Translations under genes and position numbers: made by a program
Origin: Ralstonia pickettii
GTDB taxonomy: Bacteria; Pseudomonadota; Gammaproteobacteria; Burkholderiales; Burkholderiaceae
NCBI RefSeq assembly: GCF_001699815.1
Contig: NZ_MCGB01000094.1
Coordinates: 1 to 44,209, forward strand
DNA: 44,209 nt
Direction: 5' to 3'
Part shown: positions 1 through 44,209 of the stretch, piece by piece
Layout: every line of letters begins with the position of its first letter
How positions within the stretch are numbered: position 1 is the stretch's first letter
The notes under the pieces: generated by a model
What the model saw: the letters and a program-made list of their open reading frames with translations, nothing else
What the model was told of the DNA's origin: nothing
Database searches by the model: none

Positions 1-26
1 GGCGACAAGCGGATCGATCCGTTTGG

Positions 27-1175
27 CTAGGCGGGTTGCTTGCGGGGCTTTGCAGCCTTGGAGTCGAGCGTGCTTTCCAGCTTGCTGCGCAATGTGTGGG
101 TGTTGAGCACGCTACAGAATTCGCTTCCTGTTGAATATGTGGCCTGCACGACATCACCGATGCCCAGAGCGGTCAACCCGCCGTAATTCTCCACCTCGAC
201 ATCGAGGCCTCCATTCAGCAGGCCGCAAAGCAGTTGCTCGTAGATTGGCATGCCGAAACCCACTCGCAGATTCAGCCTGAAGTGATCGCCATACGTGTCG
301 GCCAGCAGATGTGCCGACGTGCCGTTGAAGACAGGATAGCCGAAGGAATCCTTGTACCCCTTGACGGTATTGATGCCGATGCCTTGCTCACTGGCGAACG
401 TGAAAGCGGACAGAAGCGTGTCGGCGTTCAGATTGCGGAATTCGTGATTGAGCAGAAGCTCCCAAAGCCAGCAGCCAAGATGCCATCGACTGCGCAGAAG
501 CGCCTCGTCCAAGCTGGCGAAGATCTCCATCGCTACGTCGTAGTCGTGGCCGATGGCGGCGAGGAAGAACTGCAATGCCAGGTCGGGTGAGATCTCATCA
601 CGGATGCCACGCCAAGTTGCCATGGCCTGACTCGGTGACGCGGAAAGCCGTTTGGCGAAGACCGCCAGCGCCTGATAGGCCGCCATGAGATTGGCGGATT
701 GTCTGGGCGTGAGTCGTGCCGTCTCAAGCGCGCGCAAATCGTCGCCTTGGACGATCACGTACCCTTGAGGCTCCATCTCAAGATGGAGGCTGCGGAAAAA
801 CCCGATCAGGTGACCATCGACTTCCAGTGCTGGGATCAGGTTCGTCCAGCATGCTTCGGCAATGCGGGTGGCATCCTCATCGGTGCCCGTGAGCGTGACC
901 GTATGCCCGTCCAGCCAGTCAACCACAGCCCCAAGCCGATACTGCTGCTTGCCAGTGACGTCGAGCCGCCAGTCTTCAACGGCGCTGACTGGCTCGCTCA
1001 GCCAGTGGGCCAGTGCAGCTTCGTCGGTCCATCTCTTCTGTCGTTCAACGCTGTCTTTGGGGCGACACGTCAGGATCGGCGCTAGCACCTCCAGTGCAGC
1101 CGCGACGTGAGGCAGGCACATAGGTGTGGCGGAGGGGAGCTGTTGTAGGCGGATCAGAAATTCAAGCGCGGTCAT
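27..1175 (-). CDS. hypothetical protein, divergent from the BREX-like operon
   Basis: This 382-residue protein has no signal peptide or membrane segment and no motif that I recognise. It is rich in short helices with a more beta-like C-terminal third, so it looks soluble and cytoplasmic. The ATG is the first start in the frame, and the open frame has good coding character over its whole length. It is divergent from the helix-turn-helix gene, with only about 45 bp between the two start codons, so the two probably share a control region. That placement suggests a role linked to the defence operon, but the sequence itself does not show a function. Confidence 0.8.
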   Translation of the reverse strand: MTALEFLIRLQQLPSATPMCLPHVAAALEVLAPILTCRPKDSVERQKRWTDEAALAHWLSEPVSAVEDWRLDVTGKQQYRLGAVVDWLDGHTVTLTGTDEDATRIAEACWTNLIPALEVDGHLIGFFRSLHLEMEPQGYVIVQGDDLRALETARLTPRQSANLMAAYQALAVFAKRLSASPSQAMATWRGIRDEISPDLALQFFLAAIGHDYDVAMEIFASLDEALLRSRWHLGCWLWELLLNHEFRNLNADTLLSAFTFASEQGIGINTVKGYKDSFGYPVFNGTSAHLLADTYGDHFRLNLRVGFGMPIYEQLLCGLLNGGLDVEVENYGGLTALGIGDVVQATYSTGSEFCSVLNTHTLRSKLESTLDSKAAKPRKQPA

Positions 1176-1220
1176 GACGTGGGAGACCTATCGTTGATCA
1201 AGGATTTCGCTGCGCAAGGT

Positions 1221-1502
1221 ATGAAAATTTTGTACTATTCTGCACCAAACCCACTTTTAATACCCGCGATTGTGTCTACCCCAAAAGGCGAGATCCTCAC
1301 CATCAAGGAAGTTGCTGACTACTTGAAGGTTACGGAGCGGACGATTTATCGGCTCGCAGGAGCCAAAAAAATTCCCGCCTTCAAAGTTGGGGGGGTATGG
1401 CGATTCTCGCGCAGCGACATAGATACCTGGATCGAGCAGCAGTCGACGGAAGAACGAGAACCTATCACGCAGGGGACGCCCCACAAGGGGGAGCGTAAAT
1501 AA
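1221..1502 (+). CDS. helix-turn-helix DNA-binding protein (excisionase/AlpA-like)
   Basis: A 93-residue protein whose central part reads as an excisionase-family (HTH_17, MerR-like) winged helix: LTIKEVADYLKVTERTIYRL followed by the wing IPAFKVGGVWRF and SRSDIDTWIEQQ. Such proteins bind DNA as local regulators or as recombination directionality factors. Its stop codon overlaps the ATG of the DUF499 gene (TAATG), so it is translationally coupled to the defence operon and may be its autoregulator. The start is uncertain: an upstream GTG at 1179 nearly abuts the divergent gene, the ATG at 1221 was chosen, and a GTG at 1271 would still keep the whole domain. Confidence 0.85.
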   Translation: MKILYYSAPNPLLIPAIVSTPKGEILTIKEVADYLKVTERTIYRLAGAKKIPAFKVGGVWRFSRSDIDTWIEQQSTEEREPITQGTPHKGERK

Positions 1503-4225
1503 TGCTTGGACTGACTCTACGAGAAGAATTCCGGGGCAAACGCCTCAAGGGCACGGCCATCGAGCTGTCCAACGATCAGCATACTGGCGCGACCCAGATT
1601 GCGGCCAAGCAGTTTTTGGAGATCACCTATCCCACGCACGATCTGTTGAAGGGCATTGAGGCTGTTGGCCCCAACCAGGGGCGCCCCGTGGTCGTGATTG
1701 GCGAACGCGGTCTCGGTAAGTCGCACTTGATGGCCGCGCTTTACCACGCGGTGACTGACCCGGCATCGACCAGCGCGTGGCTCAATACGTGGGCAACCAC
1801 GCTGGCTGAACCCGGCATCGGCAAGATCGCGCTGCGCGACGGGATGCACGTCATTGGCGAAAGCCTGCATCGTCACCGCTACAAATTCTTGTGGGACGTG
1901 CTGTTCGAGAACCATCCGCACGGCACCTTCATCAATGGCAAGTGGGAAGGGCAAGGCGCATCCAAGACCGAAATCCCGTCCGACAAGCTCATTATCGAGT
2001 TGCTGGAGAACAAGCCGACGATGCTGCTGCTGGACGAATTCCAGACGTGGTACGACGGCCTGACCAACACCAAGCAGTACCCGTGGAAGAACTGGGCGTT
2101 CAACTTTATCCAGATTCTTTCGGAGATCGCCAAGGAGCGCCCTGATCTGCTGGTGCTGGTGATTTCGGTGCGCAATGGTGGTAGCGATGCGTACCAGCAG
2201 GTGCATCGTGTCAATCCGGTCGCCATCGACTTCAAGGCAGGTGGCAGCGCCGAGCGCATCCAGCAGGATCGTCGCCGAATGCTGCTCCACCGTCTGTTCG
2301 ACAACCGTTTGCAGATCGCCAATGGCACGATTGAGTCGCTGGTCGCGCAGCACGTCACCGAATCCTTCCGCCTGCTCGACGTCCCACCTGCAGAGCAGGA
2401 GCGCAAGCGCCGGGAATTCATCGAGTCGTGGCCCTACGCACCGCACCTGCTGCGTCTGCTCGAAGAGCAGGTGCTGATCGCTACCGATGCGCAGGAGACG
2501 CGCGACCTGATCCGCATCCTCGCCAATCTCTACAAGAGCCGTGGCGAGGCCGTGCCGGTGCTCACCGCCGCTGACTTTCGGCTGGACGACGGCACATCGG
2601 GCATCGGGGCGTTGCTGGAGGCCGTGGCCAACCAACACCACCGCATGCTGCGCGAGAAGGCGCAGCAGAACATCATCTCGGTGCAGGAGGCGCGGCACGA
2701 CCACGCCAGCACCGCACCACACCTGCAAGAAATCGTCGGTGCGCTGTGGTTGCGCTCGATTGCCGTGGGGAACCTCGCTGGAGCCGAACCAGCCACGTTG
2801 CAACTGGATATCACCCGTGACAAGCCAGTAGACGATAACGCTTTTCAGGTTGAGTTGGCGACCATCGTCGAGAACAGCTTCAACATCCATAAGGAAGGCA
2901 CCAAGCTGTTGTTCCGCGAGGAAGAAAACCCGCGCGCCAAGCTGATGGCCTACGCACGCAACGACAAGCTGTTCGCTGATGGGGCCGATCAGGCGCAGCT
3001 CGCTAAGCAGGTGCGCTACGTGATCGGCGGCAGCGACGAAGTTGCGAAAACTTTCCGCGTGATTGCCTTGCCGAAGTCTTGGGCCAACGATCCGTGGACA
3101 TCGCTCGACGAAGCAGAGCAGCCCGAAAAGTGGGACGACCGCTTGCCCATCCTTGTGCTGCCCGAAGAACCGGATAAGCTCGACTCCACGCTCGGCCGCT
3201 GGCTCAAAGACCAGTTGCAGAAGCGCCGCAACACCGTGCGTTTCCTGCTGCCGCGCACAGGCAGTACCAATGCCTTTCTGGATCGTGACCTGCTCATCCT
3301 TGCCCGCGCCGAGATGAAGGCCCAGGAATGGAGCAGCCAGAACCCCGAATATAAGAAGCTGCACAAAGAGTTCGAGGGCACGCTGCGCGACAATCTTAAG
3401 AAGAGATTCGACCGCTTTGCTGTGTTGCAACGCTGGAATTTTGCCGAACCCGCGCAGTGCAAATTCAGCGTCGAGCGACTCGACAAGCAGGGCTCGCAGA
3501 TTCCTGACGCCATCGAAGCATCGCTGATCAGTGATCTGTTCGTACCCGAGGATTTCGAGGAGCTGGTTCTCGAATTCGCCAACAACAACGAATCGGTCGG
3601 CAAGCTGCTACGTGAGCTGCAAGAGCCGCGTCCCGCCGGACAGGACTGCATCCCGTGGCTGGGCGAAACGATGATGAAGGAGCGCTTGCTGCGCCTATGT
3701 GCTAAGGGCAGAGTCGCCATCAATGTGCGTGGCAGGGATATCCTGCAAACCCATCCTGGTGAAGAGGAAGACATCGCATGGCAACGCCTTAAATCTAAGT
3801 TTGCCGTGACGGGGCGCCAACTCGACGAGGTATCTGTGATGCTGCCCTCCGCAGTACCTGCGACGGGTGGCTTCATGCCGCCTGCGTCGTCGCCGACAGG
3901 TGGCGGAATGTTCGGCGGCGATAGCGCGGCACCGCCTGTGCCCGGAGACGATACGACCACCGGCACTCCTTCTGCATCCACGCCGGGCGGCATTTTTGGC
4001 GGCGATACTACGGCCACAAAACCGCGCACCCCGCTATCCAACCCAGCTACGTCGCCGCTCAACCTGATTGGCAAGATCGAAGGTTGGGGCATCGGCCCGG
4101 CTACGCGAGTGGCCGAGGTGTCGATTAAAGTGTCCGCCGCCACTGGCGCGCAGCTCAAGGAACTGCTCAAGAAGTTGCCCGAAGGTATGACCTTCGAGCT
4201 GAACCTTGAGAAGGAGGACGACTGA
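1502..4225 (+). CDS. DUF499-family P-loop ATPase (BrxC/PglY-like role)
   Basis: A 907-residue ATPase. The Walker A motif GERGLGKS is at residues 67-74 and Walker B LLLDE at about 175-179. The N-terminal pattern matches the DUF499 family of ATPases found with DUF1156 methylases and PglZ proteins in predicted phage-defence loci; BrxC/PglY ATPases of BREX play the equivalent part. After the ATPase core and a long alpha-helical middle comes a Gly/Pro/Ser/Thr-rich linker (about 785-850) and a small C-terminal domain ending in an acidic tail. A GGGGGAG ribosome binding site precedes the ATG. The gene overlaps the HTH gene by one base and the PglZ gene by one base (TGATG), so the three are coupled. 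Family assignment is from pattern recognition only. Confidence 0.85.
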   Translation: MLGLTLREEFRGKRLKGTAIELSNDQHTGATQIAAKQFLEITYPTHDLLKGIEAVGPNQGRPVVVIGERGLGKSHLMAALYHAVTDPASTSAWLNTWATTLAEPGIGKIALRDGMHVIGESLHRHRYKFLWDVLFENHPHGTFINGKWEGQGASKTEIPSDKLIIELLENKPTMLLLDEFQTWYDGLTNTKQYPWKNWAFNFIQILSEIAKERPDLLVLVISVRNGGSDAYQQVHRVNPVAIDFKAGGSAERIQQDRRRMLLHRLFDNRLQIANGTIESLVAQHVTESFRLLDVPPAEQERKRREFIESWPYAPHLLRLLEEQVLIATDAQETRDLIRILANLYKSRGEAVPVLTAADFRLDDGTSGIGALLEAVANQHHRMLREKAQQNIISVQEARHDHASTAPHLQEIVGALWLRSIAVGNLAGAEPATLQLDITRDKPVDDNAFQVELATIVENSFNIHKEGTKLLFREEENPRAKLMAYARNDKLFADGADQAQLAKQVRYVIGGSDEVAKTFRVIALPKSWANDPWTSLDEAEQPEKWDDRLPILVLPEEPDKLDSTLGRWLKDQLQKRRNTVRFLLPRTGSTNAFLDRDLLILARAEMKAQEWSSQNPEYKKLHKEFEGTLRDNLKKRFDRFAVLQRWNFAEPAQCKFSVERLDKQGSQIPDAIEASLISDLFVPEDFEELVLEFANNNESVGKLLRELQEPRPAGQDCIPWLGETMMKERLLRLCAKGRVAINVRGRDILQTHPGEEEDIAWQRLKSKFAVTGRQLDEVSVMLPSAVPATGGFMPPASSPTGGGMFGGDSAAPPVPGDDTTTGTPSASTPGGIFGGDTTATKPRTPLSNPATSPLNLIGKIEGWGIGPATRVAEVSIKVSAATGAQLKELLKKLPEGMTFELNLEKEDD

Positions 4226-5214
4226 TGGCTTTGACCGCTAGCGTACTGCACGCTCTGACGCAAGGCACGGACGCCGACGCTTGGCGCGTTATCGTCAATC
4301 ACGCGGTCGAGATCGCCTCGAAGCCCTTGGCCGCAGGCAATGCGCCCGGCGAGGTGGTGAAGCGTGACCGTGAAATTGGCGAACTGGATCTGTTCCTTTC
4401 CTCCAGCGGTTGGGATTTGTGGCAAGCATTCGACGGCAGCGTGGAACGTACCTCGGATCGCTTGGTGCGCTGGTGGGCCGAACCGTTCAGCGCCAAGGCG
4501 GTGCTGATTCTCGACGGCCTGTCGTTGCGCGAACTGCCGTGGTTGTTGCAGGGCGCGAAGGAGCACGGCTTCACCTTGCATGAGGTCAGCGCCAAGGCAT
4601 CCGAACTGCCTGGCGAAACCGACGAATTCGCACGCGCGCTTGGCTTCTCCAGCCGCAGCAAACTACAGAACAACGGAGGCGGCTTGGCCCACAAGCTGCA
4701 ACAGGCACTGACCGAAACCGTCGATCTGCCGTGGAAGGATTGTGAAGCCCTGATCAACAGCACGCCAAATCAAATCTTCTGGCACCACTGGCCGGACGCT
4801 AAGCTGCACGATGGCTCTGGCGCGGGCCAAGGATTGGAACCGTTGACGAAGGACGTAGCCGAGCAACTATCCGGCGTCGACTTCTGGGCCTTCGTCGAAC
4901 GTCTGGCGACCGGGCGGCGGCTGGTCATCACCTCCGACCACGGCTATGCGGCCACCGGCTACTTCCCCGACGCGGATGGCGAGGTCGGCCAGTTCCTCAA
5001 GCAGACCTTTTCCAGTGGGCGCAGCAAGACGGGCACCGGTGACCCCGGCCCCTTCGTGCCACCCGTGGCATTACAGATCAACAGCCCCCACGGCGCGCAC
5101 CTGTTGGCCTTGGGTCGCAGGAAGTGGCGCAGTCAAGGCGGCTACCCAACGCTCACACATGGCGGCCTGTCGCTGCTGGAAGTGCTGTCGCCCTTCGTGG
5201 AGCTGACCAAGTAA
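4225..5214 (+). CDS. short PglZ-domain protein (alkaline-phosphatase superfamily)
   Basis: A 329-residue protein with the marks of PglZ: LILDGLS at about 94-100, the metal-site motif TSDHG at 236-240, and the C-terminal THGGLSLLEVLSPFV at 311-325. PglZ proteins are the common marker of BREX and Pgl systems and belong to the alkaline-phosphatase fold. Canonical PglZ proteins are usually two to three times longer, so this is close to a bare catalytic domain with a helical N terminus. The expected metal ligands Asp97, Asp238, His239 and His312 are present, arguing for an active enzyme. The start overlaps the stop of the DUF499 gene, which suggests the two products act together. Confidence 0.82.
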   Translation: MALTASVLHALTQGTDADAWRVIVNHAVEIASKPLAAGNAPGEVVKRDREIGELDLFLSSSGWDLWQAFDGSVERTSDRLVRWWAEPFSAKAVLILDGLSLRELPWLLQGAKEHGFTLHEVSAKASELPGETDEFARALGFSSRSKLQNNGGGLAHKLQQALTETVDLPWKDCEALINSTPNQIFWHHWPDAKLHDGSGAGQGLEPLTKDVAEQLSGVDFWAFVERLATGRRLVITSDHGYAATGYFPDADGEVGQFLKQTFSSGRSKTGTGDPGPFVPPVALQINSPHGAHLLALGRRKWRSQGGYPTLTHGGLSLLEVLSPFVELTK

Positions 5215-5226
5215 GGATAACGGCCG

Positions 5227-8200
5227 ATGGCCATCAAGAAAGAATTACTCGCGCAAGAGGTTGCCAAGGCTGTTGGCGCAGGCAAGACAGCCGCACTGGT
5301 AACGGTCGATTTCAACGATCCGAACCGTCCCAAGACTTGCTTGGAGGTGGATTTCCCGATTTTGCCCGTCAACCAAGTGGCGGTGATCGAAGGTAACGCG
5401 GGCAAACCCATCTATCAGATGTCCAAATGGTGGGCGCGGCGGCGTTCCAGCGTGTTTCGCTCGATGTTGATCGCGGCGGCTACGAAGGCGCCGGAAGATT
5501 CCTCACACGCGGCCAAGCTGGTGTGGGATAACTACTACGCCAACCACCAAAAGAAGGGTGCGTTCAAGCACCTGAAGGTAGCGGACATCTTCATGGGCGG
5601 CGGCACCACTCTGGTGGAAGGCTCGCGCCTGGGCATGCAGATGGTCGGCAACGACCTGAATCCGGTGGCGTGGTTCGTGGTCAAGCAGGAACTGGCGAAT
5701 GTTGATCTGAAGCAGGTGAAGAAGCTCGTCGCCGACATCGAGGCCGAGGTCAAGCCGCAGATCATGCCGTACTACTACTGCGACGGCCCGCAGGGTGAGA
5801 AAGGCACATGGACGCATCAGCCTACGGGCAAGGCGATGCCCGCCGAATTCGACCCACTCGCCATCCCGCGTGATGAGCGCAAGGACTACCATTACGAAGG
5901 CCCGGAGATCATCTACACCTTCTGGGCTAAGCACGGCCCATGTCAGGTGACGGGCTGCGGCCATCGCACACCGATCATGACCAGTCCTGTGATGGCGGTG
6001 AAGACGCTCACCGTCAAGCATTGGGAACACACCTGCGGGAAATGCGGTGAGGCGTTCGTCGTGGAGGAAGAGTCCGCGCGTATGGCTCCCGATGCGCCGT
6101 TCTACGTCGCTCCCACCGAATCGCCGTATTCCGTACTCGACCGTAAGAAGGGCGTGATCTGCCCACACTGCGGCCACACGGCGTTGGTGAATCTTGGCAA
6201 GGGCAAGAACAAGAAGGTTGAACTGAGCCTGCTGGTGCATCCGCAGTGGTTGGCGGGTGAGGCCAAGCAGGACGCCGACGGTCAGCCGTACGGCGGTTCG
6301 GCGCAGGACGATGTGGTGGCGACTACGCGGTGGGATGCGGCACGCTCCGCGAAGATTCGCTTGCTGGAGGTGCGCGGCGCGCTACCGGATGAAGTGACCG
6401 ACCCGGAAACTGGCGTCACATTCGCTCCAGAGAAAGGTACGGTACCGAAGAAATCGCATTACGCCTGCTCGGCCTGCGGCACGGTGCAGGATGTGCTAAC
6501 CACCATCAAGGCGACAGGCAAGACCGGGCCGATGGCAGCCTACGCGGTGCAGGGCTATGCACCCAAGCGAGATGAAGCAGGCAAGCCTTACAGCGGTCGC
6601 TTCTTCGCCGCCTACGATGCTGCGCACGCCCGGCAGTACGACAGCGCGTTCGCGGAATGGGAGGTGCGCAAGGACGATGACCTAAAGGACTACTGGCCGC
6701 GGTCCGAACTGGCTTACGGCTTTATGACCCACCACCTGCAAGGCGGTGTGCCCAACCACGGCTTTACGCACTGGTGGACGATGTTCAACCCGCGCCAGTT
6801 GCTTGTTCATGCGCAACTGCTCAAAGCCATTGTCGAGGTCGGCAACTACGACTGGAAGACTCGCGAGTATTTGCTCGGCGCATTCCAGCAGTACCTGCGT
6901 AACCAGAGTCAGTTTGGATTCTGGAACCCGCAGCGTGACACCCCCGAGCCGATGTTTTCGAACAATAACTTTCACCCGAAATCCACGGTCATCGAGAATT
7001 GCGTGTTCCCTGCACTGGGGCGCGGCAATTGGGCCGCCTGCGTTGAGGGCATCGTCGAAGGACGTGAATGGGCTGTGGAGCCCTGGGAAGCGGTAAGCCT
7101 TGAAGCGCTGAAGCGACAAGCTCCAGCATTGGTCGAGCAACTTTCAGGCAAGAGTGAGAAGGTCTATCCTGGCGATCCGGTCGGCGAGGTTGGCGTGTTC
7201 CAAGGCTCGTCCACCGACCTTTCGCACGTCCCCACTGCCAGCCTCGATCTGGTCATCACCGACCCACCCTTTGGTGGCCTGCTGCACTACTCGGAACTGT
7301 CCGATTTCTTTTACGTCTGGTTGCGCCTCGCGCTGAAAGACAAGTATCCCGACTACTTCCGCGCCGACTACACACCCAAGTCGCTTGAGGCAGTTGCAAA
7401 CCGCGCACGCGAGCCGGAAGACCCGGATGGCTTCTATCAACGCCTGCTCACACAGTGCTGGCGCGAGGCCCATCGCGCGCTCAAGCCCAGCGGCATCCTC
7501 GCCTTCACTTTTCACCACAGCGAGGATGAGCCGTGGGTGGCGGTACTGGAATCGCTGTTCGACGCTGGGTACTACCTCGAAGCGACGTATCCCATTCGCT
7601 CCGACGAAACCAAAGGCGAAGGCGAGTTCGGCTCCAAGACCATCGAGTACGACATCATCCATGTCTGCCGCAAGCGTACCGAGGAACCCAAGCCGGTGAG
7701 CTGGGGCCGGATGCGCCGCGAGGTGATGGCAGACGTGCGCCAGTTGCAGGCCATGCTGGAAAACCACGCGAAGGAAGGTCTGCCTGCTGCCGACATTCAG
7801 GTCATCCGACGCGGCAAGGCGCTGGAATACTTCTCGCGCCATTACGGCAAGGTCTATGTCGATGAGGAACGAACCATCTCTGTTAAGGAGGCATTGATCG
7901 GTATTAATCAACTCATCGATGAAGACGCCAACAAGGGGCAGGAGCCTCCACCAGTCAATGCCGAACCGATGACCCGGCAGTTTCTGCGTACCTTCGGCAA
8001 TTCGATGGAGCTGAAGCGCGACCAGTTGCAGAAATTCCTGCGGGGTACCATCACAACACCGGATGATTTCGTTCAGCGTGGTTGGTGCAGCGAAGTCAAG
8101 AAGATCTTCACTCGCACGACCCCGCTGGACTTTGCGCGCGAATGGTCGGGGAAGCATCGCCGCCGCCTGACATCCGATCTGGATCAGGCGCTGGTACTGA

Positions 8201-8439
8201 TCGGCGCGTGCTTCGACGGAAGCGGAATCAACGCCTCGGATACGTTGAAGAATGACAACTTCAAGTCGCACGTCGCGCTGAAGCCGCTGCTGGAGTGGAT
8301 CAACCGCAACGGCCCGGATCAGGTCACTCGCAGCGCGGCTTCACGCGCGGTGTCCATCTACAACGCTTGGCATGCTGGTCAGGCACCGAAGCCCGCACAG
8401 GGCTCCTTGTTCGATGACGAAGGGGGGTACGAAAGATGA
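5227..8439 (+). CDS. DUF1156-type adenine-specific DNA methyltransferase with zinc ribbons
   Basis: A 1070-residue methyltransferase. The N terminus has the DUF1156 signature around YQMSKWWARRR. SAM-binding motif I is FMGGGT at 122-127 and the catalytic motif IV is TDPPFGG at 678-684, which predicts amino-group (N6-adenine or N4-cytosine) methylation. About 550 residues lie between the motifs and include several CxxC pairs (for example CGKCG, CPHCG, CSACG) that look like zinc ribbons and may help recognise the target. Methylases of this class (PglXI in type 3 BREX) usually mark host DNA. The gene follows PglZ after 12 bp with an AAGG ribosome binding site, and its stop overlaps the next ATG (ATGA). 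No separate specificity subunit is seen. Confidence 0.88.
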   Translation: MAIKKELLAQEVAKAVGAGKTAALVTVDFNDPNRPKTCLEVDFPILPVNQVAVIEGNAGKPIYQMSKWWARRRSSVFRSMLIAAATKAPEDSSHAAKLVWDNYYANHQKKGAFKHLKVADIFMGGGTTLVEGSRLGMQMVGNDLNPVAWFVVKQELANVDLKQVKKLVADIEAEVKPQIMPYYYCDGPQGEKGTWTHQPTGKAMPAEFDPLAIPRDERKDYHYEGPEIIYTFWAKHGPCQVTGCGHRTPIMTSPVMAVKTLTVKHWEHTCGKCGEAFVVEEESARMAPDAPFYVAPTESPYSVLDRKKGVICPHCGHTALVNLGKGKNKKVELSLLVHPQWLAGEAKQDADGQPYGGSAQDDVVATTRWDAARSAKIRLLEVRGALPDEVTDPETGVTFAPEKGTVPKKSHYACSACGTVQDVLTTIKATGKTGPMAAYAVQGYAPKRDEAGKPYSGRFFAAYDAAHARQYDSAFAEWEVRKDDDLKDYWPRSELAYGFMTHHLQGGVPNHGFTHWWTMFNPRQLLVHAQLLKAIVEVGNYDWKTREYLLGAFQQYLRNQSQFGFWNPQRDTPEPMFSNNNFHPKSTVIENCVFPALGRGNWAACVEGIVEGREWAVEPWEAVSLEALKRQAPALVEQLSGKSEKVYPGDPVGEVGVFQGSSTDLSHVPTASLDLVITDPPFGGLLHYSELSDFFYVWLRLALKDKYPDYFRADYTPKSLEAVANRAREPEDPDGFYQRLLTQCWREAHRALKPSGILAFTFHHSEDEPWVAVLESLFDAGYYLEATYPIRSDETKGEGEFGSKTIEYDIIHVCRKRTEEPKPVSWGRMRREVMADVRQLQAMLENHAKEGLPAADIQVIRRGKALEYFSRHYGKVYVDEERTISVKEALIGINQLIDEDANKGQEPPPVNAEPMTRQFLRTFGNSMELKRDQLQKFLRGTITTPDDFVQRGWCSEVKKIFTRTTPLDFAREWSGKHRRRLTSDLDQALVLIGACFDGSGINASDTLKNDNFKSHVALKPLLEWINRNGPDQVTRSAASRAVSIYNAWHAGQAPKPAQGSLFDDEGGYER

Positions 8440-8942
8440 GGCAACTGCTGGACACAGTGTGGCAGCGGCGTGGCACCAGTTGGGTATGGGACGAAGAAGC
8501 ACGCAACCAGATCTGCGCGGCCAACGAGGTGTGGAGCTTGCGTCAGTTTCTGCGTGCGGCGCAAACAGCGGGAAGCTGGCCGGAAGACCTGCCTAGTAAT
8601 GACGATCAAACGCTAGTGGTTGCGGGGTTGGATGGTAGCCTTGACCTGCTGATGCCGACAGACGCGGAAACGTGGCTGAGTGATGTGGTTAAGCCCGCCC
8701 TACTGTCGTTTCAGGACGCCTATGCGGGCGGTGCGGCGCTGGTGTTCTGGTTGCCCGGTGGTCATAACCGAATCAAGGTGCAGACGACTACCGACGAGGT
8801 GGGCTGGCTGTGCCACACTCCCCATGGGCATCAGATCGACTTCGGTCGTATCTTGTGGGGTCAAGCCAATGAGTACCCGCAGGAAATCCTGTTGCGCGAC
8901 GGCAGCAAGCCCGCTGGCCTGTTCCACCTGCGGATTACGTGA
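8436..8942 (+). CDS. hypothetical protein within the BREX-like operon
   Basis: A 168-residue soluble protein that I do not recognise. It overlaps the methyltransferase stop by 4 bp (ATGA) and ends 9 bp before the helicase start, so it is clearly a full member of the operon. It is Trp- and Asp-rich, without membrane segments or Cys clusters, and reads as an alpha N-terminal part followed by a beta-rich part (for example GAALVFWLPGG). Its place between methylase and helicase suggests an adaptor or specificity component particular to this system; that is inference from position only. Confidence 0.8.
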   Translation: MRQLLDTVWQRRGTSWVWDEEARNQICAANEVWSLRQFLRAAQTAGSWPEDLPSNDDQTLVVAGLDGSLDLLMPTDAETWLSDVVKPALLSFQDAYAGGAALVFWLPGGHNRIKVQTTTDEVGWLCHTPHGHQIDFGRILWGQANEYPQEILLRDGSKPAGLFHLRIT

Positions 8943-8951
8943 GGTCGGCGC

Positions 8952-11732
8952 GTGACGACAGAGATTCAGTTCCAACCCGGCGAGCGCATTACCCACCACG
9001 AATATGGCCAGGGTGTTGTCCTTGACCCAGCGCATGACGGCTATCTGCGTGCGTTTTTCGGCGTCGGTGAGCGCCGAGTGCCGGTGGCTTCGCTGCGGCG
9101 CGAGCTCACACGTACCGAACGCATTCTGCGCGCCGTGGACGGCAACGCGGAGCGTGCTCGCAAGGCGTGGCTGTCCTATGAGGCTCACGCGCTACCAGTG
9201 ATGGAAAGTGCTTCGGCGCTGACCTCGGCCAAGATCGACCTCTTGCCGCATCAGGTGGTACTGACGCACCGCATCGCCACCGCATCGCCCCGGCGCTACC
9301 TGGTCGCCGACGAAGTGGGCTTGGGCAAGACCATCGAAACTGCGTTGATCCTGCGCGAGCTGGCCAGTCGGGGCGAACTAAACCGCGCGCTGATGGTTGT
9401 GCCCGCCGGTCTCGTAAACAACTGGCACCGTGAATTGAACGAGGTGTTCAACCTCGAATTCGAAGTGTTCGGTTCCGAGGGTGACATCACCGACCGCAAG
9501 ACCAACGCCTTTGCCAAGCATGATCGGCTGATCGCCAGCATCGACACGCTGAAGCGCCCGGCGCGCATCAAGCGTTTGCTGGACGCGCCACGTTGGGATC
9601 TGGTGGTATTCGATGAAGCGCACCATTTGACTGCCTACCGTAGTGGCGGAAAGGTGCGGAAAACCGAGAACTACAAGCTAGCCGAGGCGTTGAAGGATCA
9701 CTCGCGCGACCTCGTGCTGCTTTCGGCAACGCCGCACCAGGGCAATCATTTCCAATTCTGGATGCTGGTGCAGTTGCTGAACCCGACGTTGTTCCGTAGC
9801 CCCGAGGAGATGGTGGAGAGCCGTCACCGGCTTAACACGGTGATGTTCCGCCGTACCAAGGCCGATGCCTGCCAGCCTGACGGTTCGCCGTTGTTTGCGC
9901 GCCGCTGGGTTCACACCGAATCCTTTGTGATGTCTCAGGCCGAACGGCTGTTCTATGAGAAGCTGCGCGAGTATCTGGAGGACGGCTTCGACCTCGCACG
10001 TCGCCAGGGTAATCAAGGGCGCGCGCTCGGCTTCTTGATGGCGATCTTCCAGAAGATAGCGGCGTCGAGCTTTGCCGCCGTGCGCCGCACGCTTAAACGC
10101 CGCCTGCTGATGCTGACGTTGCATGAGGCGCTGCTGCGTGACAAGGAGCTGGACATCGAAGGTCGCGAACGTCTGACTGAGGAAGCGCGTGAGCTAATCC
10201 ACGAGGAGTTCAATCTGTTACGCGACAACATTGGGCGTAGCGAGGTGGATCGAGTGCTGGCCGACCTGAAATACCGGTTGGTAAAGAAGCTGGACGAGGA
10301 TGCGCTGGAAATGGCCTCCGATCCCTACGGCAGCGAGTATTCAGCCACGTACGCGGAAGAAGCTGCCTCGGCGGCGGTAAACCTGCATCTGCCCGAGGAA
10401 CGCTTGCGTATCGGCGACCTGCTGCGCGTGTTTCCGCCGCAGCGCGAAACCAAGATGCAGAAGCTGCTCGACGGCTTGGGCACGCTGTGGCGGCAGAACC
10501 CGAACGAGAAGATCGTGATTTTCGCCACCTACCTCGGCACGGTGGACATGATTGCCCGCGAGATCGAGCAGACTTTCCCCGGTCAGGGCGTGGTGGTGCT
10601 GCGTGGCGGCGACCACGGCGCGAAGGTGGCGGCGGAACGGCGCTTCAGGCAAAAAGATGGCCCACGCGTGCTGGTCTGTACAGCGGCAGGACGCGAAGGT
10701 ATTAATCTGCAATTCGCGCGCATCCTGTTTAACTTCGACCTGCCGTGGAATCCGATGGACATGGAGCAGCGTATCGGCCGTATCCATCGATACGGTCAGC
10801 GCGACACCGCGCAGGTTTACAACCTTGTGCTGTCGGATACCATCGAGGGCCGTATCTTCCTGCTGCTGGACGAGAAGCTAATAGAGATCGCACGTACGGT
10901 TGGCAAGGTCGATGATCAAGGCAATGTCGCCGAAGATTTACGAGGGCAAATTCTTGGCCAGTTGTCGGAGCGTCTGAATTACGACCGTTTGTATCAGGAG
11001 GCTCTGTCCGACCCAGAACTCAAGCGAACGCAGGTGGAATTGGAAGCGGCACTCTCCAATTCACGCGAAGCACGACAGGTGGTTTTCGACCTTTTCCAAG
11101 ACCTCGACGGGTTCAGCCTTGACGACTACAAGCCATTCTCTGACGTGTCGTCCAGTCTAGAGCGGCTGGTGCAATTTCTGTCGGCTGCAATCGCAGATCG
11201 CCAGCGGAAGCTGACCAAGGTGGACGATGCGACCTTCGACCTCGTCAATGCTGACGGCACGCGTCGCGCTCGCTTTACCTTGAACCGCGAAGCTGCGACG
11301 AACCAGGATGATCTGCAGTTGATAGGCCTGGATCACTCTTTGGTGCAGGAGGAACTGGGGCGCTGGCGCAGCGTGCCCCCCGAGGATCTCGGGATTGCGG
11401 TTTCAGGTGACGTAGACGAGCCGGTACTGCTATCGCTCTGGATGGTCGAAGCATCCACTGGCAATGGTGAGCGTCGTGTTGTGGTTCAACCCATCGCCGT
11501 CAAGCAGGATGGCACGCGAGTTCCTGCGGTTGAGCGGCAGAGTGAACGGTACCTGCAGGCGCCAACGACCACACCGACATTCAATCCAGAACGTCGCCGG
11601 GACATATTTTCCCATGCTGTCGAACCGACCTTGCAGCGGGAATTGAAGCACAAGGGGGCTGTAAATGGGGATGGCAGTTACTCAGCGGAACTGATTGGCT
11701 ACGTCGAGATCGTAGGCGTGCCTACCTCTTGA
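8952..11732 (+). CDS. SNF2-family helicase (DrmD/BrxHII-like)
   Basis: A 926-residue superfamily 2 ATPase. Motif I is DEVGLGKTIE at 120-129, motif II DEAH at 221-224, motif III LLSATPHQGN, and motif VI QRIGRIHRYGQ in the second RecA-like domain. The N-terminal 60 residues form a small beta-rich module before the helicase core, and about 280 residues follow it. Helicases of this type accompany methylases in DISARM (DrmD) and type 3 BREX (BrxHII), where they are thought to move along invading DNA. The start is a GTG with GAGGT upstream; no nearby ATG fits. This appears to be the last gene of the operon. Confidence 0.88.
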   Translation: MTTEIQFQPGERITHHEYGQGVVLDPAHDGYLRAFFGVGERRVPVASLRRELTRTERILRAVDGNAERARKAWLSYEAHALPVMESASALTSAKIDLLPHQVVLTHRIATASPRRYLVADEVGLGKTIETALILRELASRGELNRALMVVPAGLVNNWHRELNEVFNLEFEVFGSEGDITDRKTNAFAKHDRLIASIDTLKRPARIKRLLDAPRWDLVVFDEAHHLTAYRSGGKVRKTENYKLAEALKDHSRDLVLLSATPHQGNHFQFWMLVQLLNPTLFRSPEEMVESRHRLNTVMFRRTKADACQPDGSPLFARRWVHTESFVMSQAERLFYEKLREYLEDGFDLARRQGNQGRALGFLMAIFQKIAASSFAAVRRTLKRRLLMLTLHEALLRDKELDIEGRERLTEEARELIHEEFNLLRDNIGRSEVDRVLADLKYRLVKKLDEDALEMASDPYGSEYSATYAEEAASAAVNLHLPEERLRIGDLLRVFPPQRETKMQKLLDGLGTLWRQNPNEKIVIFATYLGTVDMIAREIEQTFPGQGVVVLRGGDHGAKVAAERRFRQKDGPRVLVCTAAGREGINLQFARILFNFDLPWNPMDMEQRIGRIHRYGQRDTAQVYNLVLSDTIEGRIFLLLDEKLIEIARTVGKVDDQGNVAEDLRGQILGQLSERLNYDRLYQEALSDPELKRTQVELEAALSNSREARQVVFDLFQDLDGFSLDDYKPFSDVSSSLERLVQFLSAAIADRQRKLTKVDDATFDLVNADGTRRARFTLNREAATNQDDLQLIGLDHSLVQEELGRWRSVPPEDLGIAVSGDVDEPVLLSLWMVEASTGNGERRVVVQPIAVKQDGTRVPAVERQSERYLQAPTTTPTFNPERRRDIFSHAVEPTLQRELKHKGAVNGDGSYSAELIGYVEIVGVPTS

Positions 11733-12004
11733 GAAGTACCCTTTCTCGTAGACCACTACGGCGTACAACAGGTAATTAGCCGACATCGCTGCCAGGCGTA
11801 GTTACGCACAGCAATCGATGTTCATATCTCTTCCCATCAAACGCGGAGATGGCCGGTGGCCATAAGCAATAACAAAGGAGTTGGCACAACCTGTGACTGA
11901 TGATAAGAACGAGACATGAGGAAGAGTGAATTCCCGATTGGTCGCGGTAGTCTTTCCCAGTCGGACGAATCTCATCTCATCGATGCATGGCAAGCAGTCC
12001 GTTC
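11733..12004. other. convergent intergenic region
   Basis: These 272 bp separate the helicase gene from the convergent GHKL-nuclease gene. I see no convincing open frame, no strong intrinsic terminator and no repeat. A weak GAGAA/TTCTC hairpin just after the helicase stop has no T-run. Confidence 0.6.
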
Positions 12005-13933
12005 TTATATCTCCATCTTGCCTTGTTCTGGCTGTGCAAAGACTCGATTCAACAGACCGTCGGTTGAGACGTCGCCATACCGTGCGGCCAACACGTCGCG
12101 CATTTTGAGCAAGCGGCGGTTCGCTGTGTCCACCAGCGTACCGAACGTTGTAGCTCGTATGCGGCCATATTTCTGATTACCGTCGCCTACTTCTTTTTCG
12201 CGCGCTACGCCAGCTGCCACCTTCTGACCAACCACCCATGCGCAGATGTAGGGTGTCCCCGCAAGTGCACCAGACGAAGCAATGTCCTGTACGTACCCGT
12301 CAGCCTGATTAACTTCCTTGCGTGTCAACTCAAAGCCGCCCTTCTTGAGTTCAATCACGAGGACATGCTGTAACCTAGTGAGAGTCGGGTCAGCAGGGTC
12401 GAACGATTCAATGCCAGTAAGCTGCCACGTCGTCTTGTCAGGCAGGACTACGATATCGGGACGATGGCGCTCGTTGATGAACTGCGCGTCTGAGCTCTTA
12501 AACAGTTCGCGTGCCACCGTCTGCAAGGTGGCATTTGAGCAATATTCCTGTGATTCGAATTCGGGGCCAAACACCCACCGCGAGCGCAGTACCAAGGGGT
12601 GCAGCGTATGCAGTTCATCTGTATGCGGATCGTCGGCCAAGCGCCGGATGGTTTCAATCACGCTAATTCGGCTGTCTATCTCATCAAGTACACGCAGTGC
12701 ATCCTTGATGGTCCACTCAGTAAGCAGGCGATCCAGCCCATCAATATCGTCGGGTTGCAAAACGGATAGCTTCTGTAGGAGCGCAGCCCCCGTTTTTGAC
12801 TTCTCCAGATGGATGACCGCTTTGACAGCGGTCGCAAGGAAATCGGGCGAGATGGTGGGATGCGTCTGGGCTACCGCCTTGGTGAACTCGGCGACTTCCA
12901 AACGTGCCCCTTGCCCCAAGGTGGCCAGCTCGCTTCGGTTTTGTGTCAGCGCGTCTTCGGAGGCCGCTTCAACAACTTCTGCGGCGAGTTCCTGCGCGAC
13001 TTTCCCGATGTGTTCCGCCGTCGCGGAATACAGCTTTTGAACTTCGTCCGTCATACGGAATGCAGTCCAATCTTGCGTTACATCGGCCTCGTAGCCTTGT
13101 GTGTCCACAATGACCTTGTAGCGACGAGCAAAGCGCGTCCGTCCGTCAAAACTAGCCACCGATCCAATCGACCATGAGGGCATGCCAACCAGCCGCCGTT
13201 GCACCCAGAAAGCGATACCCTGATGTATGGACGAATGGTTGAGGCGGGTCGAGTCGATCACGATGATGGTGGCGCGACGTCCATCACCAAGCTCAAGTGT
13301 TTCCTCACTGACTCGGCCGTCAATTTCGGTGAAGGGGCGTTGACTGCCGTTGACCCGAATCTCGAACTCAGGGTCATGAATGAAGCGTGCCGCGAGCACG
13401 GTGAGGATTTCATCAGCGTCAGGGAGCTTGCGAGTTATCTGTACCGAAAGCCGAGTGCCGTTGCCCGTTCGTTGCCCGAGCGTTTCGCTGCGCAATACAA
13501 AGGGGCTGGGACCGGATTCGGTGCCGACGACGAATGTCGCGAGCGTACCGTCGCGCCAAGTCTCTACTTGGTATTCATCTGCGAAGCACAGCAAGCCGTG
13601 CCGTCCAACGCCGTTGCGTCCATAGGCTTTTCGGGGGCGAGCTGATCGCCCGTCCGGAAATTCAACATTCGCACCCTGGTGCTTTAGACGAGAGTAGCGC
13701 AAGGTCATCCAGCGCTTCTTGAACTGCGCCGGCGTCATGCCGTGTCCGTCGTCAGTAACCGTAAGCGTGCCACCGACTTCAGTGGGCAGAATCAAAGCCA
13801 CGCGTGCAGCACCGGCATCCCAGGCGTTCGCCACTAACTCGGTCAGCGCCACTTGCGGTACATGAGCGACATCTCCCAGTTCGCGCAGCAGATAGTCGTC
13901 TTCGAACAGCGAGGTTTGCAGCGGCTCAGACAT
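12005..13933 (-). CDS. GHKL ATPase with C-terminal PD-(D/E)XK-like nuclease motif
   Basis: A 642-residue protein. The N-terminal half is a GHKL (Hsp90/MutL/histidine-kinase-like) ATPase: N-box ELVANAWD at 32-39, G1 motif DDGHGM at 61-66, and lid motif NGVGRHG near 107-113. The C-terminal part contains RPDIVVL (Asp493) and VIELKKGG (Glu528, Lys530), followed by a QADGY helix, which is the D-ExK arrangement of PD-(D/E)XK nucleases. No histidine-kinase dimerisation helix is seen, so a signalling kinase is unlikely. It is convergent with the helicase gene and separated from it by 272 bp, so it is a separate transcript in the same defence cluster. An ATP-gated nuclease is inferred; the exact family is not known to me. 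Confidence 0.82.
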   Translation of the reverse strand: MSEPLQTSLFEDDYLLRELGDVAHVPQVALTELVANAWDAGAARVALILPTEVGGTLTVTDDGHGMTPAQFKKRWMTLRYSRLKHQGANVEFPDGRSARPRKAYGRNGVGRHGLLCFADEYQVETWRDGTLATFVVGTESGPSPFVLRSETLGQRTGNGTRLSVQITRKLPDADEILTVLAARFIHDPEFEIRVNGSQRPFTEIDGRVSEETLELGDGRRATIIVIDSTRLNHSSIHQGIAFWVQRRLVGMPSWSIGSVASFDGRTRFARRYKVIVDTQGYEADVTQDWTAFRMTDEVQKLYSATAEHIGKVAQELAAEVVEAASEDALTQNRSELATLGQGARLEVAEFTKAVAQTHPTISPDFLATAVKAVIHLEKSKTGAALLQKLSVLQPDDIDGLDRLLTEWTIKDALRVLDEIDSRISVIETIRRLADDPHTDELHTLHPLVLRSRWVFGPEFESQEYCSNATLQTVARELFKSSDAQFINERHRPDIVVLPDKTTWQLTGIESFDPADPTLTRLQHVLVIELKKGGFELTRKEVNQADGYVQDIASSGALAGTPYICAWVVGQKVAAGVAREKEVGDGNQKYGRIRATTFGTLVDTANRRLLKMRDVLAARYGDVSTDGLLNRVFAQPEQGKMEI

Positions 13934-14355
13934 GAGCGGGCTCTCCCGAGAACATCCACTTAATCGTCGCCGACAACGGAGCGATCATTTTGAAGATAGC
14001 AGCATGTTTGTATCCGGTGTCTTGATGGCGCGACGTCGAACGTGGGATACAGCACCGCAATTGTATCAGTGGGTATGTGATCGCAACCCCTGATATCGAG
14101 CGGAATCACGGATTTCTGGATGCCGGAAACCCGCCGCTTATCCACCAATCCGACCGCCTATCCAAGCCGCCTTGCAATCAGCCAGATTCGCGGTAAGGTA
14201 GACAAAGCTGAAGAGCAAAACACAAGCAAGGTTAACCTGTCCGCCGTATCACGCGGTCAGGATATTCTGGGGCTCGCCCCAGTCCCCTTGAGAAAGCGCA
14301 TCGTTGCACAACACGTGTCGCCTCGGCCCAATAACAACAAGAACAAGGAGCCATC
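13934..14355. other. intergenic region between GHKL gene and mob genes, probable oriT region
   Basis: 422 bp with no convincing open frame. It must hold the divergent promoters for the GHKL gene (left) and the mobC-relaxase pair (right). Inverted repeats cluster near 14236-14282, and the sequence AACAAGAACAAGGAG just upstream of 14356 provides the mobC ribosome binding site. Confidence 0.6.
14236..14282. other. candidate origin of transfer (oriT)
   Basis: A 9-bp inverted repeat with one mismatch (CCTGTCCGC at 14236 and GCGGTCAGG at 14253) ends in a minus-strand TATCCTG (14258-14264), which fits the nic core of MOBP-type relaxases (YATCCTG). A second perfect 6-bp stem, CTGGGG/CCCCAG with a 4-base loop, lies at 14267-14282. 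The site is about 75 bp upstream of the MobC-like gene, the usual place for an oriT. Confidence 0.5.
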
Positions 14356-14766
14356 ATGGAACAACAATTCGAGCAGGCCGTACCTGCCACATCATCAAAC
14401 ACCAATCAGCTCGTCGCCGAGCAGCGGCGCACGCAGCGCATCGAACTGCGCGTGACCGCCATCGAGCGTGCGCAACTGGAAGCGCTCGCGTTGGCATCGG
14501 GCTACACCAATCTCGCTCAATATCTTCGTGAAACCGGGTTGCATATCGGCCGTGCCTTGCCACCCACCGCCGACTATCAGTTGCAATTGCAATGGCTACA
14601 AGCCGTCAATCGCATCGCCGATCATGTCCGAGAAATCGCGGATCAGATCGCCGGCGGCCGTCAGCCTGACGACGACATGCTTTATTACTTGCTCCAGGTC
14701 CACGATATGGCCGAGGACATCTGGAAGGAGGCTAGGCAGGAGAGCAAACCAGTAGGTGACGCATGA
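14356..14766 (+). CDS. MobC-like mobilisation accessory protein
   Basis: A 136-residue protein with an N-terminal ribbon-helix-helix pattern: RIELRVTAIERAQLEALALA followed by GYTNLAQYLRE, as in MobC/relaxosome proteins. Its C-terminal half is helical, with a run resembling the MobC helix (NRIADHVREIADQIAGG). Such proteins bind near oriT and help the relaxase open the strands. It overlaps the relaxase start by 4 bp and has AAGGAG 6 bp upstream of its ATG. The preceding region contains the candidate oriT. Confidence 0.85.
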   Translation: MEQQFEQAVPATSSNTNQLVAEQRRTQRIELRVTAIERAQLEALALASGYTNLAQYLRETGLHIGRALPPTADYQLQLQWLQAVNRIADHVREIADQIAGGRQPDDDMLYYLLQVHDMAEDIWKEARQESKPVGDA

Positions 14767-16136
14767 TCGTACGCATCTTCAACAGCGGAACCTCGGGTGG
14801 CGAGTCTCCAGTCCGCTACCTGTTGAGTGGCACCGACCACGCCGGGCAGAAGCGTTTCGTCGATCCTGAAGTGCTGAGCGGCAGCCCTGATCTGACGATT
14901 GCCGCGATCAACACCATAACGCGCAAGCACAAGTACGTGTCCGGTGCCATCGCCTTCCGCGATCAAGAGCAGCCCAGCCGTGAGCAGATCATGAACATCA
15001 TCGGCCGGTTCAAGGAGACTGTCTGCCCCGGTCTTGATGCGCGCCACTACAACAGTCTGTTTGTTCTGCATCGAGACAAGGGCAATACTGAGATCCACTT
15101 CGTGGTGCCAAGCCTCGAATTGACCACGGGACGTCGCCTATCGATTCATCCGCCCGGCCCTCGCAATATCGCGCTCTACGATGCGTTCACCAAGGTCACG
15201 AATCATGAGTTCGGTTATGACCAAGTCATCCCCGATCCATTGAAGCTGGCGTTGTCGGATTTCGAGCGCAAGGTGCCAGAGGGACAGAGAGACCGCAGCA
15301 ACAAGCTGCATCTGCACAAACACCTTGCCCGCGCCATTCGTCGCGGCGAGATCACGACCCGTGATCAGCTTTGCGAGCACCTCGAAGAGCAGTTCGGCGT
15401 GACCATCACCCGCAAGGGGGCCGATTACATCTCGGTCAAGTTTCCCGGCAGCCAGAAGGCCAAGCGCATGCGCGGGCCGCTATATCGAGCCGATGCCGAC
15501 TATGCGCAACTGTTGGAGCAATATCGCCGTCCGCCACCTGCCAAGCTGACAGATACCGAGTACCACCAGCACAAGAGCATGCTCGCCGAACTCGTTGCCG
15601 AACGTAAACAGTTTTTCGCGGCGGCGTATCTGCAACCCAGGCAACTGCGTGCTCATAAGGCCAGAGTCGCGTTACGCCCAAGTGCAATGCGACATCGCCC
15701 ATCAACACCCCATAACTACAAGGAGACCAAAACCATGCACCTAGAACTGAATGCCATCAAGCGCATCGTGTCCGATTCCCTATCCGTTGCGCGCCAAATC
15801 CGTGCGGAGCGTCCTGTATTCACACCAGCCCATCGTGGTGCCGTTGCCGGCCGTATCCGACATCTGCGTGATCAGGCATACCAGTCCAGCAAGAGCGATC
15901 TCAGCGAATATGCGGCCATGGATACAGTCCATGAAGTCGAGGGTGCGTTGGGCGAGATTGAATCCGATATCAGTGCAGCTACCGCCGATGTGAACCATGC
16001 CAAGACACCCGAACAGCGCAGAAAGGCCGAAGAGCGCGTGTCCAAACTGATTGCGCAAAAGAACCGCTTGTTGCAGCAGCTTGCGCAGGCCAAGCTTCGT
16101 CAGATCAACGCTAGCGCGAAGCGTCAGCGTATCTGA
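14763..16136 (+). CDS. MobA/VirD2-like relaxase
   Basis: A 457-residue relaxase that would nick oriT and stay bound to the 5' end during transfer. The N-terminal 250 residues resemble MobA/VirD2: an early tyrosine (Tyr19) is the likely nucleophile, and the metal-binding motif reads HRDKGNTEIHFVVP with His103, Asp105 and His112. One histidine of the usual H-I-H pair is replaced by Glu110. Residues 175-310 are basic, and the last 130 residues are helical and likely coiled. A perfect AAGGAG with an in-frame ATG at 15735 lies inside the gene. With MobC it forms a two-gene mobilisation unit; no TraG/VirD4 coupling protein is visible. Confidence 0.85.
   Translation: MIVRIFNSGTSGGESPVRYLLSGTDHAGQKRFVDPEVLSGSPDLTIAAINTITRKHKYVSGAIAFRDQEQPSREQIMNIIGRFKETVCPGLDARHYNSLFVLHRDKGNTEIHFVVPSLELTTGRRLSIHPPGPRNIALYDAFTKVTNHEFGYDQVIPDPLKLALSDFERKVPEGQRDRSNKLHLHKHLARAIRRGEITTRDQLCEHLEEQFGVTITRKGADYISVKFPGSQKAKRMRGPLYRADADYAQLLEQYRRPPPAKLTDTEYHQHKSMLAELVAERKQFFAAAYLQPRQLRAHKARVALRPSAMRHRPSTPHNYKETKTMHLELNAIKRIVSDSLSVARQIRAERPVFTPAHRGAVAGRIRHLRDQAYQSSKSDLSEYAAMDTVHEVEGALGEIESDISAATADVNHAKTPEQRRKAEERVSKLIAQKNRLLQQLAQAKLRQINASAKRQRI
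15735..16136 (+). CDS. possible internal-start product of the relaxase gene (C-terminal 133 residues)
   Basis: An in-frame ATG (relaxase residue 325) is preceded by AAGGAG with 9-base spacing (15720-15725). This is one of the better ribosome binding sites in the window, at the junction between the relaxase domain and the helical C-terminal part. A separate 133-residue coiled protein beginning MHLELNAIKR is therefore plausible. Expression is not shown by the sequence. Confidence 0.4.
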   Translation: MHLELNAIKRIVSDSLSVARQIRAERPVFTPAHRGAVAGRIRHLRDQAYQSSKSDLSEYAAMDTVHEVEGALGEIESDISAATADVNHAKTPEQRRKAEERVSKLIAQKNRLLQQLAQAKLRQINASAKRQRI

Positions 16137-16146
16137 CGCGACACAT

Positions 16147-16171
16147 CCGGGTATCCGTGTGTTTTACCCGG
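16147..16171. other. inverted repeat after relaxase gene
   Basis: A perfect 7-bp inverted repeat, CCGGGTA and TACCCGG with an 11-base loop, lies 10 bp after the relaxase stop. It has no T-run, so it is at best a weak or factor-assisted terminator. Confidence 0.35.
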
Positions 16172-16191
16172 CTTCTCGTTGACGCGGGAAG

Positions 16192-16545
16192 ATGGTCAGT
16201 CCATTGTACGATTCCATCTATCAGATCTGCGCATCAATGGATGCCCACCGCAAAACACCGCTGACCTTCTTTCAGCAGGCCATCCTGAAGCCGTTCAAGA
16301 GCGATAGCAACGCGGATATCGGCGATGTCTTCATCGCACTGATTTACCCAGAGATATTGATCCGCGATGCCACTGGCGATTACGTCATCGAATGCCGACA
16401 GGACGGTTTCCACGCCGAGGCGGACGATTTCCCGTTGCTGAATTTCCTCGAAATGTTCCCCACAATCTGCGATTCGCTTATCGCAGAGAGCTCCGCGCTC
16501 AAGAGGTGCTACGAACGCTATCTCGCCGATTTGCAGTGCTTGTGA
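16192..16545 (+). CDS. hypothetical protein
   Basis: A 117-residue soluble protein of no recognised family, acidic and rich in aromatic and Ile residues, reading as a compact alpha/beta fold. It lies 55 bp after the relaxase and overlaps the convergent membrane-protein gene by 28 bp. No good ribosome binding site is seen for the ATG at 16192; an internal ATG at residue 16 is another option. It could be a passenger gene of the element. Confidence 0.55.
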   Translation: MVSPLYDSIYQICASMDAHRKTPLTFFQQAILKPFKSDSNADIGDVFIALIYPEILIRDATGDYVIECRQDGFHAEADDFPLLNFLEMFPTICDSLIAESSALKRCYERYLADLQCL

Positions 16546-17513
16546 TGCTGCGTACATCGCGCATGAGATTGCAATGTCGGCTGCGCCGCTGCGTGCAGGG
16601 CATGATCCTCCGGGACCGTAGCTGAGGCATGCGAGTCTCGTTGGAGGTGGTTGACTGTGATGACGAATCCCAGGAACAGTGCCATACCAACCACCCACAC
16701 CACGGGTAGGTAGAGCAACCACGGAATTGCACGTTTGCCTTGTGCCTGTCGCTTCCTGAACCATGCCTGCAAGATGCTGAGCGTGACTGCGTTGGGAAAC
16801 GCGGCAAGCAGCATGGTCGCGGAGTCGTTGTAATTGCTCAGCGAGATGTAGGTTTTGCCGCCGAAAAAGACAATCGAATTCCCGACGAACCGCACCAGAT
16901 CTGCGCCCCAGTGGAATCCTTCAATCCATAGGAAGAACAGCATCTCGAATGAGATCGCCAGTGAGAACAGCACGATCCATGACCACGCGCCGAAATTGAA
17001 TGGTGCGCCTTTGGCGATCCGGTCATTCAGCCGATGGCATATCCATCCAGTGACAGCGAAGGGCAGGTACACGACACCGAACACCACCTGCACGCCGAGC
17101 GCGGTGTCCAGCAGAGCGCCGTGGGTCTTGGTCAGGAAGTACCAGGTCGAAGCAGCAAACAGCAATGCTGTCAGGGCAAGATAGAGCCAATTCTTCTTAC
17201 GGTAATGCCAGACCAGCGCAGCGGGCAGGATCGCAACAGTAAGAAGAGGCAGCAGAAGCAACCCCAGCAGGAACTCGCCGCCACCAGATACACCGCCGCC
17301 ACCGCTGTTGACGCCGCTTGAACCGGTGCTGCTTTCCGCGCGCTTCTGCTCACTGTTGGCTACCCATTGCCAGTAATGGCGGGAAGAATCCGTCGGCGGA
17401 GCAATGTGCTGATCGTCGAGCATCCCCCAATTCTGCTGCATGTCCAGCAATTGTTCGCGCAACGCTTGCTGTCGCTTTTGGTCACTCGCCGCGCTGTAGA
17501 AGTCGTCATCCAT
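16518..17513 (-). CDS. polytopic inner-membrane protein, unknown function
   Basis: A 331-residue protein. After a polar, probably cytoplasmic N terminus and a Ser/Gly-rich linker (60-80) there are five or six membrane helices, roughly at 81-103, 108-127, 140-160, 176-198, possibly 232-250, and 264-288. A His/Cys-rich tail follows. I chose the ATG at 17513, because the frame upstream of it overlaps the preceding gene. It lies 32 bp after that gene and appears to be the last gene of a leftward run of envelope proteins. No transporter or enzyme motif is recognisable. Confidence 0.72.
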   Translation of the reverse strand: MDDDFYSAASDQKRQQALREQLLDMQQNWGMLDDQHIAPPTDSSRHYWQWVANSEQKRAESSTGSSGVNSGGGGVSGGGEFLLGLLLLPLLTVAILPAALVWHYRKKNWLYLALTALLFAASTWYFLTKTHGALLDTALGVQVVFGVVYLPFAVTGWICHRLNDRIAKGAPFNFGAWSWIVLFSLAISFEMLFFLWIEGFHWGADLVRFVGNSIVFFGGKTYISLSNYNDSATMLLAAFPNAVTLSILQAWFRKRQAQGKRAIPWLLYLPVVWVVGMALFLGFVITVNHLQRDSHASATVPEDHALHAAAQPTLQSHARCTQHHKHCKSAR

Positions 17514-17545
17514 GGGCAGTTCTCGTGATCTAGTCGATAGCAGGT

Positions 17546-18646
17546 CTATTCCAGGCCAGGCACGGTCCATTTCATGCGCCGTGCTTCCTCCCGTGCGGTC
17601 GAGATCGAGACATTTTTCAAGGCAGGATTTCCGTGGTCCATGACGGGAACGATCACTTCGATGGCTGGGGCGTCGGCATTGGCTCCAGCGTTGAGCAGCG
17701 CTGTCGCGGCATCGGCGTTGCCTGACCAGATAGCGACGATCAGTGGGCTGGCTTTAACCATCGACGGAAGCAGACCAACGGTTTGCAAGCCTCTACGCCG
17801 GGCCTTGGCGAGCAACCCATCCATGGCTGGAATTGATCGCGTTTGCGCTTGTGTGAACGTCAATGGGAAGGCGGTGGACAATGCCGCCTCGTCGAACTTA
17901 GGGTCATCGGACAGGATTTTCAGCATCTCTGCGAAGTGTTCGTTCTTCGCCAGAATCGGGGCTTCGAGGGTGGAGCCCCCACGTTTGCCGAACACAGGCA
18001 TGGCCAACGGCATGGTCTCGTGGAGATGAGCATAGAGCGTAGTGGCGTCGATGTCGCACGCTTCGATAGCTCGCGCCTTCGACTCGTCATCCAGGCCATA
18101 CCCAAGGCGGGTCAACCGACCACGATCATCTTGTGGATCGACGGCACGTCGTATTGCCTGCGTGTCGTCTTGAATATCGCTCGTCCGTTGGGCGACCACA
18201 TCGACTTTTGCGTGCAATGCGGCGAGGGACTGCTGCAACTGACCAATAGCGGGAACCGCCGATCCAATGGCACTTGGATTTGGTGCGTCAGCATGAGAGA
18301 ACGTTGCGAACGCCAGTGCAAAGCCGCCCATGCAGCATGTCGTGGCGAGCCAGAGCTTGCGTGAACGTGCATAAAATTCCAGACGGCTGCGTATCGGTTG
18401 CTGCTCGGTGCGCCGACGTTCCAGCCGAATCATGGTGATCAGCAGGAGCAGAATACAAGCTGCCCCGGCGACGGCTGCGAGCCTGCTGGTCGCTCGTCCA
18501 AACAGCGGCGCGAGCAGGTCGAGAATCAGTGTCGACGTGAAGACCGTCGCATTGATGGGCGACACCCAGTCCGACGATAGACGCAAGGCACTGCGAACGG
18601 TGGAGTCGCCGCTTGGCTGGGTATTGCTCGCTGCACGTTCGTCCAT
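17546..18646 (-). CDS. membrane-anchored protein with ankyrin-like repeats
   Basis: A 366-residue protein with two membrane helices (about 54-74 and 98-117), a predicted coiled segment at 134-166, and a C-terminal half with ankyrin-like units, the clearest being PLIVAIWSGNADAATALLNAGANADAP. Ankyrin units usually bind proteins, so this may be a membrane scaffold. The frame is open much further upstream, but that stretch is antisense-like to the next gene; the ATG at 18646 fits a 19-bp gap to it. The four co-directional genes from 19929 to 16518 look like one transcript. Confidence 0.72.
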   Translation of the reverse strand: MDERAASNTQPSGDSTVRSALRLSSDWVSPINATVFTSTLILDLLAPLFGRATSRLAAVAGAACILLLLITMIRLERRRTEQQPIRSRLEFYARSRKLWLATTCCMGGFALAFATFSHADAPNPSAIGSAVPAIGQLQQSLAALHAKVDVVAQRTSDIQDDTQAIRRAVDPQDDRGRLTRLGYGLDDESKARAIEACDIDATTLYAHLHETMPLAMPVFGKRGGSTLEAPILAKNEHFAEMLKILSDDPKFDEAALSTAFPLTFTQAQTRSIPAMDGLLAKARRRGLQTVGLLPSMVKASPLIVAIWSGNADAATALLNAGANADAPAIEVIVPVMDHGNPALKNVSISTAREEARRMKWTVPGLE

Positions 18647-18665
18647 TAGGGAGCTCACTTGCGGA

Positions 18666-19187
18666 TCAGGCGGCAACCTGGTGGATTTCAGCAAGCAGGG
18701 CTTCGGCCAAGGCCCGCGTGATGTGACAGGTGACGGATATCTGTTGTCCTCCTGCATTGGCATAGATATACGAGCTTTCGGTGTATTCGGCATTCCGCGA
18801 GGCAGTTTCCGTAGCGATACCGAAGCCGGAAACATCACGGAAGGCGAGGCGACCTTCTCCTCCGCCAAAAACCGTCTTGCCGCGCTTGTTGAAGATGATG
18901 CCCTCCGGCCTGACGGTGATACTCGTCGTTTTGCTGAACAGCTTCTTGTACAGGAACACGACGCCGCCCATAAGGAGGATGCCCGCCACCATGCCGACTG
19001 TGAAGTCTTTCGCAATTGCGCCAATGACGAGGAAACTGATGAGCCAGCCGAAGAACACGATCCCCGTGTTGAAGACCAACATGGCAGCCTTGAAGTGCGC
19101 TCCATGGCGAGATCCTTTGTAGGTCAGCTTGATGGAGCCGTCGGGCAGGGTTTCTTTTTCGTACTGGCGTTTGAACGTGCTTTCCAT
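18666..19187 (-). CDS. two-helix membrane protein with C-terminal soluble domain
   Basis: A 173-residue protein. A short polar N terminus is followed by two membrane helices (about 34-57 and 62-81) and a roughly 90-residue beta-rich domain (for example TSITVRPEGIIFNKRGKTVFGG and a C-terminal helix). This resembles small PH-like or YcxB-type membrane proteins, but I cannot assign a family. The ATG at 19187 has GGAATGG about 8 bp upstream; an in-frame TTG at 19202 is an alternative. It lies between a lipoprotein gene and the ankyrin-like gene. Confidence 0.72.
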   Translation of the reverse strand: MESTFKRQYEKETLPDGSIKLTYKGSRHGAHFKAAMLVFNTGIVFFGWLISFLVIGAIAKDFTVGMVAGILLMGGVVFLYKKLFSKTTSITVRPEGIIFNKRGKTVFGGGEGRLAFRDVSGFGIATETASRNAEYTESSYIYANAGGQQISVTCHITRALAEALLAEIHQVAA

Positions 19188-19251
19188 ATGCTGCCATTCC
19201 AATGAACTGATTTTTCGGCCGCGATGCGGACATGCGTTGTCCGGTTGTCCG

Positions 19252-19929
19252 CTATTGAACTGTGCTGACTACCCACAGGCGGTTCTCGTGGAGATAGTCG
19301 ACAGTCAAATCGAGCCCCATGCTCATCAGAAGATGGGCAAACATGAAGCTTGCTCGCGAGTTCGCCGTGTCGATGATGATCGACCGGGACGGGAATGATT
19401 TCAGCGGCGGATTTGGCCCGAATGTCCTTGAGGCTCCGGTGTTTTTTCCACCGTTCTTCGGCATCTGTGCCCACCCGAGCAGCGTGAAGGTGTAGTCGTC
19501 GGTGATGTCGCGGACCTTGGCATCACGCCCGCAGTAAGGGATGTGGTCGAACCGTTGCGAGGATTTTTCGCTCTTCCAGACCACGGCAGAGATCGTGATG
19601 CAGTAGTTGGCGGGCGCGACCGCAACGCTTGCTGCGGGGACCGGAGCGGCACGCCATTCAAACCAATTGTTCTGCGCATCTGCCGGCATGTTGTCGATGG
19701 TCAGCGCAACGCGAGGCCATTTGCTGGCCGGGTCGGTTCCTTTGAATACGTTGGCCAGTCCTGACTGGCTGAATGCGGAAGGGCCGCTCGGGACCAAGGG
19801 GCTGGAGACACTCTGGCCGAGCTGTCGCAGGTTATCGGCAACCTGATCCATTTGCTGGGGCAATCCGGCGCAGGCGGTGAGCATCGTGCAGGCTGCCGCC
19901 AGTACGGCGGCGCGATATGAATGGCGCAT
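19252..19929 (-). CDS. lipoprotein, unknown function
   Basis: A 225-residue protein with a lipoprotein signal peptide: positively charged start, hydrophobic run and the lipobox LTAC at residues 17-20. The mature part is soluble with no recognised domain and has a Cys pair that may form a disulfide. As the first gene of a tight leftward group with three membrane proteins, it may be the outer envelope part of one complex. The group begins 65 bp from the end of another lipoprotein gene, so the five may be one transcript. Confidence 0.78.
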   Translation of the reverse strand: MRHSYRAAVLAAACTMLTACAGLPQQMDQVADNLRQLGQSVSSPLVPSGPSAFSQSGLANVFKGTDPASKWPRVALTIDNMPADAQNNWFEWRAAPVPAASVAVAPANYCITISAVVWKSEKSSQRFDHIPYCGRDAKVRDITDDYTFTLLGWAQMPKNGGKNTGASRTFGPNPPLKSFPSRSIIIDTANSRASFMFAHLLMSMGLDLTVDYLHENRLWVVSTVQ

Positions 19930-19994
19930 GGAGGGTCAATCTCAAGAGGGAGGCTCACGGGATGCGCAGCACCCCGTGCATGGCTATTGAACGA

Positions 19995-21206
19995 TCAGCG
20001 GCAGGTGGCGACCGACTGTGCGGCGTCGCGCTCGACAACAAACATGCTGGACGACAGCGGCAGCAGGATCACGCCTGAGCTGGGGGCCTGGCCATTCACG
20101 ACCGAGGTCGCAGCGCCATTGACCGCAACCAACCCGGTGTTGGTGCTGATGTCGTTGAAGTACAGCGTTTCTGCCGTGGAGACACCGGAGGTGTCTGCGG
20201 TCTTCACTGTGGTTCCGTTGATCGTCACCGTACCGATGGTTGTGCCACGGTCGGTACACGTCCACGAACCGTTGAGTTCGGTGCCCGCGAGCACCTGCTG
20301 CTTGCTGGCGTAGATCACCCCGGTGCGCAGGACCGGCGTCGCCGACTGGCTGTAGCCAAAGCGGTCGATAACCAGCACCGGGCCACGGTCACCTGCCTGG
20401 AAGCTCAGAATGCCGAGATCCGAGCCGCTCCCTTGAACGTGCGTCAGGCCATCGGTGGTGTTCTTCACCAGCTTGAACGCGAACTGCTGGCTCGGCGAGC
20501 TCGAACCTGCAACGGCATTGCACGTGCCCGATGCGTTGATCAGGCCGCTGTCGCACCACGTGACATCCGTGCCGTTGGCCGCTACACGGAACGTGCCGCC
20601 CAAGAACGACGGCGAGCCGCCATCGCTGGCATTGCGGGTTGCGCCGATATAGAAGTAGTCGCCGGCCAGCGTGGCCGTGTTGGCAGGAACGGAATAGCCC
20701 GAGCCTGCAACGCTGGAGCTGCGTGTGCGGAGGACAACGTTACCGCCCATGATGTGGGTGCGCGTGTCCAGCTTGAGTGTGAAGCTGCCGTTCGCGCTGG
20801 TGCCCGTGTACGTCGTGAAGCTACCGCTCGTCGATTGGGTATAGGTGCCCGAGATGTCGGTCAGCCCGTACTGCGTCGACAACACCTTGATCGTGAATGA
20901 GCCGTCCTGGTTCAGCACCAGACGCCACGTGTCGCCGATATCCGCCGTGAGATCGAAGGCTTGTGCAGTGGAGGTCGTTCCGGGCACAGCAGTTGCGCCG
21001 GTCTGAGCGACAAGCGCGGTTGACGATTGGCTGACGGCATCCTGTTGCGGCGTCGTGGTTGTCGAGCCCCCTGATGTCGACGTATTGCTGCCGCTGCTTC
21101 CATCACTGCCGCCACCGCATGCCGCCAAGGCCACCGCAATGGTGCTGAGAGCAAGGATGTTCTGCACGGAGAGAACGCGTTTCTTGTAGGCCAAAATCGT
21201 TTTCAT
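19995..21206 (-). CDS. surface lipoprotein, low-complexity N terminus
   Basis: A 403-residue protein with a lipoprotein signal peptide and lipobox LAAC (residues about 27-30), then a Gly/Ser/Thr-rich linker and a beta-rich body with many Gly, Ser, Thr and Asn residues. This composition is typical of exported lipoproteins of Burkholderiaceae with beta-barrel or beta-sandwich folds; no specific family is recognised. It is divergent from the XRE regulator gene with 115 bp between them, which may place it under that regulator. Confidence 0.8.
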   Translation of the reverse strand: MKTILAYKKRVLSVQNILALSTIAVALAACGGGSDGSSGSNTSTSGGSTTTTPQQDAVSQSSTALVAQTGATAVPGTTSTAQAFDLTADIGDTWRLVLNQDGSFTIKVLSTQYGLTDISGTYTQSTSGSFTTYTGTSANGSFTLKLDTRTHIMGGNVVLRTRSSSVAGSGYSVPANTATLAGDYFYIGATRNASDGGSPSFLGGTFRVAANGTDVTWCDSGLINASGTCNAVAGSSSPSQQFAFKLVKNTTDGLTHVQGSGSDLGILSFQAGDRGPVLVIDRFGYSQSATPVLRTGVIYASKQQVLAGTELNGSWTCTDRGTTIGTVTINGTTVKTADTSGVSTAETLYFNDISTNTGLVAVNGAATSVVNGQAPSSGVILLPLSSSMFVVERDAAQSVATCR

Positions 21207-21321
21207 GTGGTTGGTTGCCTATGACGAGCGTGTAGTTAAAGGTGCGCCAAGTGGTCTCGGTGTTCTAAAATGGGTCGTAAAGACCGTGGCCGTAAACCGA
21301 TCATAGCGTGACGATTCCGTC
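21207..21321. promoter_or_regulatory. divergent promoter/operator region between lipoprotein and XRE genes
   Basis: This short region must serve both divergent genes. It contains GGTC-N5-GACC (21273-21285) and a repeated CGTAAA(G)ACC/CGTAAACC pair at 21276-21299, which could be an operator for the XRE protein. The motif assignment is by eye. Confidence 0.35.
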
Positions 21322-21567
21322 ATGCCAAGGGTCTCTTTCAAAACGGATAAGGACGGTCAGCTCGCGCTGATCGGAGCGGCAGTGCGTGCCCGGCGCAAGG
21401 CCATTCCACTGTCTCAGGAGGCATTAGCCGACCTCGCCGAGATTGATCGTTCTCATATGGGTAAGATCGAACGTGGGGAACGCAACGTGACGATGCTCAA
21501 CGTCCTGCGCATTGCGCAGGCGCTCGGCTGCCAGCCGTCCGAATTGCTAGCTGACGCCGGTCTGTAA
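21322..21567 (+). CDS. XRE-family transcriptional regulator
   Basis: An 81-residue protein that is almost entirely a helix-turn-helix domain of the Cro/CI (HTH_3) type: IGAAVRARRKAIPLSQEALA, then LAEIDRSHMGKIERGERN and LNVLRIAQALGCQPSELL. The pattern is close to stand-alone regulators of restriction-modification and mobile-element genes. No methylase or nuclease gene is adjacent; the divergent lipoprotein gene is the nearest target. The ATG at 21322 is the first start in the frame. Confidence 0.88.
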   Translation: MPRVSFKTDKDGQLALIGAAVRARRKAIPLSQEALADLAEIDRSHMGKIERGERNVTMLNVLRIAQALGCQPSELLADAGL

Positions 21568-21587
21568 GCGGATTGGTTGCATGCTGA

Positions 21588-21651
21588 CTTCCCCCGAAGA
21601 ATGTGTTGATTTGGGGAAGATTGTCGCGGCGAGCTACCGGAGGAGGTAGCT
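21588..21651. terminator. paired hairpins between convergent XRE and luxR-type genes
   Basis: Two hairpins lie between the convergent genes: CTTCCCC with GGGGAAG around an 18-base or longer loop, and a perfect AGCTACC/GGTAGCT 7-bp stem with a GGAGGA loop at 21632-21651. Neither has a T-run, so a bidirectional terminator is only a suggestion. Confidence 0.35.
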
Positions 21652-21670
21652 GTAAGAAGTTATAGGGTGC

Positions 21671-22432
21671 TCAAGGAGCAATCAGGCGAAGGCTGATGGC
21701 ACGAGCCACCGCCTGACGGCGGTTTGTAGCACCGAGCTTTTTCGTCGCATTCCCGATATGGAAGATCACCGTCCGCTCGGAAACGGAGAGGATGTGTGCG
21801 ATTTCCCACGAGGTTTTGCCCGCCGCTGCCCATTGCAGGCATTCTTTCTCGCGTGACGTCAGCGAAGGCATCGGGGCGTTGGACATCGACGCATCGAGTC
21901 GCCGTACTGCTTCATGCAAATGCAGGGCAGTCAGTACCGCGAGGCCGGATATCGCGTCGGTGTGGCGTTGCGAACGTTCTGGAGCCTGATCGGACGTCAC
22001 GCTAAACAAAGCCCGAGTGTGGTCGAAACCGTTGATCGGTATCGTGATACCGGTTGCCAACCCGTGCTCACGGGCCTCATCGAACACAGGACTTCGCGCT
22101 GCCTGCAAATCGTCGGCATCCCAGTGAATCGGGAGGTTGCTGGTAGTGATTAGTTTGACAACAGGATCGGCGGCAACATGCCCGGCTTCCTGATAGCGGC
22201 GTATCCAGGAGGCCGGGTAGGTCGAGAAGATATTTTTCGTGTACAGCATTTCTGCTGCGACGACGTTGTGATCGTCCTTGAAAAAGTGCCGGGCATCACC
22301 GGCGACGAGCAGCGGCGAGTAGAAGAATCGGCCATAGCCGAGGTTGCCCGCATGGCGTTCCATGAAGGCTGCGATCTCCGCATGTGAGCCGGCAGTTAGC
22401 AAGCTCTCGAACGTGTAGAGCGGCGATACCAT
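21671..22432 (-). CDS. LuxR-family solo regulator with autoinducer-binding domain
   Basis: A 253-residue regulator. The N-terminal domain keeps the residues typical of acyl-homoserine-lactone receptors (Trp76, Tyr80, Asp89, Pro90, Trp104 and a Gly near 124). The C-terminal HTH has LTSREKECLQWAAAGKTSWEIA and SERTVIFH, the usual LuxR pattern. Both parts look intact, so an AHL-like signal is probable. No luxI synthase is in the window, so it is an orphan (solo). Its start lies 4 bp after the stop of the PD-(D/E)XK-like gene, so they are co-transcribed. Confidence 0.88.
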   Translation of the reverse strand: MVSPLYTFESLLTAGSHAEIAAFMERHAGNLGYGRFFYSPLLVAGDARHFFKDDHNVVAAEMLYTKNIFSTYPASWIRRYQEAGHVAADPVVKLITTSNLPIHWDADDLQAARSPVFDEAREHGLATGITIPINGFDHTRALFSVTSDQAPERSQRHTDAISGLAVLTALHLHEAVRRLDASMSNAPMPSLTSREKECLQWAAAGKTSWEIAHILSVSERTVIFHIGNATKKLGATNRRQAVARAISLRLIAP

Positions 22433-22436
22433 GACC

Positions 22437-23036
22437 TTATTTCAGAATCCCGGACAACGCCTTGATTGCGCTGTCGATGGAGTTCTGGGCATCCAGTTTC
22501 CGGTCTTTCAGCAGCGGAAAGACCTTGTCGAGCTGAGACATCGCCCACCAGAGGCTGTCTTCTTTCAGTTCATCGACGGCCTTCCAGTAATGCCGCCACA
22601 CTTGATCGTCCTCATATTTCAGTTGGACGCTGTACTTCTCATCTTGGTATCTGACTCGGCAGCACCGCAGATAAGTCGACGGATAGTACAGACCCTTGTG
22701 ATTCGGGGGATCGGCGTTGATCGAGACGAGCACGAGCTCGCCAAAAATTTCCACCTGCGGCCTGATCTCCTCGAAAAGGTCTTTTCCCCATTTGCTGCGG
22801 TATTTCACCTCGACCAGGAATTTGTCGTCCTGGTCCTTCGTCATGACGGTGAAGTCTGGCAGACGGCTCATGGCATCCGGGTAGGCCAGCTTCGCATACT
22901 CGAAGCTGGACATGCAGGAGAGCTCCCGAATGACTTTCTCAATGCCCGAGTCGATCACGCGATACCCCGCGTCTTCGAGGATCGCCTTGACGATGCCCTC
23001 GGTCATTTCCTTTTTTATTCGGTTCTCGAAATCCAT
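22437..23036 (-). CDS. PD-(D/E)XK-like protein next to the integrase
   Basis: A 199-residue protein. The stretch LPDFTVM (Asp61) followed by FLVEVKYRSK (Glu76, Lys78) is the D-ExK core of the PD-(D/E)XK fold, with an upstream Glu33 in a helix as often seen. The C-terminal half is acidic and helical. The family's known members are nucleases or resolvases, but some are inactive. The ATG at 23036 was chosen because the upstream frame runs into the 3' region of the integrase. It lies between the integrase and the coupled LuxR gene, and has no recognisable partner methylase. Confidence 0.72.
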   Translation of the reverse strand: MDFENRIKKEMTEGIVKAILEDAGYRVIDSGIEKVIRELSCMSSFEYAKLAYPDAMSRLPDFTVMTKDQDDKFLVEVKYRSKWGKDLFEEIRPQVEIFGELVLVSINADPPNHKGLYYPSTYLRCCRVRYQDEKYSVQLKYEDDQVWRHYWKAVDELKEDSLWWAMSQLDKVFPLLKDRKLDAQNSIDSAIKALSGILK

Positions 23037-23130
23037 GGCACGAAAGCGGGCAGGGCAGAACGGTAATATTTTGCCGACTGCGTTATCTCCAGTCAGTGGA
23101 ACTGCTGCCGAGGGGCAGGGCGGTGAAGCG

Positions 23131-24450
23131 TTACCAGAAATGCTTGATCGGGAATTCCAGCCGGTCAATGGTCTGCTTCAAAACGGATAACGGCTTCTCG
23201 TGCTGATAATTGACGACGTGCGGCGCAGAAAGATCCACCTTCGCCTGCGCATAGTGCCCCACCATGGACATGACCAGCACCGGGTGGACGTTCAATTCCG
23301 TCATACGAGTAATGAACGTGTGGCGGAACGAGTGAAACACCTTGCGGGAATCGCTGATCTTCAGCGAGTCGAGGTAAGCCCCGAATCGGCGCGACATATT
23401 CTTGCTGTAGCCGTTCTTGCCCGCTGTCAGGTGGGGAAACAGCATCGTCGCACCTTGAGCGCGCACGCTGTCCACGTAGGCCAGGAATCCCGAGGTTTCG
23501 ATCTGCCGGTGTAGCGGGATTTTGCGGATCGAATTGAGGTTCTTGGCTTTCTCGATCTCGAAGTAGTGAATACCGCCATCCTTCTTGATCTGGTTCAGCG
23601 ACAGGCTTGCCAGCTCCTCGACCCGAGCACCCGTGTAGAGGGCAAGCAGCGGCAACCAGTGATAGTCGGGCTTGTTCATGAACTCCCGATACGGTGCCTC
23701 GGCGAAGATCAGCTTGAGATCGTCGTCCGTGAATTCTCGATAGGATTCCACTTGTTGTTTTAGCTTGGTTTTGCTCGAGACGCGGACCTTCTCGAACGGG
23801 TTGGTGGTGAAGTACAGGTTATTGTTGATTGCGTATGCGAAGAGATCCCTCAGGAACGAGGTCTTCGCATTGATTCGGCTGGCCGACGCATTGGCGGCGA
23901 GCAGCCGGTTCTTGTAGGCGATTGCGGTATCGGCATCAAAGGCGTTGATATCGCTGTCCTGGAAGAACCCCTGGAACTCGGTAAAGGTGCGTTCCTTGTC
24001 CTCCAGTGTTTTCGCTACGTTATCGAGCTTCTTTTCTGTGAGGTAGAGCGCAATGACGTCGGAGAGCGGCTTGCTCTTCGGTTTCGGCGGCTCCATGCGC
24101 TGAGGCTCGGGACCGGCCAGTAGCCTGGCAACTTCCGTTGTTGGCATCGCGGCGAGCTGTTCGCCTGTCACGCCGAGCTTGTCGAGAATGTCGAACAGAA
24201 TGCCCTTGTCCTCGGGCTGGATATTCGTGAGCTTGACCCCGTTCGGCAGCGCGATATCGAGGTGACGGAACATCTCAGCATCAAGGCGCGATTTGCTCAT
24301 CTCAACGTGCACGTTCAGTAACAAAGCGGACAGTTTAGCCCGCTGGAAATCTTTTGTGCCGAGAGAGCGGCGAGTGTCGGTTTTGCCGTGCGTGAGGCGC
24401 AGGTAGTAGACCCCATGACGGGAGCGGGTCAGGCGGGGGATTTTGTGCAT
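23131..24450 (-). CDS. tyrosine-type site-specific integrase
   Basis: A 439-residue integrase with an N-terminal DUF6538-like beta domain (LTRSRHGVYYLRL at 7-19), a SAM-like core-binding region (about 130-220) and a catalytic domain with Arg276 (YTGARVEE), Lys303 or nearby, HSFRHT (His373, Arg376), His399 and Tyr415. All parts are present, so it looks active. It is the enzyme that would insert and remove the island at tRNA-Met. The ATG at 24450 is preferred over one 12 codons upstream. The gene begins 84 bp from the tRNA 3' end, and the tRNA terminator sits between them. Confidence 0.9.
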   Translation of the reverse strand: MHKIPRLTRSRHGVYYLRLTHGKTDTRRSLGTKDFQRAKLSALLLNVHVEMSKSRLDAEMFRHLDIALPNGVKLTNIQPEDKGILFDILDKLGVTGEQLAAMPTTEVARLLAGPEPQRMEPPKPKSKPLSDVIALYLTEKKLDNVAKTLEDKERTFTEFQGFFQDSDINAFDADTAIAYKNRLLAANASASRINAKTSFLRDLFAYAINNNLYFTTNPFEKVRVSSKTKLKQQVESYREFTDDDLKLIFAEAPYREFMNKPDYHWLPLLALYTGARVEELASLSLNQIKKDGGIHYFEIEKAKNLNSIRKIPLHRQIETSGFLAYVDSVRAQGATMLFPHLTAGKNGYSKNMSRRFGAYLDSLKISDSRKVFHSFRHTFITRMTELNVHPVLVMSMVGHYAQAKVDLSAPHVVNYQHEKPLSVLKQTIDRLEFPIKHFW

Positions 24451-24484
24451 GGTCGGGTATCTGGGACACCGACCGGGACACCAC

Positions 24485-24526
24485 AAGAAAAAAGCCCTTG
24501 AACTTCTCGCGAAGTATCAAGGGCTT
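24485..24526 (-). terminator. intrinsic terminator of tRNA-Met
   Basis: A long hairpin with a 10-bp outer stem (AAGCCCTTGA/TCAAGGGCTT), a single-base bulge and a 5-bp inner stem (ACTTC/GAAGT) with a TCGC loop, followed on the minus strand by a T-run. It lies between the tRNA and the integrase, so it isolates the integrase from tRNA transcription. Confidence 0.9.
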
Positions 24527-24534
24527 ACAGCATT

Positions 24535-24604
<70 letters not shown>

Positions 24605-24611
<7 letters not shown>

Positions 24612-24643
24612 GAAGAAGCGGGATTCTACCGTCTTCGGCGAAT
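24605..24643. repeat. 11-bp inverted repeat overlapping the tRNA 5' end
   Basis: ATTCGCCGAAG (24605-24615) and CTTCGGCGAAT (24633-24643) are perfect inverted copies around 17 bases. The copy at the tRNA includes its first 7 bases, so the leader RNA could pair with the 5' half of the acceptor stem. Confidence 0.6.
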
Positions 24644-24659
24644 ATGTCAACCCCCTGCG

Positions 24660-26363
24660 TTAGTCGTTGCGATAAATATCCACATCCTTGGTCTCGCGCA
24701 CGAACAGCACACCGATCACGAAGGTGATGGCCGCGATCCAGATCGGGTACCACAAACCGTGATAGATATTGCCGTTCTGGGCCACGAGGGCGAACGAAAT
24801 GGTCGGCAGCAGGCCCCCAAACCAGCCGTTGCCGATGTGATACGGCAGCGACATCGACGAGTACCGGATGCGCGTCGGGAACATCTCCACCAGCATTGCC
24901 GCGATCGGGCCGTAGACCATGGTCACGTAGATCACCAGGATCACCAGGATCACCAGCACCATGATCGTGTTCATCTGGGCGGGATCGGCCTTGGCCGGGT
25001 AGTTGGCCGCCTTGAGCGACTCGCTCACCTGCTTCTTGAAGTCGGCGATCTTGGCCTTGCTGTCGGCGTCGAAGTTCTGGCCGTCTGCCGTGCGGGTGGC
25101 GTTGAGCGAGGTGATCTGCTTACCCGCGATCGACACCGATGCGACCGTGCCGGCCGGGCCTTCGACCGTCTCGTAGCTGGCCGACGACTGCGCCAGCGTG
25201 CGCTTGGCGATGTCGCACGACGAGCGGAAGTCCACCTCGCGGGCGATCGGGCTGCCCTGGAACGAGCACTCCTTCGGATCGACCGTGATGGTGATCTGCG
25301 CGGTCTGCTGGGCGCGCTCCAGCGCCGGGTTGGCGTAGTGCGTGAGCGCCTTGAACAGCGGGAAGTAGGTCAGCACCGCCAGCAGGCAGCCGGCCATGAT
25401 GATCTTCTTGCGACCGATGCGGTCCGACAGCGAGCCGAAGAACACGAAGAACGGCGTGCCGATGGCAAGCGCCACCGCAATCAGCACGTTGGCCGTGAAT
25501 GCGTCGACCTTCAGCACCTGCGTGAGGAAGAACAGTGCGTAGAACTGGCCCGTGTACCACACCACAGCCTGGCCGGCGGTCAGGCCGAGCAGCGCCAGGA
25601 TGACGATCTTCAGGTTGCGCCATTGGCCGAATGCTTCTGTCAACGGGGCCTTGGAGGTCTTGCCTTCGGCCTTCATCTTCTGGAATGCGGGCGATTCGCT
25701 CATCGACAGGCGGATGTACACCGACGTGGCGAGCAGCAGGATCGAGACCAGGAACGGGATGCGCCAGCCCCAGTCGTCGAACGCCTTGCCGGTCAGTTCG
25801 CGCACGGCCAGGATGACGACCAGCGAGAGGAACAGGCCCAACGTAGCCGTCGTCTGGATCCACGATGTGTAGGCACCGCGGCGGCCGTGCGGGGCGTGCT
25901 CGGCGACATACGTGGCGGCGCCGCCGTACTCACCGCCCAGTGCCAGACCTTGCAGCATGCGCAGCGCGATCAGGATGACCGGCGCAGCAACGCCAATCGT
26001 GCCGTACGACGGAAGCAGGCCGACGATGAACGTCGACGTACCCATGATGACGATGGTGACCAGGAACGTGTACTTGCGCCCGATCATGTCGCCCAGACGG
26101 CCGAACACCAGCGCGCCGAACGGGCGCACCAGGAAGCCGGCGGCAAAGGCCAGCAGGGCAAAGATGAAACCCGCCGTGGGGTCCAGGCCCGAGAAGAACT
26201 GCTTGGCGATGATGGCCGCCAACGAGCCGTAAAGATAAAAGTCGTACCACTCGAACACCGTCCCCAGCGACGAGGCAAAGATGACCTTCTTCTCCTCCCT
26301 CGTCATGGGCGCGGGCTGCACACGCCCGACGGGCGCGTTCGGTGCACTCTGCACGGTTGCCAT
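24660..26363 (-). CDS. MHS-family MFS transporter with extra periplasmic domain
   Basis: A 567-residue member of the metabolite:H+ symporter branch of the major facilitator superfamily. The MFS signature is visible in GRLGDMIGRKYTF (88-100), with a second copy in GSLSDRIGRKK (310-320), and MHS features such as SLGTVFEWYDFYLYG (32-46). The substrate cannot be read from sequence; relatives carry organic acids, betaines or shikimate. An unusual soluble insert of about 125 residues (341-464) lies between helices of the second half and has two Cys (366 and 383). The ATG at 26363 has AGGAG at the right distance. Confidence 0.88.
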   Translation of the reverse strand: MATVQSAPNAPVGRVQPAPMTREEKKVIFASSLGTVFEWYDFYLYGSLAAIIAKQFFSGLDPTAGFIFALLAFAAGFLVRPFGALVFGRLGDMIGRKYTFLVTIVIMGTSTFIVGLLPSYGTIGVAAPVILIALRMLQGLALGGEYGGAATYVAEHAPHGRRGAYTSWIQTTATLGLFLSLVVILAVRELTGKAFDDWGWRIPFLVSILLLATSVYIRLSMSESPAFQKMKAEGKTSKAPLTEAFGQWRNLKIVILALLGLTAGQAVVWYTGQFYALFFLTQVLKVDAFTANVLIAVALAIGTPFFVFFGSLSDRIGRKKIIMAGCLLAVLTYFPLFKALTHYANPALERAQQTAQITITVDPKECSFQGSPIAREVDFRSSCDIAKRTLAQSSASYETVEGPAGTVASVSIAGKQITSLNATRTADGQNFDADSKAKIADFKKQVSESLKAANYPAKADPAQMNTIMVLVILVILVIYVTMVYGPIAAMLVEMFPTRIRYSSMSLPYHIGNGWFGGLLPTISFALVAQNGNIYHGLWYPIWIAAITFVIGVLFVRETKDVDIYRND

Positions 26364-26876
26364 GTTGTCTCCTGTTTTTTTTTCGTAGGTCGTCCCGCTG
26401 GGCACCGACATGACAACGCAAACGCTTTTCGCCCGCGGAAGTGTCACCGATTGTGGAAGCCGAAACTTACGGCGTTCTGACGGGCATGTGCCTTCCGATG
26501 CACGCGATTGGCGGTGACGATTTCAACGAAATCAAGCCCTTGGGTGCGCGCGGCGCATTGATCAGGCCGTTGCCGGCTGCGTGCGCTGCATCATCCAACC
26601 GCCCGTTTGTATATGCAGTGCCAGACGGCATGTGCACCTTCTGCGAATGTGCATACGCACAAGACGCACGCGGTTACCGACGTCGTTTTGGGCGATGGCT
26701 GTCGCTTCACGGCCGATTTGCCGCTGGATGTCGCGCACCGTTTCTTACGTTGTTGTGCGGCGCTAGGGAAAACCACTATCGCAGTAAACCGCCGCGGACC
26801 GCCTGAGTAAGAGTTCAGTCAGTTTCGCTATCCAGAATCGCCGCACACATTCCAAGAGCAAACCAGGAGACAGGCG
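26364..26876. other. divergent intergenic region between MFS and DUF485 genes
   Basis: 513 bp containing the divergent promoters. An open frame at 26441-26806 lacks a ribosome binding site and has an unlikely composition, so I do not call it. A TGTGC/GCACA inverted repeat (26648-26661) might be an operator. I see no clear -35/-10 pair. Confidence 0.6.
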
Positions 26877-27185
26877 ATGCAGGATGGATTGGTAGGAAAA
26901 ATCGAAGCGCATCCGAAATATGCGCAGCTCAAACAGAGACGCAACAGGCTCGGCCTCGTTCTGACAGTGCTGATGCTGGCCGTGTACTACGGCTACATCG
27001 CGCTGATCGCCTTCGATAAGGCATTTCTCGCCAAGCCCGTGGGTACAGGCGTGATGAGCGTGGGCATGCCCGTCGGTATGGCGGTCATCATCTTCACCGT
27101 CGTCATTACCGGCATCTACGTGCGCCGCGCCAACAGCGAATACGATCAACTGACGCAGGACATCCTGAAGGACGTCGCCAAATGA
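26877..27185 (+). CDS. yjcH: DUF485 family small membrane protein (YjcH-like)
   Basis: A 102-residue protein with two membrane helices (about 27-47 and 58-80) and the DUF485 family pattern of short basic loop and C-terminal helix. DUF485 proteins are the small companion of ActP-type acetate symporters. It overlaps actP by 4 bp (ATGA) and has AGGAGA at the right distance. It is co-transcribed with actP. Confidence 0.92.
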
Positions 27186-28912
27186 AGAAGATGCTTTCGA
27201 TCCTGCTGGTGGCGCTACTGGCCGCTGGCGCCTGCGGGGCGGCTCTGGCTGCCGGCGGCGATGTCGGACAGACCGCCAAGCAGGAAACCAACACCACGGC
27301 CATCGTTCTGTTTGCTCTGTTCGTGGCCGGCACGCTGTGGATCACGAAGTGGGCGGCCAAGCGTACGCGGTCCGCGGCCGATTTCTACACGGCGGGCGGC
27401 GGCATCACCGGCTTCCAGAATGGCCTGGCCATTTCGGGCGACTACATGTCGGCAGCGTCCTTCCTCGGTATTTCCGCGGCCGTGATGACCTCCGGCTACG
27501 ACGGCCTGATCTACTCCATCGGCTTTCTGGTCGGCTGGCCGATCATCACGTTCCTGATGGCCGAGCGGCTGCGCAACCTTGGCAAGTTCACCTTTGCAGA
27601 CGTGGCAGGCTACCGGTTCGAGCAAGGCCCGATCCGCAGCTTTGCCGCGGTTGGCACGCTGGTGGTGGTGGCGTTCTATCTGATCGCTCAGATGGTGGGT
27701 GCAGGCCAGCTCATCAAACTGCTGTTCGGGCTGGATTACTGGATCGCGGTGGTCATTGTCGGCGCGTTGATGATGGTCTACGTGCTGTTCGGCGGCATGA
27801 CCGCAACCACCTGGGTGCAGATCATCAAGGCGTGCATGCTGCTGGCCGGCGTGACGTTCATGGCCATCATGGTGCTGGCGCAGTACGGTTTCAGTCTGGA
27901 GGCGTTGTTCGCCAAGGCTGTGCAGGTCAAGACCGCCATTGCAGCCAATGCCGGCAAATCGCCCGATGAGGCCGCCAAGATCGGTCTGTCGGTGATGGCG
28001 CCGGGTGGCTTCATCAAGGACCCGATCTCGGCCATCTCGTTCGGCATGGCGCTGATGTTCGGCACCGCCGGTCTGCCGCACATCCTGATGCGTTTCTTCA
28101 CGGTCCCGGATGCCAAGGAGGCGCGCAAATCGGTCTTCTGGGCGACCACCTGGATCGGCTACTTCTACATCCTGATCTTCATCATCGGCTTTGGTGCGAT
28201 CACGCTGGTGTTGACGAACCCCGAACTGTCCGACGTGGCCAAGGGTGTCATCAAGGGCGGCGCGGGCACGGCCAACATGGCTGCGGTGCTGGTGGCCAAG
28301 ACGGTGGGCGGCGATGTGTTCTACGGCTTCATCTCGGCCGTGGCGTTTGCCACGATTCTGGCGGTGGTGGCAGGGCTCACGCTGTCGGGTGCATCGGCGG
28401 TGTCGCATGATCTTTACGCCACGGTCTTCAAGCACGGCAAGGCCAACAGCGCCGACGAGCTGAAGGTCTCGCGCATCACCACGCTGGTGCTGGGCGTGAT
28501 CGCTGTGCTGCTGGGCATCGCTTTCGAGAAGCAGAACATCGCGTTCATGGTGTCGCTGGCGTTTGCGGTGGCGGCATCGGCCAACTTTCCGGTGTTGTTC
28601 CTCTCGATGCTGTGGAAGGGCTGTACCACGCGTGGTGCGGTTATCGGCGGGTTCCTGGGGCTGATCTCGTCGGTGGGTCTGACGATCGTTTCGCCGTCGG
28701 TGTGGGAGGCCACGCTCGGCTATCCGAAGGGCTCGGCGTGGTTCCCGTACACGTCGCCCGCGCTGTTCTCGATGACGATCGGCTTCGTGGGCGTGTGGCT
28801 GTTCTCGGTGCTGGACAGCAGCGTTCGCGCCAAGAACGAGAAGGCGTCGTTTGCCGCGCAGCAGGTCCGCTCGGAAACGGGCCTCGGTGCGGCTGGCGCA
28901 TCGGGCCACTGA
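27182..28912 (+). CDS. actP: cation/acetate symporter
   Basis: A 576-residue sodium:solute symporter of the ActP type. A cleavable signal-like N terminus (residues 1-23) is followed by about 13 membrane helices, with the SSF marks [20 protein letters not shown] and later [16 protein letters not shown]. ActP members take up acetate and other short carboxylates with a cation. The order DUF485-actP is the usual one. The downstream cNMP/CBS/DUF294 and exonuclease genes often sit next to such symporters. Confidence 0.92.
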
Positions 28913-28976
28913 TCGGCCACTGGCCACGCTGACTGGAGGCGGGTGACGCATTGCATCGCCCGCCTTCAAGGCAACC

Positions 28977-30803
28977 ATGCCCAGCGCTTTCAACTTCGCC
29001 GTCTGGCCATTCGATTGCCTCAACCAGGACGAACAGCGCCTGGTGCGCGATGCCGTCGACATCGGCTATTACCCGCAAGGGCAGAGCATCCTCGATACGG
29101 GTGCCGCTCCGCAGCACCTGTTCTTGATCATCAAGGGCCACGTCGCCCAGTACGACGGCGAGGAGCTGATCGCCAGCTATGGCCCCGATGACTGTTTTGA
29201 CGGCCGGGCGCTGGTGGCCGGCAAAGCCAGCAGCCGCTTCGTCGCTGCTGAAGAAGTGGTGGCTTATCAGGTGGCACGTCAGGCGGTGCGCGACCTTATT
29301 GCCGCCAACGCCACCTTCGGTGCGCTGCTTTTTTCCGATCTCGGCAGCAAGCTCAGCGCCATTGCTCAGCGGCAGAGCATGGAGACGATGCAGTCGCTGG
29401 CTGTCTCGCACGTGAGCGATGCCTTCATCCGGCCCGCCCATTTTGTGGATGCCGACACGGACGTGGTCTCCGTGGTGAAGCTGTTCCAGGCACAGAGCAC
29501 CTCGAACGTGCTCGTGCGAGATGGCACCGCCAGCCCGCCGCGTGTGGGCATCTTCACGCGCAGTTCCTTGCAGCGCGCCGTCCTGCAAGGCACGCCGCTG
29601 GATCGTCTGCCGGTGGGGCGGATGAGCCAGTTCTCGCTCATCACCGTACCAGCCTCTGCGCAGATCGGCGACGCATTGACGCTGATGCTGCGCCATCGCG
29701 TTCACCGGCTGGTCGTCACGCGCGGGGATGAGATTCTCGGTTTGCTGGAATCACTGGATGTGTTCAGCTTTCTGGCCAACCACTCGTATCTGCTGACAGT
29801 GCAGATCAACCTGGCGCAGGACTTGGACGCGCTCGCCCAGGTGGCAGCGCAGATTACGCGGATGGTCGCGTTGCTCACGCGTGGCGGCTCGCGCATTGAC
29901 CACGTCGCCAGTCTCGTGCGCGAAATCAACGCGTGCCTGTTTGAACGCGCCTGGCAGATGATTGCGCCCCCCGAACTCGTTGAAAACAGTTGCCTGTTCG
30001 TCATGGGCAGCGAAGGGCGCGGCGAGCAGCTGCTCAAGACCGATCAGGACAACGCGCTGGTACTGCGCGATGGTTACGTGCCACCCCCCGACCTGCAGCG
30101 CATCGTCACGCGCTTCTCCGATGCGCTCGCCGCATTCGGCTACCCGCCTTGCCCCGGCGGCATCATGCTCAGCCGGCCCGAGTGGTGCATGACCGCGAGC
30201 GACTTCGCGCGGCGCATTCGCGAATGGCTGATCCTGCCGAGCCCCGAGGGCTTGATGCATCTGGCCATCTTCTTCGATGCCCATGCGGTGTGCGGCGATG
30301 CCGCCTTGCTCAAGCAACTGCGGCGGACGTTGCTGGAGCTAACGATCGACAATGACGCCGTACTCGGCCGCTTCGCCGCAGCCGTTGAAGCCTTCAGTGC
30401 CGCGCCGGGCTGGCGCGATCGCCTGCTCGGGTTTGGCGATCCCGACCCGGTGCTCGACGTGAAGAAGGAGGGCATCTTCCCGATTGTCCACGGCGTGCGC
30501 AGCCTCGCGCTCGCCCACCACATACTCGACGAGACCGGCACCGTGCCGCGCCTTAATGCACTGGTGCGCGCCGAGGCTCTGGACGCCCACATGGCTGCCG
30601 AGTTGAGCGAGAGCCTGCACTTCCTGATGACGCTGCGGCTCAAGGCCGGGTTGGCGGAGATCGATGCGCATCAACCGGTGTCGTGTGACGTGCATCTGTC
30701 GCGCTTGTCGTCGCTGGAGCGAGATCTGCTCAAGGATGCACTGAGCGCGGTCAAGCGGTTCAAGGCGTTGCTGCGGCAGCGCTGGCGGACCGAGTGGATG
30801 TGA
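28977..30803 (+). CDS. cNMP-binding/CBS/DUF294 nucleotidyltransferase-like regulator
   Basis: A 608-residue protein with three recognisable parts: an N-terminal cyclic-nucleotide-binding fold (about 15-125), a pair of CBS domains (about 150-270), and a DUF294 nucleotidyltransferase-like domain with GSEGRG at 344-349 and Asp356/Asp358 (TDQD), followed by a helical DUF294 C-terminal domain. The GS and DxD residues are the catalytic pattern of GlnD-type nucleotidyltransferases, so enzymatic activity is possible. The gene begins 64 bp after actP and is followed by a DEDDh exonuclease, an arrangement common near SSF symporters. Its target is unknown. Confidence 0.88.
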   Translation: MPSAFNFAVWPFDCLNQDEQRLVRDAVDIGYYPQGQSILDTGAAPQHLFLIIKGHVAQYDGEELIASYGPDDCFDGRALVAGKASSRFVAAEEVVAYQVARQAVRDLIAANATFGALLFSDLGSKLSAIAQRQSMETMQSLAVSHVSDAFIRPAHFVDADTDVVSVVKLFQAQSTSNVLVRDGTASPPRVGIFTRSSLQRAVLQGTPLDRLPVGRMSQFSLITVPASAQIGDALTLMLRHRVHRLVVTRGDEILGLLESLDVFSFLANHSYLLTVQINLAQDLDALAQVAAQITRMVALLTRGGSRIDHVASLVREINACLFERAWQMIAPPELVENSCLFVMGSEGRGEQLLKTDQDNALVLRDGYVPPPDLQRIVTRFSDALAAFGYPPCPGGIMLSRPEWCMTASDFARRIREWLILPSPEGLMHLAIFFDAHAVCGDAALLKQLRRTLLELTIDNDAVLGRFAAAVEAFSAAPGWRDRLLGFGDPDPVLDVKKEGIFPIVHGVRSLALAHHILDETGTVPRLNALVRAEALDAHMAAELSESLHFLMTLRLKAGLAEIDAHQPVSCDVHLSRLSSLERDLLKDALSAVKRFKALLRQRWRTEWM

Positions 30804-30819
30804 TCATGGGCGGGTGGTC

Positions 30820-31470
30820 ATGAGCGGGAGGCTCTCCGACTGGCTGCGGGCACTGCAAAGGCGGCGCCTGCTGCGCAGGTTGCGCGATCCGGCGTTCCGC
30901 TTCCTGTTTGAGGTACCGCCCCCGGACGAGTGGGTCGCACTTGATTGCGAGACCACCGGCCTGGACGTACGCACCGACGAGATCATCTCCATCGGTGCCG
31001 TCCGTATTGTCGGCAATCGTATCCTGACCAGCCAGCGCCTTGAGTTGCTGATCAGACCGCAAGGGGAGATGCGCCCGGAAAGCATCTGCGTGCATCGTCT
31101 GCGCAATCGCGACCTGGACAGCGGTGTATCGATCGAGCAGGCGGTTCATACATTGCTGCACTTCATCGGCAGTAGGCCGCTGGTCGGCTATTACCTTGAG
31201 TTCGATGTGGCGATGCTCAATCGGGTGGTGGTGCCCATGCTTGGCATCGGCTTGCCGCAGCCCAAGATTGAAGTGTCCGCCTTGTACTACGACCATCAGT
31301 TCGCCCTGCTGCCGCCATATCGGCAGCAGGGCGATCCCGATCTGGACCTGCGCTTCGCCACCGTCATGAAGGAACTGGACTTGCCCACGTGGGACGCGCA
31401 CGACGCGCTCAACGACGCGGTGATGGCCGCGTTGGCCTTTGTGAAGCTGCGCCATCTGGGTGAAGCGTAA
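30820..31470 (+). CDS. DnaQ-like DEDDh 3'-5' exonuclease
   Basis: A 216-residue exonuclease of the DnaQ type. Motif ExoI is ALDCETTGLD (Asp42, Glu44), ExoII is GYYLEFDVAML with its Asp, and ExoIII has HDALNDAVMAA, giving the DEDDh set. A GTG at 30814 is an alternative start just ahead of the ATG at 30820. It lies 16 bp after the DUF294 gene and ends 8 bp before the convergent DUF4212 gene. It lacks the extra domains of the DNA polymerase III epsilon subunit, so its role is more likely outside replication. Confidence 0.85.
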   Translation: MSGRLSDWLRALQRRRLLRRLRDPAFRFLFEVPPPDEWVALDCETTGLDVRTDEIISIGAVRIVGNRILTSQRLELLIRPQGEMRPESICVHRLRNRDLDSGVSIEQAVHTLLHFIGSRPLVGYYLEFDVAMLNRVVVPMLGIGLPQPKIEVSALYYDHQFALLPPYRQQGDPDLDLRFATVMKELDLPTWDAHDALNDAVMAALAFVKLRHLGEA

Positions 31471-31478
31471 CGTCCAGG

Positions 31479-31793
31479 TCAGATGGACGGCGGCAGGTGG
31501 GATGACTCCGACGGATCGCGCTGCGCCGCTTCGTCGTGTTGTGCGGCTGCATCTGCAGCCCGGTTCGTGCGCCACGCATACAGCACGGTAATCAGCACAT
31601 AGACGATGGGCGCCCCCTGCGCGCCGACCCAATAGGCGAAGGTCCAGTCCGAGTTGAAGAAGTGCTGCGACAGGTCGCGCGCAAAGAACGCGACCACGAA
31701 CGTCACCACAAACCACACCGCGAGCAGTGCCGCGATCCAGCGCATATTGGCGATCCACCGCCGGCGCGCGGGCGTTCCGGGCGTGATGCTCAT
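31479..31793 (-). CDS. DUF4212 small membrane subunit
   Basis: A 104-residue protein with two membrane helices (about 18-39 and 57-75) and the DUF4212 pattern HFFNSDWTFAYWVGAQGAPIVYVLIT. The family is normally the small subunit of a sodium:solute symporter whose large subunit is adjacent. Here no large subunit lies beside it; the nearest SSF protein, ActP, already has its own DUF485 partner. It overlaps the sensor kinase stop by 4 bp (ATGA), so it is in the two-component operon. Confidence 0.82.
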   Translation of the reverse strand: MSITPGTPARRRWIANMRWIAALLAVWFVVTFVVAFFARDLSQHFFNSDWTFAYWVGAQGAPIVYVLITVLYAWRTNRAADAAAQHDEAAQRDPSESSHLPPSI

Positions 31794-33385
31794 GCGTTGG
31801 GTTCCTCGCTCGGCGAGCAGCGGTGCAGCGTGATGCGAAAGCGCGCCCCCGCCAGCCGCGGCGACACTTGATACACGTTGTCGAGCACCTCGATGTCCCC
31901 GCCGTGCTGCTGCACGATCTCGCGCACGATGGCCAGGCCCAGCCCGCTGCCCTCGGCTTGCGTGCCGAGGATGCGGTAGAAGCGCTGCATCACGCGTTCG
32001 CGCTCGGCCACGGGGATGCCGGGGCCGGTGTCATCCACGTCGATGAAGACGAACGGCTCGAACGGCGCGGTGGTCACGCGCACGGTGACATGTCCGCCGT
32101 CGGGCGTGTAGCGGATCGCGTTGTCGAGCAGGTTGTTGAGCATCTCGGCGAGCATCGTCGCATTGCCCGAAATCGTGACGGGCGGCCCCGGCTCCTCGAA
32201 GCCGAGGTCGATCTGCTTGGCCCACGCCTTGGGCAGCCAGTCGGCCACCACTCGGCGCGACAGCGCGCAGATATCCAGCGGCACCATACCGTCGGTGGCG
32301 CCCATGTTTTCCATGCGTGCCAGCGAAAGCAACTGCTTGACGAGGTGCGCGGTGCGATCCGAGCTGTCGGCGATATGTGCGAGCGTGCGGCGCAGCTCGT
32401 CGGGCGACTGCTCGCGCTGTGCCAGCTCTGCCTGCATGCGCAGGCCGGCCAGCGGCGTCTTCATCTGATGCGCGGCATCCGCAATGAAGCGCTTCTGCGT
32501 GTGCACCGATTGCTCCAGCCGCCCGAGCAGATCATTGAACGATGCCACCAGCGGCGTCAGCTCCTGCGGCGCCGCGCCTTCGTCGATGGGGCTGGTGTCG
32601 CCCGGGTTGCGAGCGCGGATGCGTTCCTGAATCGCATTGAGCGGTGCCAGCCCGCGCGAGAGGCCAAACCACACCAGGATCACCGCCAACGGCAGGATCA
32701 CAAACTGCGGCAGGATCACGCCCTTGATGATTTCGTTGGCGAGTTGTGCGCGCTTGTCGAGCGTCTCCGCCACTTGCACCAGCGCGGGTTTGCCGCCGGA
32801 GCCCGGCCGCTGCACGAAGGTATACGCAACACGGATCTCCGCGCCATGGATGTGGTCGTCGCGCAGTTGCACGAGGCCGCCGGCGTTGGCGTCTTCTTCG
32901 GGCGGCAGCGGGAGGTCGCGGTCCCCGGAGACAAACTCGCCGTTGGTGCCGAGCACCTGGTAGTAGATGTTGTCGGTTTCGTCCGCACGCAGGATTTCGC
33001 GCGCCGAGATCGGCAGTTGCAGCGTCACGCGCCCATTCACCTCGCGCAGTTGCTGGCTGAGCACGATCGCGCTCGATTCCAGTGCGCGGTCATATGGCGC
33101 ATTCGCAATCGACTTGGCGACCAGGTACGTCACCGCAATGCTCATCGGCCACAGCAACAGCAGCGGCGCAAGCATCCAGTCCAGAATTTCGCCGAAGAGG
33201 GATCGGGCGGCGGGCCGCGTGGCGTCGTCTTCGAGGTGGGGGAGGGTGTCGGCGAGGTCGCCGCCGCCATCGCGGCCATCGCGGCCATCGCGGCCATCGC
33301 GGCCATCGGCTCCGGGCACCGCGTCGGTGCGTTCGCGCAGCGATGCGCGATGCCGACGCCACGGCCAGGCCAGCCGATCACCCAT
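31790..33385 (-). CDS. sensor histidine kinase (TctE/QseC-like)
   Basis: A 531-residue membrane kinase. Two membrane helices (about 72-92 and 228-248) bracket a periplasmic sensor domain, followed by HAMP-like linker, the dimerisation H-box AAHQMKTPLAG with His306, N-box NLLDNAIRYT, and G-boxes DTGPGIP and GSGLGLAI. The N terminus before helix 1 is unusual, with a DGR repeat coded by a 9-bp tandem repeat. The ATG at 33385 overlaps the response regulator by 8 bp, so the two form an operon; the long frame further upstream is an artefact. The domain layout resembles TctE, a sensor for tricarboxylates. Confidence 0.88.
   Translation of the reverse strand: MGDRLAWPWRRHRASLRERTDAVPGADGRDGRDGRDGRDGGGDLADTLPHLEDDATRPAARSLFGEILDWMLAPLLLLWPMSIAVTYLVAKSIANAPYDRALESSAIVLSQQLREVNGRVTLQLPISAREILRADETDNIYYQVLGTNGEFVSGDRDLPLPPEEDANAGGLVQLRDDHIHGAEIRVAYTFVQRPGSGGKPALVQVAETLDKRAQLANEIIKGVILPQFVILPLAVILVWFGLSRGLAPLNAIQERIRARNPGDTSPIDEGAAPQELTPLVASFNDLLGRLEQSVHTQKRFIADAAHQMKTPLAGLRMQAELAQREQSPDELRRTLAHIADSSDRTAHLVKQLLSLARMENMGATDGMVPLDICALSRRVVADWLPKAWAKQIDLGFEEPGPPVTISGNATMLAEMLNNLLDNAIRYTPDGGHVTVRVTTAPFEPFVFIDVDDTGPGIPVAERERVMQRFYRILGTQAEGSGLGLAIVREIVQQHGGDIEVLDNVYQVSPRLAGARFRITLHRCSPSEEPNA
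33266..33308. repeat. 9-bp tandem repeat in the kinase gene
   Basis: Four full copies plus a partial copy of a 9-bp unit (GCCATCGCG on the plus strand) code for a repeated Asp-Gly-Arg in the kinase N terminus. Because the unit is a multiple of 3, copy-number changes would not shift the frame. Confidence 0.9.
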
Positions 33386-34088
33386 GGGCAGCGGTCGCGG
33401 TGGTGGTTGGGGTGGCCGTGCGTTCCAGGCAATAGCCCAGCCCGCGCACGGTGGCGATGCGGATGCCTTCCACTTCGATCTTCTTGCGCAGGCGGTGGAT
33501 GTAGACCTCGATGGCGTTGTTGCTGACTTCTTCGCCCCAGCCGCACAGATGGTCGACCAGTTGCTCTTTCGACACCAGGCGGCCCACGCGCGCCAGCAGA
33601 ATCTCCAGCAGCCCGATCTCGCGTGCCGACAGTTCCACCACCTGATCGTGGATATAGGCAATGCGCCCGACCTGGTCGAATGCCAGCGGCCCATGGCGCA
33701 CGAGCGTGGCGCCGCCGCCCGTGCCGCGCCGCACCAGCGCACGCACGCGCGCTTCCAGCTCGGACAGCGCGAACGGTTTGGCCATGTAATCGTCGGCGCC
33801 AAGATCCAGCCCCTTGACTCGTTCTTCCACGCTGTCGGCGGCGGTCAGGATCAGCACCGGCAGCATGGCCCCGCGCGAGCGCAGGCGCTTAAGGACCTCC
33901 AGCCCCGACATACGCGGCAGTCCCACGTCGAGGATCAGCAGGTCATAGGTCTGGGCCGTTTGCGCGGACAGCGCCGCGTCGGCAGTCGCCCCATCGGAGG
34001 CTTGGTCGACGGCGTAGCCCGCCTGGCGCAGCGAGCGTGTGAGCCCGTCAGCCAGCGTGGCGTCGTCTTCGGCAATCAGGATGCGCAT
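33378..34088 (-). CDS. OmpR-family response regulator
   Basis: A 236-residue regulator. The receiver domain has the acidic pair (Glu7, Asp8, Asp9), the phosphorylation site Asp54 ([12 protein letters not shown]) and the MAKPF lysine. The C-terminal winged helix is OmpR/PhoB-like ([15 protein letters not shown] and VRGLGYCLE). It overlaps the kinase gene and with DUF4212 makes a three-gene operon. The start lies 265 bp from recA, divergently. Confidence 0.92.
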
Positions 34089-34171
34089 GCGTGTCTCCCC
34101 GCGATGCCGGGCAAGATATCTTGCCCATCCCGCCCGCTACATTGTTTTCGCGCGACATCTGTTCTGGAGAC

Positions 34172-34200
34172 TTGTCAAAACCACTGGTTTTTTATACAGT
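34172..34200 (+). promoter_or_regulatory. recA promoter with overlapping LexA (SOS) box
   Basis: The sequence CTG-N10-CAG at 34184-34199 matches the LexA box core. It overlaps a sigma-70-like promoter: TTGTCA at 34172-34177, 17-base spacer, and TACAGT at 34195-34200. LexA would therefore block recA transcription until DNA damage. The position, about 155 bp upstream of the ATG, implies a long leader. Confidence 0.82.
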
Positions 34201-34353
34201 ACTCCGAATTCGCGGTGCTGTAGTCTTGGCGGCGCTAAAGTCATGGAATGGGTCGCGTCGGGGCAATCACCCAGCCGCCCGTTGTTGCAGGCAACCGCTG
34301 GAATCGCAAGCCCTTGCGGCCCATTTATACACCAATTTGCACGAAGGACGACC

Positions 34354-35412
34354 ATGGAAGACGGTAAGAAGGCAGCCACGATGAGCGCAGAAAAGCAGAA
34401 GGCGCTGGCTGCCGCGCTCGCGCAGATCGAAAAGCAGTTCGGCAAGGGCTCCATCATGAAGATGGGCGACGCCGAGGTCGAGCCGGTCCAGGTCGTGTCG
34501 ACGGGTTCGCTGGGGCTGGATGTGGCGCTGGGCGTTGGTGGCCTGCCGCGCGGCCGTGTGATTGAAATCTACGGTCCGGAATCGTCGGGCAAGACCACGC
34601 TGACACTGCAAGTGGTTGCCGAGATGCAGAAGCTGGGCGGCACTTGCGCCTTCATCGACGCAGAACATGCGCTTGACGTCACTTATGCCGATAAGATTGG
34701 CGTAAGTGTCCCGGACCTGCTGATCTCCCAGCCGGACACGGGTGAACAGGCTTTGGAAATTGCCGACGCGCTGGTGCGCTCGGGCTCGGTTGATCTGATC
34801 GTCATCGACTCGGTGGCCGCTCTGGTACCGAAGGCTGAAATTGAAGGCGAAATGGGCGATGCGTTGCCCGGCCTGCAGGCCCGTCTGATGAGCCAGGCGC
34901 TGCGCAAGCTGACCGGCACCATCAAGAAGACCAATTGCATGGTCATCTTCATCAACCAGATCCGCATGAAGATCGGCGTGATGTTTGGTTCGCCGGAAAC
35001 CACCACGGGCGGTAACGCGCTCAAGTTCTACGCTTCGGTGCGTCTGGACATCCGCCGTATCGGCTCAATCAAGCGGGGCGACGACGTGGTCGGCAACGAA
35101 ACCAAGGTCAAGGTCGTCAAGAACAAGGTGGCGCCGCCGTTCCGCGAAGCCATCTTCGACATCCTCTACGGTCAGGGCGTATCGCGCGAGGGCGAGATCA
35201 TCGACCTGGGCGTGGAAGCCAAGGTGGTCGAGAAGTCTGGCGCCTGGTACAGCTACGGCGGCGAACGCATCGGCCAGGGCCGCGACAACTGCCGCGAATA
35301 CCTGCGCGAGAACCCCGACCTTGCCCGTGAGATCGAGAACAAGGTCCGCGAGCAACTGGGCGTGACGCCGATGGGCGCCGTCGCAGTGGCCGAGGAAGTC
35401 GGAGAAGAGTAA
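34354..35412 (+). CDS. recA: recombinase RecA
   Basis: A 352-residue RecA of normal length. The Walker A motif GPESSGKTT and the neighbouring [10 protein letters not shown] and Walker [14 protein letters not shown] are present, as are the loop L2 [20 protein letters not shown] and the acidic C-terminal tail. RecA catalyses strand exchange, repairs breaks and stimulates LexA self-cleavage. The frame is open 105 codons further upstream but the ATG at 34354 ([10 protein letters not shown]) matches the usual start. A LexA box lies in its promoter. Confidence 0.99.
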
Positions 35413-35458
35413 TTGGGTTGGCCGTCGGCGCAGATCGATGGCTCTATCGAGCTTCATA

Positions 35459-35489
35459 CGCCTGCCGTTCCCCAACGGTGGGCGTTTTT
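35459..35489 (+). terminator. intrinsic terminator between recA and recX
   Basis: The stem CGCC-TG-CCGTT with loop CCCC and AACGG-TG-GGCG is followed by TTTTT. It ends recA transcription, though read-through would supply recX, which starts 34 bp further on. Confidence 0.82.
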
Positions 35490-35522
35490 CTTTGGAACCC
35501 GCTTCTTGAACGTCAAATCCGC

Positions 35523-36002
35523 ATGCCGTTGCCACGTCAACCGCTATCGCTGAAGGCACGTGCGCTGGGCTATCTGTCTCGGCGCGAGCACAGCCGCGTC
35601 GAATTGCGCCGTAAGTTGGTCCCGCACGCCGAGTCCGCCGAGGAGGTCGACGCGCTGCTGGATTGGCTGGAGGGCGAAAACTGGCTCTCCAACACGCGTT
35701 TTGCCGAAAGCATGGTGCACCGCCGCGCGGGCCGCTACGGTACAGCGCGCTTGATGCAGGAGTTGAAAACGCATCAGCTCGGCGAAGAGACGCTGGGCGA
35801 GGTCAAGGCGCAACTGCAAAGCACGGAAGCAGTCCGGGCGAAAGCCCTGTGGGAAAAACGCTTCGGCCGCCCACCGGCCGACCTGGCCGAACGGGCCAAG
35901 CAGGTGCGATACATGATGGCGCGCGGATTCTCCCGTTCCGTAGTGTCGCGCATCATCGCAGGGGCGGATGAGCTGCTGGAAGATGGCGACATGTCGGACT
36001 GA
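35523..36002 (+). CDS. recX: regulatory protein RecX
   Basis: A 159-residue RecX, the modulator that caps and inhibits RecA filaments. It has the family's three-helix repeats, visible as LGYLSRREHSRVELRRKL, then WLSNTRFAESMVHRRAGRYG and YMMARGFSRSVVSRII. The ATG at 35523 was chosen; the frame upstream of it covers the recA terminator. recX regularly follows recA, and the terminator between them would set a lower recX level. Confidence 0.95.
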   Translation: MPLPRQPLSLKARALGYLSRREHSRVELRRKLVPHAESAEEVDALLDWLEGENWLSNTRFAESMVHRRAGRYGTARLMQELKTHQLGEETLGEVKAQLQSTEAVRAKALWEKRFGRPPADLAERAKQVRYMMARGFSRSVVSRIIAGADELLEDGDMSD

Positions 36003-36288
36003 ACATCGACGATCTCGCAACAATTCAGGCGGACAATCCTCTTGTGTGCAGATTACGTGGGTTGCGCCTCATGCGATCGTTGCAACCACTTTCACACTGC
36101 ATTGCAGCACGCGACCAGTCCGGTCGTGACGACGTGTTAAAATTCTGGCCTTTGATATCGCCCTCAATTTCGGTTGCAGGGCGGTAGTGTTCGTGTGTGG
36201 CGGCTGATGCGCTGCCGCATACGTCCCGTAGGCGATGCACGCGATCTGCGTGCGCCGCCTCCATCGGTCCTATCGGTCTGTCTGGTCC
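36003..36288. other. intergenic region, recX to DUF2889 gene
   Basis: 286 bp holding the promoter of the DUF2889 gene. GTTAAAAT near 36135 could be a -10 element, with TTGCAG near 36102 upstream, but the spacing is not ideal. A CGACC/GGTCG and a GGTTGC/GCAACC inverted repeat are present, neither with a T-run. Confidence 0.5.
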
Positions 36289-36915
36289 ATGCCTCTGTCT
36301 GCTCCCCTCCCGCGCGCCATGCGCCACCGCCGTGCCATCACGGTCGAGGCCTATTTGCGGGAAGACGGCCTGTGGGACATTGAAGCGCGCCTGACCGACA
36401 TCAAACCTCGCGATATCCCCCTGGCCAGCGGTGGCGTGCGCCCTGAAGGCGAGCCGCTGCATGACCTGTGGCTGCGCGTGACCATCGATACCCGCATGAA
36501 CGTCGTGGATGCCGAAGCGTGTTCCGACTGGGTGCCGTATCCCACCCATTGCGACACGATTGGCCCGGCCTACCGAAAGCTCATCGGCCTGAACCTGATG
36601 AAGGGTTTTCGAAAGGCCTCGCGTGAGAGACTTGGCGGCGTGGCGGGCTGTACGCACCTGACCGAGCTCTGTGGTGTGCTGCCGACCGCTGCCATCCAGG
36701 CCTTCGCGGGCGACGTCTTCCCGGTGCGCGATAACGCCAATGACCTGCGACCGATCGAGCCCGGCGAAAAACCGCCTTATCAACTCCATGGCTGCCATGC
36801 CCTGCATCTTGAGGGTGAGGTGGTCCGCAAGCATTACCCGCGCTGGTTTGCATACCAGCCCGAAGCCAAGATCCAACCGCCACCCACCGAACTGTCGCCT
36901 GAGCCCTCGTCCTGA
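36289..36915 (+). CDS. DUF2889 domain protein
   Basis: A 208-residue cytoplasmic protein of the DUF2889 family, recognisable by the early RRAITVEAYLREDGLWDIEA, the central PTHCDTIGPAYRKLIGLNLM with GFRKASRERLGGVAGCTHLTEL, and the C-terminal LHGCHAL. Function is unknown; conserved Cys and His residues hint at metal or redox chemistry. The ATG at 36289 keeps the conserved region intact; one at 36235 adds 18 basic residues. It precedes sucC by 66 bp, in the order seen in Ralstonia. Confidence 0.88.
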   Translation: MPLSAPLPRAMRHRRAITVEAYLREDGLWDIEARLTDIKPRDIPLASGGVRPEGEPLHDLWLRVTIDTRMNVVDAEACSDWVPYPTHCDTIGPAYRKLIGLNLMKGFRKASRERLGGVAGCTHLTELCGVLPTAAIQAFAGDVFPVRDNANDLRPIEPGEKPPYQLHGCHALHLEGEVVRKHYPRWFAYQPEAKIQPPPTELSPEPSS

Positions 36916-36981
36916 AGGGCACCGCGCTGTTCGCGTTTTCAATACTCATAACACTCACTCTGCCTAGCAAAGGAAACACGC

Positions 36982-38148
36982 ATGAATATCCATGAGTACC
37001 AAGGCAAGGAAATCCTGCGCAAATACAATGTGCCGGTTCCGCGCGGCATTCCGGCCTTCTCGGTCGACGAGGCCATCAAGGCTGCTGAAACCCTGGGCGG
37101 CCCGGTGTGGGTCGTGAAGGCGCAGATTCATGCGGGTGGCCGTGGCAAGGGCGGTGGCGTGAAGGTTGCCAAGAGCATCGAGCAGGTCAAGGAATACGCC
37201 AGCAGCATCCTGGGCATGACGCTGGTGACGCACCAGACCGGTCCGGAAGGCAAGCTGGTCAAGCGCCTGCTGATTGAAGAAGGCGCGGACATCAAGAAGG
37301 AACTGTACGTGTCGCTGGTGGTGGACCGTGTGTCGCAGCAAGTGGCGCTGATGGCCTCCAGCGAAGGCGGCATGGACATCGAAGAAGTCGCCGAATCGCA
37401 CCCGGAAAAGATCCACACGCTGTTGATCGATCCGCAAGCCGGTCTGCAAGACGCCCAGGCTGACGACATCGCCCGCAAGATCGGCGTGCCCGACGCGAGC
37501 GTGCCGCAAGCCCGCCAAGCCCTGCAGGGCCTGTACAAGGCATTCTGGGAAACCGACGCTTCGCAAGCTGAAATCAACCCGCTGATCCTGACCGGCGACG
37601 GCAAGGTCATCGCGCTGGACGCCAAGTTCAACTTCGACTCGAACGCGCTGTTCCGTCACCCGGAAATCGTGGCGTACCGCGATCTGGATGAAGAAGACCC
37701 GGCCGAAATCGAAGCCTCGAAGTTCGACCTGGCCTACATCTCGCTCGACGGCAACATCGGCTGCCTGGTGAACGGCGCCGGTCTGGCCATGGCCACGATG
37801 GACACCATCAAGCTGTTCGGCGGCGAGCCGGCCAACTTCCTCGACGTGGGCGGCGGTGCCACCACCGAGAAGGTGACCGAAGCCTTCAAGCTGATGCTGA
37901 AGAACCCGGACGTGAAGGCCATCCTGGTCAACATCTTCGGCGGCATCATGCGTTGCGACGTGATCGCCGAAGGCGTGATCGCGGCAGCAAAGGCTGTGTC
38001 GCTGTCGGTGCCGCTGGTTGTGCGCATGAAGGGCACCAACGAAGACCTCGGCAAGAAGATGCTGGCCGACTCGGGTCTGCCCATCATCGCCGCAGACACG
38101 ATGGCAGAGGCCGCCGAGAAGGTCGTGGCCGCAGCCGCCGGCAAGTAA
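36982..38148 (+). CDS. sucC: succinyl-CoA ligase, beta subunit
   Basis: A 388-residue ADP-forming succinyl-CoA synthetase beta chain of normal length. It begins [15 protein letters not shown] and has an ATP-grasp domain ([16 protein letters not shown] near 45-60) and a C-terminal ligase domain with the conserved [15 protein letters not shown] and [15 protein letters not shown]. It joins with SucD in the TCA cycle to make ATP from succinyl-CoA. AAGGAAAC precedes the ATG. It is followed after 88 bp by sucD. Confidence 0.98.
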
Positions 38149-38236
38149 GCCGCCCGCTGACCCAACCATACGCGAACGCGAGTTGCGCCCGCTGCTGAGT
38201 ACGTCGGCGCGGCTCGCTGCATAAAAGGATTACAGC

Positions 38237-39118
38237 ATGTCGATTCTGATCAACAAAGACACCAAGGTCATCACCCAGGGGATCACCGGTAAGACCGGCC
38301 AGTTCCACACCCGCGGCTGCCGCGACTACGCCAACGGCAAGAACGCCTTCGTGGCAGGCGTGAACCCGAAGAAGGCCGGCGAAGACTTCGAAGGCATTCC
38401 CATCTACGCAACCGTCAAGGACGCCAAGGCCCAGACCGGCGCGACCGTGTCGGTGATCTACGTGCCGCCCGCTGGCGCCGCTGATGCAATCTGGGAAGCT
38501 GTCGAAGCCGAACTGGACCTGGTGGTTTGCATCACCGAAGGCATCCCCGTGCGCGACATGATGATGGTCAAGGACAAGATGCGTAAGGCCGGCAGCAAGA
38601 CGCTGCTGCTGGGCCCGAACTGCCCGGGCCTGATCACGCCGGACGAAATCAAGATCGGCATCATGCCGGGTCATATCCACCGCAAGGGCCGCATCGGCGT
38701 GGTGTCGCGCTCGGGCACGCTGACGTACGAAGCCGTGGGCCAGCTCACCGCGCTGGGCCTGGGCCAATCGTCGGCTGTCGGTATCGGCGGCGACCCGATC
38801 AACGGTCTGAAGCACATCGACGTGATGAAGATGTTCAACGACGATCCGGAAACGGACGCCGTGGTCATGATCGGTGAGATCGGCGGTCCGGACGAAGCCA
38901 ACGCGGCTTACTGGATCAAGGACAACATGAAGAAGCCGGTGGTTGGCTTCATCGCTGGCGTGACCGCGCCTCCGGGCAAGCGCATGGGCCACGCCGGCGC
39001 GCTGATCTCGGGCGGTGCCGACACCGCGCAAGCCAAGCTCGACATCATGGAAGAATGCGGCATCAAGACCACCAAGAACCCGTCGGAAATGGCACGTCTG
39101 CTCAAGGCGATGCTGTAA
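38237..39118 (+). CDS. sucD: succinyl-CoA ligase, alpha subunit
   Basis: A 293-residue alpha chain of normal length. It has the CoA-binding N-terminal fold ([12 protein letters not shown]), the central [10 protein letters not shown], and the phosphohistidine region [10 protein letters not shown] with the active His near residue 250. It completes succinyl-CoA synthetase with SucC and is the last gene before a strong terminator. Confidence 0.98.
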
Positions 39119-39144
39119 TCGATCAGGTTTGAGGTTGTGCGAGA

Positions 39145-39168
39145 ACGGGGGCTTCGGCTCCCGTTTTT
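39145..39168 (+). terminator. intrinsic terminator after sucD
   Basis: An 8-bp stem (ACGGGGGC with GCTCCCGT, one G-T pair) closed by a TTCG loop, followed by TTTTT, lies 27 bp after the sucD stop. It ends the sucCD transcript. Confidence 0.92.
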
Positions 39169-39271
39169 GTTTGTGCGCGACGCGGCGTGCGATCGCGGCA
39201 CGACATGTGTATAAGCAAACAAGTCAGTGGCGCATCTGCCGCCGATCCACAAGGACATCTTCGAGAACACT

Positions 39272-39967
39272 ATGGCGCTCACCTCAAGCGCATTCTGGTT
39301 CGCACTCGGCTCCATCATCCTGACCAACATCGTGCTGTCGGGCGATAACGCGGTTGTCATTGCGCTGGCAGCGCGCAACCTGCCCAAGCGCCAGCAGAAA
39401 CAAGCCATTTTCTGGGGCAGCGCGGGCGCCATTGTGCTGCGCGTGGTGTTGACCGTGCTGGCTGTCAAGCTGCTTGCGCTGCCTTACCTCAAAACGATTG
39501 GCGCGTTGCTGCTGGTGTACATCGGCGTGAAGCTGCTGACGGAAGCCGAAGATGAAGCCTCCGATCGCCATCAGCAGGGCGGCCTATGGCCTGCCATCCA
39601 GACCATCCTTATCGCCGACTTTGTAATGTCGCTCGATAACGTCGTCGCGGTGGCCGCCGCGGCGGAGAAGGGGCCGCCAGGCACGACGTTCCTGTTGCTC
39701 GTGCTGGGGCTTGGTTTGTCGGTGCCGTTGATCGTGTTCGGCAGCACCCTGCTGGTAGGGGTCATGGCGCGCTTTCCGGTGATCATCACGCTGGGGGCGG
39801 CGCTGCTCGGGTACCTTGCCGGTGACATGCTGGTCACCGATCCGATTGATGCGGCGTGGTTCGAACGCGCGGTGCCGTATGCGGATGTGGTGGTTGGGTG
39901 TGTTGGGGCGCTGCTGGTCGTGTGTGTGGGCTGGTGGCTCAGCCGGCGAACATTGCGCCAAGCCTAG
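39272..39967 (+). CDS. TerC family integral membrane protein
   Basis: A 231-residue protein with about seven membrane helices and the two TerC signatures: SGDNAVVIALAARNLP near 25-40 and ADFVMSLDNVVAVAAAA near 123-140. The acidic residues in these membrane segments may bind a metal. Relatives (YjbE/YkoY/TerC) have been linked to manganese export. The ATG at 39272 starts the conserved frame; a GTG at 39227 lies within it but adds an unlike N terminus. It has no partner gene nearby. Confidence 0.88.
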   Translation: MALTSSAFWFALGSIILTNIVLSGDNAVVIALAARNLPKRQQKQAIFWGSAGAIVLRVVLTVLAVKLLALPYLKTIGALLLVYIGVKLLTEAEDEASDRHQQGGLWPAIQTILIADFVMSLDNVVAVAAAAEKGPPGTTFLLLVLGLGLSVPLIVFGSTLLVGVMARFPVIITLGAALLGYLAGDMLVTDPIDAAWFERAVPYADVVVGCVGALLVVCVGWWLSRRTLRQA

Positions 39968-40003
39968 TCCGAACGATTCCCCACGAAAGTAGGTGATGAC
40001 GGG

Positions 40004-40111
40004 TTCTGTCTGAAATTCTGTCAAGAACGGTCAGATTTGCGCCTGAATATCCAGCAAAGTGCGCCAGTTTGTGCCCAGATACACGATGTATGCCTTGGCA
40101 TAGTCCCTGCA
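40004..40111 (+). promoter_or_regulatory. sigma-54 promoter with upstream TGTC repeats (pilin 1)
   Basis: TTGGCATAGTCCCTGCA at 40095-40111 matches the sigma-54 -24/-12 pattern, 42 bp before the pilin ATG. Two TTCTGTC copies with 12-bp spacing (40004-40010 and 40016-40022) lie 75-90 bp upstream, where a PilR-type activator would bind; TGTC repeats are known in pilin promoters of Pseudomonas. Confidence 0.75.
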
Positions 40112-40152
40112 GGGTGGCCTCTCAACAACAAAATACCTTTTGGGGAGAGGTC

Positions 40153-40674
40153 ATGGTTTTCAAGCACAGCAAGGGAATAAAGCGTCGGGCGGGCGGCTTT
40201 ACGCTGATCGAGCTGATGATTGTGGTGGCGATTGTTGGGATTCTCGCGGCGTTGGCGATTCCGGCGTATCAGGACTATACGATTCGGTCGCGGGTGACGG
40301 AGGGGCTAATCATCGCTGTGCAGGCGAAGGCGCTGGTGGTCGAGAACGCTGCAAACGCACAAAGCAGCCTATCTCTGGGCGCCGCTTCGCTATCGGCCAC
40401 ACGAAATGTGGCCTCATTAGACATTGATGGTAGCTCTGGTGAAATTTCCATCGGGTTCACCTCTAGCGTGGCTGGAGCCGGCAGCAACACGCTAATCCTC
40501 ACGCCCTACTCAGGCACTGCGTCGTCTACTTACGCGAATCTCAGTGCGGGGTCGGCTCCTCCAGCAGTCGTCATGTGGGCATGTTCGGCGAATGGCAAGC
40601 AAATGCCACCGAACGTCAACCGCACCGGGACGCCAACTTTGGATGCTCGATATGCTCCGGCGGAGTGCAGATAG
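40153..40674 (+). CDS. type IV pilin (first of three)
   Basis: A 173-residue prepilin with a 15-residue basic leader ending in Gly and the cleavage site [21 protein letters not shown], in which Glu5 of the mature protein is present. The body carries the C-terminal disulfide loop: WAC at one end and APAECR at the end. Its ATG at 40153 is preceded by GGGGAGAGG. The coding sequence uses different codons than pilin 2, so it is not a recent duplicate. It likely forms a major or alternative pilus subunit. Confidence 0.92.
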
Positions 40675-40783
40675 CGATCCTTGTGCTCAGTCGAGGCGTC
40701 TACGCGCGCCGTTTTCGTGTAAGCCGCCGGCCACTGATGACTTTGTGCCAGCTCCACAAAAATTGACGATACACGTCACGGCA

Positions 40784-40877
40784 TGTCAAAAACTGTCACT
40801 TCATGCCCAAGCAGTAGAGCGAATAGCGACAGTTTTGACACACGAGTTCACGAAATCGAGATGGCACGGTCCCTGCT
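40784..40877 (+). promoter_or_regulatory. sigma-54 promoter with inverted TGTC repeats (pilin 2)
   Basis: ATGGCACGGTCCCTGCT (40861-40877) is a good sigma-54 site, 50 bp from the pilin ATG. Upstream, TGTCAAAAACTGTC (40784-40797) and GACAGTTTTGACA (40828-40840) are near-exact inverted copies and look like two activator (PilR) sites. Confidence 0.8.
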
Positions 40878-40926
40878 CTAATAGCCTTGCATCATCCTTA
40901 ACCAAATTTTTCCGGGGGAAAATTCA

Positions 40927-41436
40927 ATGAAATCGATGCGTCGTCTGAACAAGCGGGTCCAGAAGGGCTTCACGCTGATCGAACTGATGATCGTGGTTGC
41001 AATCGTCGGTATTCTGGCTGCTATCGCCATTCCGGCGTATCAGGACTACACGATTCGTGCCCGCGTGACGGAAGGTCTGTCGCTGGCTGCTGCTGCCAAG
41101 GTGTTGGTGGCCGAAAACGCAGCCAATGCACAAAGCGATCTGTCGGCTGGTTCCACGGTGTTTGCGGCTACGAAAAACGTGAATAACTTGGTCGTCTCGG
41201 GTACGGATGGGCATATCACGATTACCTATGGCTCGGCCGTGTCCACCTCTAACCCGACGCTGACGCTCACGCCGTATTTCACGGTTGGCTCGACGAACTC
41301 CAACCTGGCTCAAAGCTCCGCACCGGCCGCTCCGGTTCAGTGGAAGTGCGCATCGGCAAGCGCAACGGCGCCTACCGGCGTGACTGTGACGCTTGGCTCG
41401 CTGCCGGCCAAGTGGGCACCGGCTGAGTGCCGCTAA
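40927..41436 (+). CDS. pilA: type IV pilin (second of three), probable major pilin PilA
   Basis: A 169-residue prepilin with a 14-residue leader ending in Gly before [19 protein letters not shown], with Glu5 intact, and the disulfide loop WKC...APAECR. The best sigma-54 promoter of the three genes, a strong terminator and the position after TerC, matching the pilA locus of Ralstonia, favour this one as the major pilin. It is the subunit of type IV pili used for twitching, adhesion and DNA uptake. An O-oligosaccharyltransferase gene follows, and the C-terminal region is Ser/Thr-rich. Confidence 0.93.
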
Positions 41437-41455
41437 GCTACACTAGCTGTTGCTC

Positions 41456-41482
41456 AAAGAGCGCCTTCGGGCGCTCTTTTTA
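41456..41482 (+). terminator. intrinsic terminator after pilin 2
   Basis: A perfect 10-bp stem (AAAGAGCGCC/GGCGCTCTTT) with a TTCG loop, followed by T-rich sequence, lies 20 bp after the pilin stop and 26 bp before the PglL-type ATG. It would reduce, not exclude, read-through to the glycosyltransferase gene. Confidence 0.92.
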
Positions 41483-41507
41483 TTTCGCCGATCCCATTTC
41501 ACTTCAA

Positions 41508-43244
41508 ATGCCTCAGTCGCGATTTTTGTTGTGGCCCTTGTGGTTTTTCGCAGCGGTTTGCTTCTCTGCGCCCTTCTTGGTCGCACCGCACACCTATCCG
41601 ATTCCAACGTTTTATGCCGAGTCCGCGTCAGCATGGTGCTGGATTGCCTTCTCGTTAGTCGTGCTGGGGCTTAGTTGGCGTGGGAGGGCTAGCTCGCCAA
41701 GTATTGCGCTCGCACCACTCGCTTTGATTGTGGTGCTCATCGTTCAACTGGGAATCGCAACGCCTCTCAATCCATTTTTTTCCTTTGCCGCATGCATTTG
41801 TTTACTGGCAGCGATGGTTGTTTGCGGTTTGGGTGCTCGATGCCGGGAGATGCCCGGTGTGCTTGAGGCCGTAGCGGTCGGCACGATCCTTGGCGGGTTG
41901 GCAACGGTCGCAGTGGAGCAAGTTCATCTCTGGCGGCTCGTGGGGATACCGGACATTCTCATCGGTTTGCCTCCCACCGGGCTTGGCCGCCGCATGTGGG
42001 GCAACTTGAACCAGCCAAACCACGTGGCTTCGTACTTCGCATTTGGTCTTGCCGCATGCCTCTTCCTCTGGCAGCGAGTCCGCTCGTTAGGTTTGCGTAT
42101 TCTGCTAGGCATCGTGGTACTGGCCTTCCTGTTTGGCACTGCGCTCAGTGTTTCCCGCGTGGCGTGGCTACATCTGATTGCCGTAGGCCTGTTCGCCGGA
42201 TGGTCTTGGGCTTCACAAACGACAGGCCGACGTCGCTGGTTCGTTTTCGTAACCCCGGTTCTGGCATTGACGATTGCCTATCAGTTATGCAATTGGTTGA
42301 TGGATTACGGCAATGTTCTCTGGCAATGGGGCCTGCCGACATCACTGGGGGAACGCATGCAGCAAGGCGCAGGATTGCGCCCCCTGTTGTGGAACCACGC
42401 ATGGCACATGTTCATCGCGCACCCGTGGCTCGGCGCAGGATGGGGGGATTACGCGTGGAATCAGTACGTCCAAACCGATGTGCTGGGTCATGTTGAGATG
42501 TCAATGAACGCGCACAACATCGTGCTAGATCTGCTCGCCAAGGTTGGCTTAGCCGGTCTGTTTGCTGTTGTGCTGCCGGCGGTCGGACTGATCTCGCTTC
42601 TTTGGAAGTTTCGGATGACGCCCCCAGCGGCATTTCTGTGGTCGGTGGTTGCCGTACTAACCATTCATTCGATGCTGGAGTATCCGCTGTACTACCTCTA
42701 TTTCCTGCTGCCCTTTGCGTTCGCACTCGGCTACCTAGACACGCGCATGCTGCGTTTTCCCTCGCCCAGCATGACATGGGTTTTGAGCGGAGTGATCGTG
42801 GTGTGCGTCAGTGCGCTATCTGCCCGCATGTGGATTGACTACAAGTCAGTCGAGCGCCTGTACTACGCACCTGCCGGCTTGAGCAAGGAGTTGCCGGTCT
42901 ATCAAGCAAGCGGACAGATGCTGTTGGTACCTTACGCAACACTGGCCATTGCAATCAACTCGGGAATTACATACGAGATGGCAGCCGTAATGGCGGCATT
43001 GGAACGCCAGGCAACCCAGTTCTATCCAGGAGCCGCTACATCGCAGCGCTACGCTCTAACGTTGGCGTTCCAAGGGAAAACGGAAGAGGCCGTGACGCAA
43101 GTGCGCCGCCTACATAACCAATACTGGACGGATTACGCAGCGCAGTCGTCGCTGCTTACTCAATCATGTTTGCAGAAGGCCGATGATCTCAAAGTGTTCT
43201 GCGACCGCCTGAAGTCTGAGGGCTTACTTGTTGGTGTCAATTAG
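41508..43244 (+). CDS. pglL: PglL-type O-oligosaccharyltransferase (Wzy-C family)
   Basis: A 578-residue membrane protein with about 10-12 helices and a large periplasmic loop. The Wzy_C features are GNLNQPNHVASYFAFG at 165-180, WLGAGWGDYAWNQY in the periplasmic loop, and NAHNIVLDLLAKVGLAGL. A soluble C-terminal domain (Wzy_C_2-like, about 460-578) follows. PglL enzymes move lipid-linked glycans to Ser or Thr of pilins. The ATG at 41508 avoids the terminator. Its position between two pilin genes suggests that the pilins are glycosylated. Confidence 0.9.
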   Translation: MPQSRFLLWPLWFFAAVCFSAPFLVAPHTYPIPTFYAESASAWCWIAFSLVVLGLSWRGRASSPSIALAPLALIVVLIVQLGIATPLNPFFSFAACICLLAAMVVCGLGARCREMPGVLEAVAVGTILGGLATVAVEQVHLWRLVGIPDILIGLPPTGLGRRMWGNLNQPNHVASYFAFGLAACLFLWQRVRSLGLRILLGIVVLAFLFGTALSVSRVAWLHLIAVGLFAGWSWASQTTGRRRWFVFVTPVLALTIAYQLCNWLMDYGNVLWQWGLPTSLGERMQQGAGLRPLLWNHAWHMFIAHPWLGAGWGDYAWNQYVQTDVLGHVEMSMNAHNIVLDLLAKVGLAGLFAVVLPAVGLISLLWKFRMTPPAAFLWSVVAVLTIHSMLEYPLYYLYFLLPFAFALGYLDTRMLRFPSPSMTWVLSGVIVVCVSALSARMWIDYKSVERLYYAPAGLSKELPVYQASGQMLLVPYATLAIAINSGITYEMAAVMAALERQATQFYPGAATSQRYALTLAFQGKTEEAVTQVRRLHNQYWTDYAAQSSLLTQSCLQKADDLKVFCDRLKSEGLLVGVN

Positions 43245-43272
43245 TATCGTGAGTAAAGCCTGAAGGAATAAT

Positions 43273-43300
43273 AAAACGCCTCATTGAGGCGTTTTTTTTT
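43273..43300 (+). terminator. intrinsic terminator after pglL
   Basis: A stem AAAACGCCTC/GAGGCGTTTT with an ATT loop and a run of at least nine T lies 29 bp after the stop codon. It is a textbook terminator. Confidence 0.95.
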
Positions 43301-43384
43301 GATGCGCGCAAAAATTGCGGCTGCTTTTGTGAAAATGAGTTGTGCTTCATGTTAATAAGCAACTGATTCGTTAATCTCCTCCCA

Positions 43385-43404
43385 CCTCATTAAATTCAAT
43401 GAGG
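43385..43404. repeat. 7-bp inverted repeat upstream of pilin 3
   Basis: CCTCATT-AAATTC-AATGAGG is a perfect hairpin 28 bp upstream of the pilin ATG and just before its GGAGGAG ribosome binding site. It could be a leader hairpin or an operator. It resembles the loop part of the preceding terminator. Confidence 0.6.
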
Positions 43405-43431
43405 ATCCATTTTTGCATCTGGAGGAGAAAA

Positions 43432-43956
43432 ATGCAGTTGCATTACCAGTACAACGGGCGACACCAGCGCGGTTTTACTCTGATTGAGCTGATGATCGTT
43501 GTTGCGATTGTCGGTATTCTGGCGGCGATCGCCGTCCCCGCGTATCAAGATTACGTCACGCGCGCCCGCGTAAGCGAGGGGTTGGCCCTCGCAGCATCAG
43601 CCAAGACAACTGTGGCCGAGAACGCCAGCGCTGGGGTTCCGTTCGACGAGGGTTTCGCCGCAGACACGAAAGCCACGCGCTACGTCCAAGCGAAAGGCAT
43701 CGTGATCAGTCAAAAGACTGGCGAAATTCAAATTAAATACACTGATTCGGTAGCGAAAGACGGTGAAAATGTCTTGTTGCTCAAGCCAACAACCTATGAT
43801 GAAGCCATGAGCGGGTCAAGCGCGAGCAGTGTTCGCCCCACAGGTCCAATTCGTTGGGATTGCTATGCCAAGGGCGCCGCCGTCCGAGCAGGAACAGCCG
43901 AACTTGAAACGAAGCCGTCATTGGCGACAAATGTTGCACCTGCGGAATGCCGGTAA
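43432..43956 (+). CDS. type IV pilin (third of three)
   Basis: A 174-residue prepilin with a 14-residue leader ending in Gly and [19 protein letters not shown] with Glu5 present. The disulfide loop is WDC...APAECR, as in the other two. A strong GGAGGAG is present, but I find no convincing sigma-54 site, so this gene may be controlled differently. The body is more charged than the others and has fewer Ser/Thr near the C terminus. It is followed after 144 bp by a transposase. Confidence 0.92.
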
Positions 43957-44100
43957 TTTAAGCGCCAAATGATGAGAGCGCGAGCTAAAGTCGAAAGTGG
44001 TGTACGGGGGAGTTGAGGCGGGAAGTTGAAGGCGGTGGAGGTTTCAGCTGAGAATCTGATTGTCGAAGTCGGAAACCAGCAAAAAATCAAACCATCCACC

Positions 44101-44209
44101 ATGAGCAAGGATACGGAAAAAGCAGTCGTCGGTCTATCGGGAGTCGGGCTTGGACTTGACGAATTGGTTCGTCACGGGGCGCGGCAAGTGATTCAACAAG
44201 CGATCGAAG
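44101..44209 (+). CDS. IS256-like transposase, N-terminal fragment (cut by window end)
   Basis: The last 109 bases start with ATG and code for about 36 residues without a stop. DELVRHGARQVIQQAIE matches the N-terminal helix of IS256-family transposases. The rest lies beyond the window, so neither completeness nor the terminal repeats can be judged. The left end of the element would lie between 43957 and 44100, but I cannot define it. Confidence 0.6.
   Translation, partial: MSKDTEKAVVGLSGVGLGLDELVRHGARQVIQQAIE

Follow-up and report, generated by a model that had tools for sequence, protein, structure and literature searches.

Closest Described Systems

DISARM systems consist of DrmA, DrmB, and DrmC together with either DrmD or DrmE. 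Closer to the operon considered here are the BREX-Related (BR) systems, which are summarized below from Rakesh and Krishnan (2026; PMC12839542). Type-3 BR is defined there by a DUF499 ATPase, an N6-methylase, a nuclease-free helicase, a stand-alone active PglZ, and a small iSTAND gene, the latter being found in 82% of members. Its methylase has a DUF1156 N-terminus and a TRD insert with zinc-finger motifs (two 4C zinc fingers in a subset), and the type is reported from 569 taxa, 134 of them archaea. Type-1 BR, or Hma, has three genes only, with a nuclease on 79% of its helicases, and the ATPases of the three BR types stand apart in the DUF499 tree. The HEC models of PADLOC are Hma-embedded candidates (PMC8565338).

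The operon analyzed here lies in a window of 44,209 nucleotides (the whole stretch of DNA that was analyzed) from Ralstonia pickettii, NZ_MCGB01000094.1 (GCF_001699815.1), and is formed by six co-directional ORFs at positions 1221-11732 of the + strand. We assign it to Type-3 BR, a predicted phage-defense operon, with a probability of about 0.85. A first-pass annotation of this DNA had left room for an undescribed combination, but the core was already published in January 2026 as Type-3 BR (PMC12839542).

Gene Content of the Operon

All six ORFs are present as the first-pass annotation had described them, in the order HTH protein, DUF499 ATPase, PglZ, DUF1156-like adenine methylase, 168-residue protein, and SNF2 helicase:

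1221..1502, + strand: HTH protein, excisionase/MAD1-like (HTH_17, 5.4e-20; NF047737 MAD1, 86.3 bits)
1502..4225, + strand: DUF499 AAA+ ATPase, BrxC/HmaC-like, 907 aa (PF04465, 32.2 bits, cut-off 23)
4225..5214, + strand: stand-alone PglZ (alkaline-phosphatase/NPP-type) domain, 329 aa, proposed effector (hhalign and conserved residues)
5215..5226, + strand: PglZ-methylase junction, 12 bp, empty form of a cassette site (relatives carry inserts)
5227..8439, + strand: N6-adenine DNA methylase with DUF1156-like N-terminus and two 4-Cys motifs, 1070 aa (PF01555)
8436..8942, + strand: 168-aa conserved protein, iSTAND sensor proposed from position
8943..8951, + strand: 168-aa/SNF2 junction, second cassette site, used less often and empty here (inserts in relatives)
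8952..11732, + strand: SNF2 helicase, RapA/BrxH/HmaA type, 926 aa (PADLOC BrxHI, 4e-101; HmaA, 3.4e-94)

Neighboring ORFs overlap by 1 bp (HTH/DUF499 and DUF499/PglZ) or 4 bp (methylase/168-aa) or are spaced by 12 bp (PglZ to methylase) and 9 bp (168-aa gene to SNF2). A promoter/terminator scan of positions 900-12100 returned a site count below the mean of shuffles. Family matches were sought in Pfam (E ≤ 0.1), PADLOC (E ≤ 0.01), and NCBIfam; support is strong for SNF2, HTH_17, DUF499, and N6_N4_Mtase and weak for the DUF1156 label.

The HTH protein starts at an ATG at 1221, an alternative in-frame GTG at 1179 giving 107 aa, and it exceeds the NCBIfam MAD1 cut-off of 80 bits. By tblastn, an HTH match lies upstream of DUF499 in 35 of the 73 genome loci with room for one; the gene is thus semi-conserved among the operons of relatives, and its product is likely an autoregulator of its own operon. 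The ATPase displays a Walker A motif (residues 67-74) and a Walker B motif ending in DE (178-179), with G72, S74, D178, and E179 kept in 85/85 relatives and K73 in 84/85. None of the BrxC models in the three libraries matches it, and its PADLOC matches to HmaC (3.4e-04) and mad8 (0.0024) are weak.

In the methylase, N6_N4_Mtase (PF01555) scores 29.7 bits, above the cut-off of 26.7, and DUF1156 (PF06634) scores 16.9 bits (E = 0.0068), below the cut-off of 24. PADLOC matches are to HmaB (6.7e-36), PglXI (2.3e-23), and, weakly, mad2 (3.4e-08). The DPPF motif at 679-682 is found in 78/78 relatives, as are seven of the eight cysteines of the two 4-Cys motifs, the remaining one being found in 76/78. 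The helicase matches SNF2 (PF00176, 8.7e-22), with SNF2 and Helicase_C both above cut-off, and also the NCBIfam RapA model from residue 3, below that model's cut-off; the HmaA match covers only residues 61-655. No fused nuclease domain is detected in it by Pfam or NCBIfam profiles, which a very divergent nuclease could escape.

The Stand-Alone PglZ and the 168-Residue Protein

The PglZ reading rests on profile-profile comparison because the single-profile libraries gave at most one weak match. Neither Pfam (E ≤ 0.1) nor PADLOC (E ≤ 0.01) yields a match for the protein, and in NCBIfam it reaches BREX_PglZ_3 (NF033449) with E = 0.009 and 14.3 bits against a cut-off of 250. The Pfam PglZ profile matches neither the window protein nor anything else in its own genome, and among ten aligned relatives it detects only two (best E, 0.012); BREX_PglZ_3 is touched, always weakly, by all 24 members of the PglZ alignment, window protein included (E ≤ 0.1). 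Using hhalign, the comparison with other PglZ proteins gives a probability of 97.4 and an E-value of 1.4e-11 over 270 columns with the motifs aligned (control, 3.3). Against two BREX-3 PglZ proteins, the figure is only 73.5% over 98 columns. Residues D97, S100, D238, and H239 are kept in 92/92 relatives and H312 in 91/92, with one gap. The protein is accordingly a stand-alone PglZ with intact catalytic residues, and is predicted to be active. A PDB profile search with the same alignment returned designed proteins (0.012-0.15) and chains 8ted, 8thp, and 8p6f (0.35-0.38), which we take to be PorX-type response-regulator chains; these candidates were set aside.

The 168-residue protein has no family match in Pfam (E ≤ 0.1), PADLOC (E ≤ 0.01), or NCBIfam, and lacks a Walker A pattern. 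Matched by position only, it is proposed as a candidate iSTAND sensor. Comparison with BrxB and BrxF gave no signal, either with two alignments or by BLASTP, in what is a weak test, the references being two and one sequences only (L112 and L113, presumed from position to be BrxB, and L114, presumed likewise to be BrxF). When the 168-aa alignment was compared with PDB profiles, short designed-protein matches (best 0.0017) and one weak nucleolar-factor match resulted, and the Pfam hits among its relatives (BLF1 in 2/25, best E 0.0044; DUF6225 in 1/25) are taken as chance.

Conservation and Distribution

Of 218 confirmed relatives, the genome survey covers the best 80 and is thereby weighted toward close kin; PglZ is found in all 80 loci only because it served as the search query. 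The five core genes stand in one order in 67/67 genome loci holding all five, and in 7/7 loci from the viral collection. The neighborhood that the first-pass annotation had proposed to survey is thus conserved, and since both gene set and gene order recur in relatives, the arrangement is more than chance. The 168-residue gene occupies the same place in 67 of the 80 loci, and in 12 of the 13 remaining loci the contig ends no more than 4.5 kb from PglZ. Two haloarchaeal loci have the order DUF499-PglZ-methylase, with no SNF2 or 168-aa match. Occurrence is patchy (3 of 274 class genomes and 3 of 200 order genomes, the window's own genome being included in each count), and the operon is carried on plasmids and also found beside mobilization and integrase genes. 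What is established for the operon is its gene content and order, their conservation, and the presence of intact catalytic motifs.

Cassette Sites

More than 250 bp lie at the PglZ-methylase boundary in 30 of the 76 testable genome loci, and 16 of these 30 carry both genes of a SIR2-HerA-like or an IetAS-like pair. The window operon is the empty form of this site, because its nearest relative in the tree, L014, holds an extra 0.96 kb exactly at the junction: homology between the two breaks off at 5215 and picks up again at 5226. Cassettes vary among close relatives, at least 22 changes being required on the PglZ tree, a tree whose bootstrap is unsettled, in which the category "other" lumps unlike inserts, and in which L078 is scored as SIR2-HerA although its SIR2 frame is shortened and HerA is absent. 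Core DNA adjoining the site is 83-95% identical between relative pairs with different cassettes or none.

Cassette groups derive from BLASTP clustering, with one representative per protein scanned. Since these representatives do not reach the curated NCBIfam cut-offs (SIR2, 47.9/500 bits; HerA, 301.2/850; IetS, 66.9/900), the suffix "-like" is used in cassette names. The gene pairs match PADLOC defense profiles, and some cassette proteins of relatives are hit by the PADLOC models HEC-01 and HEC-06. At the second site, the 168-aa/SNF2 junction exceeds 250 bp in 9 of 67 genome loci, eight with one ATPase-gene cluster and one with a Schlafen/AlbA-type protein.

Apparent inserts at the DUF499-PglZ boundary of L057 and L098 proved, from clustering and sequence, to be the divergent C-terminal part of DUF499, and in L018 the only ORF seen there runs on the opposite strand. 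A real insert at this boundary is possible in L089 alone; its PglZ-methylase gap contains no forward ORF of at least 90 aa.

Neither "SIR2" nor "Iet" occurs in the main text of PMC12839542, and the relatives' cassettes are accordingly unnamed there. No report was found in the open-access literature of SIR2-HerA embedded with PglZ, or of SIR2-HerA plus IetAS with BREX, and the cassettes are possibly new relative to published Type-3 BR. Tentatively, and at somewhat less than even odds, we suggest that a Type-3 BR operon combines a core with a site of exchange. Whole defense-like pairs, SIR2-HerA-like or IetAS-like, would enter at the PglZ-methylase boundary and serve, co-expressed with the core, as second-stage effectors that can replace one another; they would have been swapped many times while the core stayed fixed, and this second stage would act when a phage blocks or survives PglZ.

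Comparison With Known Systems and Alternative Readings

The BREX-type operon with a short PglZ, DUF499, a DUF1156-like methylase, and SNF2 seen by the first-pass annotation is borne out by the profile matches. The window's operon shares with Type-3 BR the DUF499-type AAA+ ATPase, an N6-methylase with two 4-Cys motifs (as in the Type-3 subset), an SNF2 helicase without detected nuclease, and the stand-alone PglZ; its group also shares the small separate core gene and a spread over bacteria and archaea. A match of all six genes to one named subtype is thus obtained in part: the core genes agree, but the 168-residue gene matches iSTAND by position only, and the HTH gene leading the window copy goes unmentioned in the Type-3 BR section of the paper (PMC12839542).

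That the operon might instead be a type-3 BREX with some genes lost or diverged is suggested by the related methylase (PglXI) and helicase, which match their counterparts in one BREX-3 locus at 34% over 137 positions and 35% identity over 344 positions, respectively, and by the PglZ domain itself, all 24 aligned PglZ proteins touching the BREX-3 model. This is improbable, given that the PglZ is cut down to its catalytic domain and falls far short of the BREX_PglZ_3 cut-off, that DUF499 stands in place of BrxC, that no BrxC, BrxA, or BrxF is found for the six proteins among the Pfam and NCBIfam matches or the PADLOC matches listed, which for methylase and helicase are the best 25 each, and that the arrangement is constant in 67 loci. 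Judged by the definitions of the classical BREX types, and with the PADLOC, Pfam, and NCBIfam models tested, the earlier view that the operon fits none of them holds. A slightly less probable origin is an Hma system (Type-1 BR) that acquired a PglZ gene, to which the kinship of helicase (HmaA), methylase (HmaB), and ATPase lends some weight, along with the HEC matches of the group's cassette proteins. Yet Hma is described as a three-gene set; here the HmaC match is weak, the helicase has no detected nuclease domain, and the set is enlarged by PglZ and the 168-aa gene. As the latter accompanies PglZ in 67/80 loci, the arrangement is a settled one.

The least probable alternative is a DNA-methylation system with a regulatory instead of a defensive role, against which stand the patchy distribution, the plasmid carriage, the mobilization and integrase neighbors, the gene pairs with PADLOC defense profiles inside relatives' operons, and the kinship with BREX and Hma. 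As for DISARM, which had also been invoked, only the helicase resembles its proteins (DrmD, 301.9 bits against an NCBIfam cut-off of 610; PADLOC DrmD and DrmA, the latter 6.4e-50), and none of the other five proteins has a DISARM match among the PADLOC matches listed (for the methylase, the best 25 of 28). Likeness to MADS is confined, among the matches listed, to the MAD1-like HTH protein and the weak mad2 and mad8 matches, out of the set mad1-mad8 (PADLOC names).

Proposed Mode of Action and Significance

For the Type-3 BR operon, self-marking and PglZ nicking are inferred from the reported behavior of BREX. The methylase would mark adenines in a host motif picked by its long insert with the two 4-Cys motifs, and the DUF499 AAA+ ATPase may assemble on DNA and recruit the SNF2 helicase, the 168-residue protein serving it as sensor or adaptor. 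Once this complex encounters phage DNA that is unmarked or in active replication, nicking would fall to the stand-alone PglZ as a metal-dependent phosphodiesterase; PglZ is proposed for this role because the helicase shows no fused nuclease. The HTH protein is probably a repressor of the operon to which it belongs.

In this operon the PglZ catalytic domain stands bare beside a methylase, an ATPase, and a helicase. With the additional domains of BREX PglZ missing, it is a clean setting in which to ask if PglZ by itself is the BREX effector. If the exchange-site reading is true, some SIR2-HerA and IetAS calls made by defense-finding software would be cassettes of a larger machine, and relative pairs with different cassettes or none make it testable whether the nested SIR2-HerA-like and IetAS-like pairs work alone or need the core.

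Operon Architecture and Genomic Setting

The six genes, taken as one coupled run by the first-pass annotation, could all be located and occupy 1221-11732 in the same direction:

27-1175, minus strand: gene for a 382-residue protein near the contig edge, which found no Pfam, PADLOC or NCBIfam match
1221-11732, plus strand: HTH, DUF499 ATPase, PglZ, methylase, 168-residue protein and SNF2 helicase genes
12005-13933, minus strand: gene convergent with the operon, encoding a GHKL ATPase domain; the product resembles BbrUII/HgiDII-type restriction enzymes (NCBIfam, 3.3e-22; 78.8 bits, cut-off 550)
14356-24611: NikA-like mobilisation gene, MobA/VirD2-like relaxase gene and LuxR-type regulator, plus the two features listed next
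23131-24486: integrase
24535-24611: tRNA-Met, adjoining the integrase

The module appears to end sharply, since both flanking genes lie on the other strand and a tblastn search of 94 loci (E 1e-4) gave no match to either. Two related loci share DNA homology with the operon: in L014 it begins at 1502, where the DUF499 gene starts, and ends at 11725, adjoining the SNF2 stop; in L019 it extends from 1293, within the HTH gene, to 11711. The mobilisation, relaxase and regulator genes, together with an integrase beside tRNA-Met, suggest that the operon is likely borne by an integrated mobilisable element with its left end past the contig start. The far end was looked for in the genome via the tRNA region and not found; this region has three further partial matches (74-84% identity), which we take to be other tRNA genes.

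Domains and motifs of the operon proteins other than PglZ
HTH (1221-1502): HTH_17; NCBIfam MAD1 model at 86.3, above its cut-off of 80
ATPase: DUF499 above the Pfam cut-off; Walker A at residues 67-74, Walker B with terminal DE at 178-179
Methylase: HmaB, PglXI and N6_N4_Mtase profiles; DPPF at 679, FMGGG at 122; two 4-Cys sets at residues 239/244/270/273 and 312/315/414/417
168-residue protein: no family match in PADLOC, Pfam or NCBIfam at the limits used
SNF2 helicase: top PADLOC models BrxHI, HmaA, BrxHII and DrmD, among the best 25 of 53 families; no nuclease domain in Pfam or NCBIfam

The HTH protein may be annotated as a MADS component, though the remaining MADS set is not found here. 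Mean identity of relatives to the window methylase is highest at residues 51-150 and 751-850 (0.93-0.96), falls to 0.58-0.64 over 551-650 and is 0.52 at the C terminus. It drops to 0.46 at 801-850 in DUF499 and to 0.62-0.66 at 751-800 and in the final 75 residues of SNF2, while the 168-residue protein has the lowest mean of all the proteins (0.69).

Identity of the PglZ Protein

The 329-residue PglZ obtained nothing from Pfam or PADLOC. The window protein was aligned with 13 relatives, including two from haloarchaea (the program used 12 of the 14 rows); this alignment matched one built from four further PglZ proteins with 97.4% probability (E 1.4e-11, 270 columns), the DG, DHG and HGG motifs coinciding; the 168-residue protein alignment, as a control, reached 3.3% in the same comparison. 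Two of the four references, annotated as PglZ-domain proteins, come from haloarchaeal loci in which brxC and brxL are annotated as well; weak NF033449 matches (29.5 and 26.2 bits) led to the remaining two, L105 and L107, which neighbour a gene that we take to be BrxL. Against two BREX-3 PglZ proteins, both above the NF033449 cut-off, the probability was 73.5% over 98 columns. BREX_PglZ_3 is matched at E ≤0.1 by all 24 members of alignment A4 (best 2.2e-4), including the window protein at 14.3 bits (cut-off 250). D97, S100, D238 and H239 are identical in 92/92 relatives, T236 is found in 90 and H312 in 91, with one gap; these residues presumably serve as metal ligands, as in the alkaline-phosphatase superfamily. 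From the aligned motifs, the BREX_PglZ_3 matches and the near-invariant residues, we interpret the protein as a PglZ catalytic domain without further domains, its metal site being intact.

Comparison with Described Systems

DUF499-centred BREX-related systems have been described by Rakesh and Krishnan (PMC12839542). As characterised there, the Type-3 BREX-Related (Type-3 BR) system combines a DUF499 ATPase with an N6-methylase, a subset of which has two 4C zinc fingers, and a BrxHII-like helicase that lacks a nuclease. An active PglZ standing alone is near-universal across its 569 taxa, and 466 have a small iSTAND gene. Every feature testable here agrees with the window operon, and the small 168-residue gene, lying in the core, is by position a candidate iSTAND gene; for the core genes, the idea that the combination is undescribed is not supported. 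BREX-3, Hma, DISARM and MADS each disagree with the operon in at least one tested feature; of the first-pass reading of a BREX/DISARM hybrid, the DISARM side is not supported. The 168-residue protein showed nothing against two proteins taken as BrxB (profile comparison) or one taken as BrxF (BLASTP). In a literature search, DUF499 and DUF1156 came together in a single paper, and many of the 19 papers with "DUF499" or "Hma system" were unrelated.

Conservation and Distribution

A pattern scan of one genome per species in 84,980 species yielded 218 confirmed PglZ relatives, of which the best 80 were retained. All 80 have DUF499, 76 have the methylase, and the 168-residue gene and SNF2 were detected in 67 each; all five core genes occur in 67/80 loci, with the window order in 67/67, bearing out the conserved neighbourhood expected for PglZ, ATPase, methylase and helicase. 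In 12 of the 13 incomplete loci a contig end lies <4.5 kb from PglZ. The remaining one, L091, is read as a true loss or rearrangement because it has 10 kb of room and a partial methylase match, yet no match to the 168-residue or SNF2 genes. The HTH query matches 35 of the 73 loci having room; in L025, L028 and an Aminobacter plasmid a different gene takes its place, whose annotation in the plasmid is HigA-family antitoxin.

All five core genes are present in 7/7 viral-collection loci, and phage records gave no match at E 0.01. Klebsiella-group and rhizobial plasmids also hold the operon, which is rare in the window's class (3/274 genomes) and order (3/200), its own genome counted each time. 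In a Citrobacter plasmid (L005), annotated TnsD- and TnsE-type transposition genes lie directly upstream (3614-6717), and Tn7-like carriage is possible. In two haloarchaeal plasmids (L008, 6270-13742; L009, 6420-13894) the genes run DUF499-PglZ-methylase-small gene, the product of the last being 29% identical to the 168-residue protein, and a gene annotated as DNA adenine methylase comes next; SNF2 had no match in either. Identical PglZ proteins in records assigned to different phyla or genera (L037 and L043; L062 and L063) point to recent transfer or binning error.

Cassette Sites

Gaps >250 bp between neighbouring core genes were counted as inserts.

Inserts in genome loci, with the median gap in the remaining loci
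PglZ-methylase: 30/76; 15 bp
168aa-SNF2: 9/67; 12 bp
methylase-168aa: 4/67; 5 bp
DUF499-PglZ: 3/80 (L057, an artefact; L018, doubtful; L089, possible); 2 bp

Contents of the PglZ-methylase inserts
SIR2 and HerA-like pair: both genes in 9 loci, 7 of them genome loci; a shortened SIR2 stands by itself in L078
IetA and IetS-like pair: 9 loci, all genome
TIGR04255-type gene: 4 loci; its small companions also in L092
~310-residue unknown: 3 loci
Singles: one is GmrSD

A complete SIR2-HerA-like or IetAS-like pair can thus be found in 16 of the 30 genome loci with a PglZ-methylase insert. Outside genomes, this site is filled in 2/5 proteobacterial plasmid loci (L005 and L012, the same operon) and 0/7 viral loci. 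Scanned representatives matched the PADLOC models for SIR2 (9.6e-88), HerA (1.2e-225), IetA (5.1e-145), IetS (1054.8 bits) and HEC-06 (765.5 bits), and fall under the NCBIfam cut-offs for SIR2, HerA and IetS. At 168aa-SNF2, 8/9 inserts carry ATPase genes that fall into one sequence cluster (representative HEC-01A, 2.8e-139), with a clustered DUF4276 partner in 5/8 (representative HEC-01B, 2e-72); the ninth is a Schlafen/AlbA-type protein. Because HEC denotes an Hma-embedded candidate (PMC12111858, available part), embedded families are, judged by these profile matches, common to BREX-related operons of two types. None of the terms SIR2, Iet, subtilisin, subtilase, NADase and sirtuin appears in the main text of PMC12839542, so the SIR2-HerA-like and IetAS-like cassettes may be unreported so far.

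Apparent Cassette Exchange

Mapped on a PglZ tree of 89 rows (86 different), six cassette labels require at least 22 changes, the minimum being 5 and the shuffle mean 30.9 (0/200 as low); the SIR2-HerA label alone takes 7. Sister rows with unlike cassettes include L067/L071 (99/95), L076/L080 (99/79) and L036/L042 (98/84). L076 and L080 share 95% and 92% identity in their two flanks, with no alignment >150 bp reported between the cassettes. The window's sister is L014 (100/76), whose DNA is 90% identical up to 5215 and 83% from 5226, an additional 0.96 kb lying exactly between. Unlike cassettes within similar flanks fit replacement via conserved flanks; in the window line, gain and loss would fit either way.

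In the plasmid collection this SIR2 occurs, at E ≤1e-60, in 34 enterobacterial records, the same 34 that bear PglZ (lists matched by eye). In E. coli, SIR2-HerA DNA at ~75% identity occurs in 20/5426 genomes and 80% of the operon in none. In the one E. coli locus inspected (L116, 9054-11928) the SIR2-HerA-like pair lies near guaA, on a part of the chromosome that also has an integrase and conjugation genes, and the 9 kb flanks show no BR core; the pair therefore also exists free of the core. IetAS pairs probably also occur free.

Proposed Mechanism

The operon has intact active-site motifs, tight packing, a kept gene order and defined positions of protein variation. By analogy with the BREX proposal in PMC12839542, the methylase would mark host DNA by m6A, the ATPase and helicase would scan DNA, and PglZ would nick it. 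The variable methylase stretch 551-650 is a candidate target determinant. In the same source, nucleases are argued to act as a second line, and in Type-3 BR they are absent or kept in limited instances. As an extension of the BREX model, we propose that the cassettes may provide such a second line.
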